Assembly: GCA_938002665.1 (NCBI GenBank)
Contig: CALLAE010000114.1
Location: 1-56,948, forward strand
Reading direction: 5' to 3'
Length of the DNA stretch: 56,948 nucleotides
Source of the DNA: an uncultured Saprospiraceae bacterium
Lineage (GTDB): Bacteria; Bacteroidota; Bacteroidia; Chitinophagales; Saprospiraceae
This document shows, one piece after another, positions 1-56,948 of the stretch; the stretch's first letter is position 1; every line of letters starts with the position of its first letter. Made by a program: the position numbers and the translations under genes. The notes beneath the pieces were generated by a model. The model saw only the letters and a list, made by a program, of their open reading frames with translations. It searched no databases and was not told where the DNA came from.

Positions 1-2
1 TG

Positions 3-34
3 TTTGATTGCTTCCTAAAGAAGGAATACTTTTG
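3..34 (+). promoter_or_regulatory. Promoter of cysE with an inverted repeat in the spacer
   Basis: TTTG at 3-6 and TACTTTTG at 27-34 are 20 bases apart and match the Bacteroidota housekeeping promoter pattern (TTTG/TTG, about 19-20 bases, TAnnTTTG). The spacer carries the inverted repeat TTCCT-AAAGA-AGGAA (12-26), which could be a repressor or activator site. The cysE start codon is 17 bases after the -7 box. The pattern is seen directly; function is inferred. Confidence 0.5.
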
Positions 35-51
35 AGCTATTAAGATTAGAA

Positions 52-786
52 ATGAATTTAAAAGATAAAACACGACAGTTTATTGAGGAATGTCTTGACC
101 TCATGTTTCCTGTTAGGTTAGGTGTAAGAGAGCTGCCTAGAACAGACTTGAAGTTCTTAGAATATAAATTACTGAATATACTAGATAGCAATTTCGAATC
201 GACAAATGTCAAGAGCCAAGAAATCGTTAATGCATTCTCAGCATCGTTTAATAGCTTAAGGACTGAACTAAATAAAGACATATCCGCTATATATGATGGA
301 GATCCTGCTGCTAATAGTAAAAGTGAAATCATCCTTGCCTATCCTGGCTTCCACGCAATAGCTTGCTATAGAATAGCGCATCATCTTCTAAAAGATGGAG
401 TCACTTTGATCCCTAGGATAATTACTGAGTATGCGCATAGCACCACTGGCATAGATATCCATCCAGGTGCAAAAATCGGAGACTATTTTTGTATAGATCA
501 TGGAACTGGTGTAGTTATAGGAGAAACGACCATCATAGGAACTGGTGTAAAAATTTACCAAGGTGTCACCTTAGGAGCTCTGAGTATACCCGATAGATCT
601 GCCTGTCCGAAAAAAAGACATCCTACTATAGGAGACAATGTAGTCATCTATGCACAAGCGATAATCCTAGGAGGTGATACAGTGATAGGAGAGAATTCTG
701 TGATAGGAGGAAATGTATGGATTACAAAGAGCATAGCTCCTAATTCCAAAATCTATTTCGATAGTAGCCATACCATTATTAATTAA
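52..786 (+). CDS. cysE: Serine O-acetyltransferase (CysE/SAT family)
   Basis: This 244-residue cytoplasmic enzyme would transfer acetyl from acetyl-CoA to L-serine, giving O-acetylserine, the first step of cysteine synthesis. Residues about 1-120 form the helical N-terminal region. Residues about 125-235 are a left-handed beta-helix of hexapeptide repeats, with the family stretch TTGIDIHPGAKIG and the catalytic pair Asp149-His150 followed by GTGVVIGE. Length is usual for the long bacterial form. The O-acetylserine sulfhydrylase gene begins 15 bases after the stop, so the two steps of the pathway are coupled in one transcript. A promoter-like sequence ends at base 34, which supports this ATG. 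Identity is secure. Confidence 0.93.
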   Translation: MNLKDKTRQFIEECLDLMFPVRLGVRELPRTDLKFLEYKLLNILDSNFESTNVKSQEIVNAFSASFNSLRTELNKDISAIYDGDPAANSKSEIILAYPGFHAIACYRIAHHLLKDGVTLIPRIITEYAHSTTGIDIHPGAKIGDYFCIDHGTGVVIGETTIIGTGVKIYQGVTLGALSIPDRSACPKKRHPTIGDNVVIYAQAIILGGDTVIGENSVIGGNVWITKSIAPNSKIYFDSSHTIIN

Positions 787-801
787 ATTAAAGTCTAGCA
801 A

Positions 802-1683
802 TTGCAATCCTTACATCAACTTATCGGGCATACTCCACTAGTCCTTCTCACTAAGATTAATCCAAATTCCAATGTGCAGCTGTATGCCAAATTAGAAGGA
901 CAAAACCCAGGGGGAAGCGTCAAGGACCGCGCAGCCTATTATATGATCAAAACGGCAGTAGAGAAAGGGACTCTAAAAGCTGGCGATACAATTATAGAAG
1001 CCACTAGTGGAAACACTGGCATCGCCCTAGCCATGATTGCCACCACCTTCAGTATAAAGTGCATTCTTGTTATGCCCTCCAATGCGACGCCTGAACGAAT
1101 CAAAACCATGAAAGCTTATGGTGCTCAGGTAGAGCTCACCCCTTCTGAAAAAACAATAGAATATTCTAGACAATGGGCAAAAGAACAAGCAGCAGAAAAA
1201 GGCTATGTTATTCTCGATCAATTCAATAATCCAAATAACAGACAAGCACACATAGAAACAACTGGTCCTGAGATATGGAAAGATACTGAATGCAAGGTCA
1301 CACATTTCGTTTCTGCGATGGGTACCACTGGCACCATCACTGGCACTTCCACTTTTCTAAAGCAGCAAAATCCTGGAATCCAAATAATAGGCGCTCAACC
1401 TAAGGAAGGAGATAGGATACCAGGCATCAGGAAATGGTCACCGGCATTTCTCCCTGGCATCTACCAGCCTGAAAGAATAGATAGAATTATACATGTAAGC
1501 AGAGCAGAAGCTACAATGAATGCTCGTCTCTTATCATCAGAAGAAGGTATCATGGGTGGCATGTCCTCAGGAGGCGCCTTGACCTGTGCTCTAGAAATTG
1601 TAAAAGAGTTGGAATCAGGAGTAGTCGTCTTCATAGTTTGTGATAGAGGAGATAGGTACTTAAGTGGGGAATTATACGAGTAG
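802..1683 (+). CDS. cysM: Cysteine synthase (O-acetylserine sulfhydrylase, CysM/CysK family)
   Basis: This PLP enzyme would replace the acetyl group of O-acetylserine with sulfide (or thiosulfate) to make cysteine. Of the family hallmarks, NPGGSVKDRAA has the PLP lysine at Lys41, TSGNTG at 69-73 binds the PLP phosphate region, and SAMGTTGTITG is the second glycine loop. The length of 293 residues fits the shorter CysM type better than CysK. CysM versus CysK substrate preference cannot be decided from sequence alone. The only plausible start is TTG at 802, because no ATG lies between the cysE stop and the conserved N-terminus. The gene follows cysE in the same transcript. Confidence 0.92.
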   Translation: MQSLHQLIGHTPLVLLTKINPNSNVQLYAKLEGQNPGGSVKDRAAYYMIKTAVEKGTLKAGDTIIEATSGNTGIALAMIATTFSIKCILVMPSNATPERIKTMKAYGAQVELTPSEKTIEYSRQWAKEQAAEKGYVILDQFNNPNNRQAHIETTGPEIWKDTECKVTHFVSAMGTTGTITGTSTFLKQQNPGIQIIGAQPKEGDRIPGIRKWSPAFLPGIYQPERIDRIIHVSRAEATMNARLLSSEEGIMGGMSSGGALTCALEIVKELESGVVVFIVCDRGDRYLSGELYE

Positions 1684-1870
1684 AATTATTTCTTCTTCAT
1701 TATGATATTATGCTGTAAATTCTGAATTATCAATCTACATCTTATCAAGAAACAGAATACGTAATATCTACTAAGCTATAATTAAGTTAAAACCAACCTA
1801 AACCACTACAAAAAGACACTGATTACAAAGACTAATAACTATCTTATACCTGGCATAAAATCAGTTAGTT

Positions 1871-4030
1871 ATGTATTACCCTTCTCTGAGCAGCCTTGTT
1901 ACTGTCATTATACTTCTGTTTCCTCTAGGATCGGATTCCCAGTCATTGTACCCTTATCTCAAAGACAATCTATATGGCTATGCTGATAGCACAGGGACGA
2001 TAATAATAAAGCCTAATTATGAACTGGTCAGTTATTATGGGTCTCCAGAAATATTTTCACAACCAGCTCCCCCACAAGGCTATAATAGCCAAAAAGCAGT
2101 CTGGCCACAAGGTCTGGCGAAAGCTATGAAAGACAGTTTATGGTATCTACTAGATCATAAAGGGCAGTCCGTTTTAGGCGTTGGTATTTCAGGAGAAATA
2201 ACTTTTACAGAATATAAGAGAAACTATAGTTACACTGATGAGTCTATAAATCCATACCTAAAAATGACTTCTTCTAATGCAGCTGATGGCTGGGGCATCT
2301 GGGATAAAGAACTAAGGCAAACAGAAGGACTGATTTACACCTACAAGAATGCACAGAGAGGGCGATTCCGTGCATCAAATCCAACTAATACTGAAGGCCC
2401 AAAAGTCGCATCGAATCCAAACCATGATTTAAATCCTTATAGGGGCGGCATTTTACCTAATTCGTCAAACCAAATATCTGGCTGTGAGTGCACCCTTGCA
2501 AAAAGAAAAGATGGTACCACAGATCTCTTATCACCTTATGGAGAAATGGTCGCGAAAAATATAGAGCAACTAGACAAAGATAGCTGGGCAAACCTAAGTC
2601 ACTCAGAGAAGAAATTATTAAGAGACCAAGCAATCTGTGGCAGATGCAGTTACAAGCGCCTGCCTACTACAAAAAAAGCTAAGTCAAGCTCCAACAGCTC
2701 CCCAAGAAAAGCAGGAGCATTTCTGAGGATGCTTAAAACCATCAAAGACTCTTTAAGTCTTATCACTGGAAATAAATACGCAGAAGTAAAACAAGTTCAA
2801 ATTTCATTTGACAAAAATTGGGCCTGTGGACTAGACACCACTCATAACAGAATAGACCTTATCAATGAAAAAGGAAAAATTATTCATTCTGCCACAGCTT
2901 CTGAAATTCCAAAATCTTTGTCTTCCAATCGATTAGTCATGGACAGCTGTGTTTTTGTAAAAGGAGATAATAAGCGGGTTCTACTTAATACACAAGGAAA
3001 GAAAATATTTCCTACTGACACCTATCAAGACATCATCAAACTAAACCAATATGTCAACTTAGCTTTTCTGAAAAAAGACGCCGCTTACCCTCTGCACCTA
3101 TATAATCACAAATGGCAAAAACTTTCTGAATATGACATCTATGGCATTACTAGGAAAGGAATCGTCTTAGTGAAAAACAAAGATGGAAAATTTCTTTGCA
3201 CTACTCTATCCATGATCTTGAACTACAAAGAGCCTATAGAAAACAAAAAATATGAGCTAATTACTTTCGACCAGGTAAAGACCAAACCGCCTCAACTGCC
3301 CGATGATCTTACTCCTAAAGAATATAATGGAGGAGCAGAAGTACCTCGTCTCAAACTCGACTGCATAGCTGGACTTGAGAATGTAGACTCTGAAGAACAT
3401 GGTAGACTATTGGTCAGCATATTAAAGCAAAATGACAAACAAAGAAAAAGACCAAAGAAAGCAGTGTCTTTCTACCAGACTGATTCATTGGACAAGAAAA
3501 GGCTCATAGCAGTAAAAGGAAATCTAATTCATCTAGACACCTTAGTAGATAAGCTGGTCGCCAAAAAAGGCTCTACAGAAGACGTCGTAGTAATGATAGA
3601 TGGGAAGAAAGTGACATTACCACTGAAGAACAAAAAGAAAAGTTTCTTCAAGACTAAGTACGGTGAAATGTACCAAATGACAAATGGGGACATGCTAGAA
3701 CTAAGAGCTAGAGACAACCAGCTTATAGCCTCAGCACCCATCAAAGAAGCAGACATCTTTACTCTCAGTCCCAAGCTCTTAATCCCCAATAGGTATCTAC
3801 TGATGCTGGATAATAACCAAGCTATAATTTTAGATAACAATGGAAAGCGCCTCGGTAGGATTGCGACTTTTGACCCTCGCTGGATGCGGACCTATGTATC
3901 CAATCATGAGCAATATACTCAGATAGATTATGATCTCATGCATAAGAAGTACCTCCGCGTCTATGCTCCTAAGCCTTATCTTATAAATCTAGAAACTATG
4001 AAGGTGTTCAAAGAAGGAGCTACTAAATAA
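1871..4030 (+). CDS. Secreted WG-repeat-like protein of unknown role
   Basis: The 719-residue protein starts with a hydrophobic signal peptide (residues about 8-22, then SDSQS). Several segments resemble WG/KWG beta-propeller-like repeats: a short stretch ending in 'YGYADSTGTIIIKPNYE' near residues 33-50, 'WYLLDHKGQSVL' near 91-103, 'INEKGKIIHS' and 'LNTQGKKIFP'. The middle (about 255-290) is basic and serine-rich and carries a CGRCS motif. No enzyme motif is seen. The preceding 187 bases (1684-1870) contain no gene or clear promoter. The NTF2-like gene follows after 16 bases and is probably cotranscribed. Function is unknown. Confidence 0.7.
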   Translation: MYYPSLSSLVTVIILLFPLGSDSQSLYPYLKDNLYGYADSTGTIIIKPNYELVSYYGSPEIFSQPAPPQGYNSQKAVWPQGLAKAMKDSLWYLLDHKGQSVLGVGISGEITFTEYKRNYSYTDESINPYLKMTSSNAADGWGIWDKELRQTEGLIYTYKNAQRGRFRASNPTNTEGPKVASNPNHDLNPYRGGILPNSSNQISGCECTLAKRKDGTTDLLSPYGEMVAKNIEQLDKDSWANLSHSEKKLLRDQAICGRCSYKRLPTTKKAKSSSNSSPRKAGAFLRMLKTIKDSLSLITGNKYAEVKQVQISFDKNWACGLDTTHNRIDLINEKGKIIHSATASEIPKSLSSNRLVMDSCVFVKGDNKRVLLNTQGKKIFPTDTYQDIIKLNQYVNLAFLKKDAAYPLHLYNHKWQKLSEYDIYGITRKGIVLVKNKDGKFLCTTLSMILNYKEPIENKKYELITFDQVKTKPPQLPDDLTPKEYNGGAEVPRLKLDCIAGLENVDSEEHGRLLVSILKQNDKQRKRPKKAVSFYQTDSLDKKRLIAVKGNLIHLDTLVDKLVAKKGSTEDVVVMIDGKKVTLPLKNKKKSFFKTKYGEMYQMTNGDMLELRARDNQLIASAPIKEADIFTLSPKLLIPNRYLLMLDNNQAIILDNNGKRLGRIATFDPRWMRTYVSNHEQYTQIDYDLMHKKYLRVYAPKPYLINLETMKVFKEGATK

Positions 4031-4046
4031 TTATTACAAAAATAGA

Positions 4047-4415
4047 ATGAACCCTGAGGACTTTATTAAACAATACACCACTGCTCTCAGTAGTCAAAAG
4101 TGGAGCGAAGTGGAACCTCTAATTACAAAAGAGGCGATAATTACCTTTTCCAACGGCTCCGTCCATAAAGGGAAAGAGCAAATTAAAATTGCGTTCGAGT
4201 ACAATTTTGCACAAATCAAGAATGAAAATTATACTATAAAAAATGTAATATGGCTCAGAAAAGAAGAATCATATGCAGTATATACATATGAATTTAGTTG
4301 GTCAGGAATCATGAAGGGCAAAACTATCTCTGGAAATGGAAATGGCACGACAGTGCTGGTCAAAAAATCAGAAAACTGGAAATTGCTAACTGAACACATA
4401 GGTAGAAAGGCCTAG
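4047..4415 (+). CDS. NTF2-like / SnoaL-like small protein
   Basis: This 122-residue protein has the NTF2-like cone-fold pattern. An N-terminal helix (MNPEDFIKQYTTALSSQKW) leads into 'VEPLITKEAIITFSNGSVHKGKEQIKIAFEYNF', then antiparallel strands including 'SYAVYTYEFSW' and a final 'NWKLLTEHIGR'. Proteins of this DUF4440/SnoaL-like class are small ligand-binding or enzyme-like domains with many different roles, so none is assigned. No signal peptide is seen. It follows the WG-repeat-like gene by 16 bases. The first copy of the 26-base repeat flanking hipBA begins 9 bases after its stop. Confidence 0.75.
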   Translation: MNPEDFIKQYTTALSSQKWSEVEPLITKEAIITFSNGSVHKGKEQIKIAFEYNFAQIKNENYTIKNVIWLRKEESYAVYTYEFSWSGIMKGKTISGNGNGTTVLVKKSENWKLLTEHIGRKA

Positions 4416-4423
4416 TCTAAGCT

Positions 4424-4449
4424 AACTACTCAAAAGGATAGACCAACCC
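4424..4449. repeat. Direct repeat, left copy, flanking hipBA
   Basis: A 26-base sequence beginning AACTACTCAAAAGG is repeated exactly at 6209-6234. The right copy is the last eight codons and stop of the oxidoreductase gene plus two bases. The left copy lies outside any intact gene and in the same orientation. The pair brackets the hipB-hipA unit, as expected for insertion of a small element at a gene 3' end. Confidence 0.85.
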
Positions 4450-4535
4450 CCACTTTCTTCTTCTGGATATAGCTTTGAGCTTCTTAAGCCACCTCTGTTT
4501 GTATTAGAAGTAAATGGAACTACATTAGCATAATG

Positions 4536-4566
4536 TTTGTATATAAAGACATATATACTATTTTTG
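4536..4566 (+). promoter_or_regulatory. hipBA promoter with HipB-type operator in the spacer
   Basis: TTTG (4536-4539), exactly 19 bases, then TATTTTTG (4559-4566) is a perfect match to the Bacteroidota promoter pattern. An inverted repeat, GTATAT-N8-ATATAC (4539-4558), fills the spacer. E. coli HipB binds sites of the form TATCC-N8-GGATA, so the 8-base gap matches known HipB geometry. A second inverted repeat, ACATTA-GCA-TAATGT, lies at 4522-4536. Transcription would start near 4572, just before the hipB ATG at 4585. An autorepressed operon is inferred. Confidence 0.65.
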
Positions 4567-4584
4567 TGTTCATATAGCGACATT

Positions 4585-4893
4585 ATGAAATCAAAGAAAG
4601 CCGTCTTACTACCAAAAGAAAGGAAAATATTGGCCTCTCTGGGTGAAAACCTGAAGCTGGCTAGGAGAAGAAGGAAGCTGACTGCTGAACAAGTGGCAGA
4701 AAGAGCCAATATCAGCAGATCCACCCTATGGCATGTGGAGAAAGGAAGCGATCATATTAGTATCGGCATCTATCTACAAGTATTCTCAGTTCTTGGTTTA
4801 GTTGGAGATTTCAAACAATTGGCTGCGGAAGATCCACTGGGGAGAAAACTTCAAGATGCTCAATTGAGCATCAAAAAACGAATTAAGAAATAA
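4585..4893 (+). CDS. hipB: HipB-like antitoxin, XRE-family helix-turn-helix
   Basis: This 102-residue protein has a Cro/C1-type helix-turn-helix at about residues 20-75: 'LGENLKLARRRRKLTAEQVAERANISRSTLWHVEKGSDHISIG'. HipB proteins neutralise the HipA kinase and repress their own operon. The start is set at 4585. An earlier in-frame ATG at 4537 falls inside the promoter and so cannot be the start. hipA begins one base after the stop, the usual tight antitoxin-toxin coupling. The tail 'LGRKLQDAQLSIKKRIKK' is basic. Base use is not obviously different from neighbours. Confidence 0.85.
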   Translation: MKSKKAVLLPKERKILASLGENLKLARRRRKLTAEQVAERANISRSTLWHVEKGSDHISIGIYLQVFSVLGLVGDFKQLAAEDPLGRKLQDAQLSIKKRIKK

Positions 4894-4894
4894 G

Positions 4895-6151
4895 ATGAAG
4901 GAAATTCTTGTATATGCGCAATGGAAAGGGCTGGGGGTTCCGCAATTAATGGGAGTACTGACTACTGAGCTGTTGAGAGGTAAAGAGATCTTTTCTTTTT
5001 CTTATGAAAAATCATGGCTAGGTTCTGGCTTAGCTCAGGAACTCGATTCTGATCTAAAACTGTATAGCGGTCCTCAATACTTGAATGATGACAAGCCCAA
5101 TTTTGGTTTATTCCTTGATTCTTCCCCTGATCGCTGGGGTCGAGTATTGATGAAAAGAAGAGAAGCAATAGAAGCGAGAGAAGAGGAAAGAAAGGCAAGC
5201 CCCTTATTCGAATCAGATTTCCTACTTGGTGTCAACGATGAGACCCGTATGGGTGCATTGAGATTTAAGCTAGAAGCCGATGGCCCTTTCCTCAATGAAG
5301 GAATCGAAATGCCAACTCCTCCTGTAAGTTCGATTAGGGAACTAGAACAAGCTAGCCTCAGATACGAAGAGGATGACTTTATGGACGATGCAAAAGCTAA
5401 GGAATGGCTCCGACTATTGATGGCGCCTGGTTCTTCTCTCGGCGGTGCCAGACCCAAAGCTAATGTGAAAGATTCAGCTGGGAATCTTTGGATAGCAAAA
5501 TTCCCCAGCAAAAATGATGAAAGAGATAGTGGCGCATGGGAATATATCTGCTATCAGATGGCCAATGATTTTGGCATTCATATGGTTGAATGTAGAGCAG
5601 AGATTTTTTCGAGTAGTCAACATACTTTTCTGACTAAAAGATTTGATCGTTCCATAAATGATCGATTACACTTTGCTTCTGCAATGACATTGCTAGGATA
5701 TAAAGATGGTCATAATCATAATGAAGGTGGATCCTATTTAGAGATCATAGAACTGATAGAGCAATATGGAGCAGCACCTACAGAAGATATACGTCAACTT
5801 TGGAAACGAATCGTATTCTCTGTAGCAGTATCCAACACAGATGACCACCTTAGAAATCATGGTTTTCTACTCATTCCCAAGCACGGTTGGAAACTGAGTC
5901 CCGCCTTTGACATCAATCCTCTACCTGATGGACAAGGACTTAGCCTAAATATCGACGAAATTGACAACAGCCTGAGTTTCGACCTTTGTATGGCAGTGCA
6001 TCCCTACTTCAGATGGCAAGAAACAGAGGCTATGAAAGAAATTGAAAAAATGAAAGAAATATTAAAAACCTGGGAAGTCAGAGCAAAAAAAATGAAACTT
6101 AATAGAACTGAAATAGAATCAGTAAGGCCAGCCTTTGAAAAAGTCGTCTAA
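4895..6151 (+). CDS. hipA: HipA-like serine/threonine kinase toxin
   Basis: HipA kinases arrest growth. E. coli HipA phosphorylates glutamyl-tRNA synthetase; the target here is unknown. The 418-residue protein has the HipA N-terminal subdomain (about 1-125) and kinase core. 'SSLGGARPKANV' at 180-191 corresponds to the phosphate loop holding the autophosphorylation serine. 'NTDDHLRNHGF' at 314-324 supplies the catalytic Asp316 and Asn321, and 'PAFDINP' at 336-342 supplies the metal-binding Asp339. All key residues are present, so it should be active. It lies one base after hipB, and the pair sits between exact 26-base direct repeats. Confidence 0.88.
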   Translation: MKEILVYAQWKGLGVPQLMGVLTTELLRGKEIFSFSYEKSWLGSGLAQELDSDLKLYSGPQYLNDDKPNFGLFLDSSPDRWGRVLMKRREAIEAREEERKASPLFESDFLLGVNDETRMGALRFKLEADGPFLNEGIEMPTPPVSSIRELEQASLRYEEDDFMDDAKAKEWLRLLMAPGSSLGGARPKANVKDSAGNLWIAKFPSKNDERDSGAWEYICYQMANDFGIHMVECRAEIFSSSQHTFLTKRFDRSINDRLHFASAMTLLGYKDGHNHNEGGSYLEIIELIEQYGAAPTEDIRQLWKRIVFSVAVSNTDDHLRNHGFLLIPKHGWKLSPAFDINPLPDGQGLSLNIDEIDNSLSFDLCMAVHPYFRWQETEAMKEIEKMKEILKTWEVRAKKMKLNRTEIESVRPAFEKVV

Positions 6152-6208
6152 CAAGAATCACGATGAACCACAAAACAAAATTAAAATGATATTCCTTTTT
6201 TAAGAAGA

Positions 6209-6234
6209 AACTACTCAAAAGGATAGACCAACCC
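6209..6234. repeat. Direct repeat, right copy, within the oxidoreductase 3' end
   Basis: This is the exact second copy of the 26-base repeat at 4424-4449. It contains the end of the oxidoreductase reading frame (GLVYPFE-stop on the minus strand), so this copy is likely the original and the left copy the duplicate. Confidence 0.85.
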
Positions 6235-7182
6235 TACCTGCCTCCGCAATTCATCCAAGATCCGGCCCACCTGCAGACTATCCTTATGAGACCAGTCAGG
6301 ACTCTCTAGCCACCCTTTGGAAATGCAATTGCCTACTTCTTCTATCTCATACGTGTAGCCTCTCCCCAGAGTGGGCAAGGTATGTATTACATCTTCAGAT
6401 CCCACTTTCTTCTCTATGTAGCCTTGCGCTTCGTGCCAGCGCTGAGGAATGATAATACGACCCTTGGTTCCTGAAATGACAGAATGATTTTCCACGTCAC
6501 ATTTCAGCCCACAGAATAGGGAAGCTTGACTAGCTGCATATCGGAGACTTATAGAAGCTTGGACATCCACCCCCGTAGGGCCTAGCTCAGCCACTACCTT
6601 TATATCCTCGGGATAGCCCATAAGCAGATACGAGAGAAAAACAGGATAGATGCCCACATCTAGTAGTGCACCTCCAGCTAGATCAATATTTAACAATCTA
6701 CTAGTAGCAGGATGGTTACTCTGGAAACTAAACTCAGAATACAGATGCAATATTTCTCCTAGTTCTCCCTCATCACATTTTTGCTTGGCAGCTTTTATAG
6801 AAGGATTGAATCTAGACCAGAGGGCTTCCATCAGAAACACTTTATAAGTGCGGGAGGCAGCTACCATAGCCTCTGCTTGTGAGCTATTAACAGCTAGTGG
6901 TTTCTCGCAGAGCACATGCTTTCCATGTTGCATCCCTGTTATCGCCCATTCCATATGAGAATTGTGTGGGGTAGCAATGTAGACAACATCTACCTCGCTA
7001 TCCTCTAACAATGAGATATAAGATCCATAGGCAGATGAGGCTTGGTGTTCAGTAGCAAAGGCATCAGCTTTCTCAGCAGATCTGGAGGCAACTGCTTGGA
7101 GGTGATGCCCAGCTACTAACTTCAGATCATTAGCAAAATGATTAGCAATTTTTCCACAACCTATAATCCCCCAGCGCAGCAT
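6211..7182 (-). CDS. Gfo/Idh/MocA oxidoreductase, dihydrodiol/D-xylose dehydrogenase-like
   Basis: This 323-residue NAD(P)-dependent oxidoreductase has the Rossmann motif 'GIIGCGKIANHF' at 5-16 and the family motif 'CEKPLAVN' with Lys94. 'FLMEALWSRFNP' at 116-127 is characteristic of the dimeric dihydrodiol dehydrogenase branch, whose members also oxidise D-xylose with NADP. Because it is the last gene of a xylan/xylose locus, D-xylose 1-dehydrogenase activity is a reasonable inference, but other sugars are possible. No signal peptide is seen, so it is cytoplasmic. The start is 26 bases after the small membrane-protein gene. The 3' end overlaps the right hipBA-flanking repeat. Confidence 0.85.
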   Translation of the reverse strand: MLRWGIIGCGKIANHFANDLKLVAGHHLQAVASRSAEKADAFATEHQASSAYGSYISLLEDSEVDVVYIATPHNSHMEWAITGMQHGKHVLCEKPLAVNSSQAEAMVAASRTYKVFLMEALWSRFNPSIKAAKQKCDEGELGEILHLYSEFSFQSNHPATSRLLNIDLAGGALLDVGIYPVFLSYLLMGYPEDIKVVAELGPTGVDVQASISLRYAASQASLFCGLKCDVENHSVISGTKGRIIIPQRWHEAQGYIEKKVGSEDVIHTLPTLGRGYTYEIEEVGNCISKGWLESPDWSHKDSLQVGRILDELRRQVGLVYPFE

Positions 7183-7208
7183 AAACTATTTTTTATATCC
7201 AATGTATA

Positions 7209-7385
7209 TCATTGAAAGCACCACCGCAAAAACTTATACAGCAAAAAGCAAATTACAACAAACACTACACCTATGACTATCATCCCTATTGAAGTAGACA
7301 TGATAGACATAAAAATCCCCAGAGCTTTATAGCCTAACACTATCAAAGCTATGATGGTGGCAACGCCAGTTATTTTTTTGATCAT
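7209..7385 (-). CDS. 58-residue membrane protein in the xylose locus
   Basis: Starting at ATG 7385, the minus strand encodes 58 residues: MIKKITGVATIIALIVLG..., a short polar turn near residue 29, then IGMIVIGVVFVVICFLLY, ending KFLRWCFQ. Two hydrophobic segments (about 5-27 and 33-50) predict a helical hairpin in the inner membrane, with basic residues at both ends. The start lies two bases after the xylose isomerase stop, indicating translational coupling. No family is recognised. The role is unknown; the position suggests a link to xylose uptake or metabolism, or a minor accessory role. Confidence 0.55.
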   Translation of the reverse strand: MIKKITGVATIIALIVLGYKALGIFMSIMSTSIGMIVIGVVFVVICFLLYKFLRWCFQ

Positions 7386-7387
7386 CA

Positions 7388-8713
7388 CTAGATATGATTA
7401 TTAATGATATTCTCTAGCAACTCTTGCTGCCCGCTGATTTGCTCCGGCTCGCCCTTTTTGAGTGCCAGCTCCGCTAAGTCCCTTAGACTTAATTTTCCTT
7501 GCGCAAAAGCCTTCCCCTTTCCTCTATCAAAAGAAGCATAACGAGTCTTTCGTATCTTTTTGTAATCAGAATTCTTAAGCACTTTCTCAGCCGTAAGCAA
7601 GGCTCTAGCAAAAGCATCCATCCCACCTATATGCGCATAGAACATATCCGTCAGGTCCGTAGAATTCCGTCTTACCTTCGCATCAAAATTGATACCGCCA
7701 CCCTGCAAGCCGCCCGACTGCAGCAGCACCAGCATGGCTTGTGTCAGCTCAAAAAGATCCATCGGAAACTGATCTGTATCCCAGCCATTCTGATAATCTC
7801 CTCTATTAGCGTCCATAGATCCTAGTACTCCAGCATCGGCTGCTACCTGTAGCTCATGTTCAAAAGTATGAGAAGCTAAGGTGGCATGATTGACCTCGAC
7901 ATTTATTTTGAAATCCTTCAACAGGTCATACTGCCTTAGGAAACCTATTACTGTGGCGCTATCGAAATCATACTGATGTTTTGACGGTTCCATAGGTTTT
8001 GGTTCTATAAAGAATGACCCTTTGAATCCTCTGCTACGAGCATAATCTTTAGCCTTATGTAGGAACATGGCTAAATGCTCTTGCTCTCTTTTCATATCAG
8101 TATTGAGCAAAGACATATAGCCTTCTCTCCCACCCCAGAAAACATAGTTTTCACCGCCTAGCCTAATGGTTGTATCAAGTGCATTTTTGACCTGAGCAGC
8201 AGCGTAGGCGACGACATTGAAGTCAGGGTTTGTAGCAGCACCATTCATATACCGTGGATGGCTAAATAGGTTAGCTGTACCCCAGAGCAATTTTATTTTC
8301 GATTTCTTTTGTTTTTCTAAGGCATACTTAGAAACTTTCAGAAGGCGTTTTCTAGATTCATTGAGGTCAGCTCCTTCATCTACCATATCCACGTCATGAA
8401 AGCAATAATACTTTACTCCCAGCTTGGTCATAAACTCAAAGGCAGCATCAACTTTATCCATGCCTCTTTGTACTGGATCAGTAGCAACATTCCAAGGTAA
8501 GTGTCGTGTGCCAGGACCGAAAGGATCTCCTCCCGTGTTACACAAGCTATGCCAGTAGGCGATGGCAAATTTGAAATGTTTCTCCATGGTTTTACCCATA
8601 ACTTTCTTCTTTGCCTCATAGTACTTAAAAGCCAAAGGGTCCTTTGATCGTGGTCCTTTATACTTTATTTCTCCTACACCTTTGAAGTATTCTGTCTTGC
8701 CTTTTAGTATCAT
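7388..8713 (-). CDS. xylA: Xylose isomerase
   Basis: XylA converts D-xylose to D-xylulose in the cytoplasm using two divalent metal ions. The 441-residue protein is of the longer class II type. Visible active-site features are 'CFHDVD' with His106 and Asp109, 'FIEPKP' with metal ligand Glu237 and Lys239, '[17 protein letters not shown]' with Glu273 and His276, and 'GSMDANRGD' with Asp301. 'WGGREGY' at 193-199 is also diagnostic. It lies 18 bases downstream of the xylulokinase gene in the same transcript and is followed two bases later by the small membrane-protein gene. Identity is secure. Confidence 0.96.
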
Positions 8714-8731
8714 TTTGTTTAAGGTTTTTGA

Positions 8732-10660
8732 TTAGAGGTTTGCAAAAAATGCACTCAATGATGTGCCTTTCGGCAAATCCAATTTTTGTCGTAGCCTATA
8801 TCTTTTCGTCTCTGCACCTCTATAAGAGAGATTCAGTTCTTCTGCTATTTGTTTGGTCGAAAATTTCATATGTAAGAAATAACCCAGCTTCAGCTCTTCA
8901 TAACTCAGTTCTGGATACTGCTTCTTAATTTCTTCTACTATAGGATTTGACATCATAGTAGTCTGGTCTATCAGTTCCGCGCTTTTATGAGAATCTAATT
9001 GCTTCAGTAATTTCGGCAAAGCATGGATATTGTGATCTATTTGCAACTTATTTATAGTCTTTTTTATTTGCTCTAGTTGTTTCTTTTGAATCTCTATTAA
9101 CAAAGACTGCTGAGCTATTACTTTATCCTTTTTAATTAACTCTTTAGTGTTTTCAGAACTTGCACCAGAATCAGAACTAAGTAAGTCAGCGAGAGCATCC
9201 TTCCAAGCAGCAAAGGCTCTTTTGTAATCACTATAATTATTATGATCAGGCTTATACACTTTCTTAGCTTGCACACTAGACATTACTTTCCTGATAGATT
9301 TATAATGTCCGCAGCCATGACCTGCAGCTAGCGCTGCGCCTACAGCACCGGTCGTCTCCACCACTTCTAAGTCTATTCCTAACAAAGTAGCGATGGTGGT
9401 AGAAAATACTTTAGACTGGAACATGTTATCATTCCCAACTCTTAACGTCTTTATCTCTAAACCTATTTCTTGCAATAGATGTATACCATAAACGAAGGTA
9501 AATGCAACACTTTCTATAGCTGCTCTGTAGATATGTGCTCTTGTATGTCTATTGAACTCTAAGTTGAGAATATGACTTTCTAGATTTCGATTATTAAAAA
9601 TTCTTTCTGCCCCATTCCCATATGGAAAGATACAGACGCCTTCAGCACCTACAGGCACACCAGCGAGCATGCGCTCCATATCATCATAGCTGCGTCCAGA
9701 CAATGCTATCTGGCTTCTTAACCAACTATACTGGATACCAGCACCATTGATGCACAAAAGGACACCTATTCTATTTTTCTTGTCTTTGTGATTGACATGT
9801 GCGAAAGCATTTATTCTAGACTGCTTATCGTTGACTGCTTTATCCACAACTCCATAGACAACACCTGAAGTACCACACGTAGCTGCAATTTCTCCTGGTT
9901 CTAGTACATTAAGAGAAAGAGCATTATTTGGTTGGTCACCTGCACGATAGGAGACTTTGATACCAGCAGTCAGTCCTGTTTGCTCTGCAGCTACTTCATT
10001 GACCAGTCCCGAAACGCTGAAGGTTGGCTTTGGTTCTGGAATAAGGTCAGTACTGATACCATAGTAATCAAGTAGCTTGTGGGCTAAGCCATTTTCTTTG
10101 AAATTCCATAAGACACCTTCAGAAAGACCGGAGATAGTCGTGCTTATTTCACCAGTAAGTTTCATAGCTATGTAATCTCCAGGAAGTAAGATCTTATCTA
10201 TCTTCTCATAGACATCGGGCTCATTGTCTTTGACCCATTTTAATTTACTGGCTGTAAAATTACCTGGCGAGTTTTGATAATTATCTAAACAAAAATTCTG
10301 ACCCAGTGCATGGAATGCCTGATCTCCTATGGATACAGCGCGACTATCACACCAGATTATTGAAGGCCTCAAAACTTGTTGATCTTTATCTACGACTACT
10401 AGGCCATGCATCTGGTAGCTGATACCAACGGAAAGTATATCAGAGCTTTTAATTTTATTCTTTTCAATAATTTTTTTGGTGCCTAAACAAAGATAGCGCC
10501 ACCACAACTCAGGTTGCTGCTCGGCCCATCCTTTTTGTCTAGAGATCATATCCATTTCTATCTCAGGATACTGCACGATATCTATGACCTTTTTTGTATC
10601 AGCAGAGACTAGTGCCGTCTTGATAGAAGAACTTCCTATATCATATCCTAATAAATACAT
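8732..10660 (-). CDS. xylB: Xylulokinase fused to a C-terminal helix-turn-helix DNA-binding domain
   Basis: Residues 1 to about 495 are a complete FGGY-family xylulokinase. 'GYDIGSSSIKTALV' is the first phosphate motif, 'QMHGLV' at 83-88 is typical of xylulokinases, 'WCDSRA' lies at 103-108, and 'AGDQPNNALS' holds the catalytic Asp242. Normal xylulokinases end near residue 490. Here the frame continues without interruption through a predicted coiled coil (about 505-545) into a helix-turn-helix at about 572-635: 'YPELSYEELKLGYFLHMKFS' followed by 'TKQIAEELNLSYRGAETKRY' and RLRQKLDL. This resembles the LuxR-like terminal domain of many Bacteroidota regulators. The enzyme makes xylulose 5-phosphate; a second role as a xylose-responsive regulator of this locus is inferred. 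Confidence 0.93.
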   Translation of the reverse strand: MYLLGYDIGSSSIKTALVSADTKKVIDIVQYPEIEMDMISRQKGWAEQQPELWWRYLCLGTKKIIEKNKIKSSDILSVGISYQMHGLVVVDKDQQVLRPSIIWCDSRAVSIGDQAFHALGQNFCLDNYQNSPGNFTASKLKWVKDNEPDVYEKIDKILLPGDYIAMKLTGEISTTISGLSEGVLWNFKENGLAHKLLDYYGISTDLIPEPKPTFSVSGLVNEVAAEQTGLTAGIKVSYRAGDQPNNALSLNVLEPGEIAATCGTSGVVYGVVDKAVNDKQSRINAFAHVNHKDKKNRIGVLLCINGAGIQYSWLRSQIALSGRSYDDMERMLAGVPVGAEGVCIFPYGNGAERIFNNRNLESHILNLEFNRHTRAHIYRAAIESVAFTFVYGIHLLQEIGLEIKTLRVGNDNMFQSKVFSTTIATLLGIDLEVVETTGAVGAALAAGHGCGHYKSIRKVMSSVQAKKVYKPDHNNYSDYKRAFAAWKDALADLLSSDSGASSENTKELIKKDKVIAQQSLLIEIQKKQLEQIKKTINKLQIDHNIHALPKLLKQLDSHKSAELIDQTTMMSNPIVEEIKKQYPELSYEELKLGYFLHMKFSTKQIAEELNLSYRGAETKRYRLRQKLDLPKGTSLSAFFANL

Positions 10661-10696
10661 TTGTATGATTGTAATGAACGCTAGCTTATTAAAGAA

Positions 10697-12880
10697 TTAT
10701 TTCACCTTTATTCTGATAGTGCTCCAGTGAGGCGCACCCAGTTCTAATGACCTCTGAGTAGGTGCAGAAGAAGAGACCATCACCTCATACTCGCCCTTTT
10801 CTAGCTGAAGGTTACCATCAGAATCATAGACACTAAAGGCACTGCTTTCTAATCCAACGGTCACTTTCTGTTTCGAATTTGGACTCAAGCTTATACGCTT
10901 AAAAGCCTTCAGTGATGAGTTAGGGTCCAGTTCAGATCTGTTGACTTTTGAGACATAGACTTGCGCCACCTCATCAATCATTATATCCGAATTATTTGAT
11001 ATTTCAATGGAAAGCTTCAGCTCGTCATTTTTTCTAAAGGTTTCCTTTTCTGCACTTAGTTTACCATATGATATCTGTCCATAACTAAGACCAAATCCAA
11101 AAGGATAAAGTGGCTCCTTATCCATATAACGATAAGTTCGGCCTTGCATATTATAATCATCGAACGGTGGGAGATCTTCTATACTTTGCACAAAGGTTAC
11201 TGGCAACTTACCTGAAGGACTTTTCTTACCGAAGATCAGATCTCCTACCGCCTGACCACCTTGCTCACCAGGATACCAAGCATAGAGAATGGCATCAGCC
11301 ATCTCATGTACTTCTGGTATAGAAATAGCACTCCCCCCAGTAATGACTACGATAAGCTTTTTCGCTTTTCCTCTGAGTAATTTGAGATAGTCTAACTGAT
11401 GGGGTGGTAAGGTGATATACTCTCTGTCCCCATAACTTGGCGAAGCTATTGCCTCCCCTTCTTCTCCTTCTAATAATTGTGTGATACCCATACATGCAAT
11501 AGTAACATCTGCTACTTCAGCTTCTTCAGAAAACCAGTCCATAGGATTTACATTGGGTCTGTCGAGAAGGTTACCTTGAACATATCTTATGGCTGTATGA
11601 TCAGAGACATTACTAGCTATACCTTCTAACATTGTTCTCATATCATCACTTATCCCATAATAGTTAGCTAGCAGCGCTTGCGCATCAGCAGCAGTGGGTC
11701 CAGTCACAAATAGGTTCCTCAGTTCTGGATCTAGGGGAAGTAGCCCGTCCTCATTTTTCAAGAGTACGACAGATTTAACCGCAGACTCATAAGTTAAATC
11801 TAGATGCTCTGGAGATCTCACGACCTTAGTTGTGATAGTATCACTCATTACGTTTCCATCGTCAAAGAGGCCTAATCTAAACCGAGTAGGCAAAAGTTCT
11901 TTAAGATTTCGATCTACCTCATCTTCTGTTGTTAGTCCTGCTTTTATTGCAGCACCTATTTCAGGATAGGTGTTTCCACAATTGAGATTACAACCGTGCT
12001 TCAGAGCGAGTGCTGCTGCTTCCTTTCTATCTTTGGTCAATCCATGGCCTTCAAAGAAATCTTGTAAGGCCCAACAGTCAGAAACAAAATACCCTTTAAA
12101 ATTCCACTTATCGCGGAGCACATCTTGCATGAGGTAGGAATGAGCGCAGCAGGCTTCACCATTTGTTCTGTTATAGGCACCCATAACACCTTCTACTTTA
12201 GCTTCTGTTACTAATGCCTCAAAAGCAGGCAGATAAGTATTCCACAGATCATAATCAGAGACTACTGCATCAAAGTTATGTCTATCTTTTTCTGGACCAC
12301 TATGCACTGCAAAATGCTTTGCCATAGCTGCTACTTTGAGATACTTACCTGTACCCTGCAGACCTTGTACAAAAGCAACACCTATACGACTTATTAGATG
12401 GGGATCTTCGCCATAGGTTTCCTGTCCTCTTCCCCATCGAGGGTCTCTAAATAAATTTACATTAGGTGACCAATAGGTCAGCCCAGCATATCTATCCATA
12501 TAGCCTGTTTTCTTATTGGCATTAAATTTTGCTCTTCCTTCTAAGGCAATTGCAGCACCTATCCTCTGCATTAGGTCTACATCAAAAGTTGCTGCCATAC
12601 CTATAGCCTGAGGAAAGATAGTCGCCTTGCCGTTTCTTGCTATTCCATGCAAGCATTCGTTCCACCAGCTATAATGTGGTATATCCAATCTCGGAATGGC
12701 AGGTGATTCAAACATAAGCTGCGCTGCTTTCTCTTCTAAACTGAGTTTAGAGACCAAGTCATCGACTCTTTCAGATATGCTAAGATTAGAATTTAGATAT
12801 GCCGCTTTCTCGTTCTGGGCATAAGCTACCCTAGCTGTACTGAAAAGTACAACTAGACATAAAAGAGAAATAGTTTTCAT
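10697..12880 (-). CDS. GH3 beta-xylosidase/beta-glucosidase, exported
   Basis: This 727-residue glycoside hydrolase of family 3 has a signal peptide (cleavage near residue 21, VAYAQ). The (beta/alpha)8 domain includes 'YWSPNVNLFRDPRWGRGQET', KHF at 188-190 and the nucleophile Asp268 in 'GYFVSDCWAL'. The second alpha/beta domain spans about 370-590 and a fibronectin-III-like domain about 615-725. 'SWWNECLHGIAR' near 71-82 is typical of the xylosidase-like branch. It has no T9SS tail, so it is probably periplasmic. There it would cut xylo-oligosaccharides to xylose after SusCD import. It is 9 bases downstream of the GH10 gene. Confidence 0.92.
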   Translation of the reverse strand: MKTISLLCLVVLFSTARVAYAQNEKAAYLNSNLSISERVDDLVSKLSLEEKAAQLMFESPAIPRLDIPHYSWWNECLHGIARNGKATIFPQAIGMAATFDVDLMQRIGAAIALEGRAKFNANKKTGYMDRYAGLTYWSPNVNLFRDPRWGRGQETYGEDPHLISRIGVAFVQGLQGTGKYLKVAAMAKHFAVHSGPEKDRHNFDAVVSDYDLWNTYLPAFEALVTEAKVEGVMGAYNRTNGEACCAHSYLMQDVLRDKWNFKGYFVSDCWALQDFFEGHGLTKDRKEAAALALKHGCNLNCGNTYPEIGAAIKAGLTTEDEVDRNLKELLPTRFRLGLFDDGNVMSDTITTKVVRSPEHLDLTYESAVKSVVLLKNEDGLLPLDPELRNLFVTGPTAADAQALLANYYGISDDMRTMLEGIASNVSDHTAIRYVQGNLLDRPNVNPMDWFSEEAEVADVTIACMGITQLLEGEEGEAIASPSYGDREYITLPPHQLDYLKLLRGKAKKLIVVITGGSAISIPEVHEMADAILYAWYPGEQGGQAVGDLIFGKKSPSGKLPVTFVQSIEDLPPFDDYNMQGRTYRYMDKEPLYPFGFGLSYGQISYGKLSAEKETFRKNDELKLSIEISNNSDIMIDEVAQVYVSKVNRSELDPNSSLKAFKRISLSPNSKQKVTVGLESSAFSVYDSDGNLQLEKGEYEVMVSSSAPTQRSLELGAPHWSTIRIKVK

Positions 12881-12889
12881 ATGGATCTA

Positions 12890-15007
12890 TTATAAAATTA
12901 GGAGTCTCTTAGAAAGACTTCCATCAGTAGTTGTTATCTCTAAGTTATAGGTGCCAGCAGACAAATAAAGATTTTGAACTTCATCTGACAAAACATTAGT
13001 CCTGCTCAGAACTTGCTTTCCAGAAACATCGTAGATAGATATGTCTACTGTAGAATATTTATTTGGAAACTGCAATGTAACTTGACCTTGCGTTACAGGA
13101 TTGGGCGAAACGACAAAATCGGTAGAATCCAGCTCTTGGACAGAATCCACATCCCCCAATACTACATTTAATTCCTCATCAGCACCTAGCAACATTTCCA
13201 CTTCTGTAGTCATGCCGTCTTTACTGACGATAATCTTATGTTTCCCTTTGAATGGTCTAAAGCTTGCCCGCCCATCAGCACCAGAAATGTTTTCTTCTTC
13301 TGTCCACCAGTCGTTAAATACTTTCTGAATAAACATTTCCCCTGAGGGCTTCAGCGTCCAGTCTTCTTCAAACATTGGTGCATTGGCCTTCCAGTGATTG
13401 CCATCCCAAAAACCCCACATAATAAATGCATCCATACCTGGATGGCTAAAAGTTAAGGTTAAAAAGTCACGTAGATATTGAGCTTGTATGCCTTCATCTA
13501 CTGCAGCATTAATATCATATTCTGTAACTTTCATTCGCTTATTATAGCGCTGGTAGAAATCATCGAATATAGCTTCTACTTGAGGTATAGAATTAGGAAC
13601 AGATCCTATATGAGACTGAAACCCTATACCATCAAAAGGCACATCATCATCTTTCAGCTCATCTAAGAAAGATTTATATCTGGCAATCTGTGCCGCGGAG
13701 CCACTAGAAATAGCCATGTAGTCGTTAATGTATAGCTCCAGGTCTGGATCCATTTCTCTGACTTTCCTAAATATTTCACCATACAATTCCCTACCAGTAT
13801 CAAAATTAGGGTCTTTTCTAAACGCTTCTTCTAAAGTTCTGTTAGTGGTTATTTCATTTAACACATCCCAGTCTCTTACAACCTTACTTAATCTAGGTTG
13901 TGTAATCATCTCACTCAATCTAGCATCGATCCTTTGTCTCAGATAATCGAGATTGTCTAGATTGTCATTTATATCTTGAGGCAGGAAGTCACTACCAGGC
14001 CATAATAGATTGTGACCTCTCATAGTTACCCCACTATCATTTAAGTACTCGAATGCACTCACTGTTTGTTCTGGAGTACCCAGCCATTCTTCTTCCCAGC
14101 CTCGCCACTTCAGTGCATTTTCATTGACACATTCATTAAATCCATGACCTTCACCATCCAGATTAAAAATCTTCTGCACATAAGTCTGATCAAAGCAATT
14201 ATTACCTGGGAATCTACATGTTACTAGGGCAGAGCCAAAACCAAATTCATGCTGCTGCATCTCTATACTTACCATAGCCCCTTCCACTGGATTTCCATTT
14301 TTATCAGAAACATTGACAGTAAGATCTGCTTTTCTGAGTCTCTCTATTCTGCTTTCAGCTAAGGCTCTCCAGGGCGCATCTTCCTCTATACCTTCATAAT
14401 TAAATGGAGAGAAACTAGTAGGCAAATCTTCTACACCATATGCGTCCTTATAATTTATAGCTGTAAATCCAGCGATGGTAATATCTTGTGCAGTGGTTGC
14501 AAGATGAAAACCTGCCTTCAATCTTCTAGTGGCAAAACTCTGAGTAGCCTTAAAGGCGACAAAGTACTGGTTCCAATCTGGGGTGAAGTTTAAAGAAAAA
14601 TAGAACTGCTTATCAAAGCTGTTAGCATCTTCTGCAAATACAAAAACTTGAGAACCAGATGAATTTTCTTTTGCCCAAAAAGTCACAAGTATCAAGTCTC
14701 CTTCACTGATAGGTGAAGTGGTTTCTTGTCCCATACCCACATCCCAAGCATTATTTCCTGCTGCTGTTACTACTATCCTTTTACTCAGCGTAAAATCCAT
14801 ATTCACTTCTGAATTATCTCTAAAAGAAGCATTACCATACTGGAATCCTCGCGATGCAAGACCAGCCTCTGTATCAGAAAATATAAATGTACCGCCTTGT
14901 ATATTATGATTCATCGAGAGGTTATCCAAAATACTCTGGTGGTAGGCATCCTGAGAAAAGCATGTAAAGCTTAAGAAGAAACAAAACAGTAGAGAGCTAT
15001 AATTCAT
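12890..15007 (-). CDS. GH10 endo-1,4-beta-xylanase with T9SS sorting domain
   Basis: This 705-residue exported xylanase has a signal peptide (1-19). A carbohydrate-binding-like beta-sandwich spans about 30-185 ('VTFWAKENSSGSQVFVFAED'), followed by an Ig-like linker (226-262). The GH10 barrel covers about 265-610, with 'MRGHNLLWPG', acid/base Glu385 in 'WDVLNE', nucleophile Glu496 in 'KVTEYD' and 'WGFWDGNHW'. The end (about 630-705) is a T9SS type A sorting domain: 'VVSPNPVTQGQVTLQF', 'SIYDVSGK' and 'SKRLLIL'. It should be displayed on the cell surface or released, cutting xylan backbone. An intrinsic terminator lies just upstream in transcription, so its expression may be lower than that of the binding proteins. 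Confidence 0.95.
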   Translation of the reverse strand: MNYSSLLFCFFLSFTCFSQDAYHQSILDNLSMNHNIQGGTFIFSDTEAGLASRGFQYGNASFRDNSEVNMDFTLSKRIVVTAAGNNAWDVGMGQETTSPISEGDLILVTFWAKENSSGSQVFVFAEDANSFDKQFYFSLNFTPDWNQYFVAFKATQSFATRRLKAGFHLATTAQDITIAGFTAINYKDAYGVEDLPTSFSPFNYEGIEEDAPWRALAESRIERLRKADLTVNVSDKNGNPVEGAMVSIEMQQHEFGFGSALVTCRFPGNNCFDQTYVQKIFNLDGEGHGFNECVNENALKWRGWEEEWLGTPEQTVSAFEYLNDSGVTMRGHNLLWPGSDFLPQDINDNLDNLDYLRQRIDARLSEMITQPRLSKVVRDWDVLNEITTNRTLEEAFRKDPNFDTGRELYGEIFRKVREMDPDLELYINDYMAISSGSAAQIARYKSFLDELKDDDVPFDGIGFQSHIGSVPNSIPQVEAIFDDFYQRYNKRMKVTEYDINAAVDEGIQAQYLRDFLTLTFSHPGMDAFIMWGFWDGNHWKANAPMFEEDWTLKPSGEMFIQKVFNDWWTEEENISGADGRASFRPFKGKHKIIVSKDGMTTEVEMLLGADEELNVVLGDVDSVQELDSTDFVVSPNPVTQGQVTLQFPNKYSTVDISIYDVSGKQVLSRTNVLSDEVQNLYLSAGTYNLEITTTDGSLSKRLLIL

Positions 15008-15020
15008 AGTACGTTTTTAA

Positions 15021-15051
15021 TAAAAAGTGGCTGAAGATAACCTTCAGCCAC
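15021..15051 (-). terminator. Intrinsic terminator inside the xylan operon
   Basis: On the minus strand GTGGCTGAAG-GTTAT-CTTCAGCCAC forms a perfect 10-bp stem with a 5-base loop (15027-15051), followed directly by TTTTTA. It lies between the end of the five-module protein gene (15063) and the start of the xylanase gene (15007), where no other strong promoter is visible. Partial termination would set the ratio of binding/transport proteins to enzymes. Confidence 0.8.
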
Positions 15052-15062
15052 CAAAGATATTT

Positions 15063-18017
15063 TTATTCAATAATCAACTTACTGTAAAACGCAGGCTGAC
15101 CATCCAGAGTTACGTGAATGATATACAGACCTGGAAACAGACCAGCAACATCTACTTCTTGATTAACCTTGCCTTTCTGTTGTATTCCCAACTCTTGCTC
15201 CTTCACTACCTTTCCAGTTGCATCCACTATACTAGCTCTTATCTGACCTGTCTTATTTGTTTGCATATCAAGGTAGAGTACATTTAATGCTGGATTAGGA
15301 AATATACGTGCAGACTGAACATTATCATGATCTACTACACTTACAGAAAGTGGCTCACCAAAAGTTAACCAATCTATATGTAACTCCCCGTCAAACATTC
15401 CGATACCTGGATCTATATAAAACTGAACCAAGTCTATCCTCTCTGCATCTACTGGACAAGGCCCCGCATCACATGCTGTCCCTCCAAATCCACCATCAGT
15501 ATATTGACCAGCATAGTTATACTCATAAATCTCAAATTCCGTTGTGAGTGGCTGAGTAAGCCCAGCCTGAGAAGTTAAGAAGCCTGCACCATCTTGCAAG
15601 TCTACTCTCAAAGGCAAGCCATCTACAGTGGACCTTGCTCTTACATATACTTTATCATTATTATTCAGAGCATTTACTAGAACTTTTTCTGCACCCTCGT
15701 GCAACTCATATAGTACAGGACTGAAAGCACCACTTGTTCCGTCACCTATAATTTTCAACTGACCTTCTTCAGCAAGCACTGCTAGACCATCATTATCCGA
15801 AACGAAGTCAAGAGAGTTATCATCCATAGCATCTTTGTAATCATCTATACCTACTGGACCCATGTTATCTATCTCTTCTAGAGGCTCTATAGTAGATATC
15901 CAGTCTATAGTCATCGTACCTGCATAACCACCATTATCTGGATCAATGTAGAACAAGAGTTCTTTGATAACACTTCCGTCTACTGGACAAGGACCCATAT
16001 CACAGGCTGTACCACCATAGCCTCCATCAGTATAGGTTCCTGTGTAATCAAACTCTAACACTGAGTACTCTTCTCCCACAATAGCAGAGGTAGAAGGTTC
16101 TGTAGTTGCAAATCCTTCTTCATCCACGAGGTCTATTCTGAGAGGAGTTCCAGCTACTGTAGATTTAGCCTTAACATATAATTTATTATTGAATGCTATA
16201 TTCACAATTTCTGAATCGCCATTTTCGGTATTATGCAAAGCATAATTAAAAGCAGAATAAGGTCCTGCACTACCATCTCCCGTTAGCACAACTTCTGTCC
16301 CAGCCTCTTCTACTGTAAATCCTCCTGCATCAGACCACTGATCTCTATTGCTATTATCAAAGTGGTCTACATACTGTCTTACATCTTCTCCTAGAGGAGC
16401 TCCAAAAGAAACGTAATCTATTTCCAGACAACCTTCAAAACCTCCATCAGCTGGATTAGGATAAAACAAGACAGTAGAAATCGCCGTAGGGTCTACAGCA
16501 CAGGGTGCTGTCGTAGCATCACAAGGTGTGCCACCGTAACCACCATCCAAGTAGTTTCCAGAAAAATCTAGCTCTATATCTGCATAGTCTGATTCTAATA
16601 ATCTCGTAAAAGAAGGTATAGTTGTTACATAACCTGCAGTGTCCACAAGATCTATTCGCAGCAAAGTATTAGCTACATCTGCTTTCGCTCTTATAAATAC
16701 TTTATTGTTAGCACTTACATCCACAAAGCCACCAGCACCTGTATCCATATCATGTACAGAATAGGCTACAGCAGCAAAAGGTGCATCTACTCCTGTCCCT
16801 GTAATCTTAAAAGTAGAAGCACCCACAGAAAGACCAAATGCACCAGAAGTACTGACATAACTATCATCTCCACTGAAGTGATCGCCATATGCTAACACTT
16901 CATTAGAACCGCCATCACCTTCTAGTGGAGTACCTATAGAGATGTAGTCTATTTCTACATCTCCTACAAAAGCCCCCGAACCGGGGTTGACAAATAATAT
17001 TAAATTAGCAATACGTGCTGCATCTACTGGACAAGGCGCTTGGTCAGAAGAGCATCCTGTACCTCCAAAACCTAAGTCAGAATATCCTCCCGCATAGTTA
17101 TACTCATAGGTTACCCACTCATCAGTGATCGCTTTGGTCACACTGGCAGCAGTCGTCGCCATATCATTGATATCCTGAAGGTCCACACGGATAGTCGTTC
17201 CTGGCGTATTAGTTTTCATTCTGATAAAGACTTTGTCTTGACCATCTGAAACCGGAACGTCTATGGTATCTAGTGTAGTAGGATTAAAAAACAACATATT
17301 GACAGGCGTCCACATCTCTCCTGTTCCATCTCCTGATATTAGCCAGTTAGAATTAGAAATACTATTAACAAGACCGGTGGTAGAAGACATAATGAAACCA
17401 AGTGGATTATCATTATCAAAGTGATCTTGCCATACATCTGATACTGGACCGACAGTCGGAGCAGAACCTACTGAAACAAAATCCAACACAACTGAACCAC
17501 CAAAAGAACCTTGACCAGGATTGATAAAGAATAATAATTGGGTAATATTAGTCGGGTCTACTGGACAAGGTGCAGTCGCCGCATCACACGGTGTTCCTCC
17601 AAAACCACCATCACTCAGGACTCCAGTAAAATCAAACTCGAATACTGTGTAATCGCTCACCAAAGTTTTGGTGACACTACCTATAGTAGAAGCAAAACCA
17701 TCACCATCTTGTACATCTAGTCTTAGTTGAGTACCTAGATTACTTGCTTTAGCTCTGACATAGACTTTATTGTTTTCGGAAATGTCTATGCTCACAGCAT
17801 TTCCTTCGTCATCACTTGGTGATAAAGTAAAAGGGTCCCACGGACCAGAAGTACCATCTCCAGTAATTGTCCACTCACCATTCTCTTCTACACTACTATA
17901 ACCGGAAGGCGTTGTTGCATTCGTTTCTACCCCATCATCAAATTCATCTAGATAAACTTGCCCAATCAGGGGAGCTGTCAAGATAGAAAATACAAAAAGT
18001 GTAAAAATTCGTTTCAT
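15063..18017 (-). CDS. Five-module surface protein (putative xylan-binding) with T9SS sorting domain
   Basis: After a signal peptide (1-20), this 984-residue protein has five tandem modules of about 165-170 residues (21-185, 197-365, 377-543, 549-713, 726-890). Each has an acidic 'DHFDN/DEFDD' start, a 'GDGT/TGTG' turn, 'KVYVRAK..LRxDLxD', 'YxDGGYGGTxC' and 'APCPVD', then 'LLFYxxPxxGxFxGxxxIDxxSxG'. Every module has two close cysteines (144/151, 322/329, 499/506, 672/677, 849/854), probably a disulfide. Residues 895-984 are a T9SS type A sorting domain. No catalytic motif is seen. The repeated beta-sandwich pattern and location next to the xylanase suggest a multivalent xylan-binding protein. 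The module family is not one I can name. Confidence 0.8.
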   Translation of the reverse strand: MKRIFTLFVFSILTAPLIGQVYLDEFDDGVETNATTPSGYSSVEENGEWTITGDGTSGPWDPFTLSPSDDEGNAVSIDISENNKVYVRAKASNLGTQLRLDVQDGDGFASTIGSVTKTLVSDYTVFEFDFTGVLSDGGFGGTPCDAATAPCPVDPTNITQLLFFINPGQGSFGGSVVLDFVSVGSAPTVGPVSDVWQDHFDNDNPLGFIMSSTTGLVNSISNSNWLISGDGTGEMWTPVNMLFFNPTTLDTIDVPVSDGQDKVFIRMKTNTPGTTIRVDLQDINDMATTAASVTKAITDEWVTYEYNYAGGYSDLGFGGTGCSSDQAPCPVDAARIANLILFVNPGSGAFVGDVEIDYISIGTPLEGDGGSNEVLAYGDHFSGDDSYVSTSGAFGLSVGASTFKITGTGVDAPFAAVAYSVHDMDTGAGGFVDVSANNKVFIRAKADVANTLLRIDLVDTAGYVTTIPSFTRLLESDYADIELDFSGNYLDGGYGGTPCDATTAPCAVDPTAISTVLFYPNPADGGFEGCLEIDYVSFGAPLGEDVRQYVDHFDNSNRDQWSDAGGFTVEEAGTEVVLTGDGSAGPYSAFNYALHNTENGDSEIVNIAFNNKLYVKAKSTVAGTPLRIDLVDEEGFATTEPSTSAIVGEEYSVLEFDYTGTYTDGGYGGTACDMGPCPVDGSVIKELLFYIDPDNGGYAGTMTIDWISTIEPLEEIDNMGPVGIDDYKDAMDDNSLDFVSDNDGLAVLAEEGQLKIIGDGTSGAFSPVLYELHEGAEKVLVNALNNNDKVYVRARSTVDGLPLRVDLQDGAGFLTSQAGLTQPLTTEFEIYEYNYAGQYTDGGFGGTACDAGPCPVDAERIDLVQFYIDPGIGMFDGELHIDWLTFGEPLSVSVVDHDNVQSARIFPNPALNVLYLDMQTNKTGQIRASIVDATGKVVKEQELGIQQKGKVNQEVDVAGLFPGLYIIHVTLDGQPAFYSKLIIE

Positions 18018-18033
18018 AGTAAGGATTTATTGA

Positions 18034-19140
18034 TTAAAGAATTTGAATAAATTTTAGGTTATCTATGTTAGCTTCCATCTTTTGGTTTGAACTAAGTTCA
18101 TTAATAAGATGAAGTTTAACTGTTCGTATTTTTTTGGTATCTGGTGTTGCACCATCTAGATCTGCAAATCTATTGAGAGGAATACTCACTGTCTCCCATC
18201 CTTCCCAGTCAATTGCAATCGTCTCCGTAAAATCATTAATACTGCCTCCTCTTTCTGCTAACACGATAATGAGATGTGTATCTTTCCTTCCATTAGAATT
18301 CAAATCTAATTCTAAGAAAGTATCATTCAAGTCAGAAGATATTTCGAAAACCTCAAAGACAGCAGGATCATTAGAATGGCTTTCCGCTCCCCCTATCCAG
18401 CCATCACTTACATCCGCACCAGATAACTTTAAAAAATTACCTTCTATTGGATCAGGTCCTTGGTTAGTAACAGCTGTCATATTATTTTGCTCTATATTTC
18501 CATAGAACAACCACTTCTCCGTTTCTGCTCTTACACCATTACCATCAAAATCATTCACCAGCAATTCATTAGTGGAGAAAAACAACTCTGGTGTAATAGA
18601 GGAGCCACCGTTGGCTTTTACTCTTATTCTTCCTTTCTGTACACCTGCTGGTACTTCTACAACCAAAGAATCCGGCTGGTGATAAATTATATTGCCTGGT
18701 ATAGAATCAAAAAACAACACTTCTAATGGCTCGAAAAAGTTCTTTCCTAGTATCGTCACTTCACTGCCCACATTAGCTGACTTAGGAAAAAAATTAAAAA
18801 CAGATGGAGCATCTAAGGTCACTCGAAAAGGAAAAGAGGTCTCTCCATGTTCTGACACTATCCTTATCATGTTTTCTCCTATTACAGCATTAGGTGGAAC
18901 TCTAAAAAGCAAGGCTTTGTCAGTACCGAAAGACGGGTTAAAATCAGCAGCAATGCCCTCATCAAAGTCGATGGCTAGTAGGTCATTAAAATCGGAACCC
19001 TCTACTGTGATCAATGTTTCTACTGGACCAAAATCTGGCGTAAAACTCATTACCGTAGGTGCTTCTCCAGAATTACATGACATCATAGAGAAGAACACTG
19101 CGACCAAGGCTAGGAGTATAAAATTATTTTTCTTTATCAT
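18034..19140 (-). CDS. TIG/IPT-domain surface glycan-binding lipoprotein (SusE/F position)
   Basis: This 368-residue lipoprotein has a lipobox ending at Cys22 (FFSMMSC). Two IPT/TIG Ig-like domains follow: about 28-110 ('PTVMSFTPDFGPVETLITVE') and about 111-190 ('PSVFNFFPKSANVGSEVTIL'). The C-terminal domain of about 175 residues starts 'LLVNDFDGNGV' and resembles the glycan-binding domain of surface glycan-binding protein B from xyloglucan-type loci. It is encoded one base after susD, the standard place for such proteins. It should sit on the outer face of the outer membrane and hold xylan chains for the SusCD importer. Ligand is inferred from the locus. Confidence 0.85.
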   Translation of the reverse strand: MIKKNNFILLALVAVFFSMMSCNSGEAPTVMSFTPDFGPVETLITVEGSDFNDLLAIDFDEGIAADFNPSFGTDKALLFRVPPNAVIGENMIRIVSEHGETSFPFRVTLDAPSVFNFFPKSANVGSEVTILGKNFFEPLEVLFFDSIPGNIIYHQPDSLVVEVPAGVQKGRIRVKANGGSSITPELFFSTNELLVNDFDGNGVRAETEKWLFYGNIEQNNMTAVTNQGPDPIEGNFLKLSGADVSDGWIGGAESHSNDPAVFEVFEISSDLNDTFLELDLNSNGRKDTHLIIVLAERGGSINDFTETIAIDWEGWETVSIPLNRFADLDGATPDTKKIRTVKLHLINELSSNQKMEANIDNLKFIQIL

Positions 19141-19141
19141 C

Positions 19142-20614
19142 TTAGTATCCTGGATTTTGAGTCAAGTTAGGATTAATAGCTAGTTCAGCTGCTGGTATCG
19201 GAAAAAGGACATTGAAATCTTGAAATTGCTTTCCATGTAACTGCATAGTCTCCTTTACATCCCCTTTTCTGAGCAAGTCAAACCATCTGTGATTCTCAAA
19301 AGCAAATTCTATACGTCGCTCATCGAAGACCATATCTGTGGTTACATTACCTACCTCTTGGAGTCCTGCCCGTCTCCTTATTTGATTAAAGGATTCCACT
19401 ACATCTGGTGTAATAGAAATATCCCCATTTTTTCTGCAAGAAGCCTCTGCTAGAGTAAGTAGCACATCAGCGTATCTGATGGCATGCTGATTCTGAGGTG
19501 TACTCATAAAACAGACATCAGCTCCTCCTCCTATGACATACTTCTTAATATTAATGAGTCCTCTAGAAGCTCCAGTTGGGGGATAAGTGTAGCCGCCAGA
19601 GCTAGGATTGATCATAGGATAGGCATCTCCTGCGGTCATAATAGAGTGATATTTTCTGAGGTCGTTGTCTTTAAAAATATCTTTCGCTGTTGTGCCTGGG
19701 TTATCTATGTTAGGCGCTGTAGGAATCTGAGAACCCCAGCCATCTGTATTGCCTGTTATCGCTTGGCCCCATGGCGCAAAGAAGGCTTGTAAGGCATTGC
19801 CTGTATTGCCAGGACCACAACCGACATACTGAATCTGCCAGATGGATTCGGCATTATTATCACTGACGTCTCTTAACCAATTATTCTCAAAAGGAACCAG
19901 CTGATATCGATTAGTAGTTATGACTGCTCTACATAATTCCATGCTCTCATCATAATTGCCTATTGTCACGAATACTTTAGCTAGTATAGACCTAGCCGCA
20001 TCACTCGTCACCCTTCCAGCATCAGAAGAAGGTCGCACATCAGGTAGCTCACTCACAGCTAGCTCTAAGTCTTCTATAATGAAGTCGTATACCTCATCCA
20101 CTGAGGCTCTAGATACATTCAGGTCAGCATCATTAGTAGGCACTTCAGTAATTAGTGGCACTCCTCCAAAGATACGTACCAAATCAAAATAACTAAAGGC
20201 TCTCAAAAATCTAGCCTCAGCTAGTATACCAGCTTTCTGGATAGGATCCATTTCTACAGGTGGGACAAAAGTTAAAATCTGATTAGCCAAAACCACCAAC
20301 TTAAAATGTTCCGTCCAGTATTCTAGAACCGGTGCATTATCAGGGCTGGTCGTAAAATTATCTATGGGAGAAAAATCAGGATCATTACCTCCCGTAGTTG
20401 TATTATCAGACGGAATTTCTTCTATCATCCAGGATTTTCCGCGCCAGTTGATTGCTTGTATAGCAGTGTACATCGCCTTTGCAGCTAGATCAGCTTCTTC
20501 ACCTGTAGTATAAAAACTACTTGTGGTCAACTCATCCAGTGGTTCCCTATCCAAAAAGTCTTCACAGCCAAACTGAAAAAAGACCAGAATCAATAAAAGT
20601 ATTTTTTTACTCAT
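19142..20614 (-). CDS. susD: SusD/RagB-family nutrient-binding lipoprotein
   Basis: This 490-residue SusD-like protein has a lipobox ending at Cys17 (QFGC), followed by the family signature 'EDFLDREPLDELT'. A helical TPR-like scaffold follows ('AEARFLRAFSYFDLVRIFGGVPLITE') and then the typical ending 'RRIEFAFENHRWFDLLRKGD' and 'FPIPAAELAINPNLTQNPGY'. SusD proteins form the lid of the SusC outer-membrane transporter and capture oligosaccharides. The gene lies 11 bases after susC and 1 base before the TIG lipoprotein gene. Substrate, presumably xylo-oligosaccharides, is inferred from the neighbouring xylanase and xylose genes. Confidence 0.96.
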   Translation of the reverse strand: MSKKILLLILVFFQFGCEDFLDREPLDELTTSSFYTTGEEADLAAKAMYTAIQAINWRGKSWMIEEIPSDNTTTGGNDPDFSPIDNFTTSPDNAPVLEYWTEHFKLVVLANQILTFVPPVEMDPIQKAGILAEARFLRAFSYFDLVRIFGGVPLITEVPTNDADLNVSRASVDEVYDFIIEDLELAVSELPDVRPSSDAGRVTSDAARSILAKVFVTIGNYDESMELCRAVITTNRYQLVPFENNWLRDVSDNNAESIWQIQYVGCGPGNTGNALQAFFAPWGQAITGNTDGWGSQIPTAPNIDNPGTTAKDIFKDNDLRKYHSIMTAGDAYPMINPSSGGYTYPPTGASRGLINIKKYVIGGGADVCFMSTPQNQHAIRYADVLLTLAEASCRKNGDISITPDVVESFNQIRRRAGLQEVGNVTTDMVFDERRIEFAFENHRWFDLLRKGDVKETMQLHGKQFQDFNVLFPIPAAELAINPNLTQNPGY

Positions 20615-20625
20615 AGTTATTGCTC

Positions 20626-23600
20626 TTAAAAATTGACATTAGCACCTATCGTAAACGAACTAGCAACTGGAAATCTTCCATTATCTACCCCATTGATAAG
20701 TGGGTTCTGATTGAATGAGCCTATATCTGGATCATATCCTGAATACTCCGAGGCAGTAAATAGATTTTGTCCACTTACATATAACCTCAAACTAGAAATA
20801 TTTATTTTTTCCAAGAGACTAGAAGGTAATTTGTAACCCAATGAAAGGTTTTGCAAGCGGATAAAACTTCCATCTTCTATAAACCTGTCCGAGACCCTTC
20901 TGTTTGCATTAGGATCTATTCCTGTGGCTCTGGGTTCTGTACCTTCCTGGTTAGTCGGTTGCCACCTGTTTTGGACATCTACGGACTGATTATGCCAGGC
21001 ACCCGTACCTGCAATATCACGGCGCAAGAGATTATAGACCTCATTACCGAAAACACCTCTAAAGAAAACACTAAAATCAAAATTACCTATGGTGATATCA
21101 TTAATAAGATTAACAGTGAAATCAGGATGTGGACTTCCTATAAAAGTCTGGTCATCATCATTTATTACTCCATCATTATTTAGGTCCTCAAACTGTAGGT
21201 CACCTGCTCTAGTACCTACTTCCTGAAAAGCCGCTTCTGCTATTTCTTCAGCACTATCAAAGATACCTACGACTTTATGACCATAGTACTGCCCTATCGG
21301 CTGTCCCTCTTCTGTACGTGTAATAGGTAATGCCTGTACGACTCCTATTATAAAACCTGTATCTCCTAGATCTACAACTTCATTCCTATTCACGGATAGA
21401 TTAGTAGAAGTCCGCCAATCTATTTTACCTACCATGTTCTGAGTAGTCAGACTAAACTCCACACCTCTATTATTCATCCGTCCTATATTTACAAAAGGAG
21501 GAGACAAGGATCCAGCAGTAGCGGGCAAAATAGATTCTAGTAGCATATCCGTAGATGCTTTGTTATAGAAATCTACAACTAATTCTATTCTATTATCAAA
21601 GAGTCCTAAATCAAGTCCGACATTGGTCTGGACTGAGCTTTCCCATTTAACATCCGGATTGGCAATATTTGCTGCGGTAAAAGCCGTAGTTCTAGAATTA
21701 CCTATTACCACATCCACTGGTTGCAAACGCGATACGAAAGAATATAAGCCTATCTCTTGGTTACCTACTGCCCCATAACCTAAGCGCAGCTTCATATTGT
21801 ATATGGGTTCTATACTCTTAATGAAAGGCTCATTAGATAATCGCCATGCAACAGCTACAGAAGGGAAGTACCCAAATTTATTGTTAGCACCAAACCTGGA
21901 CGAGCCATCCGCTCTAAGCGTTCCTGTAAATAGATACTTCTCGTCTAAGTTATAATTCAGTCTTCCAAAGTATGATAGCAGTGCCCAGTGTCCTGCTCCA
22001 CCTATTACATTTTGGGTAGCTGCATCTCCTAGTATCAGCTCGCTCAAAGTGTTAGTTGGTAGATTTTCTCTTACAGCAAACAACCAATCATATTTTCCCT
22101 CTTGCGCTTCGAAGCCAGCAAGAAAAGTCATTTTGTTTTTATCATTGAACGCCTTATTGAAAGTTAGAAGATGCTTGTTATTCCAATAAGTGTTGGTGCC
22201 TGGATTTCTGACAACCTTAGACTTCTTGCTCTGCGTTCCTCTATCATATGCCGGCTCAAAAACGTTGTGATTAGAAAAAAGTAAGTCTGTAGCAAATTCT
22301 GTACGATACTTTAACCATGGCGTTATATCTACCTCTCCATAAAGGCTACCTAGCAATCTTGTCTTAGAATTGACATCGTTTACTTCTAGAGCATTTGCCA
22401 AAGGATTATCAAAAGTCAAGACGATATTTTCACCTGTAGGAGCGACACCAAAGGTGCCATCTAAGCGTCTATCAGGGACCATGGGTGGTGTGAGTAGAGC
22501 TGTATATATAACACCTTTGTCATTATCATTAAAGACAATATTCTCTTTTGTCCTTGAGGTTAGTAAATTCATTCCTACTCTGAATTTCCCTATCGTTTGG
22601 TCCAAATTTAGCCTTGCACTATATCTTTGGAAACTAGATCCCTGTACAATTCCATCTTTGTTATGTGCACCTAATGAGGCCGCAAATCTTGTCCCATCTG
22701 ATCCACCAGACATAGTGATTTGGTGATTACTCATATTGGCCTCTCTGAAAATAACGTCTTGCCAGTCTGTGCCATCTCCTAACAACTCTATCTGCTCGAA
22801 CTCTTCAATGTCTCCTATAGAAACTTGAGAAACATACTCTGCATAATTTAAGAGATTCATCATAGGTATCTCCCTGTATAAGCGCTGCTGGCCCCAGTAT
22901 GTATCATAGCTCACTTGAGTCTTACCCACTACTCCTTTTTTCGTTGTGATAATAACCACACCATTAGCCGCACGTGAACCATATATTGCAGTAGCAGAAG
23001 CATCTTTTAGTATCTCTATAGATTCTATATCATTGGGATTTATGGTAGTAAGTGCATTGGTGTTTTGGCCTTGGCCATCTCTTAAGTAAGAGGTTCCACC
23101 ATTATCACTACTTATAGGAATACCATCTACCACATATAATGGCTCAGTAGACAGAGTAGAACCAGATCCTCTTATCTTGATAGACATAGAACCTCCTGGT
23201 GCCCCACTATTCTGAGTAATCTGTACACCTGCACTTCTTCCTTGCAGAGCTTGTTCCAGACCAGTGTTAGGCAACTGTTTGAGTTCCTTGACCCCTATGC
23301 TAGATATGGCACCAGTAAGATCACTTTTCTTTTGAGATCCATATCCTACAACAATGACCTCGTCAAGAATGGCAGCGTCCTTGGCCAGTAAGATCGTCAT
23401 AGGACCTGATTGTATGGTGACATTTTGATCCTTGTAACCTATATAACTTATGTCCAGGCTAGAAGACTCTTGTACTGACAGGACAAACTCCCCATTAAAA
23501 TCTGTGATAGTGCCATTAGAGGTTCCAGCTTCTATTACACTAGCTCCTATGAGTGGCTCTTTACTGTCTTGGTCGATGACGACACCTGTTACCTCTATGG

Positions 23601-23697
23601 CTGTAATGGGAGTACTAGATAGGGCCAGATTACAAAATAGAACTGATAGAAATACTACTGTACAAAAGAATATTCTGCAATTGTCCGCTATTATCAT
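20626..23697 (-). CDS. susC: SusC/RagA-family TonB-dependent oligosaccharide transporter
   Basis: This 1023-residue outer-membrane transporter has a signal peptide (about 1-28) and a carboxypeptidase-regulatory-like domain (about 35-108, 'GVVIDQDSKEPLIGASVIEA'). The linker 'LDEVIVVGYGSQKKSDLTGA' precedes the plug domain (about 118-225), which holds 'GRSAGVQITQNSGAPGG' and 'PLYVVDGIPI'. The remainder is a 22-strand beta-barrel ending 'SSFTIGANVNF'. With SusD it would import xylo-oligosaccharides using TonB energy. It is the second gene of the locus, 186 bases after the symporter gene, with its own candidate promoter in that gap. Identity is certain as to family; substrate is inferred. Confidence 0.96.
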   Translation of the reverse strand: MIIADNCRIFFCTVVFLSVLFCNLALSSTPITAIEVTGVVIDQDSKEPLIGASVIEAGTSNGTITDFNGEFVLSVQESSSLDISYIGYKDQNVTIQSGPMTILLAKDAAILDEVIVVGYGSQKKSDLTGAISSIGVKELKQLPNTGLEQALQGRSAGVQITQNSGAPGGSMSIKIRGSGSTLSTEPLYVVDGIPISSDNGGTSYLRDGQGQNTNALTTINPNDIESIEILKDASATAIYGSRAANGVVIITTKKGVVGKTQVSYDTYWGQQRLYREIPMMNLLNYAEYVSQVSIGDIEEFEQIELLGDGTDWQDVIFREANMSNHQITMSGGSDGTRFAASLGAHNKDGIVQGSSFQRYSARLNLDQTIGKFRVGMNLLTSRTKENIVFNDNDKGVIYTALLTPPMVPDRRLDGTFGVAPTGENIVLTFDNPLANALEVNDVNSKTRLLGSLYGEVDITPWLKYRTEFATDLLFSNHNVFEPAYDRGTQSKKSKVVRNPGTNTYWNNKHLLTFNKAFNDKNKMTFLAGFEAQEGKYDWLFAVRENLPTNTLSELILGDAATQNVIGGAGHWALLSYFGRLNYNLDEKYLFTGTLRADGSSRFGANNKFGYFPSVAVAWRLSNEPFIKSIEPIYNMKLRLGYGAVGNQEIGLYSFVSRLQPVDVVIGNSRTTAFTAANIANPDVKWESSVQTNVGLDLGLFDNRIELVVDFYNKASTDMLLESILPATAGSLSPPFVNIGRMNNRGVEFSLTTQNMVGKIDWRTSTNLSVNRNEVVDLGDTGFIIGVVQALPITRTEEGQPIGQYYGHKVVGIFDSAEEIAEAAFQEVGTRAGDLQFEDLNNDGVINDDDQTFIGSPHPDFTVNLINDITIGNFDFSVFFRGVFGNEVYNLLRRDIAGTGAWHNQSVDVQNRWQPTNQEGTEPRATGIDPNANRRVSDRFIEDGSFIRLQNLSLGYKLPSSLLEKINISSLRLYVSGQNLFTASEYSGYDPDIGSFNQNPLINGVDNGRFPVASSFTIGANVNF

Positions 23698-23775
23698 GAC
23701 CTATGGCTAATGAATATAATTCTGACACCTGAGAGATTAAGGAATTATATTCTGTAAGTAAAAATATATTGAGAA

Positions 23776-23804
23776 CAAAATAAGGCCTTCTAAAAACTCC
23801 GCAA
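23776..23804 (-). promoter_or_regulatory. Candidate promoter of susC
   Basis: On the minus strand TTG (23804-23802), 18 bases, then TTATTTTG (23783-23776) is one mismatch and one base short of the Bacteroidota pattern. It lies 79 bases before the susC start in a 186-base gene-free gap, leaving room for a leader. Without it, susC would depend on read-through from the symporter gene. Confidence 0.3.
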
Positions 23805-23883
23805 GAAGTATTTTGATTAAAAAAACCCGACAAATACACTTCGTCACAACTACGTCATCACGTCATATGCACTTCAATGCCCT

Positions 23884-25497
23884 TTAGCCAGTAAAATAGA
23901 CCATCACACCTATCACAGCAAGGATCAGGAACAATGAGGCAACAATATCTATGATATTATAACTGTTCTTAGCAGATGCCTTTTGTTCTGGAGTCAGGGT
24001 TGCAAAGGTAAGTCCAGCTATAGAGGCCTCAGTAGGTGCTGTTGTCATCAAACTGACAATAACCCCAACAATCACATATAATAGGAATAACCAAATGGCT
24101 AAATGCGCAAAATTGATACTTGCAAACTGAGCCATCATGCCAGAACCCTCACCTCCTGTTGTCAACTCTGCAGTAATCCTAACAGCTGCTAATACCACTC
24201 CTAGTAAGAGTACAGAAATAGCGCCTTGCGATGTCATTCTCTTCCAAAGAATTCCCATCAGGAATACAGCAGTAATCGGTGGAGCAATGTAAGCCTGAAC
24301 ACTTTGTAGATATTGATATAAAGTACCTTTAGATAGAGCCTCTAAAAATGGCACCCACAAAAAGCCTACTATCATAACGCCTACTGTAGCTAACTTCCCG
24401 ATTCTCAAAAGTTTCTTTTCCGAAGACTCTGGGTAAAGTTTTTTAAATATATCAACTGTGAAAATTGTAGAACTAGAATTAAAGACAGAAGCCAGTGAAC
24501 TCATCAGCGCAGCCATCAGACCTGCTGCTACCAGACCTCTCAGTCCTGCAGGCAATAGGTAAGTAACAAGAGCTGGAAAAACCTCATCACTTTTTTCATA
24601 TGTAAGAACGCCTTGTTGTTTTAATACAAAGGCAATGATTCCAGGAACCAAGAAAATAAAGATCGGTAATATCTTAAGGTAGGCACCAAAGATGGCACCC
24701 CTTCTACCTACTTGTATATTAGCAGCTGACAATGTTCTCTGTACTATATACTGATCAGTACACCAGTACCAGATACCGACAATCGTTCCACCTATAACCA
24801 TTCCTGTCCAAGGAAAATCCGGATCTGATGGTGGCCTCCACATATTAAAGTGACTGGAGCCCGCTGCCATTTTTAACTCTGTCCATCCTCCTACTGCATT
24901 CAATCCGAGTATGGTAATGATAAATGCACCAATGATCAAAATAACAGTCTGGATAGCCTCTGTATACACAACCGCTTTCATACCACCTAAGATAGTGTAT
25001 ATGCCCGTGACCAGCACAGTGAGCAAAGCACTGGTCGTAAAATCCAAGTTGAGAAGATTAGAAATAACTATTCCTCCAGCATATATTGTTACTGAAACTT
25101 TAGTTAGAATATAACCCAGTATGGAAAAAATAGACAAGAACCATCTGGATCTAGAATCAAATCTTTTTTCTAAAAACTCTGGCATCGTATAGACCCCACT
25201 ACGCATATAGAATGGCAAAAATAGCCAACCGAGTAGCAAGACTATCCAAGCATGCAACTCATAATGGGCTAAAGGCATATTGCCTGCTGCACCAGTTCCT
25301 GCAAGACCTACCACATGCTCAGAACCTATATTAGATGCGAAGATAGAAGCACCTATCACAAACCAACCCATATTTCGACCTGCTAAAAAATAGTCTTCTG
25401 TGTTCTTGGATTTTTGGCTAATGACCCAATAAGCGACGCCTAATAGAACTGCAAAATAAGCGACTAATACTACCCAGTCTAAAGTCTCGAATGCCAT
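23884..25497 (-). CDS. Sodium:solute symporter (SSS/SGLT family), probable xylose importer
   Basis: This 537-residue inner-membrane protein of the SSS family has about 13-14 hydrophobic helices. The N-terminal signature 'NTEDYFLAGRNMGWFVIGAS' followed by 'NIGSEHVVGLAG' is typical of SGLT-type sugar symporters. 'GLRGLVAAGLMAALMSSLAS' is the conserved sodium-site helix. It is the first gene of the xylan locus on the minus strand, divergent from the gene at 25684. Position implies sodium-driven uptake of xylose or short xylo-oligosaccharides into the cytoplasm. Related transporters carry glucose, galactose or other solutes, so substrate is inferred. Confidence 0.9.
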   Translation of the reverse strand: MAFETLDWVVLVAYFAVLLGVAYWVISQKSKNTEDYFLAGRNMGWFVIGASIFASNIGSEHVVGLAGTGAAGNMPLAHYELHAWIVLLLGWLFLPFYMRSGVYTMPEFLEKRFDSRSRWFLSIFSILGYILTKVSVTIYAGGIVISNLLNLDFTTSALLTVLVTGIYTILGGMKAVVYTEAIQTVILIIGAFIITILGLNAVGGWTELKMAAGSSHFNMWRPPSDPDFPWTGMVIGGTIVGIWYWCTDQYIVQRTLSAANIQVGRRGAIFGAYLKILPIFIFLVPGIIAFVLKQQGVLTYEKSDEVFPALVTYLLPAGLRGLVAAGLMAALMSSLASVFNSSSTIFTVDIFKKLYPESSEKKLLRIGKLATVGVMIVGFLWVPFLEALSKGTLYQYLQSVQAYIAPPITAVFLMGILWKRMTSQGAISVLLLGVVLAAVRITAELTTGGEGSGMMAQFASINFAHLAIWLFLLYVIVGVIVSLMTTAPTEASIAGLTFATLTPEQKASAKNSYNIIDIVASLFLILAVIGVMVYFTG

Positions 25498-25564
25498 ATT
25501 AGTTAGTTGGTTCTGAAAGAATAAAATCCAATCAGAGGATTGTTAGATTAAAAAAGATAATGGG

Positions 25565-25592
25565 CAAATTATGGATTCTCTCATTAAATCAA
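25565..25592 (-). promoter_or_regulatory. Weak candidate promoter of the symporter gene
   Basis: On the minus strand TTG (25592-25590), 17 bases, then ATAATTTG (25572-25565) approximates the Bacteroidota pattern with a short spacer. It is 67 bases before the symporter start, within the divergent 186-base gap. No strong operator is seen. Confidence 0.22.
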
Positions 25593-25683
25593 AGACAATT
25601 ACACTTATTAATTTCAACTCCAGATGTTGAAAGCTAAAAAACACATTGGGGGTAAATAATAATTAATTTGGGGCTCTTTAAGA

Positions 25684-26370
25684 ATGAGAGTCGACTTCAA
25701 ATATCTGATAACAATCACAATTACTCTGTGTTTTTGTATCTCAAAGCAAGCATTGTCTCAAGACACCATCTACCTCCAGAACCCTTCTTTTGAAGCTTAC
25801 CATTACAATGGCTTTTATCAAAGATTAGATATTTGGAGAGATCTAGTAGTGGTTCCTAACTCCCCTCCCACCATCCATGGGTCAGAAGGTATCATGTATA
25901 AGGTGACTCATGAGGCTAGTGACAAAAAACATTTTGTGGGAATGGTGACTAGATATGACAGTACCTGGGAAGGCATAACTCAACTACTGGATACACCACT
26001 AAAAAAAGACTTTACTTATTCCTTCGAAATAGACCTCTGTACTTCTTTAGAAATGAAGAGTGCCACCCGAAGAACAACAGATGAGGCAAATATCTCAAAG
26101 TCAAGTTCCATTGTTTTGGAAGATTTTCATCACGGGGCTATTATCCGCTTACAAGGATCACATTCCCGGAATGGCGCTAATGAGGTTCTTTATAAAAGCA
26201 TAAGGATAGAACACGAAGATTGGAGGCGGTACTCTTTTGAATTTACGTCACAAGGGGATTATGATATATTTATAATAGAGGTTTTCTATGATATGGAAAG
26301 AGCAGGACTGCAATTCCTGAATGCAAATATCCTTTTAGATAATTGCGGACCCATCATACAGCAACATTAA
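25684..26370 (+). CDS. Secreted hypothetical protein, carbohydrate-binding-like beta-sandwich
   Basis: This 228-residue protein has a signal peptide (about 1-25, 'CFCISKQALSQD'). The mature part begins 'YLQNPSFEAY', the usual opening of CBM/galactose-binding-like beta-sandwich domains in Bacteroidota envelope proteins, and continues with 'GITQLLDTPLKKDFTYSFEI' and 'EDWRRYSFEFTSQGDYDIFI'. The close 'LLDNCGPI' matches the 'DNVS' end of such domains. It is a single domain with no T9SS tail or OmpA domain, although relatives are often fused to one. It is convergent with the next gene, 7 bases away. Function is unknown. Confidence 0.65.
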   Translation: MRVDFKYLITITITLCFCISKQALSQDTIYLQNPSFEAYHYNGFYQRLDIWRDLVVVPNSPPTIHGSEGIMYKVTHEASDKKHFVGMVTRYDSTWEGITQLLDTPLKKDFTYSFEIDLCTSLEMKSATRRTTDEANISKSSSIVLEDFHHGAIIRLQGSHSRNGANEVLYKSIRIEHEDWRRYSFEFTSQGDYDIFIIEVFYDMERAGLQFLNANILLDNCGPIIQQH

Positions 26371-26377
26371 CTAGATA

Positions 26378-26890
26378 CTACCTATACAATTCCTTATAGC
26401 CGACGTAAGCGGCTGCAGTCCCTTCTATGTATATCTGTCCTGCCTTGGCTGATAAGGGTTTCAGTTTTCTAGCAGGGGTGCCTGCATAGATATGGCCAGA
26501 CTCGATTTTCGTACCAGATGTCACGACGGCTCCTGCAGCTATGATGGTATTAGAGGGAACTATGACATCATCCAGGACGATAGCGCCCATCCCTATAAGT
26601 ACATTTTCTTCTATCTGGCAGCCATGGATAATAGCTCTGTGTCCGACACTTACTTTATCTCCTAAAATAGTATCGCCTCTCCCATTGGTTCCATGGACCA
26701 TAGTGAGGTCTTGAATATTGACTTGGTTTCCTATTCTTATCTTATTGACATCGCCTCTTATCACCACACCATACCAGATACTACAGTCCTCTCCTATCTC
26801 TATATCTCCTGTCAAGACCACATCATCTGCCACCCACGAGGAAGGATGGATGACCGGAGTCTTTCCGTTTACAGTAATAATTTTGGGCAT
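26378..26890 (-). CDS. Gamma-carbonic anhydrase-like hexapeptide-repeat protein
   Basis: This 170-residue protein forms a left-handed beta-helix of hexapeptide repeats. The three histidines expected to bind the metal in gamma-class carbonic anhydrases are present: His66 ('TMVHGTNG'), His84 and His89 ('VGHRAIIHG'). Length is normal for the YrdA/PaaY/CaiE-like group, and 'GVVIRGDVNKIRIGNQVNIQ' is diagnostic of it. It may hydrate carbon dioxide, but many members have no shown activity. Transcribed after the TraB-like gene with 5 bases between them. Confidence 0.88.
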   Translation of the reverse strand: MPKIITVNGKTPVIHPSSWVADDVVLTGDIEIGEDCSIWYGVVIRGDVNKIRIGNQVNIQDLTMVHGTNGRGDTILGDKVSVGHRAIIHGCQIEENVLIGMGAIVLDDVIVPSNTIIAAGAVVTSGTKIESGHIYAGTPARKLKPLSAKAGQIYIEGTAAAYVGYKELYR

Positions 26891-26895
26891 GCCGA

Positions 26896-27855
26896 CTAGT
26901 TCTTTTTGTGGCTGAGCGGCGTCAGCTTATAGCCCTCATTTTTGAGTAGATCTATGACTCCATTTTTACCACCTAGATGACCGGCACCGACTGCAAAGAA
27001 AACTTGATTAGCAGCCATCTGCTTAGCCATTACAGGAATCCAGTTCTTGTTTCTTTTGTAAAGTAAGACATCTTCATAGCCTTCTATCCCTTGCTCTTCT
27101 TCACTCATGAAGGTGACCATCTTGGTGATATTTTGGTTCTTATACATGTCTATCATTTCTTTGAAGGCATCATCTTCTGTGTCTCCACCTTTGATGGTTT
27201 CTATGAGCATTTCTGCTTGTGCCTCATAAGGGATAGAATCGAATACTGACATCTGAAACTCGATCGTCTCCAGACCATTGACTTCTTTTTTAGCACCCTG
27301 AGCGAGGCTGAAAAATTCCATCTCATATGATTTGATTCCAGAATCACCTCCTAGACCTTTACCAAATTCTATATCTCCACTAGCAAACACCGTCAAGAAC
27401 ATCGGCTTCAGTCTTTCCATCAGCATCATCGGTATACCCATCTTCTCTAGATGATCTTTTACAAAATTGTAGTCCTCTTCAGAATAGAGATCTTTTAGTG
27501 TTTTACCATCTGCCATAAATGCCTTGGACATAATACCCATCATGGCACCCATATCAGACATATCATCCATATCTATCTCGAATGTTATAGATTCAGCATC
27601 TTCAAAAGCTGCCAACGTACCTTCAGGCCAAAAGAAACTTTCTTCCTCTATCATATGGATAGTACCATATAAGTACGAGGGTTCCGCCAGGCCCTTACCT
27701 TCTATTTTCCATAACAGCGCATTCTCCAGTGAGTAGTCCTTGACTTTAGGTACTGTAGTAGAACTAGCATCTTTAGTCGCTTTGCAGCTAAAGATGAAAA
27801 CAGCTACAAAAAGCAGTAGTCCGAGTTTAGAAAGTTGATAAGTATTATTTCTCAT
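26896..27855 (-). CDS. TraB/GumN-family lipoprotein
   Basis: This 319-residue protein has a lipobox at Cys24 (VFIFSC). The TraB/GumN fold follows: 'LLWKIEGKGLAEPSYLYGTI' then 'HM' with the conserved Gly-x-x-His, 'FEIDMDDM', 'GKTLKDLYSEEDY' and the closing 'FFAVGAGHLGGKNGVIDLLK'. Relatives (Tiki/TraB) are suspected metalloproteases; no substrate can be named here. It is probably anchored to the envelope. The start overlaps the methyltransferase stop as TAATG, so the genes are translationally coupled. Confidence 0.87.
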   Translation of the reverse strand: MRNNTYQLSKLGLLLFVAVFIFSCKATKDASSTTVPKVKDYSLENALLWKIEGKGLAEPSYLYGTIHMIEEESFFWPEGTLAAFEDAESITFEIDMDDMSDMGAMMGIMSKAFMADGKTLKDLYSEEDYNFVKDHLEKMGIPMMLMERLKPMFLTVFASGDIEFGKGLGGDSGIKSYEMEFFSLAQGAKKEVNGLETIEFQMSVFDSIPYEAQAEMLIETIKGGDTEDDAFKEMIDMYKNQNITKMVTFMSEEEQGIEGYEDVLLYKRNKNWIPVMAKQMAANQVFFAVGAGHLGGKNGVIDLLKNEGYKLTPLSHKKN

Positions 27856-28619
27856 TATGAATTTATATTTCTTGCTTTAAAAATGTCATACATCAGTACT
27901 GCTCCTGCTACGGAGACATTTAAAGATTCTACTTTACCTGTTCCTGGAATAGCCACAAAGGCATCTGCAAGCTGACGAATTTCTCTTACAATACCCTTTC
28001 CTTCAGAACCCATAATCAGAGCTATTGGTTCTGAAAAATCTAAAACTTCTTTATTAGGCGTTTCAGTTACATCAGCCGCCACCAATTTAATACCTGATTC
28101 TTTTAAGTACTGCAGTGCTTTTATCATAGAAGTTTCTCTGCAGATGGGAATATCTTTTATAGCACCTGCTGAGGCTTTGTGCGCGAAGGCATTGATACGA
28201 GCAGTCCGCTTTATACTGACCACTATAGCATCTATTCCAAACCATACTGCTGATCGTGCCAGAGCACCTATATTTCTGACATCTTCGATTCCATCCAGCA
28301 CTAAGATTGCAGGGGTCTTACCCTGTTCATAAATGTGAGGCAATACATCAGCAATGGTCAAGTATTCTACCAAAGCCAGCTGCGCCGCAAGGCCCTGATG
28401 ATTGGCGTTGCCGCAGATGGAGTTGAGCTTTTCTTTGGGGATATACTGCAGTGGGATGGTATTTTTCCGAGTCAGATTTCTGATTTCTTTCTCAATATCC
28501 CCTTTCATGGAACTGTCTATCCATACCTTCTCTAGCTGAGTGCCTTCTGAGATAGCATCTAGAATGGGTTTTCTCCCTACTATTATTTTGTCTTTTGGAA
28601 AGGGCGCCTCTTCTTTGAT
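27855..28619 (-). CDS. rlmB: TrmH/SpoU-family 23S rRNA 2'-O-methyltransferase, RlmB-like, no canonical start
   Basis: This SAM-dependent methyltransferase has the SpoU knot motifs 'LDGIEDVRNIGALARSA', 'ALIMGSEGKGI' and 'IPGTGKVESLNVSVAGAVLM'. The first ATG in frame (28508) would remove the conserved N-terminal substrate-binding strand. Upstream codons in the same frame encode 'KDKIIVGRKPILDAISEG' then 'TQLEKVWID', the expected start of RlmB. Between an in-frame TAA (28637-28635) and 28508 there is no ATG, GTG or TTG. An ATC at 28619 is the best-placed start (I/M-KEEAPFPKDK). Non-standard initiation, a sequencing error, or a truncated protein are all possible. Methyltransferase identity is firm; the start is uncertain. 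Confidence 0.85.
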   Translation of the reverse strand: MKEEAPFPKDKIIVGRKPILDAISEGTQLEKVWIDSSMKGDIEKEIRNLTRKNTIPLQYIPKEKLNSICGNANHQGLAAQLALVEYLTIADVLPHIYEQGKTPAILVLDGIEDVRNIGALARSAVWFGIDAIVVSIKRTARINAFAHKASAGAIKDIPICRETSMIKALQYLKESGIKLVAADVTETPNKEVLDFSEPIALIMGSEGKGIVREIRQLADAFVAIPGTGKVESLNVSVAGAVLMYDIFKARNINS

Positions 28620-28717
28620 AGAGCAGAATTTGTATTAATGTGAAATGAAAAGATGTAAATATCCGACAAAAAGTCCAATGTGAGTTTTTATACCTCTTTT
28701 GTATCTGCCAGAAGAGG

Positions 28718-28909
28718 GTGACCGATGGCGTAGATCAGCTGTTTCTGGATTATGGAATTTCTAAGGGAAATCATAGGTTCGAGAAAGCTCTTAGTCTGGA
28801 AATGGAGTACAATCAAGCATTGTGCCTCCCCTTTAATCAAAAGACTCTTATACCAGAAAGGGTATATATCTTATTAAAACAATTGATATATGAAAGAAAC
28901 AAGCAATAA
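28718..28909 (+). CDS. Possible small protein, unrecognised
   Basis: From GTG 28718 a frame of 63 residues (MTDGVDQLFLDYGISKGNHR...) runs to a TAA at 28907; the frame is open back to 28649. It fills most of the 353-base gap between the divergent methyltransferase and M36 peptidase genes. Composition is protein-like (a charged, helical-looking tail 'ERVYILLKQLIYERNKQ') but no family is recognised, and it could be a fragment of a decayed gene or chance. Confidence 0.25.
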   Translation: MTDGVDQLFLDYGISKGNHRFEKALSLEMEYNQALCLPFNQKTLIPERVYILLKQLIYERNKQ

Positions 28910-28928
28910 TGTCTTGTATACTCTTATT

Positions 28929-28951
28929 TCCGCACTATAAAAGTGTACGGA
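28929..28951. promoter_or_regulatory. Imperfect inverted repeat upstream of the M36 peptidase gene
   Basis: TCCG-CACT-N5-AGTG-TA-CGGA (28929-28951) forms two nested arms 37 bases before the peptidase ATG. TTG at 28913-28915 with TATAAAAG 19 bases further on (28935-28942) overlaps it and keeps only part of the promoter pattern. It may be an operator; evidence is weak. Confidence 0.25.
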
Positions 28952-28988
28952 TATAGTATTTTAGAGTCAAGAAAAACTTAGATCAAAC

Positions 28989-31900
28989 ATGACCAGATTA
29001 ATCCAAATTCTATCTATTCTATTAGTTCTTCCTCTACTAGGGCTCAGCCAAGCAAGTCAGACCCTTGATACTGAAGAGATTGCAAAAAAATACGTCCAAA
29101 GTAATTACGAAAAATTGGGCCTCACTCAAGCAGATGTCAGTGATCTTATAGTCTCAGATCATTATGTAAACAGTAATAATGGTTGGACTCAAGTCTATTT
29201 TGTTCAAGGATATAAGAATATCCAAGTTGACAAAGCAGTGCTTAACGTCAATATCAAGCCTGATGGGACCATTCCTTACCATGGAAACAGGTTTGTAAAA
29301 GACCTAGAGAGCAAAATCGAAAGCGATGCCCTATTGGTTTCTTCGACTGAAGCTATTATATCTGCTGCTGCAGATTTGGGGATAGAAAGCACCCAGGCCC
29401 CTCTCGCCTTAAAACAAAAGGATAAACTAGGTCGTCAATTCTTTACAGCAGATTATGCTACAGAAAAGATGACTGTACAACCTAAGTATGTCAAAGTAGA
29501 AAATGGCTTGTACAAGCTGGCGCAAGAAGTATATATCCATGCCAAAGGATCTTCTGATACCTGGTTCTATCATATAGATGCTATAAGTGGTCAAGTAATT
29601 TCTAGAACGAATAACACAGTCTACTGCAAAGTAGAAAATGATATGTTCCATAATCATTCTTCTGGCTGTAATCATGACCATGGTGATCATAATCATGCGG
29701 TACCTTTTCAGAAGAATAATGTTGCGGCACCTGCTACTACTAGTGGTGATGGAGCGGAGTACACAGTATTTGCCTTACCAGCTGAGAGCCCTATTCATGG
29801 TCCTTTTGTAAAAGTGGTAGACCCTAGTATAGAGGCTGCTTCTCCATATGGCTGGCATGATGTAGATGGTGCAGATGGCGCAGAATACACGATCACAAGA
29901 GGAAACAACGTGTGGGCTTATGAAGACTCAGGAAACAATAATGCATCCGTAGGCAATGAGCCTGATGGTGGTGACGATTTGATTTTCGATTTCCCATATG
30001 ATGAAACTCTCAATCCATTTAACAATAGAGATGCAGACGTAACAGGTATGTTCTATATGTGCAACATGTTGCATGATATGACGCATTTGATAGGTTTTGA
30101 TTCTGCATCTGGAGCTTTCCAGGAGAATACTTATGGGACTGGTGGAGCTGGAAATGATCCTGTACTGGGAGAATCATTAGACGGAGATGGTGTGGACAAT
30201 GCAAATTTTGCAACACCAGCAGATGGATCAAGTGGAAGAATGCAGATGTTCAGATGGGTATTTTCAGATCTCTTCAGAGTTTTATCACCTGATGTCATCG
30301 CTAAGAGCTACACAACAGGAGATGCCACATGGGGCATGACTCCAGATAATCTGGACGTGGATATCACCACAGAGATAGTAATTGTAGCTGATAGCCATCC
30401 ACAGTTTCCGGAACAAGGCTGTGGAGAAATAGAGAATGATGTAGCAGGAAAAATCGCAATGGTTTATAGAGGCACTTGTGAGTTTGGTCGTAAGGCTCTC
30501 AATGCTGAAAATGCAGGTGCAGTAGCAGTAATAATCTGTAATGTTCCAGGTGTAAATGGAGGTGATGGTGAGAATACTCTAGGGCTAGGAGCTGGTGCTG
30601 ACGGCGATATGGTTACTATCCCAGTTACTTCTTTAGCATTTAGTGATTGTGAGAGAATAAGAGTAGAAATAGAAAAAGGACCAGTAGAAGGGCAACTGAA
30701 AATCTTAGATGAAGGACCTGGAGAAGTCAGTAGTGGTTTCGACAATGGTGTTATTTCTCATGAATATGGTCATGGTATCAGTAACAGATTATATGGTGGA
30801 CCATCTCTTGCTGGTTGTCTCGGTGGAGGTGAGCAGATGGGGGAAGGTATTTCTGATTACTTTGCTCTAATAATGACAGCAAAGCCAGGCGATAGAGGAA
30901 CAGATGCTAGAGGAATAGGAAATTTTGTGGATGGACAAGGCGTAAATGGTAGAGGCATAAGAAGATTCCCTTATTCTACAGATATGACTATCTGCCCTCT
31001 TACTTATGATTTTATCAAAGGACAGACTGCTCCCCATCCTGTGGGTGAAGTATGGTGCGCTGTCTTATGGGATATCTATTGGGCTTTTGTAGATCTGTAT
31101 GGCTGGAATGCTGACTGGACAGATGAATCTGCTGGAAATGTGAGAGCTATGAAAATGGCTATAGACGGGATGAAAGCTGCGCCATGTAATCCTGGATTTA
31201 TAGATATGAGAGAAGCCATGTTTGCAGTGGATGGTGGTGAGCACGAATGTATGCTTTGGGAAATATTTGCAAGAAGAGGTTTAGGCTTCTTTGCTGACCA
31301 AGGAGATCCTCAAGATGGAGATGATGGTTTTGAAGATTTCGAGCCAAAGCCTACTTGCATCACTACTCTTAAGATAGACAGAGAACTTGTCACCTTAATC
31401 CAACCAGGAGAAGATGTAGAAGTCAAAGTAGATGTTGCTAACCATACCTTAGGGACTGCAGTAAATGTAGTAGTTACAGAAACACTTCCTACAGGAATGA
31501 ACGTTATAGATGGATCTGCTACGATACCCTATACACAGAATGGCAATGAAGCTATTTTTGAGCTAGGTGATATGGCAACATTAGATGAGCTTTCTTTTAG
31601 CTATTCTCTTTCCACTGATCCATCAATTAGCTCTATCACCAAAAAAATAAATCAAGTAGAAACTCCTGAAGAGCAAAATGAATGGCTCAGAGATATCAAT
31701 TCTGAAGGCTTCAACTTCTGGGATAGATCTACTTTTGACGCCAGATCAGGACAGATATCATGGTTTGTGAGTGAAGTAGATGGAGACAGTGATCAGCGAC
31801 TTGTATATCCTAATCTGCCTAAAATAGGGGATCGTCCTGCGCTGAGATTCTGGGGTAAGGCTAGTTGTACACCTATAGAGAACGGTGGATTTATAGAGTA

Positions 31901-32561
31901 CTCTACTGACGGTGTTATCTGGAATGATGTCAGAGACATGTTTATCAGAGGCGGGTATAATAATCCTATCACTTATGCTAATCTAGCAGTGCCTTCACTA
32001 CAAGGATTTTCTGGATATTCAGATGGATTTACAGATTCTTATATAGCATTAGATTCTATCCAATCAAACAACTTTGATATCAGATTTAGATTTGCTACTT
32101 ATGATATTGACCCAGAAAACACCTTAGACAATGAGTTAGTCGATGGCTGGTACATAGATGATCTAGAACTGATGGATATCAAATCCTACGAGCTAGAAGC
32201 CATTATCAGTGCAGATAATGCTGATCCAGTGACTGATGGTGAAAAAGAAATTATCATAGATAGTGATGGTATTCCTGATGGAACAAATACTGAAGATCTC
32301 TTATTAGAAGGCGTCATCCTAGAAGTGGCACCTAATCCTGCTAGCGAATCAGTAACTCTAGATATCATGTCTAATAGAAACTTGGATGCTAAACTGAGTT
32401 TGCTTTCATTAGAAGGTAGAATATTAGATGCTCAATCTTTGAATCTATTCCAAAACAGAAACTTGGTAAATCTGGATGTTTCAGATTATGCAGCAGGTTT
32501 CTATCTCATACAATTGAGAAGTGGAGACAAGCTTATTACTCATAAGCTCATAATCGAATAA
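28989..32561 (+). CDS. Exported M36 (fungalysin-like) metallopeptidase with PA domain and T9SS tail
   Basis: This 1190-residue protease starts with a signal peptide and a fungalysin propeptide (about 25-215). A His-rich linker spans about 218-236 (HNHSSGCNHDHGDHNH). The M36 catalytic domain holds the zinc motif HEYGH with His591, Glu592 and His595, and the third ligand Glu619 in 'GEGISDYF'. A protease-associated domain ('IAMVYRGTCEFGRKALNAEN') is inserted at about 450-560. A DUF11-like stretch follows ('TLGTAVNVVVTETLPTGMNV'), then a beta-sandwich. The end (about 1110-1190) is a T9SS type A sorting domain, 'VAPNPASESVTLDI' to 'THKLIIE'. It is a surface or secreted protease for nutrient protein. 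Confidence 0.93.
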   Translation: MTRLIQILSILLVLPLLGLSQASQTLDTEEIAKKYVQSNYEKLGLTQADVSDLIVSDHYVNSNNGWTQVYFVQGYKNIQVDKAVLNVNIKPDGTIPYHGNRFVKDLESKIESDALLVSSTEAIISAAADLGIESTQAPLALKQKDKLGRQFFTADYATEKMTVQPKYVKVENGLYKLAQEVYIHAKGSSDTWFYHIDAISGQVISRTNNTVYCKVENDMFHNHSSGCNHDHGDHNHAVPFQKNNVAAPATTSGDGAEYTVFALPAESPIHGPFVKVVDPSIEAASPYGWHDVDGADGAEYTITRGNNVWAYEDSGNNNASVGNEPDGGDDLIFDFPYDETLNPFNNRDADVTGMFYMCNMLHDMTHLIGFDSASGAFQENTYGTGGAGNDPVLGESLDGDGVDNANFATPADGSSGRMQMFRWVFSDLFRVLSPDVIAKSYTTGDATWGMTPDNLDVDITTEIVIVADSHPQFPEQGCGEIENDVAGKIAMVYRGTCEFGRKALNAENAGAVAVIICNVPGVNGGDGENTLGLGAGADGDMVTIPVTSLAFSDCERIRVEIEKGPVEGQLKILDEGPGEVSSGFDNGVISHEYGHGISNRLYGGPSLAGCLGGGEQMGEGISDYFALIMTAKPGDRGTDARGIGNFVDGQGVNGRGIRRFPYSTDMTICPLTYDFIKGQTAPHPVGEVWCAVLWDIYWAFVDLYGWNADWTDESAGNVRAMKMAIDGMKAAPCNPGFIDMREAMFAVDGGEHECMLWEIFARRGLGFFADQGDPQDGDDGFEDFEPKPTCITTLKIDRELVTLIQPGEDVEVKVDVANHTLGTAVNVVVTETLPTGMNVIDGSATIPYTQNGNEAIFELGDMATLDELSFSYSLSTDPSISSITKKINQVETPEEQNEWLRDINSEGFNFWDRSTFDARSGQISWFVSEVDGDSDQRLVYPNLPKIGDRPALRFWGKASCTPIENGGFIEYSTDGVIWNDVRDMFIRGGYNNPITYANLAVPSLQGFSGYSDGFTDSYIALDSIQSNNFDIRFRFATYDIDPENTLDNELVDGWYIDDLELMDIKSYELEAIISADNADPVTDGEKEIIIDSDGIPDGTNTEDLLLEGVILEVAPNPASESVTLDIMSNRNLDAKLSLLSLEGRILDAQSLNLFQNRNLVNLDVSDYAAGFYLIQLRSGDKLITHKLIIE

Positions 32562-32581
32562 TAACCAATGTCAATAAATAG

Positions 32582-32612
32582 AAAAGGGAAGCGATCGTGC
32601 TTCCCTTTTTTT
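32582..32612. terminator. Bidirectional intrinsic terminator
   Basis: AAAAGGGAAGC-GATCGT-GCTTCCCTTTT gives an 11-bp stem (32582-32609) followed by more T residues, with an A-run on the other side. It lies between the convergent M36 peptidase and coiled-coil protein genes and should end transcription from both. Confidence 0.85.
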
Positions 32613-32649
32613 ATTTCTAATAATAGAGGCTACTTAGCCTCGATAAATT

Positions 32650-34905
32650 CTACTCTTCTTCTCCGCTAGCCTTCGCTTCTTTTCTTACTCTATCAGCAAC
32701 TGAATCAACAGACTCTTCAGAAACATCCGCTTGCTTTCCCTCTACTGCTTCTTTCACCTCTCCTACTTTTTCCTGTACTGCTTCTTTAGCTTCGCTCAGC
32801 TTAGCTTTAGCCTTATCCAGTGTATCATCTACACCTAGGCTCTCCGCCACATCTTCCACCTTATCGGATACAGTGTCCATGACTTTACTACCTAGTGCAA
32901 CAGCCGCTCCTAGCAGGCCACCTTTTTTTAGCGCATCTCCCAGTCCTGCCTTCTTCTCTTCTGCTTCTTCTTTTGCCTCTGTAATTTCTTCTTTAGCATT
33001 CTCCTTCATCTCAGTGACTTTCTCTTTCGCATCATCTACTTTGTCGCTGATAGCTTCTTTCGTCTCTGCCAGCGTCTCTTTCGCTTTGTCTATAGTCTCA
33101 TCTAAACCAGTAGCTTCAGAGAAGTCATCTAATTTTTCAGACGCTTCTTTTACGAGCTTACTGCCCATCGCTACCGCAGCAGCCATGAGGCCTCCTTTAG
33201 CAAGTGTCTCTTTAGCTGTACTCTCTGTCGCGTCAGCAGCAACACTTTCCGCAGCATCAGCTTTATCCTTTGTCACTTCCTCTACTTTATCTGTCACTAC
33301 TTTCTTTGCAGCCTTGGCTGTATCTACGACATCCTCCACAGCTTCTGTTACAACTGCCGCAGCCGTCGCAAGAATAGATTGCTTAACTTCAGGAGCTTCC
33401 ACTTCCTCTGTTGCTGCTTCAGACTTTTCTGCTTTTTCCTCTCCTGTTACAGCTTTCATTTCTGCTGCTGGTGCTTCAGACTTTTCTACCTTTTCTTCTC
33501 CTGTTACAGCTTTCACTTCCTCTGCAGGTGATTCAGACTTTTCTACTTTTTCCTCTCCTGTTGCAGCTTTGACTTTTTCTACCGCTGCTTCAGACTTTTC
33601 TACTTTTTCTTCTCCTGCTGCAGCTTTCACTTCTTCTGCTGGTGCTTCAGCTGCACTTGTAACCACTGTATGCTCAGTCCTCTCCCCATCTTTTGCTTTG
33701 GCCTTTTTCTTAGGCTTCTTATTTATCATAGCAGCTGCTTTCTCTAGCTTAGCTGCTTCCTCTTCCGATAATTCAGAAGTGGTGATCTCAGATTTGAGTT
33801 TCTGCTTGACTTCTTCTTTTTTCTTTTCTATTTCTTTCTTCTCCTCTCTTTTGGCTGCTCTTTGCTTTTCCTTTTCTACCCTCTTCAGCAAGTCTTCTTT
33901 GGTCTTCAGCATTTCGTTCAGCTTCTCTTGCTTAGAGTTAATCCTTTCCTGGACCATCATAGACTTCGCCTCTCTTAGCTGCATTTCCAGTTGACCCATA
34001 GAAGAGCCAGCTCTGTTGTTTTGGAAGTCTATTTCTTTCTTATCTCTATTTATAGACTGCTCCATTTTACCGATAGCAGACATTAGGCCTTGGTATCTTT
34101 TCTCTACTCTAGATACTGCACCTTGCTGTTGTGCCTCAGGATTCTTGCCGTACTTTTTCTCTTTAACAGTCTTGAAAGCATCATCTATACGTTTCCAGAC
34201 TTTGTTTCTATCATTTCTGGTAAACTCAGTATCCTTAAATTCTCTTTGGATTTTCTTCAGCTCTTCGAACAGAGGATTGAGACTCATCCCTTCACCTACT
34301 TTTGTCTTTACTGAATCCAGTCGCTCCGTAAAGCTAGCTACATTCTCTTTAGAGACTTTGCTTAGTGCTTCATTGGCTTTGGTTTTGAATTCTTTGAGTT
34401 GGGTGAAGAGCTTATTGGTTTCATCTCTTAATCTATTGGCATGATCCCTAAATAGATTTCTTTCTCTTGCCTGCTCTGAAATCTTGCCCCAGAAACCTTT
34501 TACCTCTTCCCAGATACCGCCATCAAATTCTACTAGCTTATCTATTCTTTCTTTCAGGTCTGCAAGTTCCCCGTTATAGAGGTCATATAGTTTAGAAGAT
34601 AGGACTACAAAATGCCATTCGGCTTTTGCTCTAGAGATAAGATCAGTACGCTGCACTTTTATAGTTTCGGGCAGTAGATCATCAGTAACGGATAATTCTC
34701 TAATTATGGTTTCATGGCCTTCTGGAAAGGCGACATCTTTGCCTGTTCTCCAGTTATCCATCATTTCATTATAGAATGCTTCGCTTACGATGTCCTGTCC
34801 AAAGGTGTAAATATTCACCTTATTCTCAGCAGCTTTTAATTCTAATGCGAGCAGGATTTTTGCATCCTTTTCATCATTTCCCCAAAGTACAATCTTCTTT
34901 TTCAT
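32650..34905 (-). CDS. Coiled-coil, repeat-rich cytoplasmic protein of unknown function
   Basis: About 751 residues are read from ATG 34905; a GTG 24 bases earlier is also open. Residues about 1-115 look globular ('KKKIVLWGNDEKDAKILLAL'). Then comes a long charged coiled coil (about 115-390) with parts resembling DUF349 ('LFEELKKIQREFKDTEFTRN'). A Lys/Glu/Ala tail holds four 19-residue repeats of the type 'EEVKAVTGEEKVEKSEAPA'. Finally there are two related blocks of about 80-100 residues, each opening 'KGGLxxAAVAxGSKxxxxxS' and continuing with LEA/apolipoprotein-like amphipathic helix. No signal peptide is seen. Possible roles are nucleoid, stress or scaffold protein; none is shown. Confidence 0.7.
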   Translation of the reverse strand: MKKKIVLWGNDEKDAKILLALELKAAENKVNIYTFGQDIVSEAFYNEMMDNWRTGKDVAFPEGHETIIRELSVTDDLLPETIKVQRTDLISRAKAEWHFVVLSSKLYDLYNGELADLKERIDKLVEFDGGIWEEVKGFWGKISEQARERNLFRDHANRLRDETNKLFTQLKEFKTKANEALSKVSKENVASFTERLDSVKTKVGEGMSLNPLFEELKKIQREFKDTEFTRNDRNKVWKRIDDAFKTVKEKKYGKNPEAQQQGAVSRVEKRYQGLMSAIGKMEQSINRDKKEIDFQNNRAGSSMGQLEMQLREAKSMMVQERINSKQEKLNEMLKTKEDLLKRVEKEKQRAAKREEKKEIEKKKEEVKQKLKSEITTSELSEEEAAKLEKAAAMINKKPKKKAKAKDGERTEHTVVTSAAEAPAEEVKAAAGEEKVEKSEAAVEKVKAATGEEKVEKSESPAEEVKAVTGEEKVEKSEAPAAEMKAVTGEEKAEKSEAATEEVEAPEVKQSILATAAAVVTEAVEDVVDTAKAAKKVVTDKVEEVTKDKADAAESVAADATESTAKETLAKGGLMAAAVAMGSKLVKEASEKLDDFSEATGLDETIDKAKETLAETKEAISDKVDDAKEKVTEMKENAKEEITEAKEEAEEKKAGLGDALKKGGLLGAAVALGSKVMDTVSDKVEDVAESLGVDDTLDKAKAKLSEAKEAVQEKVGEVKEAVEGKQADVSEESVDSVADRVRKEAKASGEEE
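33421..33648 (-). repeat. 57-base in-frame tandem repeat
   Basis: AGACTTTTCT recurs at 33421, 33478, 33535 and 33592, a period of exactly 57 bases. This gives four imperfect copies encoding 19 residues each (core GEEKVEKSE) inside the coiled-coil protein gene. Copy number may vary between strains. Confidence 0.85.
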
Positions 34906-35023
34906 GTCATTTTGTTTTTCGATGCCCACAGTCTTTCAGTAGAGCATATGATTCTGTAATACGGTTAAAATCATACCGCTGTTTCTAAAATAAAAACAGG
35001 GCAGTTTCAATAGTTATATAATT

Positions 35024-36046
35024 CTATACAGCGACACTTTTGCCACTTACATTAGCTTTCTTATTCTCTAAGGCTTGCATAATCTGTACTGCATTAGTAG
35101 CAGCACCTTTTCTTAAGTTATCGGCTACTATCCATAGATTGAGTCCTTTTTCTATGGATTCATCTCTTCTGACTCTGCCTACGAACACTTCGTCTTTCTT
35201 TTTTGCTGCTCTTGGCATTGGGTAAATATTATTTTTAATATCATCCTGCAAGATCAGCCCTGGCTCGCTCTTTAATAAGTCTTTGACTTCTGCTATATCA
35301 AATTGATTCTTAAATTCAATATTGACCGCTTCTGAATGTCCACCATGTACAGGCACTCTTACAGCAGTAGCTGTTACTGCGATTTCGGGAGCTGAAAGTA
35401 TTTTCCTAGTCTCATGGACCAGCTTCATTTCTTCCTTGGTGTAATCATTATCTAGAAAAATATCACAGTGTGGAAGGCAGTTTTCATAGATTGGATAAGG
35501 GTACGCCATCTTATAACTACCTGCTTCTTGCCCTTGGCTTTCTGCATTGTACTGATCTACTGCCTTTGCGCCAGTACCTGTAAATGACTGATAGGTAGAT
35601 ATGACCAATCTTTTAATCCCGTATTTTTTGTGCAGTGGATTCAGTGCCACTACGAGTTGTATCGTGCTACAGTTGGGGTTAGCTATAATTTTATCATCGG
35701 AAGTGAGCTGTCCCGCATTAACTTCTGGAACAACTAATTTCTTATCTGGGTCCATTCTCCAGGCTGACGAGTTATCTATGACCGTAGTCCCTACTGCTGC
35801 AAAGCGGGGTGCATGTTCCTTAGAAGTGCTTCCGCCAGCTGAAAACAAGGCGTAATCAGGCTTTCGAGAGATAGCCTCATCCATAGAAACGACCTTATAG
35901 GTCTTTCCCATGAGCACTATTTCCTTTCCTACAGACCTTTCAGAGGCTACAGGAATAAACTCATCCATCTGAATATTACGTTCAGTCAGAACTTCTATCA
36001 TTTCTCTGCCCACTAATCCAGTGGCTCCTACTAAAGCTAATTTCAT
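35024..36046 (-). CDS. asd: Aspartate-semialdehyde dehydrogenase
   Basis: Asd reduces aspartyl phosphate to aspartate semialdehyde with NADPH. This is the branch point to lysine/diaminopimelate, threonine and methionine. The 340-residue protein has the NADP motif 'LVGATGLVGREMIEVL' at 4-20, the catalytic Cys126 in 'ANPNCSTIQL', and 'RVPVHGGHSEAVNI' with His237. Length and motifs match the bacterial single-domain enzyme. It seems to be a single-gene unit. Upstream, a TATTTTTG box (36091-36084 on the minus strand) fits a -7 element, but no -33 partner is seen at the right distance. The 246-base gap 36047-36292 holds nothing else obvious. Confidence 0.95.
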   Translation of the reverse strand: MKLALVGATGLVGREMIEVLTERNIQMDEFIPVASERSVGKEIVLMGKTYKVVSMDEAISRKPDYALFSAGGSTSKEHAPRFAAVGTTVIDNSSAWRMDPDKKLVVPEVNAGQLTSDDKIIANPNCSTIQLVVALNPLHKKYGIKRLVISTYQSFTGTGAKAVDQYNAESQGQEAGSYKMAYPYPIYENCLPHCDIFLDNDYTKEEMKLVHETRKILSAPEIAVTATAVRVPVHGGHSEAVNIEFKNQFDIAEVKDLLKSEPGLILQDDIKNNIYPMPRAAKKKDEVFVGRVRRDESIEKGLNLWIVADNLRKGAATNAVQIMQALENKKANVSGKSVAV

Positions 36047-36292
36047 TATTAGTTCTTATTATGCACCTAGTTAATATAGATTACAAAAATAGTTCCTATA
36101 TATAATAGATGCTTAAAGCTTATATATCATATTCTCATTATATAAACCATTGGTCTTCATATATTTACAAGCGTCTAGGAGCTGCAAACGATAGGAAGAC
36201 TAATAATCAATGCTTTATACCCTTTTACCTAAGCCAAGACTGTTCCTAAAAAGACGAATAATGAGCAAGAGGATGAACTTTAACTAATTGCA

Positions 36293-38116
36293 ATGACCCC
36301 TACTAGAATGCTCCATAAATATACTTTTGTTAGTATGACGATATGCCTTGCACTCGTGCTGGTCAGCCCACTCGCTGCTCAGCTAGACCAAGATTTCAAT
36401 TCTGGCGGACTGGAGCTGTGGGCTGGAGATGTCAATGATTTCATCGTAAATGCCGAGTCTAGACTTCAGCTGATGGCTCCAGAGGGTGGCAACTCTCTGA
36501 TATATACACCGGTCAGTTTTCCAGATAGTCTCTCGTGGGAGATAGCCCTAGAGCTGGACTTTGCACCTTCTACTTCTAATGCACTAGACCTGTGGCTGGC
36601 TGTGGATGATCTTGCAGATACAGCCTTAGCATCAGGATATAAGTTGAGCATCGGTGAGACTGGGAGTGATGATGCCATCAGATTTATTTCTGTAGACAAT
36701 GGAACTGAGACCTTGATCGCTAGTGGAGACATGGGCCAGGTGGCGGATGCATTCAGTCTGGACTTGCTTATCACTAAGGATGGGTCTGATAACTGGAGTT
36801 TACAACTGAGGGCTCCAGGCGCGGGCCTATTCACTGAAGCTTTCGTTGTAAATTTTGCAGATGATAAACTGGCTACCTTCAGTTCTTTTGGACTGAAATG
36901 TACTTACACTTCTACCAGGACTGACAAGTTTTACTTTGATGATATCATTATAAAGGAACTGTTGCCAGATACAGATGGTCCTGAGCTAGTTTCTTCATTA
37001 GTGATAGATGCCACTAAGATTCAACTACAATTTAATGAAGCGCTAGATGAGAGTTCGGTAATGAGAATAGAGAACTATTCTATAGAAGGAAGTCAGTCAG
37101 TTAGTGCAGTACTCTTTGATGACGCTACGCCTTCCGAGCTATGCTTGCAACTAGAGGAGGAATTAGAGGGTGGAAATACAATACTCATCATAGATGGTCT
37201 TATGGATATAAGTGGGAATGTGATTAGTCCATTAGAGTTAGATCTTTTCTTTGCCGCTCCTCCGGAAAAAGGAGATCTTGTTATCAATGAAATATTATAT
37301 GACCCCATCTCAGGCAATGACGCCGACTATGTAGAACTCATCAATGTCACAGAAAAATATTTAAACCTAGACAGCGTCTATTTCTCTAGAGCTAATAGTT
37401 CTGCTAAGGATGTCCAGATAGGAAACAAGCTTATTATGGCTCCTGGACAGATCATTGCTTTTACACCTGATAAAGAAGAAATAGCGGAGACTTTTCTACC
37501 CATTCCAGAAGCAAATATTGTCGAACTAAAAATCACAAACTATGTGAATGACGAAGGCAATGTGTCTGTATTATCAGTCATAGCTGGTGAGAGTATAACT
37601 CTAGATTCTTTAGACTATACAGATGACTTTCATTCTGGCTTGCTCACTGAAGATAACAAAGAAGGCATCAGTCTGGAACGTTACTCCCCTACTAGTGCAA
37701 CTAATGATACTAACAACTGGTTTTCAGCTTCTTCGCTCTCTAACAATGGTACACCAGGCTACGAAAACTCCCAAAGAGCTCTCGCTACTCAAGGAGATGA
37801 AGTCATAGAACTGGAAAATAAAGTCTTTTCTCCTGACAGTGACGGCAATAAAGATTTTATGCGACTTCGCTACAAATTAGACAAGACAGGCTATGTAGCC
37901 AACATTGCGATATATGATGATAGGGGAAGATTAGAGACTTATCTTATAGAAAACGAGTTACTTGGAACAGAAGGTAGCGTCATATGGGAGGGTACTTTGG
38001 CTGATGGCTCACTAGCACCTATAGGCATGTACATTATTTATTATGATATCTTTCATGCCGATGGCGAGGTGATATCTGGAAAAAAAGTATGTGTCCTGGC
38101 AGGGCGACTTAACTAA
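36293..38116 (+). CDS. Exported lamin-tail-domain protein
   Basis: This 607-residue protein has a signal peptide (about 10-30). A LamG-like beta-sandwich (about 32-230) is followed by an SbsA-type Ig-like domain (about 240-330, 'DESSVMRIENYSIEGSQSVS'). A lamin-tail domain spans about 335-475 ('KGDLVINEILYDPISGNDAD' then YVELIN). A FlgD-like C-terminal domain spans about 495-605 ('VFSPDSDGNKDFMRLRYKLD' and 'GMYIIYYDIF'). This architecture is common in Bacteroidota outer-surface proteins; the molecular role is unknown. The FlgD-like end may act in export or anchoring, like a sorting domain, but this is inference. The EEP-family gene starts 17 bases downstream, suggesting cotranscription. Confidence 0.85.
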   Translation: MTPTRMLHKYTFVSMTICLALVLVSPLAAQLDQDFNSGGLELWAGDVNDFIVNAESRLQLMAPEGGNSLIYTPVSFPDSLSWEIALELDFAPSTSNALDLWLAVDDLADTALASGYKLSIGETGSDDAIRFISVDNGTETLIASGDMGQVADAFSLDLLITKDGSDNWSLQLRAPGAGLFTEAFVVNFADDKLATFSSFGLKCTYTSTRTDKFYFDDIIIKELLPDTDGPELVSSLVIDATKIQLQFNEALDESSVMRIENYSIEGSQSVSAVLFDDATPSELCLQLEEELEGGNTILIIDGLMDISGNVISPLELDLFFAAPPEKGDLVINEILYDPISGNDADYVELINVTEKYLNLDSVYFSRANSSAKDVQIGNKLIMAPGQIIAFTPDKEEIAETFLPIPEANIVELKITNYVNDEGNVSVLSVIAGESITLDSLDYTDDFHSGLLTEDNKEGISLERYSPTSATNDTNNWFSASSLSNNGTPGYENSQRALATQGDEVIELENKVFSPDSDGNKDFMRLRYKLDKTGYVANIAIYDDRGRLETYLIENELLGTEGSVIWEGTLADGSLAPIGMYIIYYDIFHADGEVISGKKVCVLAGRLN

Positions 38117-38133
38117 ACTGATGAGAATATAAC

Positions 38134-39087
38134 TTGAAAAATATCTTAGGACATAAAATGACGCAGGCCATCATAGCAGTATTTATATTGCTAGGGGTCT
38201 ACATCATCATGTATCCGCCTGATATAGATTTTTTCAGAAAGACTTCTGAGTTTGCTGTCCAGACCATGTTCGGGATGTTGTTCTTGGGTTTTGCTTTTTT
38301 GATTTTCAATCAGACCAGACTCATGTTTATCGCTATGATGGCTTGTGGGCTGCTAGCTTTCTACTTGAAGACAGCATCTAATACCAACATGATGCTACCT
38401 GAGCAGAACAACCTCCCCAAACTCAAAGTTGCGCACTTCAATCTAGCTTCCTTTGATAAATACGATAGTACTTTTCAAGAATTGATTTTGGATACAGAAT
38501 GTGATGTGATTTCTTTTCAAGAATATACACCTGACTGGGATGGTTATGTCTCACAGAAGCTACTGGCTGAATTTCCACATGCCCACCGGATGATCAGAGC
38601 TGACCTTTTTGGTATGGCTATTTTTTCAAAAAAGAAATTTAAAGACATTGATGTTTTTTACTACAACGAAATTCCTAATCTCAATGTCACCATCAATAGC
38701 GGGCTGCAAGATGTACATATCATCAGCTCCTACATTGCTCCTCCTACCTCTAAAGTAAAGTCCAAAGATCACATAGAACGACTGGCAGATTATATCTCTG
38801 AGCTAAAAAACCCTAGCGTCATATTGGGGGATTTCAATCAGGTCTACTGGACCCATGATATCAAGGAGTTCAGAGATAAAACTGGTCTCAGCAATAGTAG
38901 ACGTCATACCACTAGGGTTCCCCATGACCACATCTTCTATTCCAAACTGCTAGAATGCATCAAATTCTGGGAGATAAAAAACCAGACACAAAATCACCTA
39001 GGCATCGCTGGAATCTACCAAACCAAAACCTCTGTATCCAACCCTGCCATCTTAAGAACTATCGGTTATTCAGATATCAGAAAGTAA
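38134..39087 (+). CDS. Membrane-anchored endonuclease/exonuclease/phosphatase-family protein
   Basis: This 317-residue protein has three hydrophobic N-terminal helices (about 10-30, 42-60, 63-82). An EEP domain follows, with 'LKVAHFNLASFDKYDST', 'CDVISFQEYTPDWDG' holding the metal-binding Glu, 'SVILGDFNQVYWT' with the Asp-x-Asn motif, and 'RVPHDHIFYS' with the terminal Asp-His pair. It may cut nucleic acid or remove phosphate outside the inner membrane; the substrate is unknown. The start is TTG at 38134. An ATG at 38158 would drop eight residues and is also possible. It is in line with the lamin-tail gene before it and the GNAT gene two bases after it (start GTG 39089). Confidence 0.85.
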   Translation: MKNILGHKMTQAIIAVFILLGVYIIMYPPDIDFFRKTSEFAVQTMFGMLFLGFAFLIFNQTRLMFIAMMACGLLAFYLKTASNTNMMLPEQNNLPKLKVAHFNLASFDKYDSTFQELILDTECDVISFQEYTPDWDGYVSQKLLAEFPHAHRMIRADLFGMAIFSKKKFKDIDVFYYNEIPNLNVTINSGLQDVHIISSYIAPPTSKVKSKDHIERLADYISELKNPSVILGDFNQVYWTHDIKEFRDKTGLSNSRRHTTRVPHDHIFYSKLLECIKFWEIKNQTQNHLGIAGIYQTKTSVSNPAILRTIGYSDIRK

Positions 39088-39088
39088 G

Positions 39089-39550
39089 GTGGCTGTAACT
39101 ATTATCCATAAAGCATTTTCTGAACTGAGCCTCACGGAGCTCTATGATCTTATGGCCTTAAGACAAGAAGTATTTATAGTAGAACAAAATTGTCCCTATC
39201 AAGATGCGGATGGAAAGGACCCAGCCTCCCATCATGTGATGGCTCGCAATGCTTCAGATGCACTAGTCGCCTATGCGCGCATAGTAAAACCTGGAATCAG
39301 CTATGATGATTATAGCTCTATAGGACGCGTGGTCAGCAGTCCTACTGCTAGAAGGACTGGAGCAGGTAAGCAACTTATGGAATATGCCATAAAGCAGACT
39401 CGCCACCTTTTCCCTGATCACCATATCAAGATATCCGCTCAGACCTATATTATCGAGTTCTACAAAAACCTTGGATTCGAGGCAATAGGAAATGAATATC
39501 TGGAGGATGATATCCCCCATATCGCCATGATTCTGGATACAAGCAGCTAA
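39089..39550 (+). CDS. ElaA-like GNAT acetyltransferase
   Basis: This 153-residue GCN5-type N-acetyltransferase is of the ElaA branch. 'LYDLMALRQEVFIVEQNCPY' followed by QDADGKD is the branch signature, 'IGRVVSSPTARRTGAGKQLM' is the acetyl-CoA loop, and 'AQTYIIEFYKNLGFEAIGNE' is the last strand-helix. It would acetylate an amino group of an unknown acceptor. The start is GTG, one base after the previous stop. Cytoplasmic. Confidence 0.88.
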   Translation: MAVTIIHKAFSELSLTELYDLMALRQEVFIVEQNCPYQDADGKDPASHHVMARNASDALVAYARIVKPGISYDDYSSIGRVVSSPTARRTGAGKQLMEYAIKQTRHLFPDHHIKISAQTYIIEFYKNLGFEAIGNEYLEDDIPHIAMILDTSS

Positions 39551-39653
39551 GTGTCATATAAGTAGCACTTGGATAATAAATACTAATATCAAAATGTTAA
39601 TTTGATGTTGTTTTGTTTCTTTTAGGATGTATATTTCGTTGAATATGTTGACT

Positions 39654-40934
39654 ATGAAATACTTGTTATCACTATGTTTTGTTCTACTACTTTGGTCTGC
39701 CAGTTATGGGCAATTAGATTCTACCTATAATGACAACAGGACTTATATGGATAACATAGAGTCTGTTCAGTTTTATGCACAGATGGGTCTGGGTGCAGAA
39801 GATGATCTAAATCTGCCAATCATCAGACTTGATTCTGACAATAAGCTGATGCTAGAATTTGATAATAGAGAGGGAGGCTTTACTAATTACCTGTACAGAA
39901 TTGTCCATTGTGATAAAGACTGGTATTTTTCTAGTCTAGACGAGATAGAATATATCGATGGGTTCAATGATGAGGAGATAGACGATTTTGGCTATTCCTC
40001 TAACGCCTATTCTGAATATACACATTACTCTCTTTCCATACCGAATGATGACATTAAGTGGACCATATCTGGAAATTACATGTTATTCATATACGAGGAA
40101 GATACCAATCTACCTGTCCTCAGTAGAAGATTTATCATATCAGAAAAGGTCGTCTCTGTTTTTGGTCAAATTTCAAAGCCTCAAGATATATCTCTAATCA
40201 GATCGCATAATGAAATCAGCGTCTCTGTTGATTATCGAAACTTTAGAATCATGAGACCTTTGCAAGAAGTCTTTGTGACTGTCATGCAGAATGGAAATGG
40301 CAATTCTGCCTACCATAACATACAAGGCACTAACATTATAGATCAGACCATTATGTTCGATGATTATGACTTACAAGTTACCTTTCCTGCTCTCAAAGAG
40401 TTTAGATCTTGTGATATCAGATCGCTGCAATATCGGAGCGAATTTGTGCATAGTATCGAAAGGAATGATAACAATACCAATGTGCTGATGGATTTAGACA
40501 AAAAGAGAGCTGATAAACATTATCAGACAGAACCAGATGCTAATGGCGGTTACATAATAGATAACAAGGATTCTGGTACAGGAGGAGATACAAATAGTGA
40601 GTATGCTAATGTTATTTTCTCTCTCGAAGTAGATAGACCTTACTTAGATGAGGTATATCTAGTCGGAGCTTTTAGCGAATGGAGGCCTAAGGATAAATTC
40701 AGACTTGATTATGATACTAATACTGGAATCTATACCAAAGATGTAGAGCTAAAACAAGGCTACTACGACTATATGTATGGCATACTCACAGAAGATGGTA
40801 TGCTAGAACTTGCACCTATAGAAGGTAGCTGGTACGAAACCGAAAACGAATATCAGATGGTGGTATACTACAGAGAAATAGGAGGAGAATATGATCGGGT
40901 TTTAGATGTAGCCACCTTGAGATATCAATTTTAA
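39654..40934 (+). CDS. T9SS plug-type protein (DUF5103)
   Basis: This 426-residue exported protein (signal peptide 'LLSLCFVLLLWSASYGQ') has the DUF5103 pattern: 'NREGGFTNYLYRIVHCDKDW' then YFSS, 'LPVLSRRFIISEKVVSVFGQ' and 'LDEVYLVGAFSEWRPKDKFR'. In Flavobacterium the homologous Plug protein closes the periplasmic side of the SprA translocon of T9SS. This matches the several T9SS cargo proteins encoded nearby. The start at 39654 gives a normal signal peptide; an ATG at 39627 would add nine residues. Inverted repeat ATCAAA-N7-TTTGAT lies at 39588-39606 upstream. Confidence 0.85.
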   Translation: MKYLLSLCFVLLLWSASYGQLDSTYNDNRTYMDNIESVQFYAQMGLGAEDDLNLPIIRLDSDNKLMLEFDNREGGFTNYLYRIVHCDKDWYFSSLDEIEYIDGFNDEEIDDFGYSSNAYSEYTHYSLSIPNDDIKWTISGNYMLFIYEEDTNLPVLSRRFIISEKVVSVFGQISKPQDISLIRSHNEISVSVDYRNFRIMRPLQEVFVTVMQNGNGNSAYHNIQGTNIIDQTIMFDDYDLQVTFPALKEFRSCDIRSLQYRSEFVHSIERNDNNTNVLMDLDKKRADKHYQTEPDANGGYIIDNKDSGTGGDTNSEYANVIFSLEVDRPYLDEVYLVGAFSEWRPKDKFRLDYDTNTGIYTKDVELKQGYYDYMYGILTEDGMLELAPIEGSWYETENEYQMVVYYREIGGEYDRVLDVATLRYQF

Positions 40935-40964
40935 GAGTGCACCTTTTAAGATAGACTGTACTCA

Positions 40965-40979
40965 GAGTCTAGCAGACTC
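40965..40979. other. Small hairpin after the plug gene
   Basis: GAGTCT-AGC-AGACTC (40965-40979) is a perfect 6-bp stem with a 3-base loop, 31 bases after the plug gene stop. It lacks a T-run, so it is at best a weak terminator or an RNA-stabilising end. The 291-base gap 40935-41225 otherwise holds two palindromes described separately and no gene. Confidence 0.3.
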
Positions 40980-41129
40980 CATTATATAGTCGAAAAATAG
41001 GGACTCCCTTCTATAAGCCAGCCCAATACTTACCAGCTAAAATCAGCCATTAGCCCCGCAAATACTACCGATTAATAGCTATTTTGAACTTTAGTTAGAA
41101 AAATTTGATTCTCAGGCATCATATATTCC

Positions 41130-41165
41130 ACACCTAGGTGTATTGAATATGTAGTGATGCATCAC
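41130..41165. promoter_or_regulatory. Pair of perfect 12-bp palindromes before the ECF sigma operon
   Basis: ACACCTAGGTGT (41130-41141) and GTGATGCATCAC (41154-41165) are each perfectly self-complementary and lie 12 bases apart. They are 61-96 bases before the lipoprotein ATG at 41226. Such paired sites often bind dimeric regulators; no regulator is identified. Confidence 0.4.
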
Positions 41166-41225
41166 CTTATCGATTTTTCTAAAATTAAAGACAAAAAAGT
41201 GATAAACACCTATAGTAAAATAATC

Positions 41226-42191
41226 ATGGCCTTTTTTTTCATAGGCCTTTTGGCAAGCTCTTGCTCTAAAGAGGAATATAATCAAGACGATATAGACAGA
41301 ATACCTGGTCCTCCAGATACTATTATAGTGGAAGACAAGGTGATACTTAATGTAGGTGGTGTACAGACTCAGCTGAGTGGTATATATTCAGAATGCATTA
41401 AAAACCAAGGTCAGATCGAAACCTCAGAGTATACACATATACTTGCCTATGCAGATGGACTGAACATAGAGGAAACCGAAGTGAGTTATAATGGTCCCTT
41501 GTATTTATTATACTGGACATCCTCTGAAAAACTAACAGAAGGTGTATACCTGGTGGAAGGCATTGTGTATGATGATAATACTGGTCAGGAAGAAAATGTC
41601 CTTTACAAATTATTTATTACTGAAGTCTCTGAGTTTTTCATAGAAGGTCAATTCGAAAGTCAAAGCAGTAGCATTGATGTTAGTTCAGGAGAATTTAGAA
41701 CCACCTTATACAGTTGTGAAAATCTAAATTTGGATGGAGAGGAATTTGTGGAATATGCAGACGGGAGAATGACCTTGAGCATAGACTCTGGTGATGATGA
41801 CTTACTCATGTCTGTAATAGCTTATTGTGATGATGCATTTGAAGACAAGCCTGGTCAGGCAAAACTACTGTTTGGAGGAGGAGCTTTTTACTTTGATGGT
41901 GATGAAATAACTTTTGACGAAGACCCAGAATTACTCATCATCTTTGACCTAGACAATGGCCCTATTGTATTTGGCGAGAGCTTTAAGGCTTACTACCTTG
42001 ATGACCTAGAAGATCTTTTGAATTCTTCTGATGATCCAAATTATAATGACTTGATTCAGATGAGTTCTGAGATCTCAGTAACAATAACTTCTGAAACCGA
42101 AAACTATCTCACAGGAACTTACATAGGTCAACTGAAAGATGGTAGAAAAGTAGAAGGAACTTTCAGAGCCAACATCGCAAGAGACTGCTAA
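41226..42191 (+). CDS. Hypothetical lipoprotein ahead of the ECF sigma gene
   Basis: The 321-residue protein begins 'MAFFFIGLLASSCSKEEYNQ', a standard lipoprotein signal with Cys13. Earlier in-frame starts (GTG 41154, ATG 41157) would put 24 residues before it and are less likely; they also fall in a palindrome. The mature part is acidic and beta-rich ('GGVQTQLSGIYSECIKNQGQ', 'GEFRTTLYSCENLNLDGEEF', 'YLTGTYIGQLKDGRKVEGTF'). No family is recognised. The sigma factor gene begins 12 bases later, so the lipoprotein is likely part of the same signalling unit. Confidence 0.7.
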   Translation: MAFFFIGLLASSCSKEEYNQDDIDRIPGPPDTIIVEDKVILNVGGVQTQLSGIYSECIKNQGQIETSEYTHILAYADGLNIEETEVSYNGPLYLLYWTSSEKLTEGVYLVEGIVYDDNTGQEENVLYKLFITEVSEFFIEGQFESQSSSIDVSSGEFRTTLYSCENLNLDGEEFVEYADGRMTLSIDSGDDDLLMSVIAYCDDAFEDKPGQAKLLFGGGAFYFDGDEITFDEDPELLIIFDLDNGPIVFGESFKAYYLDDLEDLLNSSDDPNYNDLIQMSSEISVTITSETENYLTGTYIGQLKDGRKVEGTFRANIARDC

Positions 42192-42203
42192 CAGCATCTA
42201 TAG

Positions 42204-42758
42204 ATGGATCACCAACTTCCAAATATTATACAAGGATGCATCAAGCAAGATCGTAAGGCACAACGCTTGCTCTTCAATCAGTACGGGCGATGGGCACTTA
42301 CTATCTGCAGAAGATATGTCAATAATGAAGAGAAAGCTCAAGAAGCCTGTAATGATGGCTTCTTGAGAATCTTCAAAAAGATAGACACTTATGATGCGAC
42401 CAGAGGAGAGCTGAAAGCATGGATGGCGAGAGTTTTTGTTAACTGTGCTCTGACCACGACAAAGAAAGAAACTTTTAATAATTCCTTCTCAGCCTTGGCC
42501 GACGTCCATATGGAACCTGTCGCAGAAGAAACCTTTTTTAGCTATGACTCAGAAGAGATACTCAAGTTTCTAAGACCTATGCCTACGGGTTACAAGACAG
42601 TCTTTAACCTCTATGTGATGGACGAGTACAGTCATAAAGAAATCGGAGAAAAACTAAATATCTCAGAAATTACCTCAAGGTCACAGCTGAGAAAAGCTAA
42701 AATCTGGATCAAAGAAAATGTTTCCTTAGATGCTCTCAAATCGAGTTTAGAATCATGA
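42204..42758 (+). CDS. ECF-type RNA polymerase sigma factor
   Basis: This 184-residue sigma-70-family protein has region 2 at about 20-85 ('LLFNQYGRWALTICRRYVNN' followed by EEKAQEACNDGFL) and region 4 at about 125-172. The latter includes 'MPTGYKTVFNLYVMDEYSHK' then EIGEKLNISEIT and 'RSQLRKAKIWIKE'. It would direct RNA polymerase to a small regulon, probably including its own operon. The stop codon overlaps the start of the next gene as ATGA, the classic layout of a sigma factor with its anti-sigma partner. A PorP/SprF gene follows, hinting at regulation of envelope or secretion parts. Confidence 0.92.
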   Translation: MDHQLPNIIQGCIKQDRKAQRLLFNQYGRWALTICRRYVNNEEKAQEACNDGFLRIFKKIDTYDATRGELKAWMARVFVNCALTTTKKETFNNSFSALADVHMEPVAEETFFSYDSEEILKFLRPMPTGYKTVFNLYVMDEYSHKEIGEKLNISEITSRSQLRKAKIWIKENVSLDALKSSLES

Positions 42759-44230
42759 AAGAAGAGAAATACATAAAAGACAAATTATCCAACTACGACA
42801 GCCCTATGGACATGGATGCTATGTGGGCAGAGCTCGAAGATAGCATGGATAAGAACACGGATGAAAAGCCTGTTTTTTGGCTCTTCAGATTTGGAAAAAA
42901 GATCTTCTTTAGTTCTATACTTCTACTGATAGCAATTTCTGCATTCAGTTACTACTACTGGAATACTCATAACACCATAACAAAAAACACTTACAGCCAA
43001 TTAGATAATACTAACACGACTCCATCAGCAACAGAAAGAAAAGCAACCGACCTATCCAAAGGCATTACTGCTGGATCAATAGAAAATGAAACGATCAATG
43101 AAGAAGAGGCATCCACTGCTGACCTTAGGACTCGCAATAAAAACAATAGTGGGGTACCAGAAATAAGAGAAAAAATTTCTGATGAAACAAAGACAACAAA
43201 TATAAACTCTAAAACAAAAGCACAAAAACGAAATAGGCCTACCTCAAGTGGGCAAGCAAAGAGCAGCCAAGCCATTATAAAAAAGCAGCAAGCATCACCC
43301 CCTTTACTAGTCAATCAAACGCCAACTTCCAACACTTACATGGCTAAGACAAAAATGTCAAACAAAACTGCCAGTCTATCCACTGAAAAGAAACCACCAC
43401 TACTAACAGCCATTTCCTTATTAGCTAACTCTCAATTATTAACATTAGATAATACAGCACCTACTTTAGAGATGACTATGGCTGAAAACCCTGTGGAAGT
43501 TATAAGAGTTAGGCGTCCACATAAGAAGTGGAGGGCCAGTCTAGGTATAGCTCAGAGTGCCACTTTATTTCAGCATGCGATTACTGATGCTGAGATAGTT
43601 TCTTTTAGAAGTAGAAATGGTGAAACTTCCACAACTAATAACTGGAGTATGGGGGTAGGTTTAGAGCGGGTGACAAAACGAGGCTGGTTATTTTCTACTG
43701 GTCTCAATTATATCAACCATGGAGCCATATACTCCGCTAGAGATGGCAGGGAATCTATAGAGCTAGAATTTAGTCCAATTGTCTATGTGGATAGCCAATC
43801 AAATTTCCTAGGCGAAGGAGAGGAATTGACAGAAATTCTCGTGATCAGAAGAAAAGCTTTTAGGCAATACAAGAGATTGCATAGCATGCAACTACCTCTG
43901 CTTGTGGGCTTTGAAAAACGTCTGAGCAAGATAGATTTTTCACTTTCTGCTGGCCCAGCCTGTAACTACTTCTTTTCTCAATCAGCAAATGATGTCAGAG
44001 AGACTGAAGCCTTGCTTAATTACAAGCTTTCCACCATGAAAATATCGGGACAGCTAAAAGCGCAAGTAGGTTATAGCTTAAATGAAAAAGTGCGCTTATA
44101 TACTTCAGTAGAGTATGGTAGCTTATTAGGCACACTAAAAAGTGGTAATGAAGATGTAGAATTTCTTCAAGTCGCTGAAAGCAATTATAACTATGGAAGA
44201 GTGAGTATGGGACTGAGCTATGCATTTTAA
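42755..44230 (+). CDS. Anti-sigma-like / outer-membrane beta-barrel chimera
   Basis: This 491-residue protein starts with a short cytoplasmic segment carrying 'YDSPMDMDAMWAELEDSM' (13-31), a motif often found next to Bacteroidota ECF sigma factors. A transmembrane helix (about 49-68, 'IFFSSILLLIAISAFSYYYW') follows, then a Ser/Thr/Lys/Asn-rich periplasmic linker (about 70-255). The C-terminal domain of about 230 residues has outer-membrane beta-barrel character ('WRASLGIAQSATLF', 'FSTGLNYINHGAIY', ending 'YGRVSMGLSYAF'). Overlap with the sigma gene supports an anti-sigma role. If the barrel sits in the outer membrane, one chain would span both membranes. Confidence 0.75.
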   Translation: MKEEKYIKDKLSNYDSPMDMDAMWAELEDSMDKNTDEKPVFWLFRFGKKIFFSSILLLIAISAFSYYYWNTHNTITKNTYSQLDNTNTTPSATERKATDLSKGITAGSIENETINEEEASTADLRTRNKNNSGVPEIREKISDETKTTNINSKTKAQKRNRPTSSGQAKSSQAIIKKQQASPPLLVNQTPTSNTYMAKTKMSNKTASLSTEKKPPLLTAISLLANSQLLTLDNTAPTLEMTMAENPVEVIRVRRPHKKWRASLGIAQSATLFQHAITDAEIVSFRSRNGETSTTNNWSMGVGLERVTKRGWLFSTGLNYINHGAIYSARDGRESIELEFSPIVYVDSQSNFLGEGEELTEILVIRRKAFRQYKRLHSMQLPLLVGFEKRLSKIDFSLSAGPACNYFFSQSANDVRETEALLNYKLSTMKISGQLKAQVGYSLNEKVRLYTSVEYGSLLGTLKSGNEDVEFLQVAESNYNYGRVSMGLSYAF

Positions 44231-44292
44231 GAATTTTCCATAACTTAAGGCCACAATCAAAGTTCTATAGGCTTCTATTAAAAAAGAAAATA

Positions 44293-45291
44293 ATGACCCA
44301 CAAAAAAATCCTACTCTTGCTTTTGTGTTGCTTTATGATTCAATTTTTACAGAGCCAAGACATCCATTTTACCCAGTTCTATAATGCGCCACTAACATTG
44401 AATCCTGCACTTGCTGGTGACCTAGAAAAAAACCATAGGATCAATCTTAATTATAGAAATCAGTATTCAGAAGTTCTTCGTGGAGATGCTTATAATGCTT
44501 ACAATCTTAGCTACGATAAAAAGGTGAGTCTGAAGAATGGTAATGCGCTAGGCATGGGCTTTAGTAGTTTTGCCGACAGAGCAGGAGAGCTGAATTTTGG
44601 TACCAACCAAGGCCATCTATCTATAGCTTATCACAAGAGACTAGGTAGTGATACTCTAGCTAAGCATATACTTAGCTTTGCGGTTGAGTATGGCATAGTG
44701 GAAAGAAAAGTAGATCTTACTAATGCCAGATGGCCCTCGCAGCATGATGGCAATGGAGGCTTCTGTCCTACTTGTCCCGAACCTCAAGGTCCTAGTTTCA
44801 ACCCAGACTTTTTGCATTCAGATATAAATATTGGACTGAACTGGAGCTCAAAAATATCTAGCTCTTTTTCTTTTGCTATAGGAACTGCTATTAGACATCT
44901 CAATCAACCTAACATTAGTTTTTACGGAGATCAATCAAATGAAAAACTAAGTCAACGCTTTACTGCGCATGCACAAGCTAACTGGAAACTAGGAACTGTG
45001 ACCAGCCTCAGCCCACGCTTCCTATATAACCAGCAAGGTGCATATAAAGAAAGTACCCTTGGAATGTTACTGGATTTCGAACTAGGAAAACCAAGCTTAA
45101 GTGTAGGCCACTATCTTAGGATGAGTAATGAAATCGTAGGTGGTATAAATTCTGACGCTTTTATAACTGTATTTAGCATGGATTTCAATGTCTTCAGATT
45201 CGGAATCTCTTTCGATGTGCCTCTCAGCAATGATACAAGAGGAGGCGGCAATAATGGAGCAGCTGAACTCACTACTGCTGTGAGGTTCTGA
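44293..45291 (+). CDS. PorP/SprF-family T9SS outer-membrane protein
   Basis: This 332-residue protein has a signal peptide (about 1-21) and the PorP/SprF opening 'QDIHFTQFYNAPLTLNPALA', followed by barrel strands ('INLNYRNQYSEVLRGDAYNA', 'FSFAIGTAIRHLNQPNISFY'). The barrel-like closing region contains 'FRFGISFDVPL'. PorP/SprF proteins assist T9SS export and gliding-type surface proteins, often for one partner cargo. A DNA segment of 62 bases separates it from the anti-sigma/barrel gene, so it may belong to the same regulated cluster. No large SprB-like adhesin lies beside it in this window. Confidence 0.9.
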   Translation: MTHKKILLLLLCCFMIQFLQSQDIHFTQFYNAPLTLNPALAGDLEKNHRINLNYRNQYSEVLRGDAYNAYNLSYDKKVSLKNGNALGMGFSSFADRAGELNFGTNQGHLSIAYHKRLGSDTLAKHILSFAVEYGIVERKVDLTNARWPSQHDGNGGFCPTCPEPQGPSFNPDFLHSDINIGLNWSSKISSSFSFAIGTAIRHLNQPNISFYGDQSNEKLSQRFTAHAQANWKLGTVTSLSPRFLYNQQGAYKESTLGMLLDFELGKPSLSVGHYLRMSNEIVGGINSDAFITVFSMDFNVFRFGISFDVPLSNDTRGGGNNGAAELTTAVRF

Positions 45292-45306
45292 TACTCTTGC
45301 ACATTC

Positions 45307-45337
45307 TTTGTGCTTCTAATTGTAATGGTTATGTTTA
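45307..45337 (+). promoter_or_regulatory. Promoter of the flavoprotein gene
   Basis: TTTG (45307-45310), 19 bases, then TATGTTTA (45330-45337) matches the Bacteroidota pattern with one mismatch. Transcription would begin near 45343-45345. This places the true start of the flavoprotein downstream of there and upstream of its FAD-binding motif, where no ATG, GTG or TTG exists in frame. Confidence 0.45.
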
Positions 45338-45353
45338 ATGTATCGCTAATACT

Positions 45354-46412
45354 ATAGATACAGATATCCTCATTATAGGGGCGGGACTTACTGGCCTTAC
45401 AGCAGCCTATCAGCTTAAGAAACAAGGAAGATCAGCCCTCATTGTAGAAGCCAGAAATCGTTTAGGTGGTCGTATACATACTACTGACCTCGATACCAAT
45501 CGTCCAATAGAAATGGGTGCGACCTGGCTAGGCGTCAAGCATACCCACCTGACCCAACTACTACAAGAACTTGAGCTAAAAACTTTCGAGCAGGTGATAG
45601 GCGACAAAGTCATCTATGAAGCTATCTCCACCAGCCCGCCCTATCTTGCTAGCTTGCCTCCTAACCCAGAACCCTCCCTACGCATAGTAGGCGGCAGCAG
45701 CACTCTGATCAATGCTCTAGCAGCAAAGATAGATCCTCAAGCAATCCTGCTCGACACCTGCATAACTGAACTAAAACTCAAGGACGATAGTATCATAGCA
45801 ACGAGCGAAGGTATAGTACTAAGGTGCAACACCATCATCTCTACCCTCCCACCTAATCTTTTAATAAACAAGATCCATTGTAGCCCAACCCTACCTGCAG
45901 AACTCATCAACCTCGCTAAACAAACCCATACCTGGATGGGAGATTCTATAAAGATTGCACTACGCTATGCAGAGCCTTTTTGGAGAGCAGAAAATTCTTC
46001 TGGTACAATCATGAGTAACGTTGGCCCTATTCCAGAAATGTACGATCACTCTAACGCTGAGGATACACATTATGCGCTGATGGGTTTTCTGAATGGAGCT
46101 TTCCATTCTCTCACAAAAGCGGAAAGATTACAACTCGTAACTACTCAACTGAAAAAATACTACGGAAAAGTAGCGGAGCAATATATTTCCTATCATGAAA
46201 CGGTGTGGCGAAATGAAGCGCATAGCTTCTATCCGAACGAAGACCATGTCCTCCCTCACCAAAATAATGGCCATCCACTTTTCCAGAAGAGCTACCTAGA
46301 AGGAAAGTTATATCTAGCAGGAACAGAAACAGCGGAGCATTATCCCGGTTATATGGAAGGGGCTATCCACAGTGCAACTACCGTGGCAGAGAAAATTCTT
46401 ACAGAAGCATGA
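45354..46412 (+). CDS. Flavin amine oxidase-like protein with apparent ATA start
   Basis: The reading frame encodes 'DTDILIIGAGLTGLTAAYQL', a typical FAD-binding Rossmann start, then 'VEARNRLGGR'. It ends with the amine-oxidase close 'GTETAEHYPGYMEGAIHSAT'. The first in-frame ATG is at 45513, after the whole FAD motif, so it cannot be the real start of a working enzyme. Between the upstream stop (TAA 45336-45338) and the motif there is no ATG, GTG or TTG; ATA at 45354 is where an ATG would be expected. It would give 352 residues, somewhat short for monoamine oxidases. It probably oxidises an amine; the substrate is unknown. The next gene overlaps its stop. Confidence 0.8.
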   Translation: MDTDILIIGAGLTGLTAAYQLKKQGRSALIVEARNRLGGRIHTTDLDTNRPIEMGATWLGVKHTHLTQLLQELELKTFEQVIGDKVIYEAISTSPPYLASLPPNPEPSLRIVGGSSTLINALAAKIDPQAILLDTCITELKLKDDSIIATSEGIVLRCNTIISTLPPNLLINKIHCSPTLPAELINLAKQTHTWMGDSIKIALRYAEPFWRAENSSGTIMSNVGPIPEMYDHSNAEDTHYALMGFLNGAFHSLTKAERLQLVTTQLKKYYGKVAEQYISYHETVWRNEAHSFYPNEDHVLPHQNNGHPLFQKSYLEGKLYLAGTETAEHYPGYMEGAIHSATTVAEKILTEA

Positions 46413-47047
46413 AGCCAGTGACAAGGCCTATAGATCATCTAGTATACTGTGTACCAGACTTGGAAGAGGCCATACAAGACCTAGAACACAAGCTCGGCAT
46501 CAGAGCTAGCATAGGCGGTAAGCATATTACTAAAGGCACCAAAAATGCACTCATCAATCTAGGTCACCAGTGCTACTTTGAAATCCTAGCCATAGATAAA
46601 GACAATCATACCGTAACAAGCAATCGGTGGATGGGTATAGACTACATCAAGAAACCGAAAATTACGAGATGGTCCATAAAGACTACTAATCTTGCTCAAG
46701 ATGCTGAAATCATAAAAGCATATTTTCCAGACCTCGCTCAGATACACCAGGGCTCTCGAGTAACACCTACAGGAGCAGAGCTGAATTGGAAAATGACTAT
46801 ACCCCTTGCTCATCCAGAAGTGGAGCCAATTCCTTTTCTGCTAGACTGGTCAGAAAGTCAAGTACATCCGACAGATGGCCTTAGAGAAGAATGTCAACTG
46901 GAAGAACTCATTCTAAATCTCCCTGACAACTCTTCCAAAGTAAAAGCATGCATGAGCTTATTAGAAGCTCCAGTAAAGTTCCAAACAGCGACTAGACCAA
47001 GAATAACTGCTACTATTACTAGTCCCAATGGTTTAGTAGAATTATAA
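46409..47047 (+). CDS. Glyoxalase/VOC-like protein
   Basis: This 212-residue protein begins 'RPIDHLVYCVPDLEEAIQDL' followed by EHKLGIRAS, the first strand-helix unit of the vicinal-oxygen-chelate (Glyoxalase_3-like) fold. A second part contains 'PIPFLLDWSESQVHPTD'. A metal-binding His (in IDHLV) is present. Enzymes of this fold act as lyases, dioxygenases or isomerases; no substrate is assigned. The start ATG overlaps the preceding stop (ATGA), so it is translated together with the flavoprotein. Confidence 0.82.
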   Translation: MKPVTRPIDHLVYCVPDLEEAIQDLEHKLGIRASIGGKHITKGTKNALINLGHQCYFEILAIDKDNHTVTSNRWMGIDYIKKPKITRWSIKTTNLAQDAEIIKAYFPDLAQIHQGSRVTPTGAELNWKMTIPLAHPEVEPIPFLLDWSESQVHPTDGLREECQLEELILNLPDNSSKVKACMSLLEAPVKFQTATRPRITATITSPNGLVEL

Positions 47048-47070
47048 TCAAGGTAAGTATAAATCGGTGC

Positions 47071-47643
47071 TCAATACATAGTGAACTTTTTCAAATTTTC
47101 AGCATTCCTTTTATAATCAGCACCCATAGGTATTTTTACTTTAAATGCACTTACCAGACCTCCTACAATTGCTCCTGGAACTGATAAAAACAAACCACCA
47201 ATAATCGCTTTCTCTTCTCTAGAGAAAGTTGGATAAAAACACCAACTCTCACATACTTCATCATCTCCAGCACTATACCCTATTAAGGCTCCAGTAGCGA
47301 TGCCTATCATGGCACCGGTGAAGATGCCTCTACCTATTTTTCCATTTTTCCGAAATTTGATAAACTGGATTTCATCCATCCTCAAATTAATTTTGCTAGA
47401 CTCGGATTTCTTTTGGAAGAGCAAATTGTGATCGTCCTCGACGCTAAGTAATTTTCCTTTTAACATATTCGAATTATCCGTCGATCTGACCCAGGCCTTG
47501 TAATCAGCATTAATAATTTTCTCTACCTTTTCTTTGTATGGTATTAGTATTACGAATTGACTAAACCCTATTTTCGGCACCATAAAGACAAGAATTCCAA
47601 GGTATAGTGGAACCACTCTTTTAAAATGACTGTAATTTTTCAT
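47071..47643 (-). CDS. Membrane-associated protein with glycine-rich hydrophobic segments
   Basis: This 190-residue protein has an N-terminal hydrophobic helix or signal (about 11-30, 'VVPLYLGILVFMVPKIGFSQ'). A small beta-rich part follows ('WVRSTDNSNMLKGKLLSVED'), like a domain binding or describing expression of an outer-membrane factor. Two Gly-rich hydrophobic segments lie near 118-137 ('IFTGAMIGIATGALIGYSAG') and 158-175 ('GGLFLSVPGAIVGGLVSAF'), resembling glycine-zipper segments. Function is unknown. A good promoter with an operator-like palindrome lies upstream (47675-47704). Confidence 0.65.
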   Translation of the reverse strand: MKNYSHFKRVVPLYLGILVFMVPKIGFSQFVILIPYKEKVEKIINADYKAWVRSTDNSNMLKGKLLSVEDDHNLLFQKKSESSKINLRMDEIQFIKFRKNGKIGRGIFTGAMIGIATGALIGYSAGDDEVCESWCFYPTFSREEKAIIGGLFLSVPGAIVGGLVSAFKVKIPMGADYKRNAENLKKFTMY

Positions 47644-47674
47644 TTACTTTTTGAATGCAAGTTAGAACGACATT

Positions 47675-47704
47675 CAAATTGATTCGTTTACAAAATGTAA
47701 ACAA
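47675..47704 (-). promoter_or_regulatory. Promoter with a palindrome in the spacer
   Basis: On the minus strand TTG (47704-47702), 19 bases, then TCAATTTG (47682-47675) matches the Bacteroidota pattern with one mismatch. The perfect inverted repeat GTTTACA-N3-TGTAAAC (47686-47702) fills the spacer, an ideal position for repression of the gene starting at 47643. Confidence 0.5.
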
Positions 47705-47810
47705 TGCTAAAATTTGTTTATGATCTGTAAGAAATAACTAGCAGATAATTTGATTCAGTAAGAAGAGCCAAAATGCAGCATTACCTTTATTTAGTCCAGT
47801 CTATTAAAAG

Positions 47811-49331
47811 CTATTTTACAATTACAAAACTACTGGTTTGTCTGTGTCCCTCAGCATTAGTAACAACCAAATAATACAATCCTGCATCATAGGAGGATGT
47901 GTTTAAAATATGTGTATGTGTATTACTATCTAAAGAGAATGCATCTAATCTAATACCCTCTTCAGTGAATATTATTACCTCCAATATACTATCCCCATTC
48001 TGAGAGATATACAAAGGACCTCTAACAGGATTAGGATAAACCTTAATGCCTAAGTCTGACTCGACTTCTACATTTGAGACTCCTTCTTTGAGATAGATAC
48101 CCTTATCGTCTGTCTTTAAAAGAAGAGACTGTATCCATGGCTGTTCTGATTCCTCATTACTAAAGGTCCTACTTCTACCGCAGGCATAATAATTGCCATC
48201 ATCAGATAAGATAACATCATAGAGTTTATCTACTCTATGCAAGCCTTCTCTATAACTATAGGTCCTGTACCAGATACTGTCACCTTCGTAGGAAATCTTT
48301 GCTATGGCTGCTTTGACTACCAAGCTATCATTGGACCAGCGAGGCTCTCTTGCTTCACTGCCTACCAGAATATAACCATCCTTTTCTTTAGACTCTATTA
48401 CAGAATGCAACCGTCCTTCTGCTGACTTATTATACAGACTATTTCCTAATCGTCTTGTCCATAGATGATTTCCCTCTGAGTCAAATTTTGTTACGCTAGG
48501 AAATCCATAGCCAATATCTGTTGTCGGCACATTCTCAAACTGGGTTCCTACAACTACTACATTGTCATTATCATCCACTAGCATTCCTGTAGACATTCTC
48601 ATATGATGACTGCCTTCAGCTGCTAAATAACCATCCGAAATGAGCTGCAGCTCTTCATCAAAAAACATAAGGAAAGTAAAATCATCCATCAAATCACCAG
48701 TCACTGAATTAAAGGTAGCGTTACAAGCTACGACCCAATGATCAGAAGAATTTCTTCCTAATAAATTCGCTTGGCTTTCTTGAGCTGGATTTACTATCGT
48801 GGTTTTAATAACAGTATCTGGACGCATTAGCATCATCATGACATCTCTATCAGTTCCTTGACCCTGAATATCTCTACCACAAAAAACAAATTCATTAGCA
48901 TTCCTTCCCTTCTTAAAATCATTTGCACCAAATCCCTTTTCGAAATAATCATAACTGAGAAAAGAACCTACAGAATTCATATCGTATCGAAGAACATGCG
49001 TCTTGCCCAACCCATAATCCATAATATATAATCCCTGAGGATCAGACTCAATCGTAGAATTTATAAAAGAACCAGGAACGGTGTCACTCTTCAAGGTGTG
49101 GTTACTCAAAAAATTTCCCTCTCTATCATAACGCAGAAAATTCACAGTCCAGCGGCCTATACTTTGGTCAAAATATTTACCTCCAGCAATTATTTCATCA
49201 TCTAGTTGAATTAAACTAAGACTAGAGTTTGGTTCATCGACACCTAAGGCTAAGGGCTTAAGAAAGCCAACCTGAGCAATAGCACTGTTGATATTGAAAC
49301 AAACAAATAAAATTATAGCAATTATCTTCAT
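47811..49331 (-). CDS. Secreted protein with T9SS type A sorting domain
   Basis: This 506-residue protein has a signal peptide (about 1-19) and a beta-propeller-like body. Repeated segments take the form 'FLRYDREGNFLSNHTL', 'VTKFDSEGNHLWTRRLGN' and 'AKISYEGDSIWYRTYSY', as in delta-60/SBBP-type repeat proteins. The end (about 430-506) is a T9SS type A sorting domain: 'KVYPNPVRGPLYIS', 'NTSSYDAGLYYLVV', 'SSFVIVK'. It should be exported and anchored or released at the surface. Role unknown. A remnant of another T9SS protein's tail lies two bases before its start. Confidence 0.85.
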   Translation of the reverse strand: MKIIAIILFVCFNINSAIAQVGFLKPLALGVDEPNSSLSLIQLDDEIIAGGKYFDQSIGRWTVNFLRYDREGNFLSNHTLKSDTVPGSFINSTIESDPQGLYIMDYGLGKTHVLRYDMNSVGSFLSYDYFEKGFGANDFKKGRNANEFVFCGRDIQGQGTDRDVMMMLMRPDTVIKTTIVNPAQESQANLLGRNSSDHWVVACNATFNSVTGDLMDDFTFLMFFDEELQLISDGYLAAEGSHHMRMSTGMLVDDNDNVVVVGTQFENVPTTDIGYGFPSVTKFDSEGNHLWTRRLGNSLYNKSAEGRLHSVIESKEKDGYILVGSEAREPRWSNDSLVVKAAIAKISYEGDSIWYRTYSYREGLHRVDKLYDVILSDDGNYYACGRSRTFSNEESEQPWIQSLLLKTDDKGIYLKEGVSNVEVESDLGIKVYPNPVRGPLYISQNGDSILEVIIFTEEGIRLDAFSLDSNTHTHILNTSSYDAGLYYLVVTNAEGHRQTSSFVIVK

Positions 49332-49332
49332 C

Positions 49333-49482
49333 CTAGTCTAATATTACAACCTTCTCCAAACTCACAACTCTTCCCAATTTCGAAATTACTTTAATATAGT
49401 ATATTCCATCCGCTGAAGGAGATACCCAGTTTGAGTTAATAAAAACGAACTGCAAAAGAGGAATAATGAAATAATGGAATTC
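49333..49482 (-). pseudogene. Remnant of a T9SS sorting domain
   Basis: Directly upstream of the gene starting at 49331, a minus-strand frame of 49 codons ends with TAG at 49335-49333. It reads '...FVFINSNWVSPSADGIYYIK' then VISKLGRVVSLEKVVILD. This is the last third of a T9SS type A sorting domain (compare 'AGLYYLVV...' and 'KxLIL' ends). It has no start codon and an in-frame TGA precedes it at 49485-49483. Most of the parent gene has been lost. The 227-base gap 49332-49558 holds nothing else. Confidence 0.6.
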
Positions 49483-49558
49483 TCATAACTCTTTGTTTTG
49501 CCTCCTTGTCTAAGATAAAAATTCTAAACGAATTAAGCCAGAAAAGCTCTAACGTAAC

Positions 49559-52108
49559 TTATCCGACCTCTCTCCGAAGCACTTCTAACGGCGATCGTTG
49601 CAATACCTCCCTGCTATTCCATAGCCCTATCAGCACTGTGAGTCCAACCACAAAAAAGAAAATGATAACAACCGCCCACCAATTAATTGCAAATTCCAGC
49701 TCTAGCTCTACCGTCGTAATAAAGTAACCTGCCAGAGTAGAAATAAAAATCCCAGCGAAAGCAGAAATACCCCCTAGGATAGCATACTCTGTGGCATTGA
49801 TCTTGAGTATCTGACTTCCTTGGGCACCTATGGTTCTGAGTAGTACGCTTTCTCGTATACGCTGATACTTACTCAGCAACAAAGAACTTATAAGTACGAT
49901 CAGACCAGTCAGTATACTGAAGCCTGCCATGAATTTTATGATGTAAGAAATCTTAGTTAAAATATCTGTCAGTGTCGTGAGAATAGAACCAAGATCTACA
50001 ACAGAAATATTTGGGAAGGCCTTCACTACTGCTCTTCTATACTTGGCCATCACTTCATTGTTAGGCGTCTTAGTCACGAGCACATGAAACTGTGGTGCAG
50101 CCTCCAAAACTCCATTAGGAAACAATACAAAAAACCGCGTCCGCATAGATCGGAACTCTATTTCCCTTATACTGCTTATATAAGTTGTAATCAGTGCCCC
50201 TTGTACATTCCATACCAGCTCATCACCCAGCCATACATCCAGTGACTCTGCCCAACCTTTATCCACAGAAATCAAAACACTATCCCCTGGCGAGACTGCT
50301 CCTGTAAAGTCTCCAGCTATCAAGGTTTCATCTGAGGCCAAAGTATCTCTGTAAGTTACACGTGCTTCTCTATGCATCACCCAGCGCTCGGCCGTACGCG
50401 TGGAGTCTTGCATCCATTCGGCTTTACTTTTGCCTTTCCATCCCGCCAGCTTCATCGTCACAATAGGGACTTCCTGAACGACTGGCATTTCCATCTCTCT
50501 GGTGAGTGCCGCCACTTCGTCTTTCTGTTCCGTTTCGATACTATACAAAACCATGTTAGGCTGACTGCCCGCATCCATAGAATCTACATTACTCAGGATA
50601 AGTCCTCTGATAGTAAAAAGCATAGTCAATATAGCCGTACCTAGTCCTAAGGAGATGATTAGTATCCGCGTCTGATTATTAGGTCTATAAAGATTAGATA
50701 AGCCTTGACGTAAAACAAAATTCCCATTAGTAGGAAAATATTTTCTCACCAACCACATGATCCCAGTCGAGGTGAGATACAACAAGCAAAAAGCAATCAC
50801 CAGACCCACAGTAAAATACATTGAGGTCCGCACATTATCTGTCAAGGTCCACAAGAAGAGATAGAGCGCTGCTACAATAGCGGCGTAGGCGACCCACTTA
50901 AGTGGATCTCTAGGAGCAACATCATCCTCAAAAGAGGCCCTCAAAGTACGCAGCGGACTGATAAGTCTCACAGCTAGCAAAGGCACCAAGGCGAACAAGC
51001 TGGTAACGATAGTCCCTATGGACAGCCCTTCCATAATAGCTCTCCAAGAGATACTTAAGGATACCTCATAAGGTAAAAAGTCCTTAAGCAAGGCCGGCAG
51101 GACCAACTGCAAGGCACTACCCAGAGCTGTTCCTATCAGCACTCCGATGAAACCCAAAATAAATATTTGCAAAAAATACACTGTAAAGGCCTGAGACCCC
51201 TTCATACCCAAACATCTAAAAACCGCTATAGACGAAATCTTAGATTTGATGTATATAAAAACACTACTCGCTACACCTATGCAACCTAGTAGTAAGGCTA
51301 CCAGCGCTATAATATTGAGAAAGCTGTTCAGAAAAGAAAAAGCGCGATTGAGGTTTCTTTTCTGATCTTCTATAGTAGTTACCCTAAAATCCTCAGCATG
51401 AAAGGGCTTCATCCTAACAGCACTGTTATCCCATTCCTCTCTGTCAAAACCCTCTGGTGTCTTGATGAAATACTTGTACTCCACCATACTACCCGTCTGC
51501 ACAAGTTCAGTTGCTTTCACCCTGCTTTGATCAATGTATATTGACGGAGCAAAACTGGCACCAAGAGATACGGAACCAAAACTATTCATCAGCCTACCGG
51601 TGATGGGGAAACGCTGACGACCTAGCTGAATAGAATCGCCTACACTAAGTGCATGCTCCAGCATCAGCCCATCATCTACCAGTGCCCCACCTTCTTCCTG
51701 ATATCTCTCCTTAGCATCTTTGGGGTCCGTGACTAAGTTGCCATAAAAAGGAAAATTTCCTTCTACAGCCTGCACTCTTGTAAACTGTGTTTCCTGCTCT
51801 GCGCTATCCTTGGTATCTATGAGTGCCATAGAGAAAAACTCCATCTGGCTTGCTCGCTGACCAGGCACAGAATCCACGACCACTTTCAGATGTGCAGGTA
51901 GGGGTTTCTTTCCTTCCACCATTATATCTGCACCCAGGACAGACTTCGTCTGATTATCTATATCCTTGACTAAGTTATAGTTGAAAGAATTAATGGCAAC
52001 CAGGGCCATGATGCCGAGAACAATGGATGACATAAACATAAAGAGCTTACCACGATTTTTGCGGCTATCTCTCAGAGCTGTCTTGGCAAGAAATGCAAAC
52101 TGCCCCAT
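49559..52108 (-). CDS. ABC transporter permease, two FtsX domains (YbbP-like)
   Basis: This 849-residue inner-membrane protein has an N-terminal helix (about 24-45) and a large periplasmic MacB-like core (about 46-250). The first FtsX domain spans about 255-385 ('IIALVALLLGCIGVASSVFI' and 'KISSIAVFRCLGMKGSQAFT'). Further helices occupy about 400-510 and a second periplasmic part follows. The second FtsX domain lies at about 725-840 ('LIVLISSLLLSKYQRIRESV'). Ten helices in this order match YbbP-type permeases. With the ATPase encoded upstream by 1 base it would form a mechanotransmission-type exporter; cargo is unknown. Confidence 0.9.
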   Translation of the reverse strand: MGQFAFLAKTALRDSRKNRGKLFMFMSSIVLGIMALVAINSFNYNLVKDIDNQTKSVLGADIMVEGKKPLPAHLKVVVDSVPGQRASQMEFFSMALIDTKDSAEQETQFTRVQAVEGNFPFYGNLVTDPKDAKERYQEEGGALVDDGLMLEHALSVGDSIQLGRQRFPITGRLMNSFGSVSLGASFAPSIYIDQSRVKATELVQTGSMVEYKYFIKTPEGFDREEWDNSAVRMKPFHAEDFRVTTIEDQKRNLNRAFSFLNSFLNIIALVALLLGCIGVASSVFIYIKSKISSIAVFRCLGMKGSQAFTVYFLQIFILGFIGVLIGTALGSALQLVLPALLKDFLPYEVSLSISWRAIMEGLSIGTIVTSLFALVPLLAVRLISPLRTLRASFEDDVAPRDPLKWVAYAAIVAALYLFLWTLTDNVRTSMYFTVGLVIAFCLLYLTSTGIMWLVRKYFPTNGNFVLRQGLSNLYRPNNQTRILIISLGLGTAILTMLFTIRGLILSNVDSMDAGSQPNMVLYSIETEQKDEVAALTREMEMPVVQEVPIVTMKLAGWKGKSKAEWMQDSTRTAERWVMHREARVTYRDTLASDETLIAGDFTGAVSPGDSVLISVDKGWAESLDVWLGDELVWNVQGALITTYISSIREIEFRSMRTRFFVLFPNGVLEAAPQFHVLVTKTPNNEVMAKYRRAVVKAFPNISVVDLGSILTTLTDILTKISYIIKFMAGFSILTGLIVLISSLLLSKYQRIRESVLLRTIGAQGSQILKINATEYAILGGISAFAGIFISTLAGYFITTVELELEFAINWWAVVIIFFFVVGLTVLIGLWNSREVLQRSPLEVLRREVG

Positions 52109-52109
52109 C

Positions 52110-52805
52110 CTATTGTTGTTCCGTTTTGTTATAACTATCCTCTATAAGCTTACCACCTTTGAGTCGTATCATTCTATCCGTCTTACCTGCGAGGATCAGA
52201 TCATGTGTTACGATAACTAAAGTGGTGTCTTCTGCTTGGTTCAGTTGGAAGAGTAAGGATTCTATGCTCTCCCCAGTCTCCTCATCAAGATTTCCTGTAG
52301 GCTCATCAGCAAACAATACCTGAGGCGTATTACTAAATGCTCTTGCTATAGAAACACGTTGCTGTTCACCACCTGATAACTGACTAGGATAATGTCCCAT
52401 CCTATCTCCCAGTCCCACTCTACCCAGTAAGTCAGTCGACACTTTTCGTGCAGACGCTTGTCCGAGCAACTCTAGCGGAATCATCACATTCTCTAAGGCT
52501 GTCAAGGTCGGTATGAGTTGGAAATTCTGGAAGATAAATCCCACCTTTCTATTTCTGAGAGAGGCCTTGTCATTTTCTGACATACTGCTGATGGACTCTC
52601 CACAGAGAATTATCTCTCCACTAGTCGGGCTATCCAGTCCTGCACATAAGCCGAGCAAGGTGGTTTTACCACTTCCTGAAGGTCCTATGATGGAGAGGCT
52701 TTGTCCTGCTTGTACCTCAAAGTCGATATCTTTCAGCACTGCGAGTTCTCGACTGCCACTTTTATATATTTTATTTATGCCTTTAGCACTTAGTATACTA
52801 CTCAT
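52110..52805 (-). CDS. ABC transporter ATP-binding protein (YbbA/LolD type)
   Basis: This 231-residue ATPase has Walker A 'GPSGSGKTTLL', signature 'LSGGEQQRVSIARA', Walker B 'VLFADEPTGNLD' and H-loop 'LVIVTHD'. It belongs to the MacB/LolD/YbbA branch that pairs with FtsX-domain permeases. The permease gene starts one base after its stop, so the two form one transporter. It is divergent from the esterase gene, as in E. coli where ybbA-ybbP lies divergent to tesA. Confidence 0.94.
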   Translation of the reverse strand: MSSILSAKGINKIYKSGSRELAVLKDIDFEVQAGQSLSIIGPSGSGKTTLLGLCAGLDSPTSGEIILCGESISSMSENDKASLRNRKVGFIFQNFQLIPTLTALENVMIPLELLGQASARKVSTDLLGRVGLGDRMGHYPSQLSGGEQQRVSIARAFSNTPQVLFADEPTGNLDEETGESIESLLFQLNQAEDTTLVIVTHDLILAGKTDRMIRLKGGKLIEDSYNKTEQQ

Positions 52806-52844
52806 AAATCGTCATTCTTAGCTGTATTCCGAACGGTAGTTTAC

Positions 52845-52852
52845 TACCTTTG
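52845..52852 (+). promoter_or_regulatory. -7 box just before the esterase start
   Basis: TACCTTTG is a perfect -7 element, but the -33 region has only TGT at the 19-base position. The esterase ATG (52859) is 6 bases downstream, so the transcript would be nearly leaderless. Confidence 0.3.
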
Positions 52853-52858
52853 CTCGAA

Positions 52859-53569
52859 ATGAAGTACATGTCTGTTTTTGTAAAATTCGTCCCACTTCTC
52901 TGCTTGCTATGCTTCTGTGTGGGCTGTAAAGATAAACAAGCAAATGACCCTGTTGTTGCAAATAAAACAAGCAATCAGACTAAAGAAGTCCCTAGTTCTA
53001 CTAAGTCGGCTAAAAAAACGATTTTATGTTTCGGCAATAGCCTGACTGCAGGACATGGACTGGAAGAAAAAGACTCTTGGCCCTACTTGCTTCAGCAGCG
53101 CTTGGATTCTCTAGGACTCCCCTTTACAGTCGCTAATGCTGGCCTGAGTGGAGACATCAGCTCTGGTGGGCTATCAAGGCTAGATTGGGTGCTAAAGCAA
53201 GACATAGATATATTCTTCTTAGAGCTTGGCGCCAATGATATGTTACGTGGTCTTAATGTAGCTAAGACTAAAGAAAACCTAGATGCCATCCTTGCTAAGG
53301 TCAGAGCAAAAAATCCTAACATTCCCATAGTGGTGGCGGGCATGATGGCTCCCCCTAATATGGGAGACACTTATGAAAACGCTTTTAATGCAATATTCCC
53401 CGCTCTTAGCAAAAAATATGGTGCTGCGCTCATTCCATTTTTTCTGAAAGATGTAGCGGGCAGAAAGCACTTAAATAATCCAGATGGCATCCATCCAAAT
53501 GCTGAAGGCTCCAAAATAATTCTTGAGCATGTATGGGAAGCCATGGAAGGCTATTTGGCTAGCGACTAA
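52859..53569 (+). CDS. GDSL-type arylesterase/lysophospholipase (TesA-like) lipoprotein
   Basis: This 236-residue SGNH hydrolase has a lipoprotein signal ('LLCLLCFCVGC'). Block I is 'CFGNSLTAGHG', where Asn replaces the usual Asp before the catalytic Ser. Block II is 'NAGLSGDISSGG' (Gly), block III 'LELGANDMLRG' (Asn) and block V 'DGIHPNAEG' (Asp-x-x-His). It would hydrolyse acyl or aryl esters or lysolipids in the envelope. ATG 52859 is preferred over TTG 52850, which lies inside the -7 box. The divergent ybbAB-like transporter is its conserved neighbour. Confidence 0.9.
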   Translation: MKYMSVFVKFVPLLCLLCFCVGCKDKQANDPVVANKTSNQTKEVPSSTKSAKKTILCFGNSLTAGHGLEEKDSWPYLLQQRLDSLGLPFTVANAGLSGDISSGGLSRLDWVLKQDIDIFFLELGANDMLRGLNVAKTKENLDAILAKVRAKNPNIPIVVAGMMAPPNMGDTYENAFNAIFPALSKKYGAALIPFFLKDVAGRKHLNNPDGIHPNAEGSKIILEHVWEAMEGYLASD

Positions 53570-53577
53570 CTGAGGGG

Positions 53578-54390
53578 ATGAATTTGAAAACTTATACAGT
53601 AGACTCTTTTACTTCTGAACCCTTCAAAGGCAATCCAGCAGGAGTCTGTCTGCCAGAGCAAGATCTCAGCGAAAAGCTCATGCTCAAAATTGCACAAGAG
53701 TTAGGCTTATCAGAAACCGCCTACTTGAGAAGAATAGCTGATAGCGAAAAATATAGTATTCGCTACTTCTCACCAGTCATGGAAATTCCACTGTGCGGGC
53801 ACGCAACCTTAGCGTCTGCAAAAGTCTTGTTTCAAGAAAACGAAAGCCTGACTAAGCTGGTCTTTGTAACGATAGAAAATCTGGAGTTAGAAATAACTAA
53901 AGTGGGTGAGCAGATCAGAATGCTCTTTCCCGTCTACGAAACATCACCTGCGGATGCCCCTCCAAACCTACTAGCAGCACTAGGTCTAAAAACTATAATC
54001 AATGCGGTCTACAATAAGGAGACGAATATCTTACTCCTAGAAATTGCAGAGTCAGAGCAGCTACAGAACTTAGCGCCAGACTTCACAGCTCTTGTTCATT
54101 CGCATGACAAAATAAATGGTGTTCTTATTACTGCCCCCTCACAGCGGGAAGACTTCGACTTTGAGTCTCGTTACTTCTGGCCGTGGAGTGGCACCAATGA
54201 AGACCCTGTCACAGGCGGCACTCATACTTTTCTGACAAAGTACTGGAGTGAACGCTTAGGCAAAAAGAAACTGCGTTCTTTTCAATGTTCGAAAAGAACT
54301 GGCTCTATGGAGGTAGAATTAATCAATGATACACAAATGACTATTACCAGTCATGCCACTATCATTTTCAAAGGCCACCTTCAGATCTAA
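53578..54390 (+). CDS. PhzF-family isomerase/epimerase-like protein
   Basis: This 270-residue protein shows PhzF motifs. 'VDSFTSEPFKGNPAGVCL' opens it, 'LGLSETAYL' holds the catalytic Glu, 'PLCGHATLASAKVLF' follows, and 'GTNEDPVTGGTHTFL' is the second-half signature. The family folds like diaminopimelate epimerase with two halves. Known members isomerise phenazine precursors, but most are of unknown substrate and no phenazine genes are seen here. It begins 8 bases after the esterase stop and is followed 5 bases later by an EamA permease. Confidence 0.92.
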   Translation: MNLKTYTVDSFTSEPFKGNPAGVCLPEQDLSEKLMLKIAQELGLSETAYLRRIADSEKYSIRYFSPVMEIPLCGHATLASAKVLFQENESLTKLVFVTIENLELEITKVGEQIRMLFPVYETSPADAPPNLLAALGLKTIINAVYNKETNILLLEIAESEQLQNLAPDFTALVHSHDKINGVLITAPSQREDFDFESRYFWPWSGTNEDPVTGGTHTFLTKYWSERLGKKKLRSFQCSKRTGSMEVELINDTQMTITSHATIIFKGHLQI

Positions 54391-54395
54391 TCCAA

Positions 54396-55262
54396 GTGAA
54401 AGCAGCTTCAAAATACAATTCCTTTCTTGGGCTCAATTTAGCGCTGATTATGATCAGTACCTCTGGGGTATTTGGAAGGACACTAAGGATGGATCCAGAA
54501 GTATCTATTTTTTGGAGATGCTTGCTCGCAACTATCTGTCTAGGTAGTTTTTTATATTTCAGAAAAGCCGACCTTTCCATAAAATCTAAACATGACTTCA
54601 ATCTCATCATGATCGGCGGTGGGCTGATGGGTTTTCATTGGGTCACTTATTTCTATTCTCTTTCCCTAGCTAATGTAGCCATAGCCATTCTGACGCTGCA
54701 TACCTTTCCCGCTATGACTGCTATCTTAGAACCACTTATTCTCAAAACAAAATTCCAATTCTACCATCTAGTATTAGCAGCGTTGGTCATGGGTGGCATC
54801 TACACTATCTCCCCCAGTATGGATTTAGGTGATGACGTCGTGTTAGCTATTTTGTTTGGATTATTTTCTGCACTTGCCTATGCCCTGAGAAATATATTTA
54901 CACGGAAAGTTATGCCTAACTATAATGGCTCATCAATGATGTTTTTTCAGTTGTGTATCATGACCTTCATGCTTATCCCCTTCCCATTTCTGAAATCTAG
55001 TTCTGAATTGCTAACGCATGACTGGCCCTTTATATTAGGACTGGCAGTATTCACCACCTGTATAGGCCATACCTTGCTTGTTGTCAATCTAAAGAACTAT
55101 TCCGCAATTACCGTTGCCCTCATGAGTTCTATCATCCCTATCTATGGCATTCTGTGGCCGTATTTTTTCCTAAATGAAGTGCCCTCTCCAGCTACTTTAT
55201 TGGGCGGAGGACTTATACTGATTAGCTTTTTTGTAGAGGGATATATGAGTAATCGAAAGTAA
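54396..55262 (+). CDS. EamA-family (DMT superfamily) transporter
   Basis: This 288-residue inner-membrane protein has ten predicted helices in two EamA repeats ('LIMISTSGVFGRTLRMDPEV' then SIFWRC, and 'AILFGLFSALAYALRNIFTR'). It ends 'LLGGGLILISFFVEGYMSNR'. DMT carriers often export amino acids or other metabolites; no substrate is assigned. The start is GTG at 54396, five bases after the PhzF stop, so it belongs to the same transcript. Confidence 0.92.
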   Translation: MKAASKYNSFLGLNLALIMISTSGVFGRTLRMDPEVSIFWRCLLATICLGSFLYFRKADLSIKSKHDFNLIMIGGGLMGFHWVTYFYSLSLANVAIAILTLHTFPAMTAILEPLILKTKFQFYHLVLAALVMGGIYTISPSMDLGDDVVLAILFGLFSALAYALRNIFTRKVMPNYNGSSMMFFQLCIMTFMLIPFPFLKSSSELLTHDWPFILGLAVFTTCIGHTLLVVNLKNYSAITVALMSSIIPIYGILWPYFFLNEVPSPATLLGGGLILISFFVEGYMSNRK

Positions 55263-55299
55263 ATCTAAGTTTAAGTATAAGTTTTTTTACCCTCTCAAT

Positions 55300-55569
55300 T
55301 GACCCGTCCTAAAATAAGTTGACAGGTTAATTAATGATTCTTTGATTCAATTTGTAATAATTTTTCCATCTTCTATTCATAGGACCACATCCTTTATGTG
55401 CTTGATTTGGTGTCATCATGTCGCAACTTAAGTGCGGTCTAAATGAATTATATCTATGCACTGCCTGATCTATTGTGTATCCTAATTCATATTGGTTCTC
55501 CAATAGCAAAGGTTCTTTTAATCCTGACATAACTTTACATGTTGTGTCAACGTATTTCAGGACAAGACA
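55300..55569 (-). mobile_element. Internally deleted IS3-type insertion element
   Basis: Imperfect 25-base terminal inverted repeats lie at 55300-55324 and 55545-55569. They share GTCCT, AAATA and GTTGACA blocks, match at 19 of 25 positions, begin TG and end CA. AAT at 55297-55299 and 55570-55572 flanks the element as a 3-base target duplication. Only a transposase C-terminal piece remains inside, so the 270-base element cannot move by itself. IS3-type elements duplicate 3-5 bases, which fits. Confidence 0.75.
55327..55530 (-). pseudogene. IS3-family transposase, C-terminal fragment
   Basis: The 67-residue fragment 'DQAVHRYNSFRPHLSCDMMT' then PNQAHKG is the end of the IS3-type integrase core (compare the usual YNxxRPHxxL...TP pattern). 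The upstream DDE residues Asp and Asp are missing. The frame runs back to the terminal inverted repeat, so the 5' part was deleted and the end joined directly. It is not functional as a transposase. Confidence 0.75.
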
Positions 55570-55608
55570 AATTTCCCACGCTGGCGGGGGCTAGGGGGTG
55601 GAACTTTT
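55570..55608. repeat. GC-rich repeat, copy 1
   Basis: This unit, running from AATTT through CACGCTGGCGGGG and CTAGGGGGTGG to AACTTTT, is nearly identical to 55650-55687 (one substitution, one indel). Both copies are preceded by AAGTNT-type hexamer runs and CCCTC. In copy 1 these lie on the other side of the insertion element (55262-55299), so the element interrupted an about 80-base tandem unit. Confidence 0.8.
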
Positions 55609-55649
55609 ATAAGTTTAAGTCTAAGTTCAAGTTCAAGTATAACCCTCAC

Positions 55650-55687
55650 AATTTACCACGCTGGCGGGGCTAGGGGGTGGAACTTTT
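55650..55687. repeat. GC-rich repeat, copy 2
   Basis: This is the second copy of the unit at 55570-55608, uninterrupted. It lies 3 bases from the stop codon of the ABC-F gene. The hexamer-like run 55609-55640 (AAGTTTAAGTCTAAGTTCAAG...) precedes it. The 428-base gap 55263-55690 contains only these repeats and the insertion element. Confidence 0.8.
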
Positions 55688-55690
55688 CAT

Positions 55691-56948
55691 TTACTTACTA
55701 AGATTAATCTCCTTCAGATTCTCTATCCTATTACGAGCCAGAAAATCATCTATCGTCTCAAAGTGTTCTATCACTCTCTTGTCCTTAAACTCAAAGACCT
55801 TATTGGATAGTCCCTGTAGAAAAGCTCTGTCGTGTGACACTAGAATCAGCGTGCCATCAAAATCCAACAAAGCTTCCTTAAGTACATCTTTAGATTTAAG
55901 ATCTAAGTGATTAGTCGGCTCATCGAGAATAAGCAGATTGACAGGTTCTAGGAGTAGCTTGACCATGGCAAGTCTTGTGCGCTCTCCACCTGATAAGACT
56001 GAAACTTTTTTGTCTATATCATCACCGCTGAACATAAAGCGGCCCAAGATATTTTTAAGCTGAGTCCTTATCTCTCCCTTTGCTACCTCCTCTACCGTTT
56101 CGAATATAGTGAGTTGGGGATCTAGGAGGGATGCTTGATTTTGTGCAAAGTAGCCGACTTCCACATTATGACCCAATCCGCACTCTCCCTCAAATTCTAT
56201 CTCGCCTAGCAAAGCCTTTATCATAGTCGACTTACCTTCTCCATTCCTACCCACAAAAGAAACTTTCTCACCGCGCTCTATAGACAGATCAGCATCTTTA
56301 AATACGACCTTGTCTCCATAGCTTTTTGATAGACCTTTAGCTGTAACGGGGTAATCGCCTGAGCGCTTGCATGCTGGGAAGCGTAGTTTGATAGAGGAAG
56401 TATCCACCTCATCCACTTCTATGATTTCCAGTTTCTCTAGCATGCGCTCTACTGAACTGACTTGGTTGGTCTTAGAATAGGTCCCTTTAAATCTCTCTAT
56501 GAAGCGCTTGTTATCAGCAATCATTTTCTGCTGCTCTTTATAGGCCTTGAGCTGATGCGCACGGCGGTCCTTACGCAATTCTAAATAGTGAGAGTAATTA
56601 GCTTTATAATCATAGATTCTACCCATCGTGATCTCGATAGTCCTATTTGTAATATTATCTATAAAGGCTTTGTCGTGAGAGATGACTAGCACGGCCTTGG
56701 CTTTATTGACTAAGAAGTCTTCTAGCCAGATGACTGATTCTATATCGATATGATTAGTCGGCTCATCTAAGAGTATAAGATCAGGCTTCTGTAAGAGAAT
56801 CTTTGCCAACTCTATACGCATCCGCCACCCACCGCTAAACTCACTGGTGGGGCGCTGCATATCTTCTTGCTTAAAACCGAGACCCTTTAGTGTCTTCTCT
56901 ACTTCAGCGTCATAATTCACCTCTTCTAAGGCATAGTACACTTCTCCC
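55691..56948 (-). CDS. ABC-F family ATPase (partial; N-terminus beyond the window)
   Basis: The last 419 codons of an ABC-F protein are present; the frame is open through the window edge, so the start lies outside. Visible parts are the first domain's signature and Walker B ('FSGGWRMRIELAKILLQKPD' then LILLDEPTNHID), the interdomain linker (about 112-190), and the second Walker A 'GRNGEGKSTMIKALLG'. The second signature is 'LSGGERTRLAMVKLLLEPVN' with LLILDEPTNHLD. ABC-F proteins act on the ribosome, resolving stalled states or protecting from antibiotics; they have no membrane part. No C-terminal extension follows. The subgroup (Uup, YbiT or other) cannot be set from this part. Confidence 0.93.
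   Translation of the reverse strand, partial: GEVYYALEEVNYDAEVEKTLKGLGFKQEDMQRPTSEFSGGWRMRIELAKILLQKPDLILLDEPTNHIDIESVIWLEDFLVNKAKAVLVISHDKAFIDNITNRTIEITMGRIYDYKANYSHYLELRKDRRAHQLKAYKEQQKMIADNKRFIERFKGTYSKTNQVSSVERMLEKLEIIEVDEVDTSSIKLRFPACKRSGDYPVTAKGLSKSYGDKVVFKDADLSIERGEKVSFVGRNGEGKSTMIKALLGEIEFEGECGLGHNVEVGYFAQNQASLLDPQLTIFETVEEVAKGEIRTQLKNILGRFMFSGDDIDKKVSVLSGGERTRLAMVKLLLEPVNLLILDEPTNHLDLKSKDVLKEALLDFDGTLILVSHDRAFLQGLSNKVFEFKDKRVIEHFETIDDFLARNRIENLKEINLSK

Follow-up and report, generated by a model that had tools for sequence, protein, structure and literature searches.

A xylulokinase fused to a NarL-type helix-turn-helix in Bacteroidota: a candidate enzyme-regulator of xylan and xylose genes

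The stretch of DNA analysed here (the window, 56,948 nucleotides from an uncultured Saprospiraceae bacterium) carries within a xylan locus an apparent xylulokinase gene that runs on, in the same frame, into a predicted DNA-binding domain. Could one protein both phosphorylate xylulose and control the transcription of the genes that deliver it?

The fused protein and its kinase site

The fused gene occupies positions 8732–10660 on the minus strand as a single uninterrupted ORF of 642 codons (642 aa) with an ATG start, and it was assigned from the ORF, Pfam, NCBIfam, an AlphaFold2 model and its membership of a fused clade in a kinase tree. Two Pfam domains score above their cutoffs: FGGY_N at residues 2–245 (9926–10657, minus strand; 165.3 bits, cutoff 28.8), which is also seen in an alignment of 32 fused proteins, and FGGY_C at residues 259–448 (9317–9886, minus strand; 51.7 bits, cutoff 27). 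The top NCBIfam family is XylB (TIGR01312), with 303.4 bits against a cutoff of 380.25, so “xylulokinase” is our best guess for this protein and not a filed family membership. The full-length AlphaFold2 model (mean pLDDT 82.2), made with the 32-sequence alignment of fused proteins, has a kinase fold, and the xylulose kinases 3ifr, 5vm1 and 2itm rank top in a Foldseek search with it.

Beyond the kinase, the model contains a long helix at residues 502–542 (9035–9157, minus strand), a probable coiled-coil linker whose sequence is variable in the alignment, and a NarL/LuxR-type helix-turn-helix (HTH) at residues 587–627 (8780–8902, minus strand; assigned by AlphaFold2, alignment and Foldseek) with helices at 587–597, 602–608 and 613–627. 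An earlier reading made without database searches (the sequence-only reading) had described a complete FGGY kinase with a LuxR-like HTH tail in one frame, a coiled coil at 505–545 and an HTH at 572–635; the frame and the domains are as it described, and its borders were nearly right. Pfam gives the tail of the window protein just sub-cutoff matches, to Sigma70_r4_2 and GerE at about residues 600–629 (GerE 15.4–18.3 bits, cutoff 23.5). The last 78 residues were also modelled separately with 37 sequences (one tail-only protein and the tails of five Y_Y_Y proteins included), and this tail-only model has a four-helix HTH fold with a pLDDT of 92.5. Among the 50 PDB matches listed by Foldseek for the tail model, E-values are 0.07–0.4 with none ≤0.001, target TM scores for isolated DNA-binding domains are 0.6–0.8, and all 50 targets (DosR, LiaR, RcsB, NarL, TraR and others) are what we take to be NarL/LuxR-type domains or proteins that hold one, in agreement with the LuxR-like assignment. 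The models answer the concern that the HTH might lack a foldable recognition helix: the helix at 613–627 is present, and its residues R614, G615, E617, T618, R620 and R622 are invariant in all 32 fused proteins. In another genome a 177-aa protein (locus L047, 12189–12722) that lies directly 3′ of the fused gene resembles the coiled-coil/HTH tail alone, scores over the GerE cutoff (31.2 bits) and seems to be the DNA-binding half of the regulator copied as a free-standing protein.

The kinase site of the fused proteins appears intact. Their active-site residues align with those of E. coli XylB, and D7, G9, S10, K14, Q83, M84, H85, D242 and Q243 are identical in 32 of 32; D242 had been named beforehand as the catalytic Asp, and we assume that D7, K14, Q83, M84, H85 and D242 serve here as catalytic Asp and sugar-site residues. 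N245 is retained in 26, G409 in 28 and G86 (of the MHG motif) in 29 of the 32. When 144 columns that are nearly invariant in 77 unfused rows (rows that include the damaged fusions L060 and L063 and one outlier) were compared, none had switched in the fused copies and 21 were loosened. We found no sign that catalysis was lost, the checked catalytic residues being identical throughout and no column switched. A xylose isomerase gene adjoins the fused gene in the window, a context in which the protein may phosphorylate D-xylulose.

Distribution of the fusion and its companion kinases

The fusion is present in 7 of 60 relatives, window included (G000, G001, G002, G004, G006, G033 and G036). Relatives of the protein are encoded at 395 places in GTDB contigs; among the best 80 of these 395 (77 loci), 31 are fused, of which 29 are intact, one (L060) is cut by a contig end and one (L063) has its tail out of frame. 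With G000, G001, G036, G096, G133 and G252 added, and contigs met twice counted once, intact fusions are known from about 35 species-level genomes. Judged by title, the hosts are mostly Saprospiraceae/Saprospirales, together with Flavilitoribacter, Chitinophagales bins, Fulvivirga, Roseivirga, Reichenbachiella, Marinigracilibium, one Phaeodactylibacter bin and one Cyclobacteriaceae bin. The window comes from a fragmented draft (180 contigs), as would suit an assembly or annotation join of two genes, but the same architecture recurs in about 35 genomes, named strains of Fulvivirga kasyanovii and Flavilitoribacter nigricans among them; on this recurrence we reject a join, giving it almost no credence, and the fusion is not peculiar to one assembly. 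It is nonetheless rare in evenly drawn samples, with 5 of 198 genomes in the order sample and 1 of 395 in the phylum sample, the window's own, at a stricter cutoff (E ≤ 1e-205).

In a kinase-domain tree of 109 rows (quick method, SH-aLRT support only), the 32 fused proteins all group in a single starred branch; it has 34 rows, the remaining two being L060 and L063, and is what a single origin of the fusion would give. Fused and neighbouring unfused kinases are 52–63% identical, from which we take the split between them to be old. The fused gene of Roseivirga FE80 (L063, 10001–11585) stops after 509 aa with tail-like sequence in another frame, and retains upstream a copy, with two mismatches, of the candidate operator described below; this is possibly decay of the regulator half.

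Many of these genomes hold a further xylulokinase. The search covered 34 fusion genomes, or 32 after removal of two repeats (G062 of G033, G069 of G002), and a second match at E ≤ 1e-60 was found in 27 of 32, those without one being G001, G004, G006, G067 and G085. After addition of G000, G096, G115, G133 and G252 a separate xylulokinase is present in 30 of 37 fusion genomes, often next door (the 37 include the L060 and L063 genomes, and two of the second copies, in G073 and G074, are partial). Such companions would be expected if the fused protein were a regulator only, its folded kinase domain a xylulose sensor with no meaningful catalysis and the xylulose 5-phosphate supplied by the other kinase; so does the Ser that takes the place of G86 in L039, L040 and L054 (3 of the 32 fused proteins), each of which has a separate kinase gene close by. 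Against it stand the identity of the checked active-site residues in all 32 and the window's clade, in whose five draft genomes (G000, G001, G004, G006 and G115) no second xylulokinase match was found at E ≤ 1e-60; completeness is 87.5% for G000, 90% for G001, 96% for G004 and 86% for G006. We regard the regulator-only explanation as unlikely, though it deserves to be kept in mind, and favour a protein that does both jobs.

Gene neighbourhood and a candidate operator

In the window, susC (20626–23697, minus strand; NCBIfam) is the first gene of the predicted target operon, and the remainder (7388–20614, minus strand; predicted from strand and spacing) consists of susD, an SGBP-like gene, a gene for a 984-aa T9SS protein, GH10, GH3 beta-xylosidase, the fusion and xylose isomerase. 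The sequence-only reading saw no further regulator in the locus, and Pfam and/or NCBIfam scans of 14 genes between 6211 and 28508 bear this out. A HipA_C-domain protein (4895–6151, 174.8 bits) lies just beyond the xylan locus on the opposite strand. The 984-aa protein (15063–18017) has a T9SS sorting tail and no other Pfam domain at E ≤ 0.01, has relatives 67–81% identical in the window's clade, and could be a xylan-active protein of a sort that has so far gone unrecognised.

It had been asked whether the fusion always lies inside a xylan locus; it does not, since it can equally be the first gene of a xylose operon or of another susC/susD locus. In genomes beyond the window's clade, what comes after the fused gene is often an unfused xylulokinase with xylA, susC-susD, xylA or a GH3 gene, and the fused gene often stands at the head of susC/susD or xylB-xylA genes. 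The gap to the next co-directional gene is 130–540 bp (median 256, n = 18, window clade excluded), whereas unfused kinases have a median gap of 72 bp (n = 51; p 5e-8); in eight other cases the neighbour is opposite or missing (the opposite one in L036 is a small ORF), and in the three window-clade loci the gaps are 20–76 bp. These arrangements support the view that the fused gene often occupies the spot expected of a regulator gene. Among genes immediately upstream, none of 9 scanned before fused genes is a regulator, and 5 of 10 scanned before unfused kinases are GntR/Peripla_BP regulators, all in Prolixibacteraceae-type loci. In those loci (L083, L084, L088, L096 and L103) the GntR-plus-Peripla_BP regulator precedes an unfused xylB-xylA pair, the very spot that the fused kinase holds in other genomes. 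On one MAG-138 contig (L058 and L066) the fused gene heads xylA and the unfused kinase heads susC-susD, with a composite operator (2 mismatches) upstream of the unfused kinase; by their arrangement, these paralogues seem to have exchanged places relative to other genomes.

The operator was approached by aligning the DNA upstream of susC in the window with that of G004 and G006, which brought out TGACG repeats. In 48 hand-chosen regions, same-strand TGACG pairs are spaced by 11 bp in 19 cases and by 22 bp in 6, and TGACG-N6-TGACG is present in 18 of the 48 regions and in none of 200 shuffle sets; an inverted-repeat operator was rejected, since the 19 same-strand pairs at 11 bp compare with one inverted pair within 40 bp. 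Perfect TGACGTA-N4-TGACGTA, a motif partly derived on the same loci where it was counted, occurs 18 times in 31 fusion loci (573 kb) and once in 69 other loci (806 kb), and that one locus (L062) belongs to a genome that has the fusion elsewhere. This direct repeat of 11-bp period is the probable operator of the fused protein. In 26 fusion loci (window's clade, L060 and L063 excluded) there are 48 sites with ≤2 mismatches, 42 of them either no more than 120 bp upstream of the fused ATG or at −20 to +450 bp relative to its stop; four others precede an unfused kinase gene, one is about 130 bp before the fused gene and one is stray. An upstream site is present in 19 of these loci and a downstream site in 19, and 25 of the 26 have the operator at the fused gene's own promoter and/or at that of the next operon; L085 alone has no site with ≤2 mismatches.

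Across whole genomes, 20 perfect 18-mers were found in 16 of 28 fusion genomes (reversed control, 0), each adjoining a fused, kinase or GH3 gene; the perfect form is insensitive, 12 of the 28 being without one. Among 28 comparison genome handles only G079, which has the fusion, contains a perfect 18-mer (reversed control, 0); of the other 27, G096 also has the fusion and 26 have neither fusion nor perfect 18-mer. In the evenly drawn sets the perfect 18-mer is present in 1 of 7 fusion genomes and 1 of 53 non-fusion genomes among the relatives, and in 1 of 5 and 1 of 193, respectively, in the order; the two non-fusion occurrences (G016 and G264), without the rest of the composite, look like chance. 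Two of 38 kinase loci first labelled unfused-only have a site with ≤3 mismatches: L045, actually a fusion locus, and L075, where the operator before the kinase was seen first and the fusion was then found in its genome. In all three fusion genomes found later a site precedes the fused gene, at a distance from its start of 131 bp in G096, 25 bp in G133 and 6 bp in G252; G133 and G252, not G096, have another in the gap after it. Control in trans of the other kinase genes of fusion genomes was rejected, as just 4 of 16 have a site with ≤2 mismatches (Mann-Whitney p 0.048), and three of those four (G072, G075 and G082) share a contig with a fused gene.

The repeats might instead be the sites of a different regulator, such as a Y_Y_Y sensor with a related HTH; the fused gene would then be one of its targets, and the fused protein an ordinary xylulokinase whose tail is inert. 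HTH tails related to the fused one are indeed present on Y_Y_Y proteins in the genome and the family of the window (the HTH relative in the window's genome, on contig C69, is a Reg_prop/Y_Y_Y protein), and five of the six invariant recognition-helix residues still hold when five such tails are added to the alignment. But the 26 fusion-free comparison genomes, in which we assume Y_Y_Y regulators to be present, have no perfect 18-mer, the operator predicted a fusion in the L075 genome, and the tail with its recognition helix is conserved across the clade. We consider an inert tail quite improbable and the fused protein the better candidate for the factor that binds these sites.

In the window the predicted operator TGACGTAGTTGTGACGAA (23840–23857, minus strand; TGACGTA-N4-TGACGTA with one mismatch, from the alignment with relatives and the motif scan) ends 142 bp before the susC start codon, and extra half-sites TGACG (23861–23865) and TGTCG (23828–23832) extend the array over 23828–23865 on the same strand. 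Two targets had been named in advance; the region upstream of susC (23698–23883) contains this operator, whereas the symporter promoter has no site with ≤2 mismatches and was dropped. The draft genome of the window (3.76 Mb) contains a single perfect copy of the 16-base form, at 23842–23857 before susC; allowing one mismatch gives 7 matches, and 13 for the reversed control, which leaves the perfect copy as the one meaningful match in this genome. Of the clade to which the window belongs, only the window itself and G004 show the site clearly; in G006, where the closest match upstream of susC has 4 mismatches, it is lost or blurred. The fused genes of this clade have no operator site of their own. 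A tentative −7-like element TTATTTTG (23776–23783, minus strand) follows the operator by 56 bp but does not fit the pattern applied to the relatives, and the window has no clear second half-site pair and no strict −7 element.

Promoter geometry was examined in 23 hand-chosen target regions, from which L039, L040 and L057 (best site reversed) were excluded and in which the window and G004, and L042 and L044, are near-duplicates. A half-site TGnAGTA follows the repeat by 25–26 bp in 16 of the 23, and a −7-like TT[CAT]TTTG, a pattern picked after inspecting the sequences, lies 64–68 bp after it in 12 of 23 (0.3 expected). In G133 both elements are 10 bp closer, about one helical turn, before an unidentified ORF. 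Strict −33/TAnnTTTG promoters downstream of target operators were found in only 1 of 22, and the looser pattern was then used. Where the site is at the promoter of the fused gene itself, it lies 0–30 bp before the start in 21 of 24 cases, and TAnnTTTG, the Bacteroidota promoter consensus, overlaps the first bases of the repeat in 7 of 24 (about 0.05 expected). Among 31 fused genes viewed, nine are without an own-promoter site (three of these belong to the window's clade), and L051 has just a reversed one. We read this geometry as predicting activation of the targets and repression of the fused gene.

A possible mechanism and its relation to known systems

The comparative evidence (one clade, a regulator-like position and an operator that tracks the fusion between genomes) supports reading the fused protein as a promoter-binding regulator, while DNA binding, the sign of control, the effector and kinase activity are predictions. 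In the scheme we propose, XylA would make xylulose from imported xylose, xylulose and ATP would bind the FGGY cleft, and closure of the cleft domains or turnover would be passed through the C-terminal coiled coil to the NarL-type HTHs, which would bind in tandem to TGACGTA half-sites spaced by 11 bp. Bound upstream of target promoters they would activate; bound on the promoter of a fused gene that has its own, they would repress. The conserved site and the gene context suggest xylulose as the effector, and FGGY kinases close on sugar binding, according to an extract of PMC3245297, a movement that could relay a signal to a C-terminal domain. Within the clade of the window the fused gene would act as part of the very operon that has the operator at its susC promoter, and enzyme and regulator would thereby be made together with what they control.

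On balance it is probable, in our judgement with a good deal of confidence, that the protein is a bifunctional trigger enzyme: a competent xylulokinase and a local transcription factor of xylan/xylose genes that senses xylulose or ATP. We lean, with less assurance, towards the further proposal that the sole xylulokinase found in the window's clade doubles as master activator of the xylan utilisation operon, a single-polypeptide flux sensor that reads xylulose/ATP occupancy or turnover in the kinase cleft, acting through a phased 11-bp operator array, and that the wider clade is made up of undescribed FGGY-kinase transcription factors in which the two jobs are mostly split between paralogues. 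If true, intracellular xylulose would be linked directly to a polysaccharide utilisation locus, a layer apart from the sensing that hybrid two-component systems or SusR carry out in the periplasm. The defined candidate operator makes the regulator reading directly testable, and the paralogue pairs (regulator-kinase beside kinase), together with the one-protein clade of the window, provide a natural series in which to follow how an enzyme can turn into a regulator and still keep its active site.

Enzymes turned regulators are already known. The trigger enzymes PutA, BirA and NadR combine an enzyme and a DNA-binding domain in one chain and control genes of their own pathway; the fused kinase differs in its enzyme family, its HTH and its place in carbohydrate-utilisation loci. 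The FGGY kinases with an HTH would be a new family within this known kind, enzymes that probably double as DNA-binding regulators, and no sugar kinase with a NarL-type DNA-binding tail, or FGGY-HTH fusion, was found in the open-licence literature. XylB (FGGY; E. coli structure 2itm) shares the fold, a match over the whole kinase length, the catalytic residues and the xylA neighbour, but the fused protein adds a 150-residue C-terminal coiled coil and HTH and falls below the TIGR01312 cutoff; the extract of PMC3245297 gives all described FGGY members as two-domain proteins, FGGY_N plus FGGY_C. BzdR, as an extract of PMC3602430 presents it, is likewise a regulator in which a small-molecule kinase domain is fused to a DNA-binding domain; its DNA-binding domain is N-terminal and its shikimate-kinase-like domain has lost its activity, whereas the fused xylulokinase retains its active-site residues. 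The NrtR-family AraR/XylR proteins of Bacteroides (extracts of PMC4666351 and PMC3878776) are also pentose regulators of Bacteroidota built on an enzyme-like (Nudix) domain, and the predicted xylose regulator of B. thetaiotaomicron, XylR BT0791, is among them (PMC3878776, in part), but this family is unrelated, has a winged HTH and is not itself the metabolising enzyme. The SusR-like and Y_Y_Y/Reg_prop regulators of Bacteroidota share the C-terminal HTH, and predicted SusR-like motifs are also direct repeats; in the same extract of PMC3878776, SusR is a periplasmic maltose binder with predicted repeats at distances of 67 or 77 bp, whereas the fused kinase would be a cytoplasmic sensor with a repeat spacing of 11 bp.
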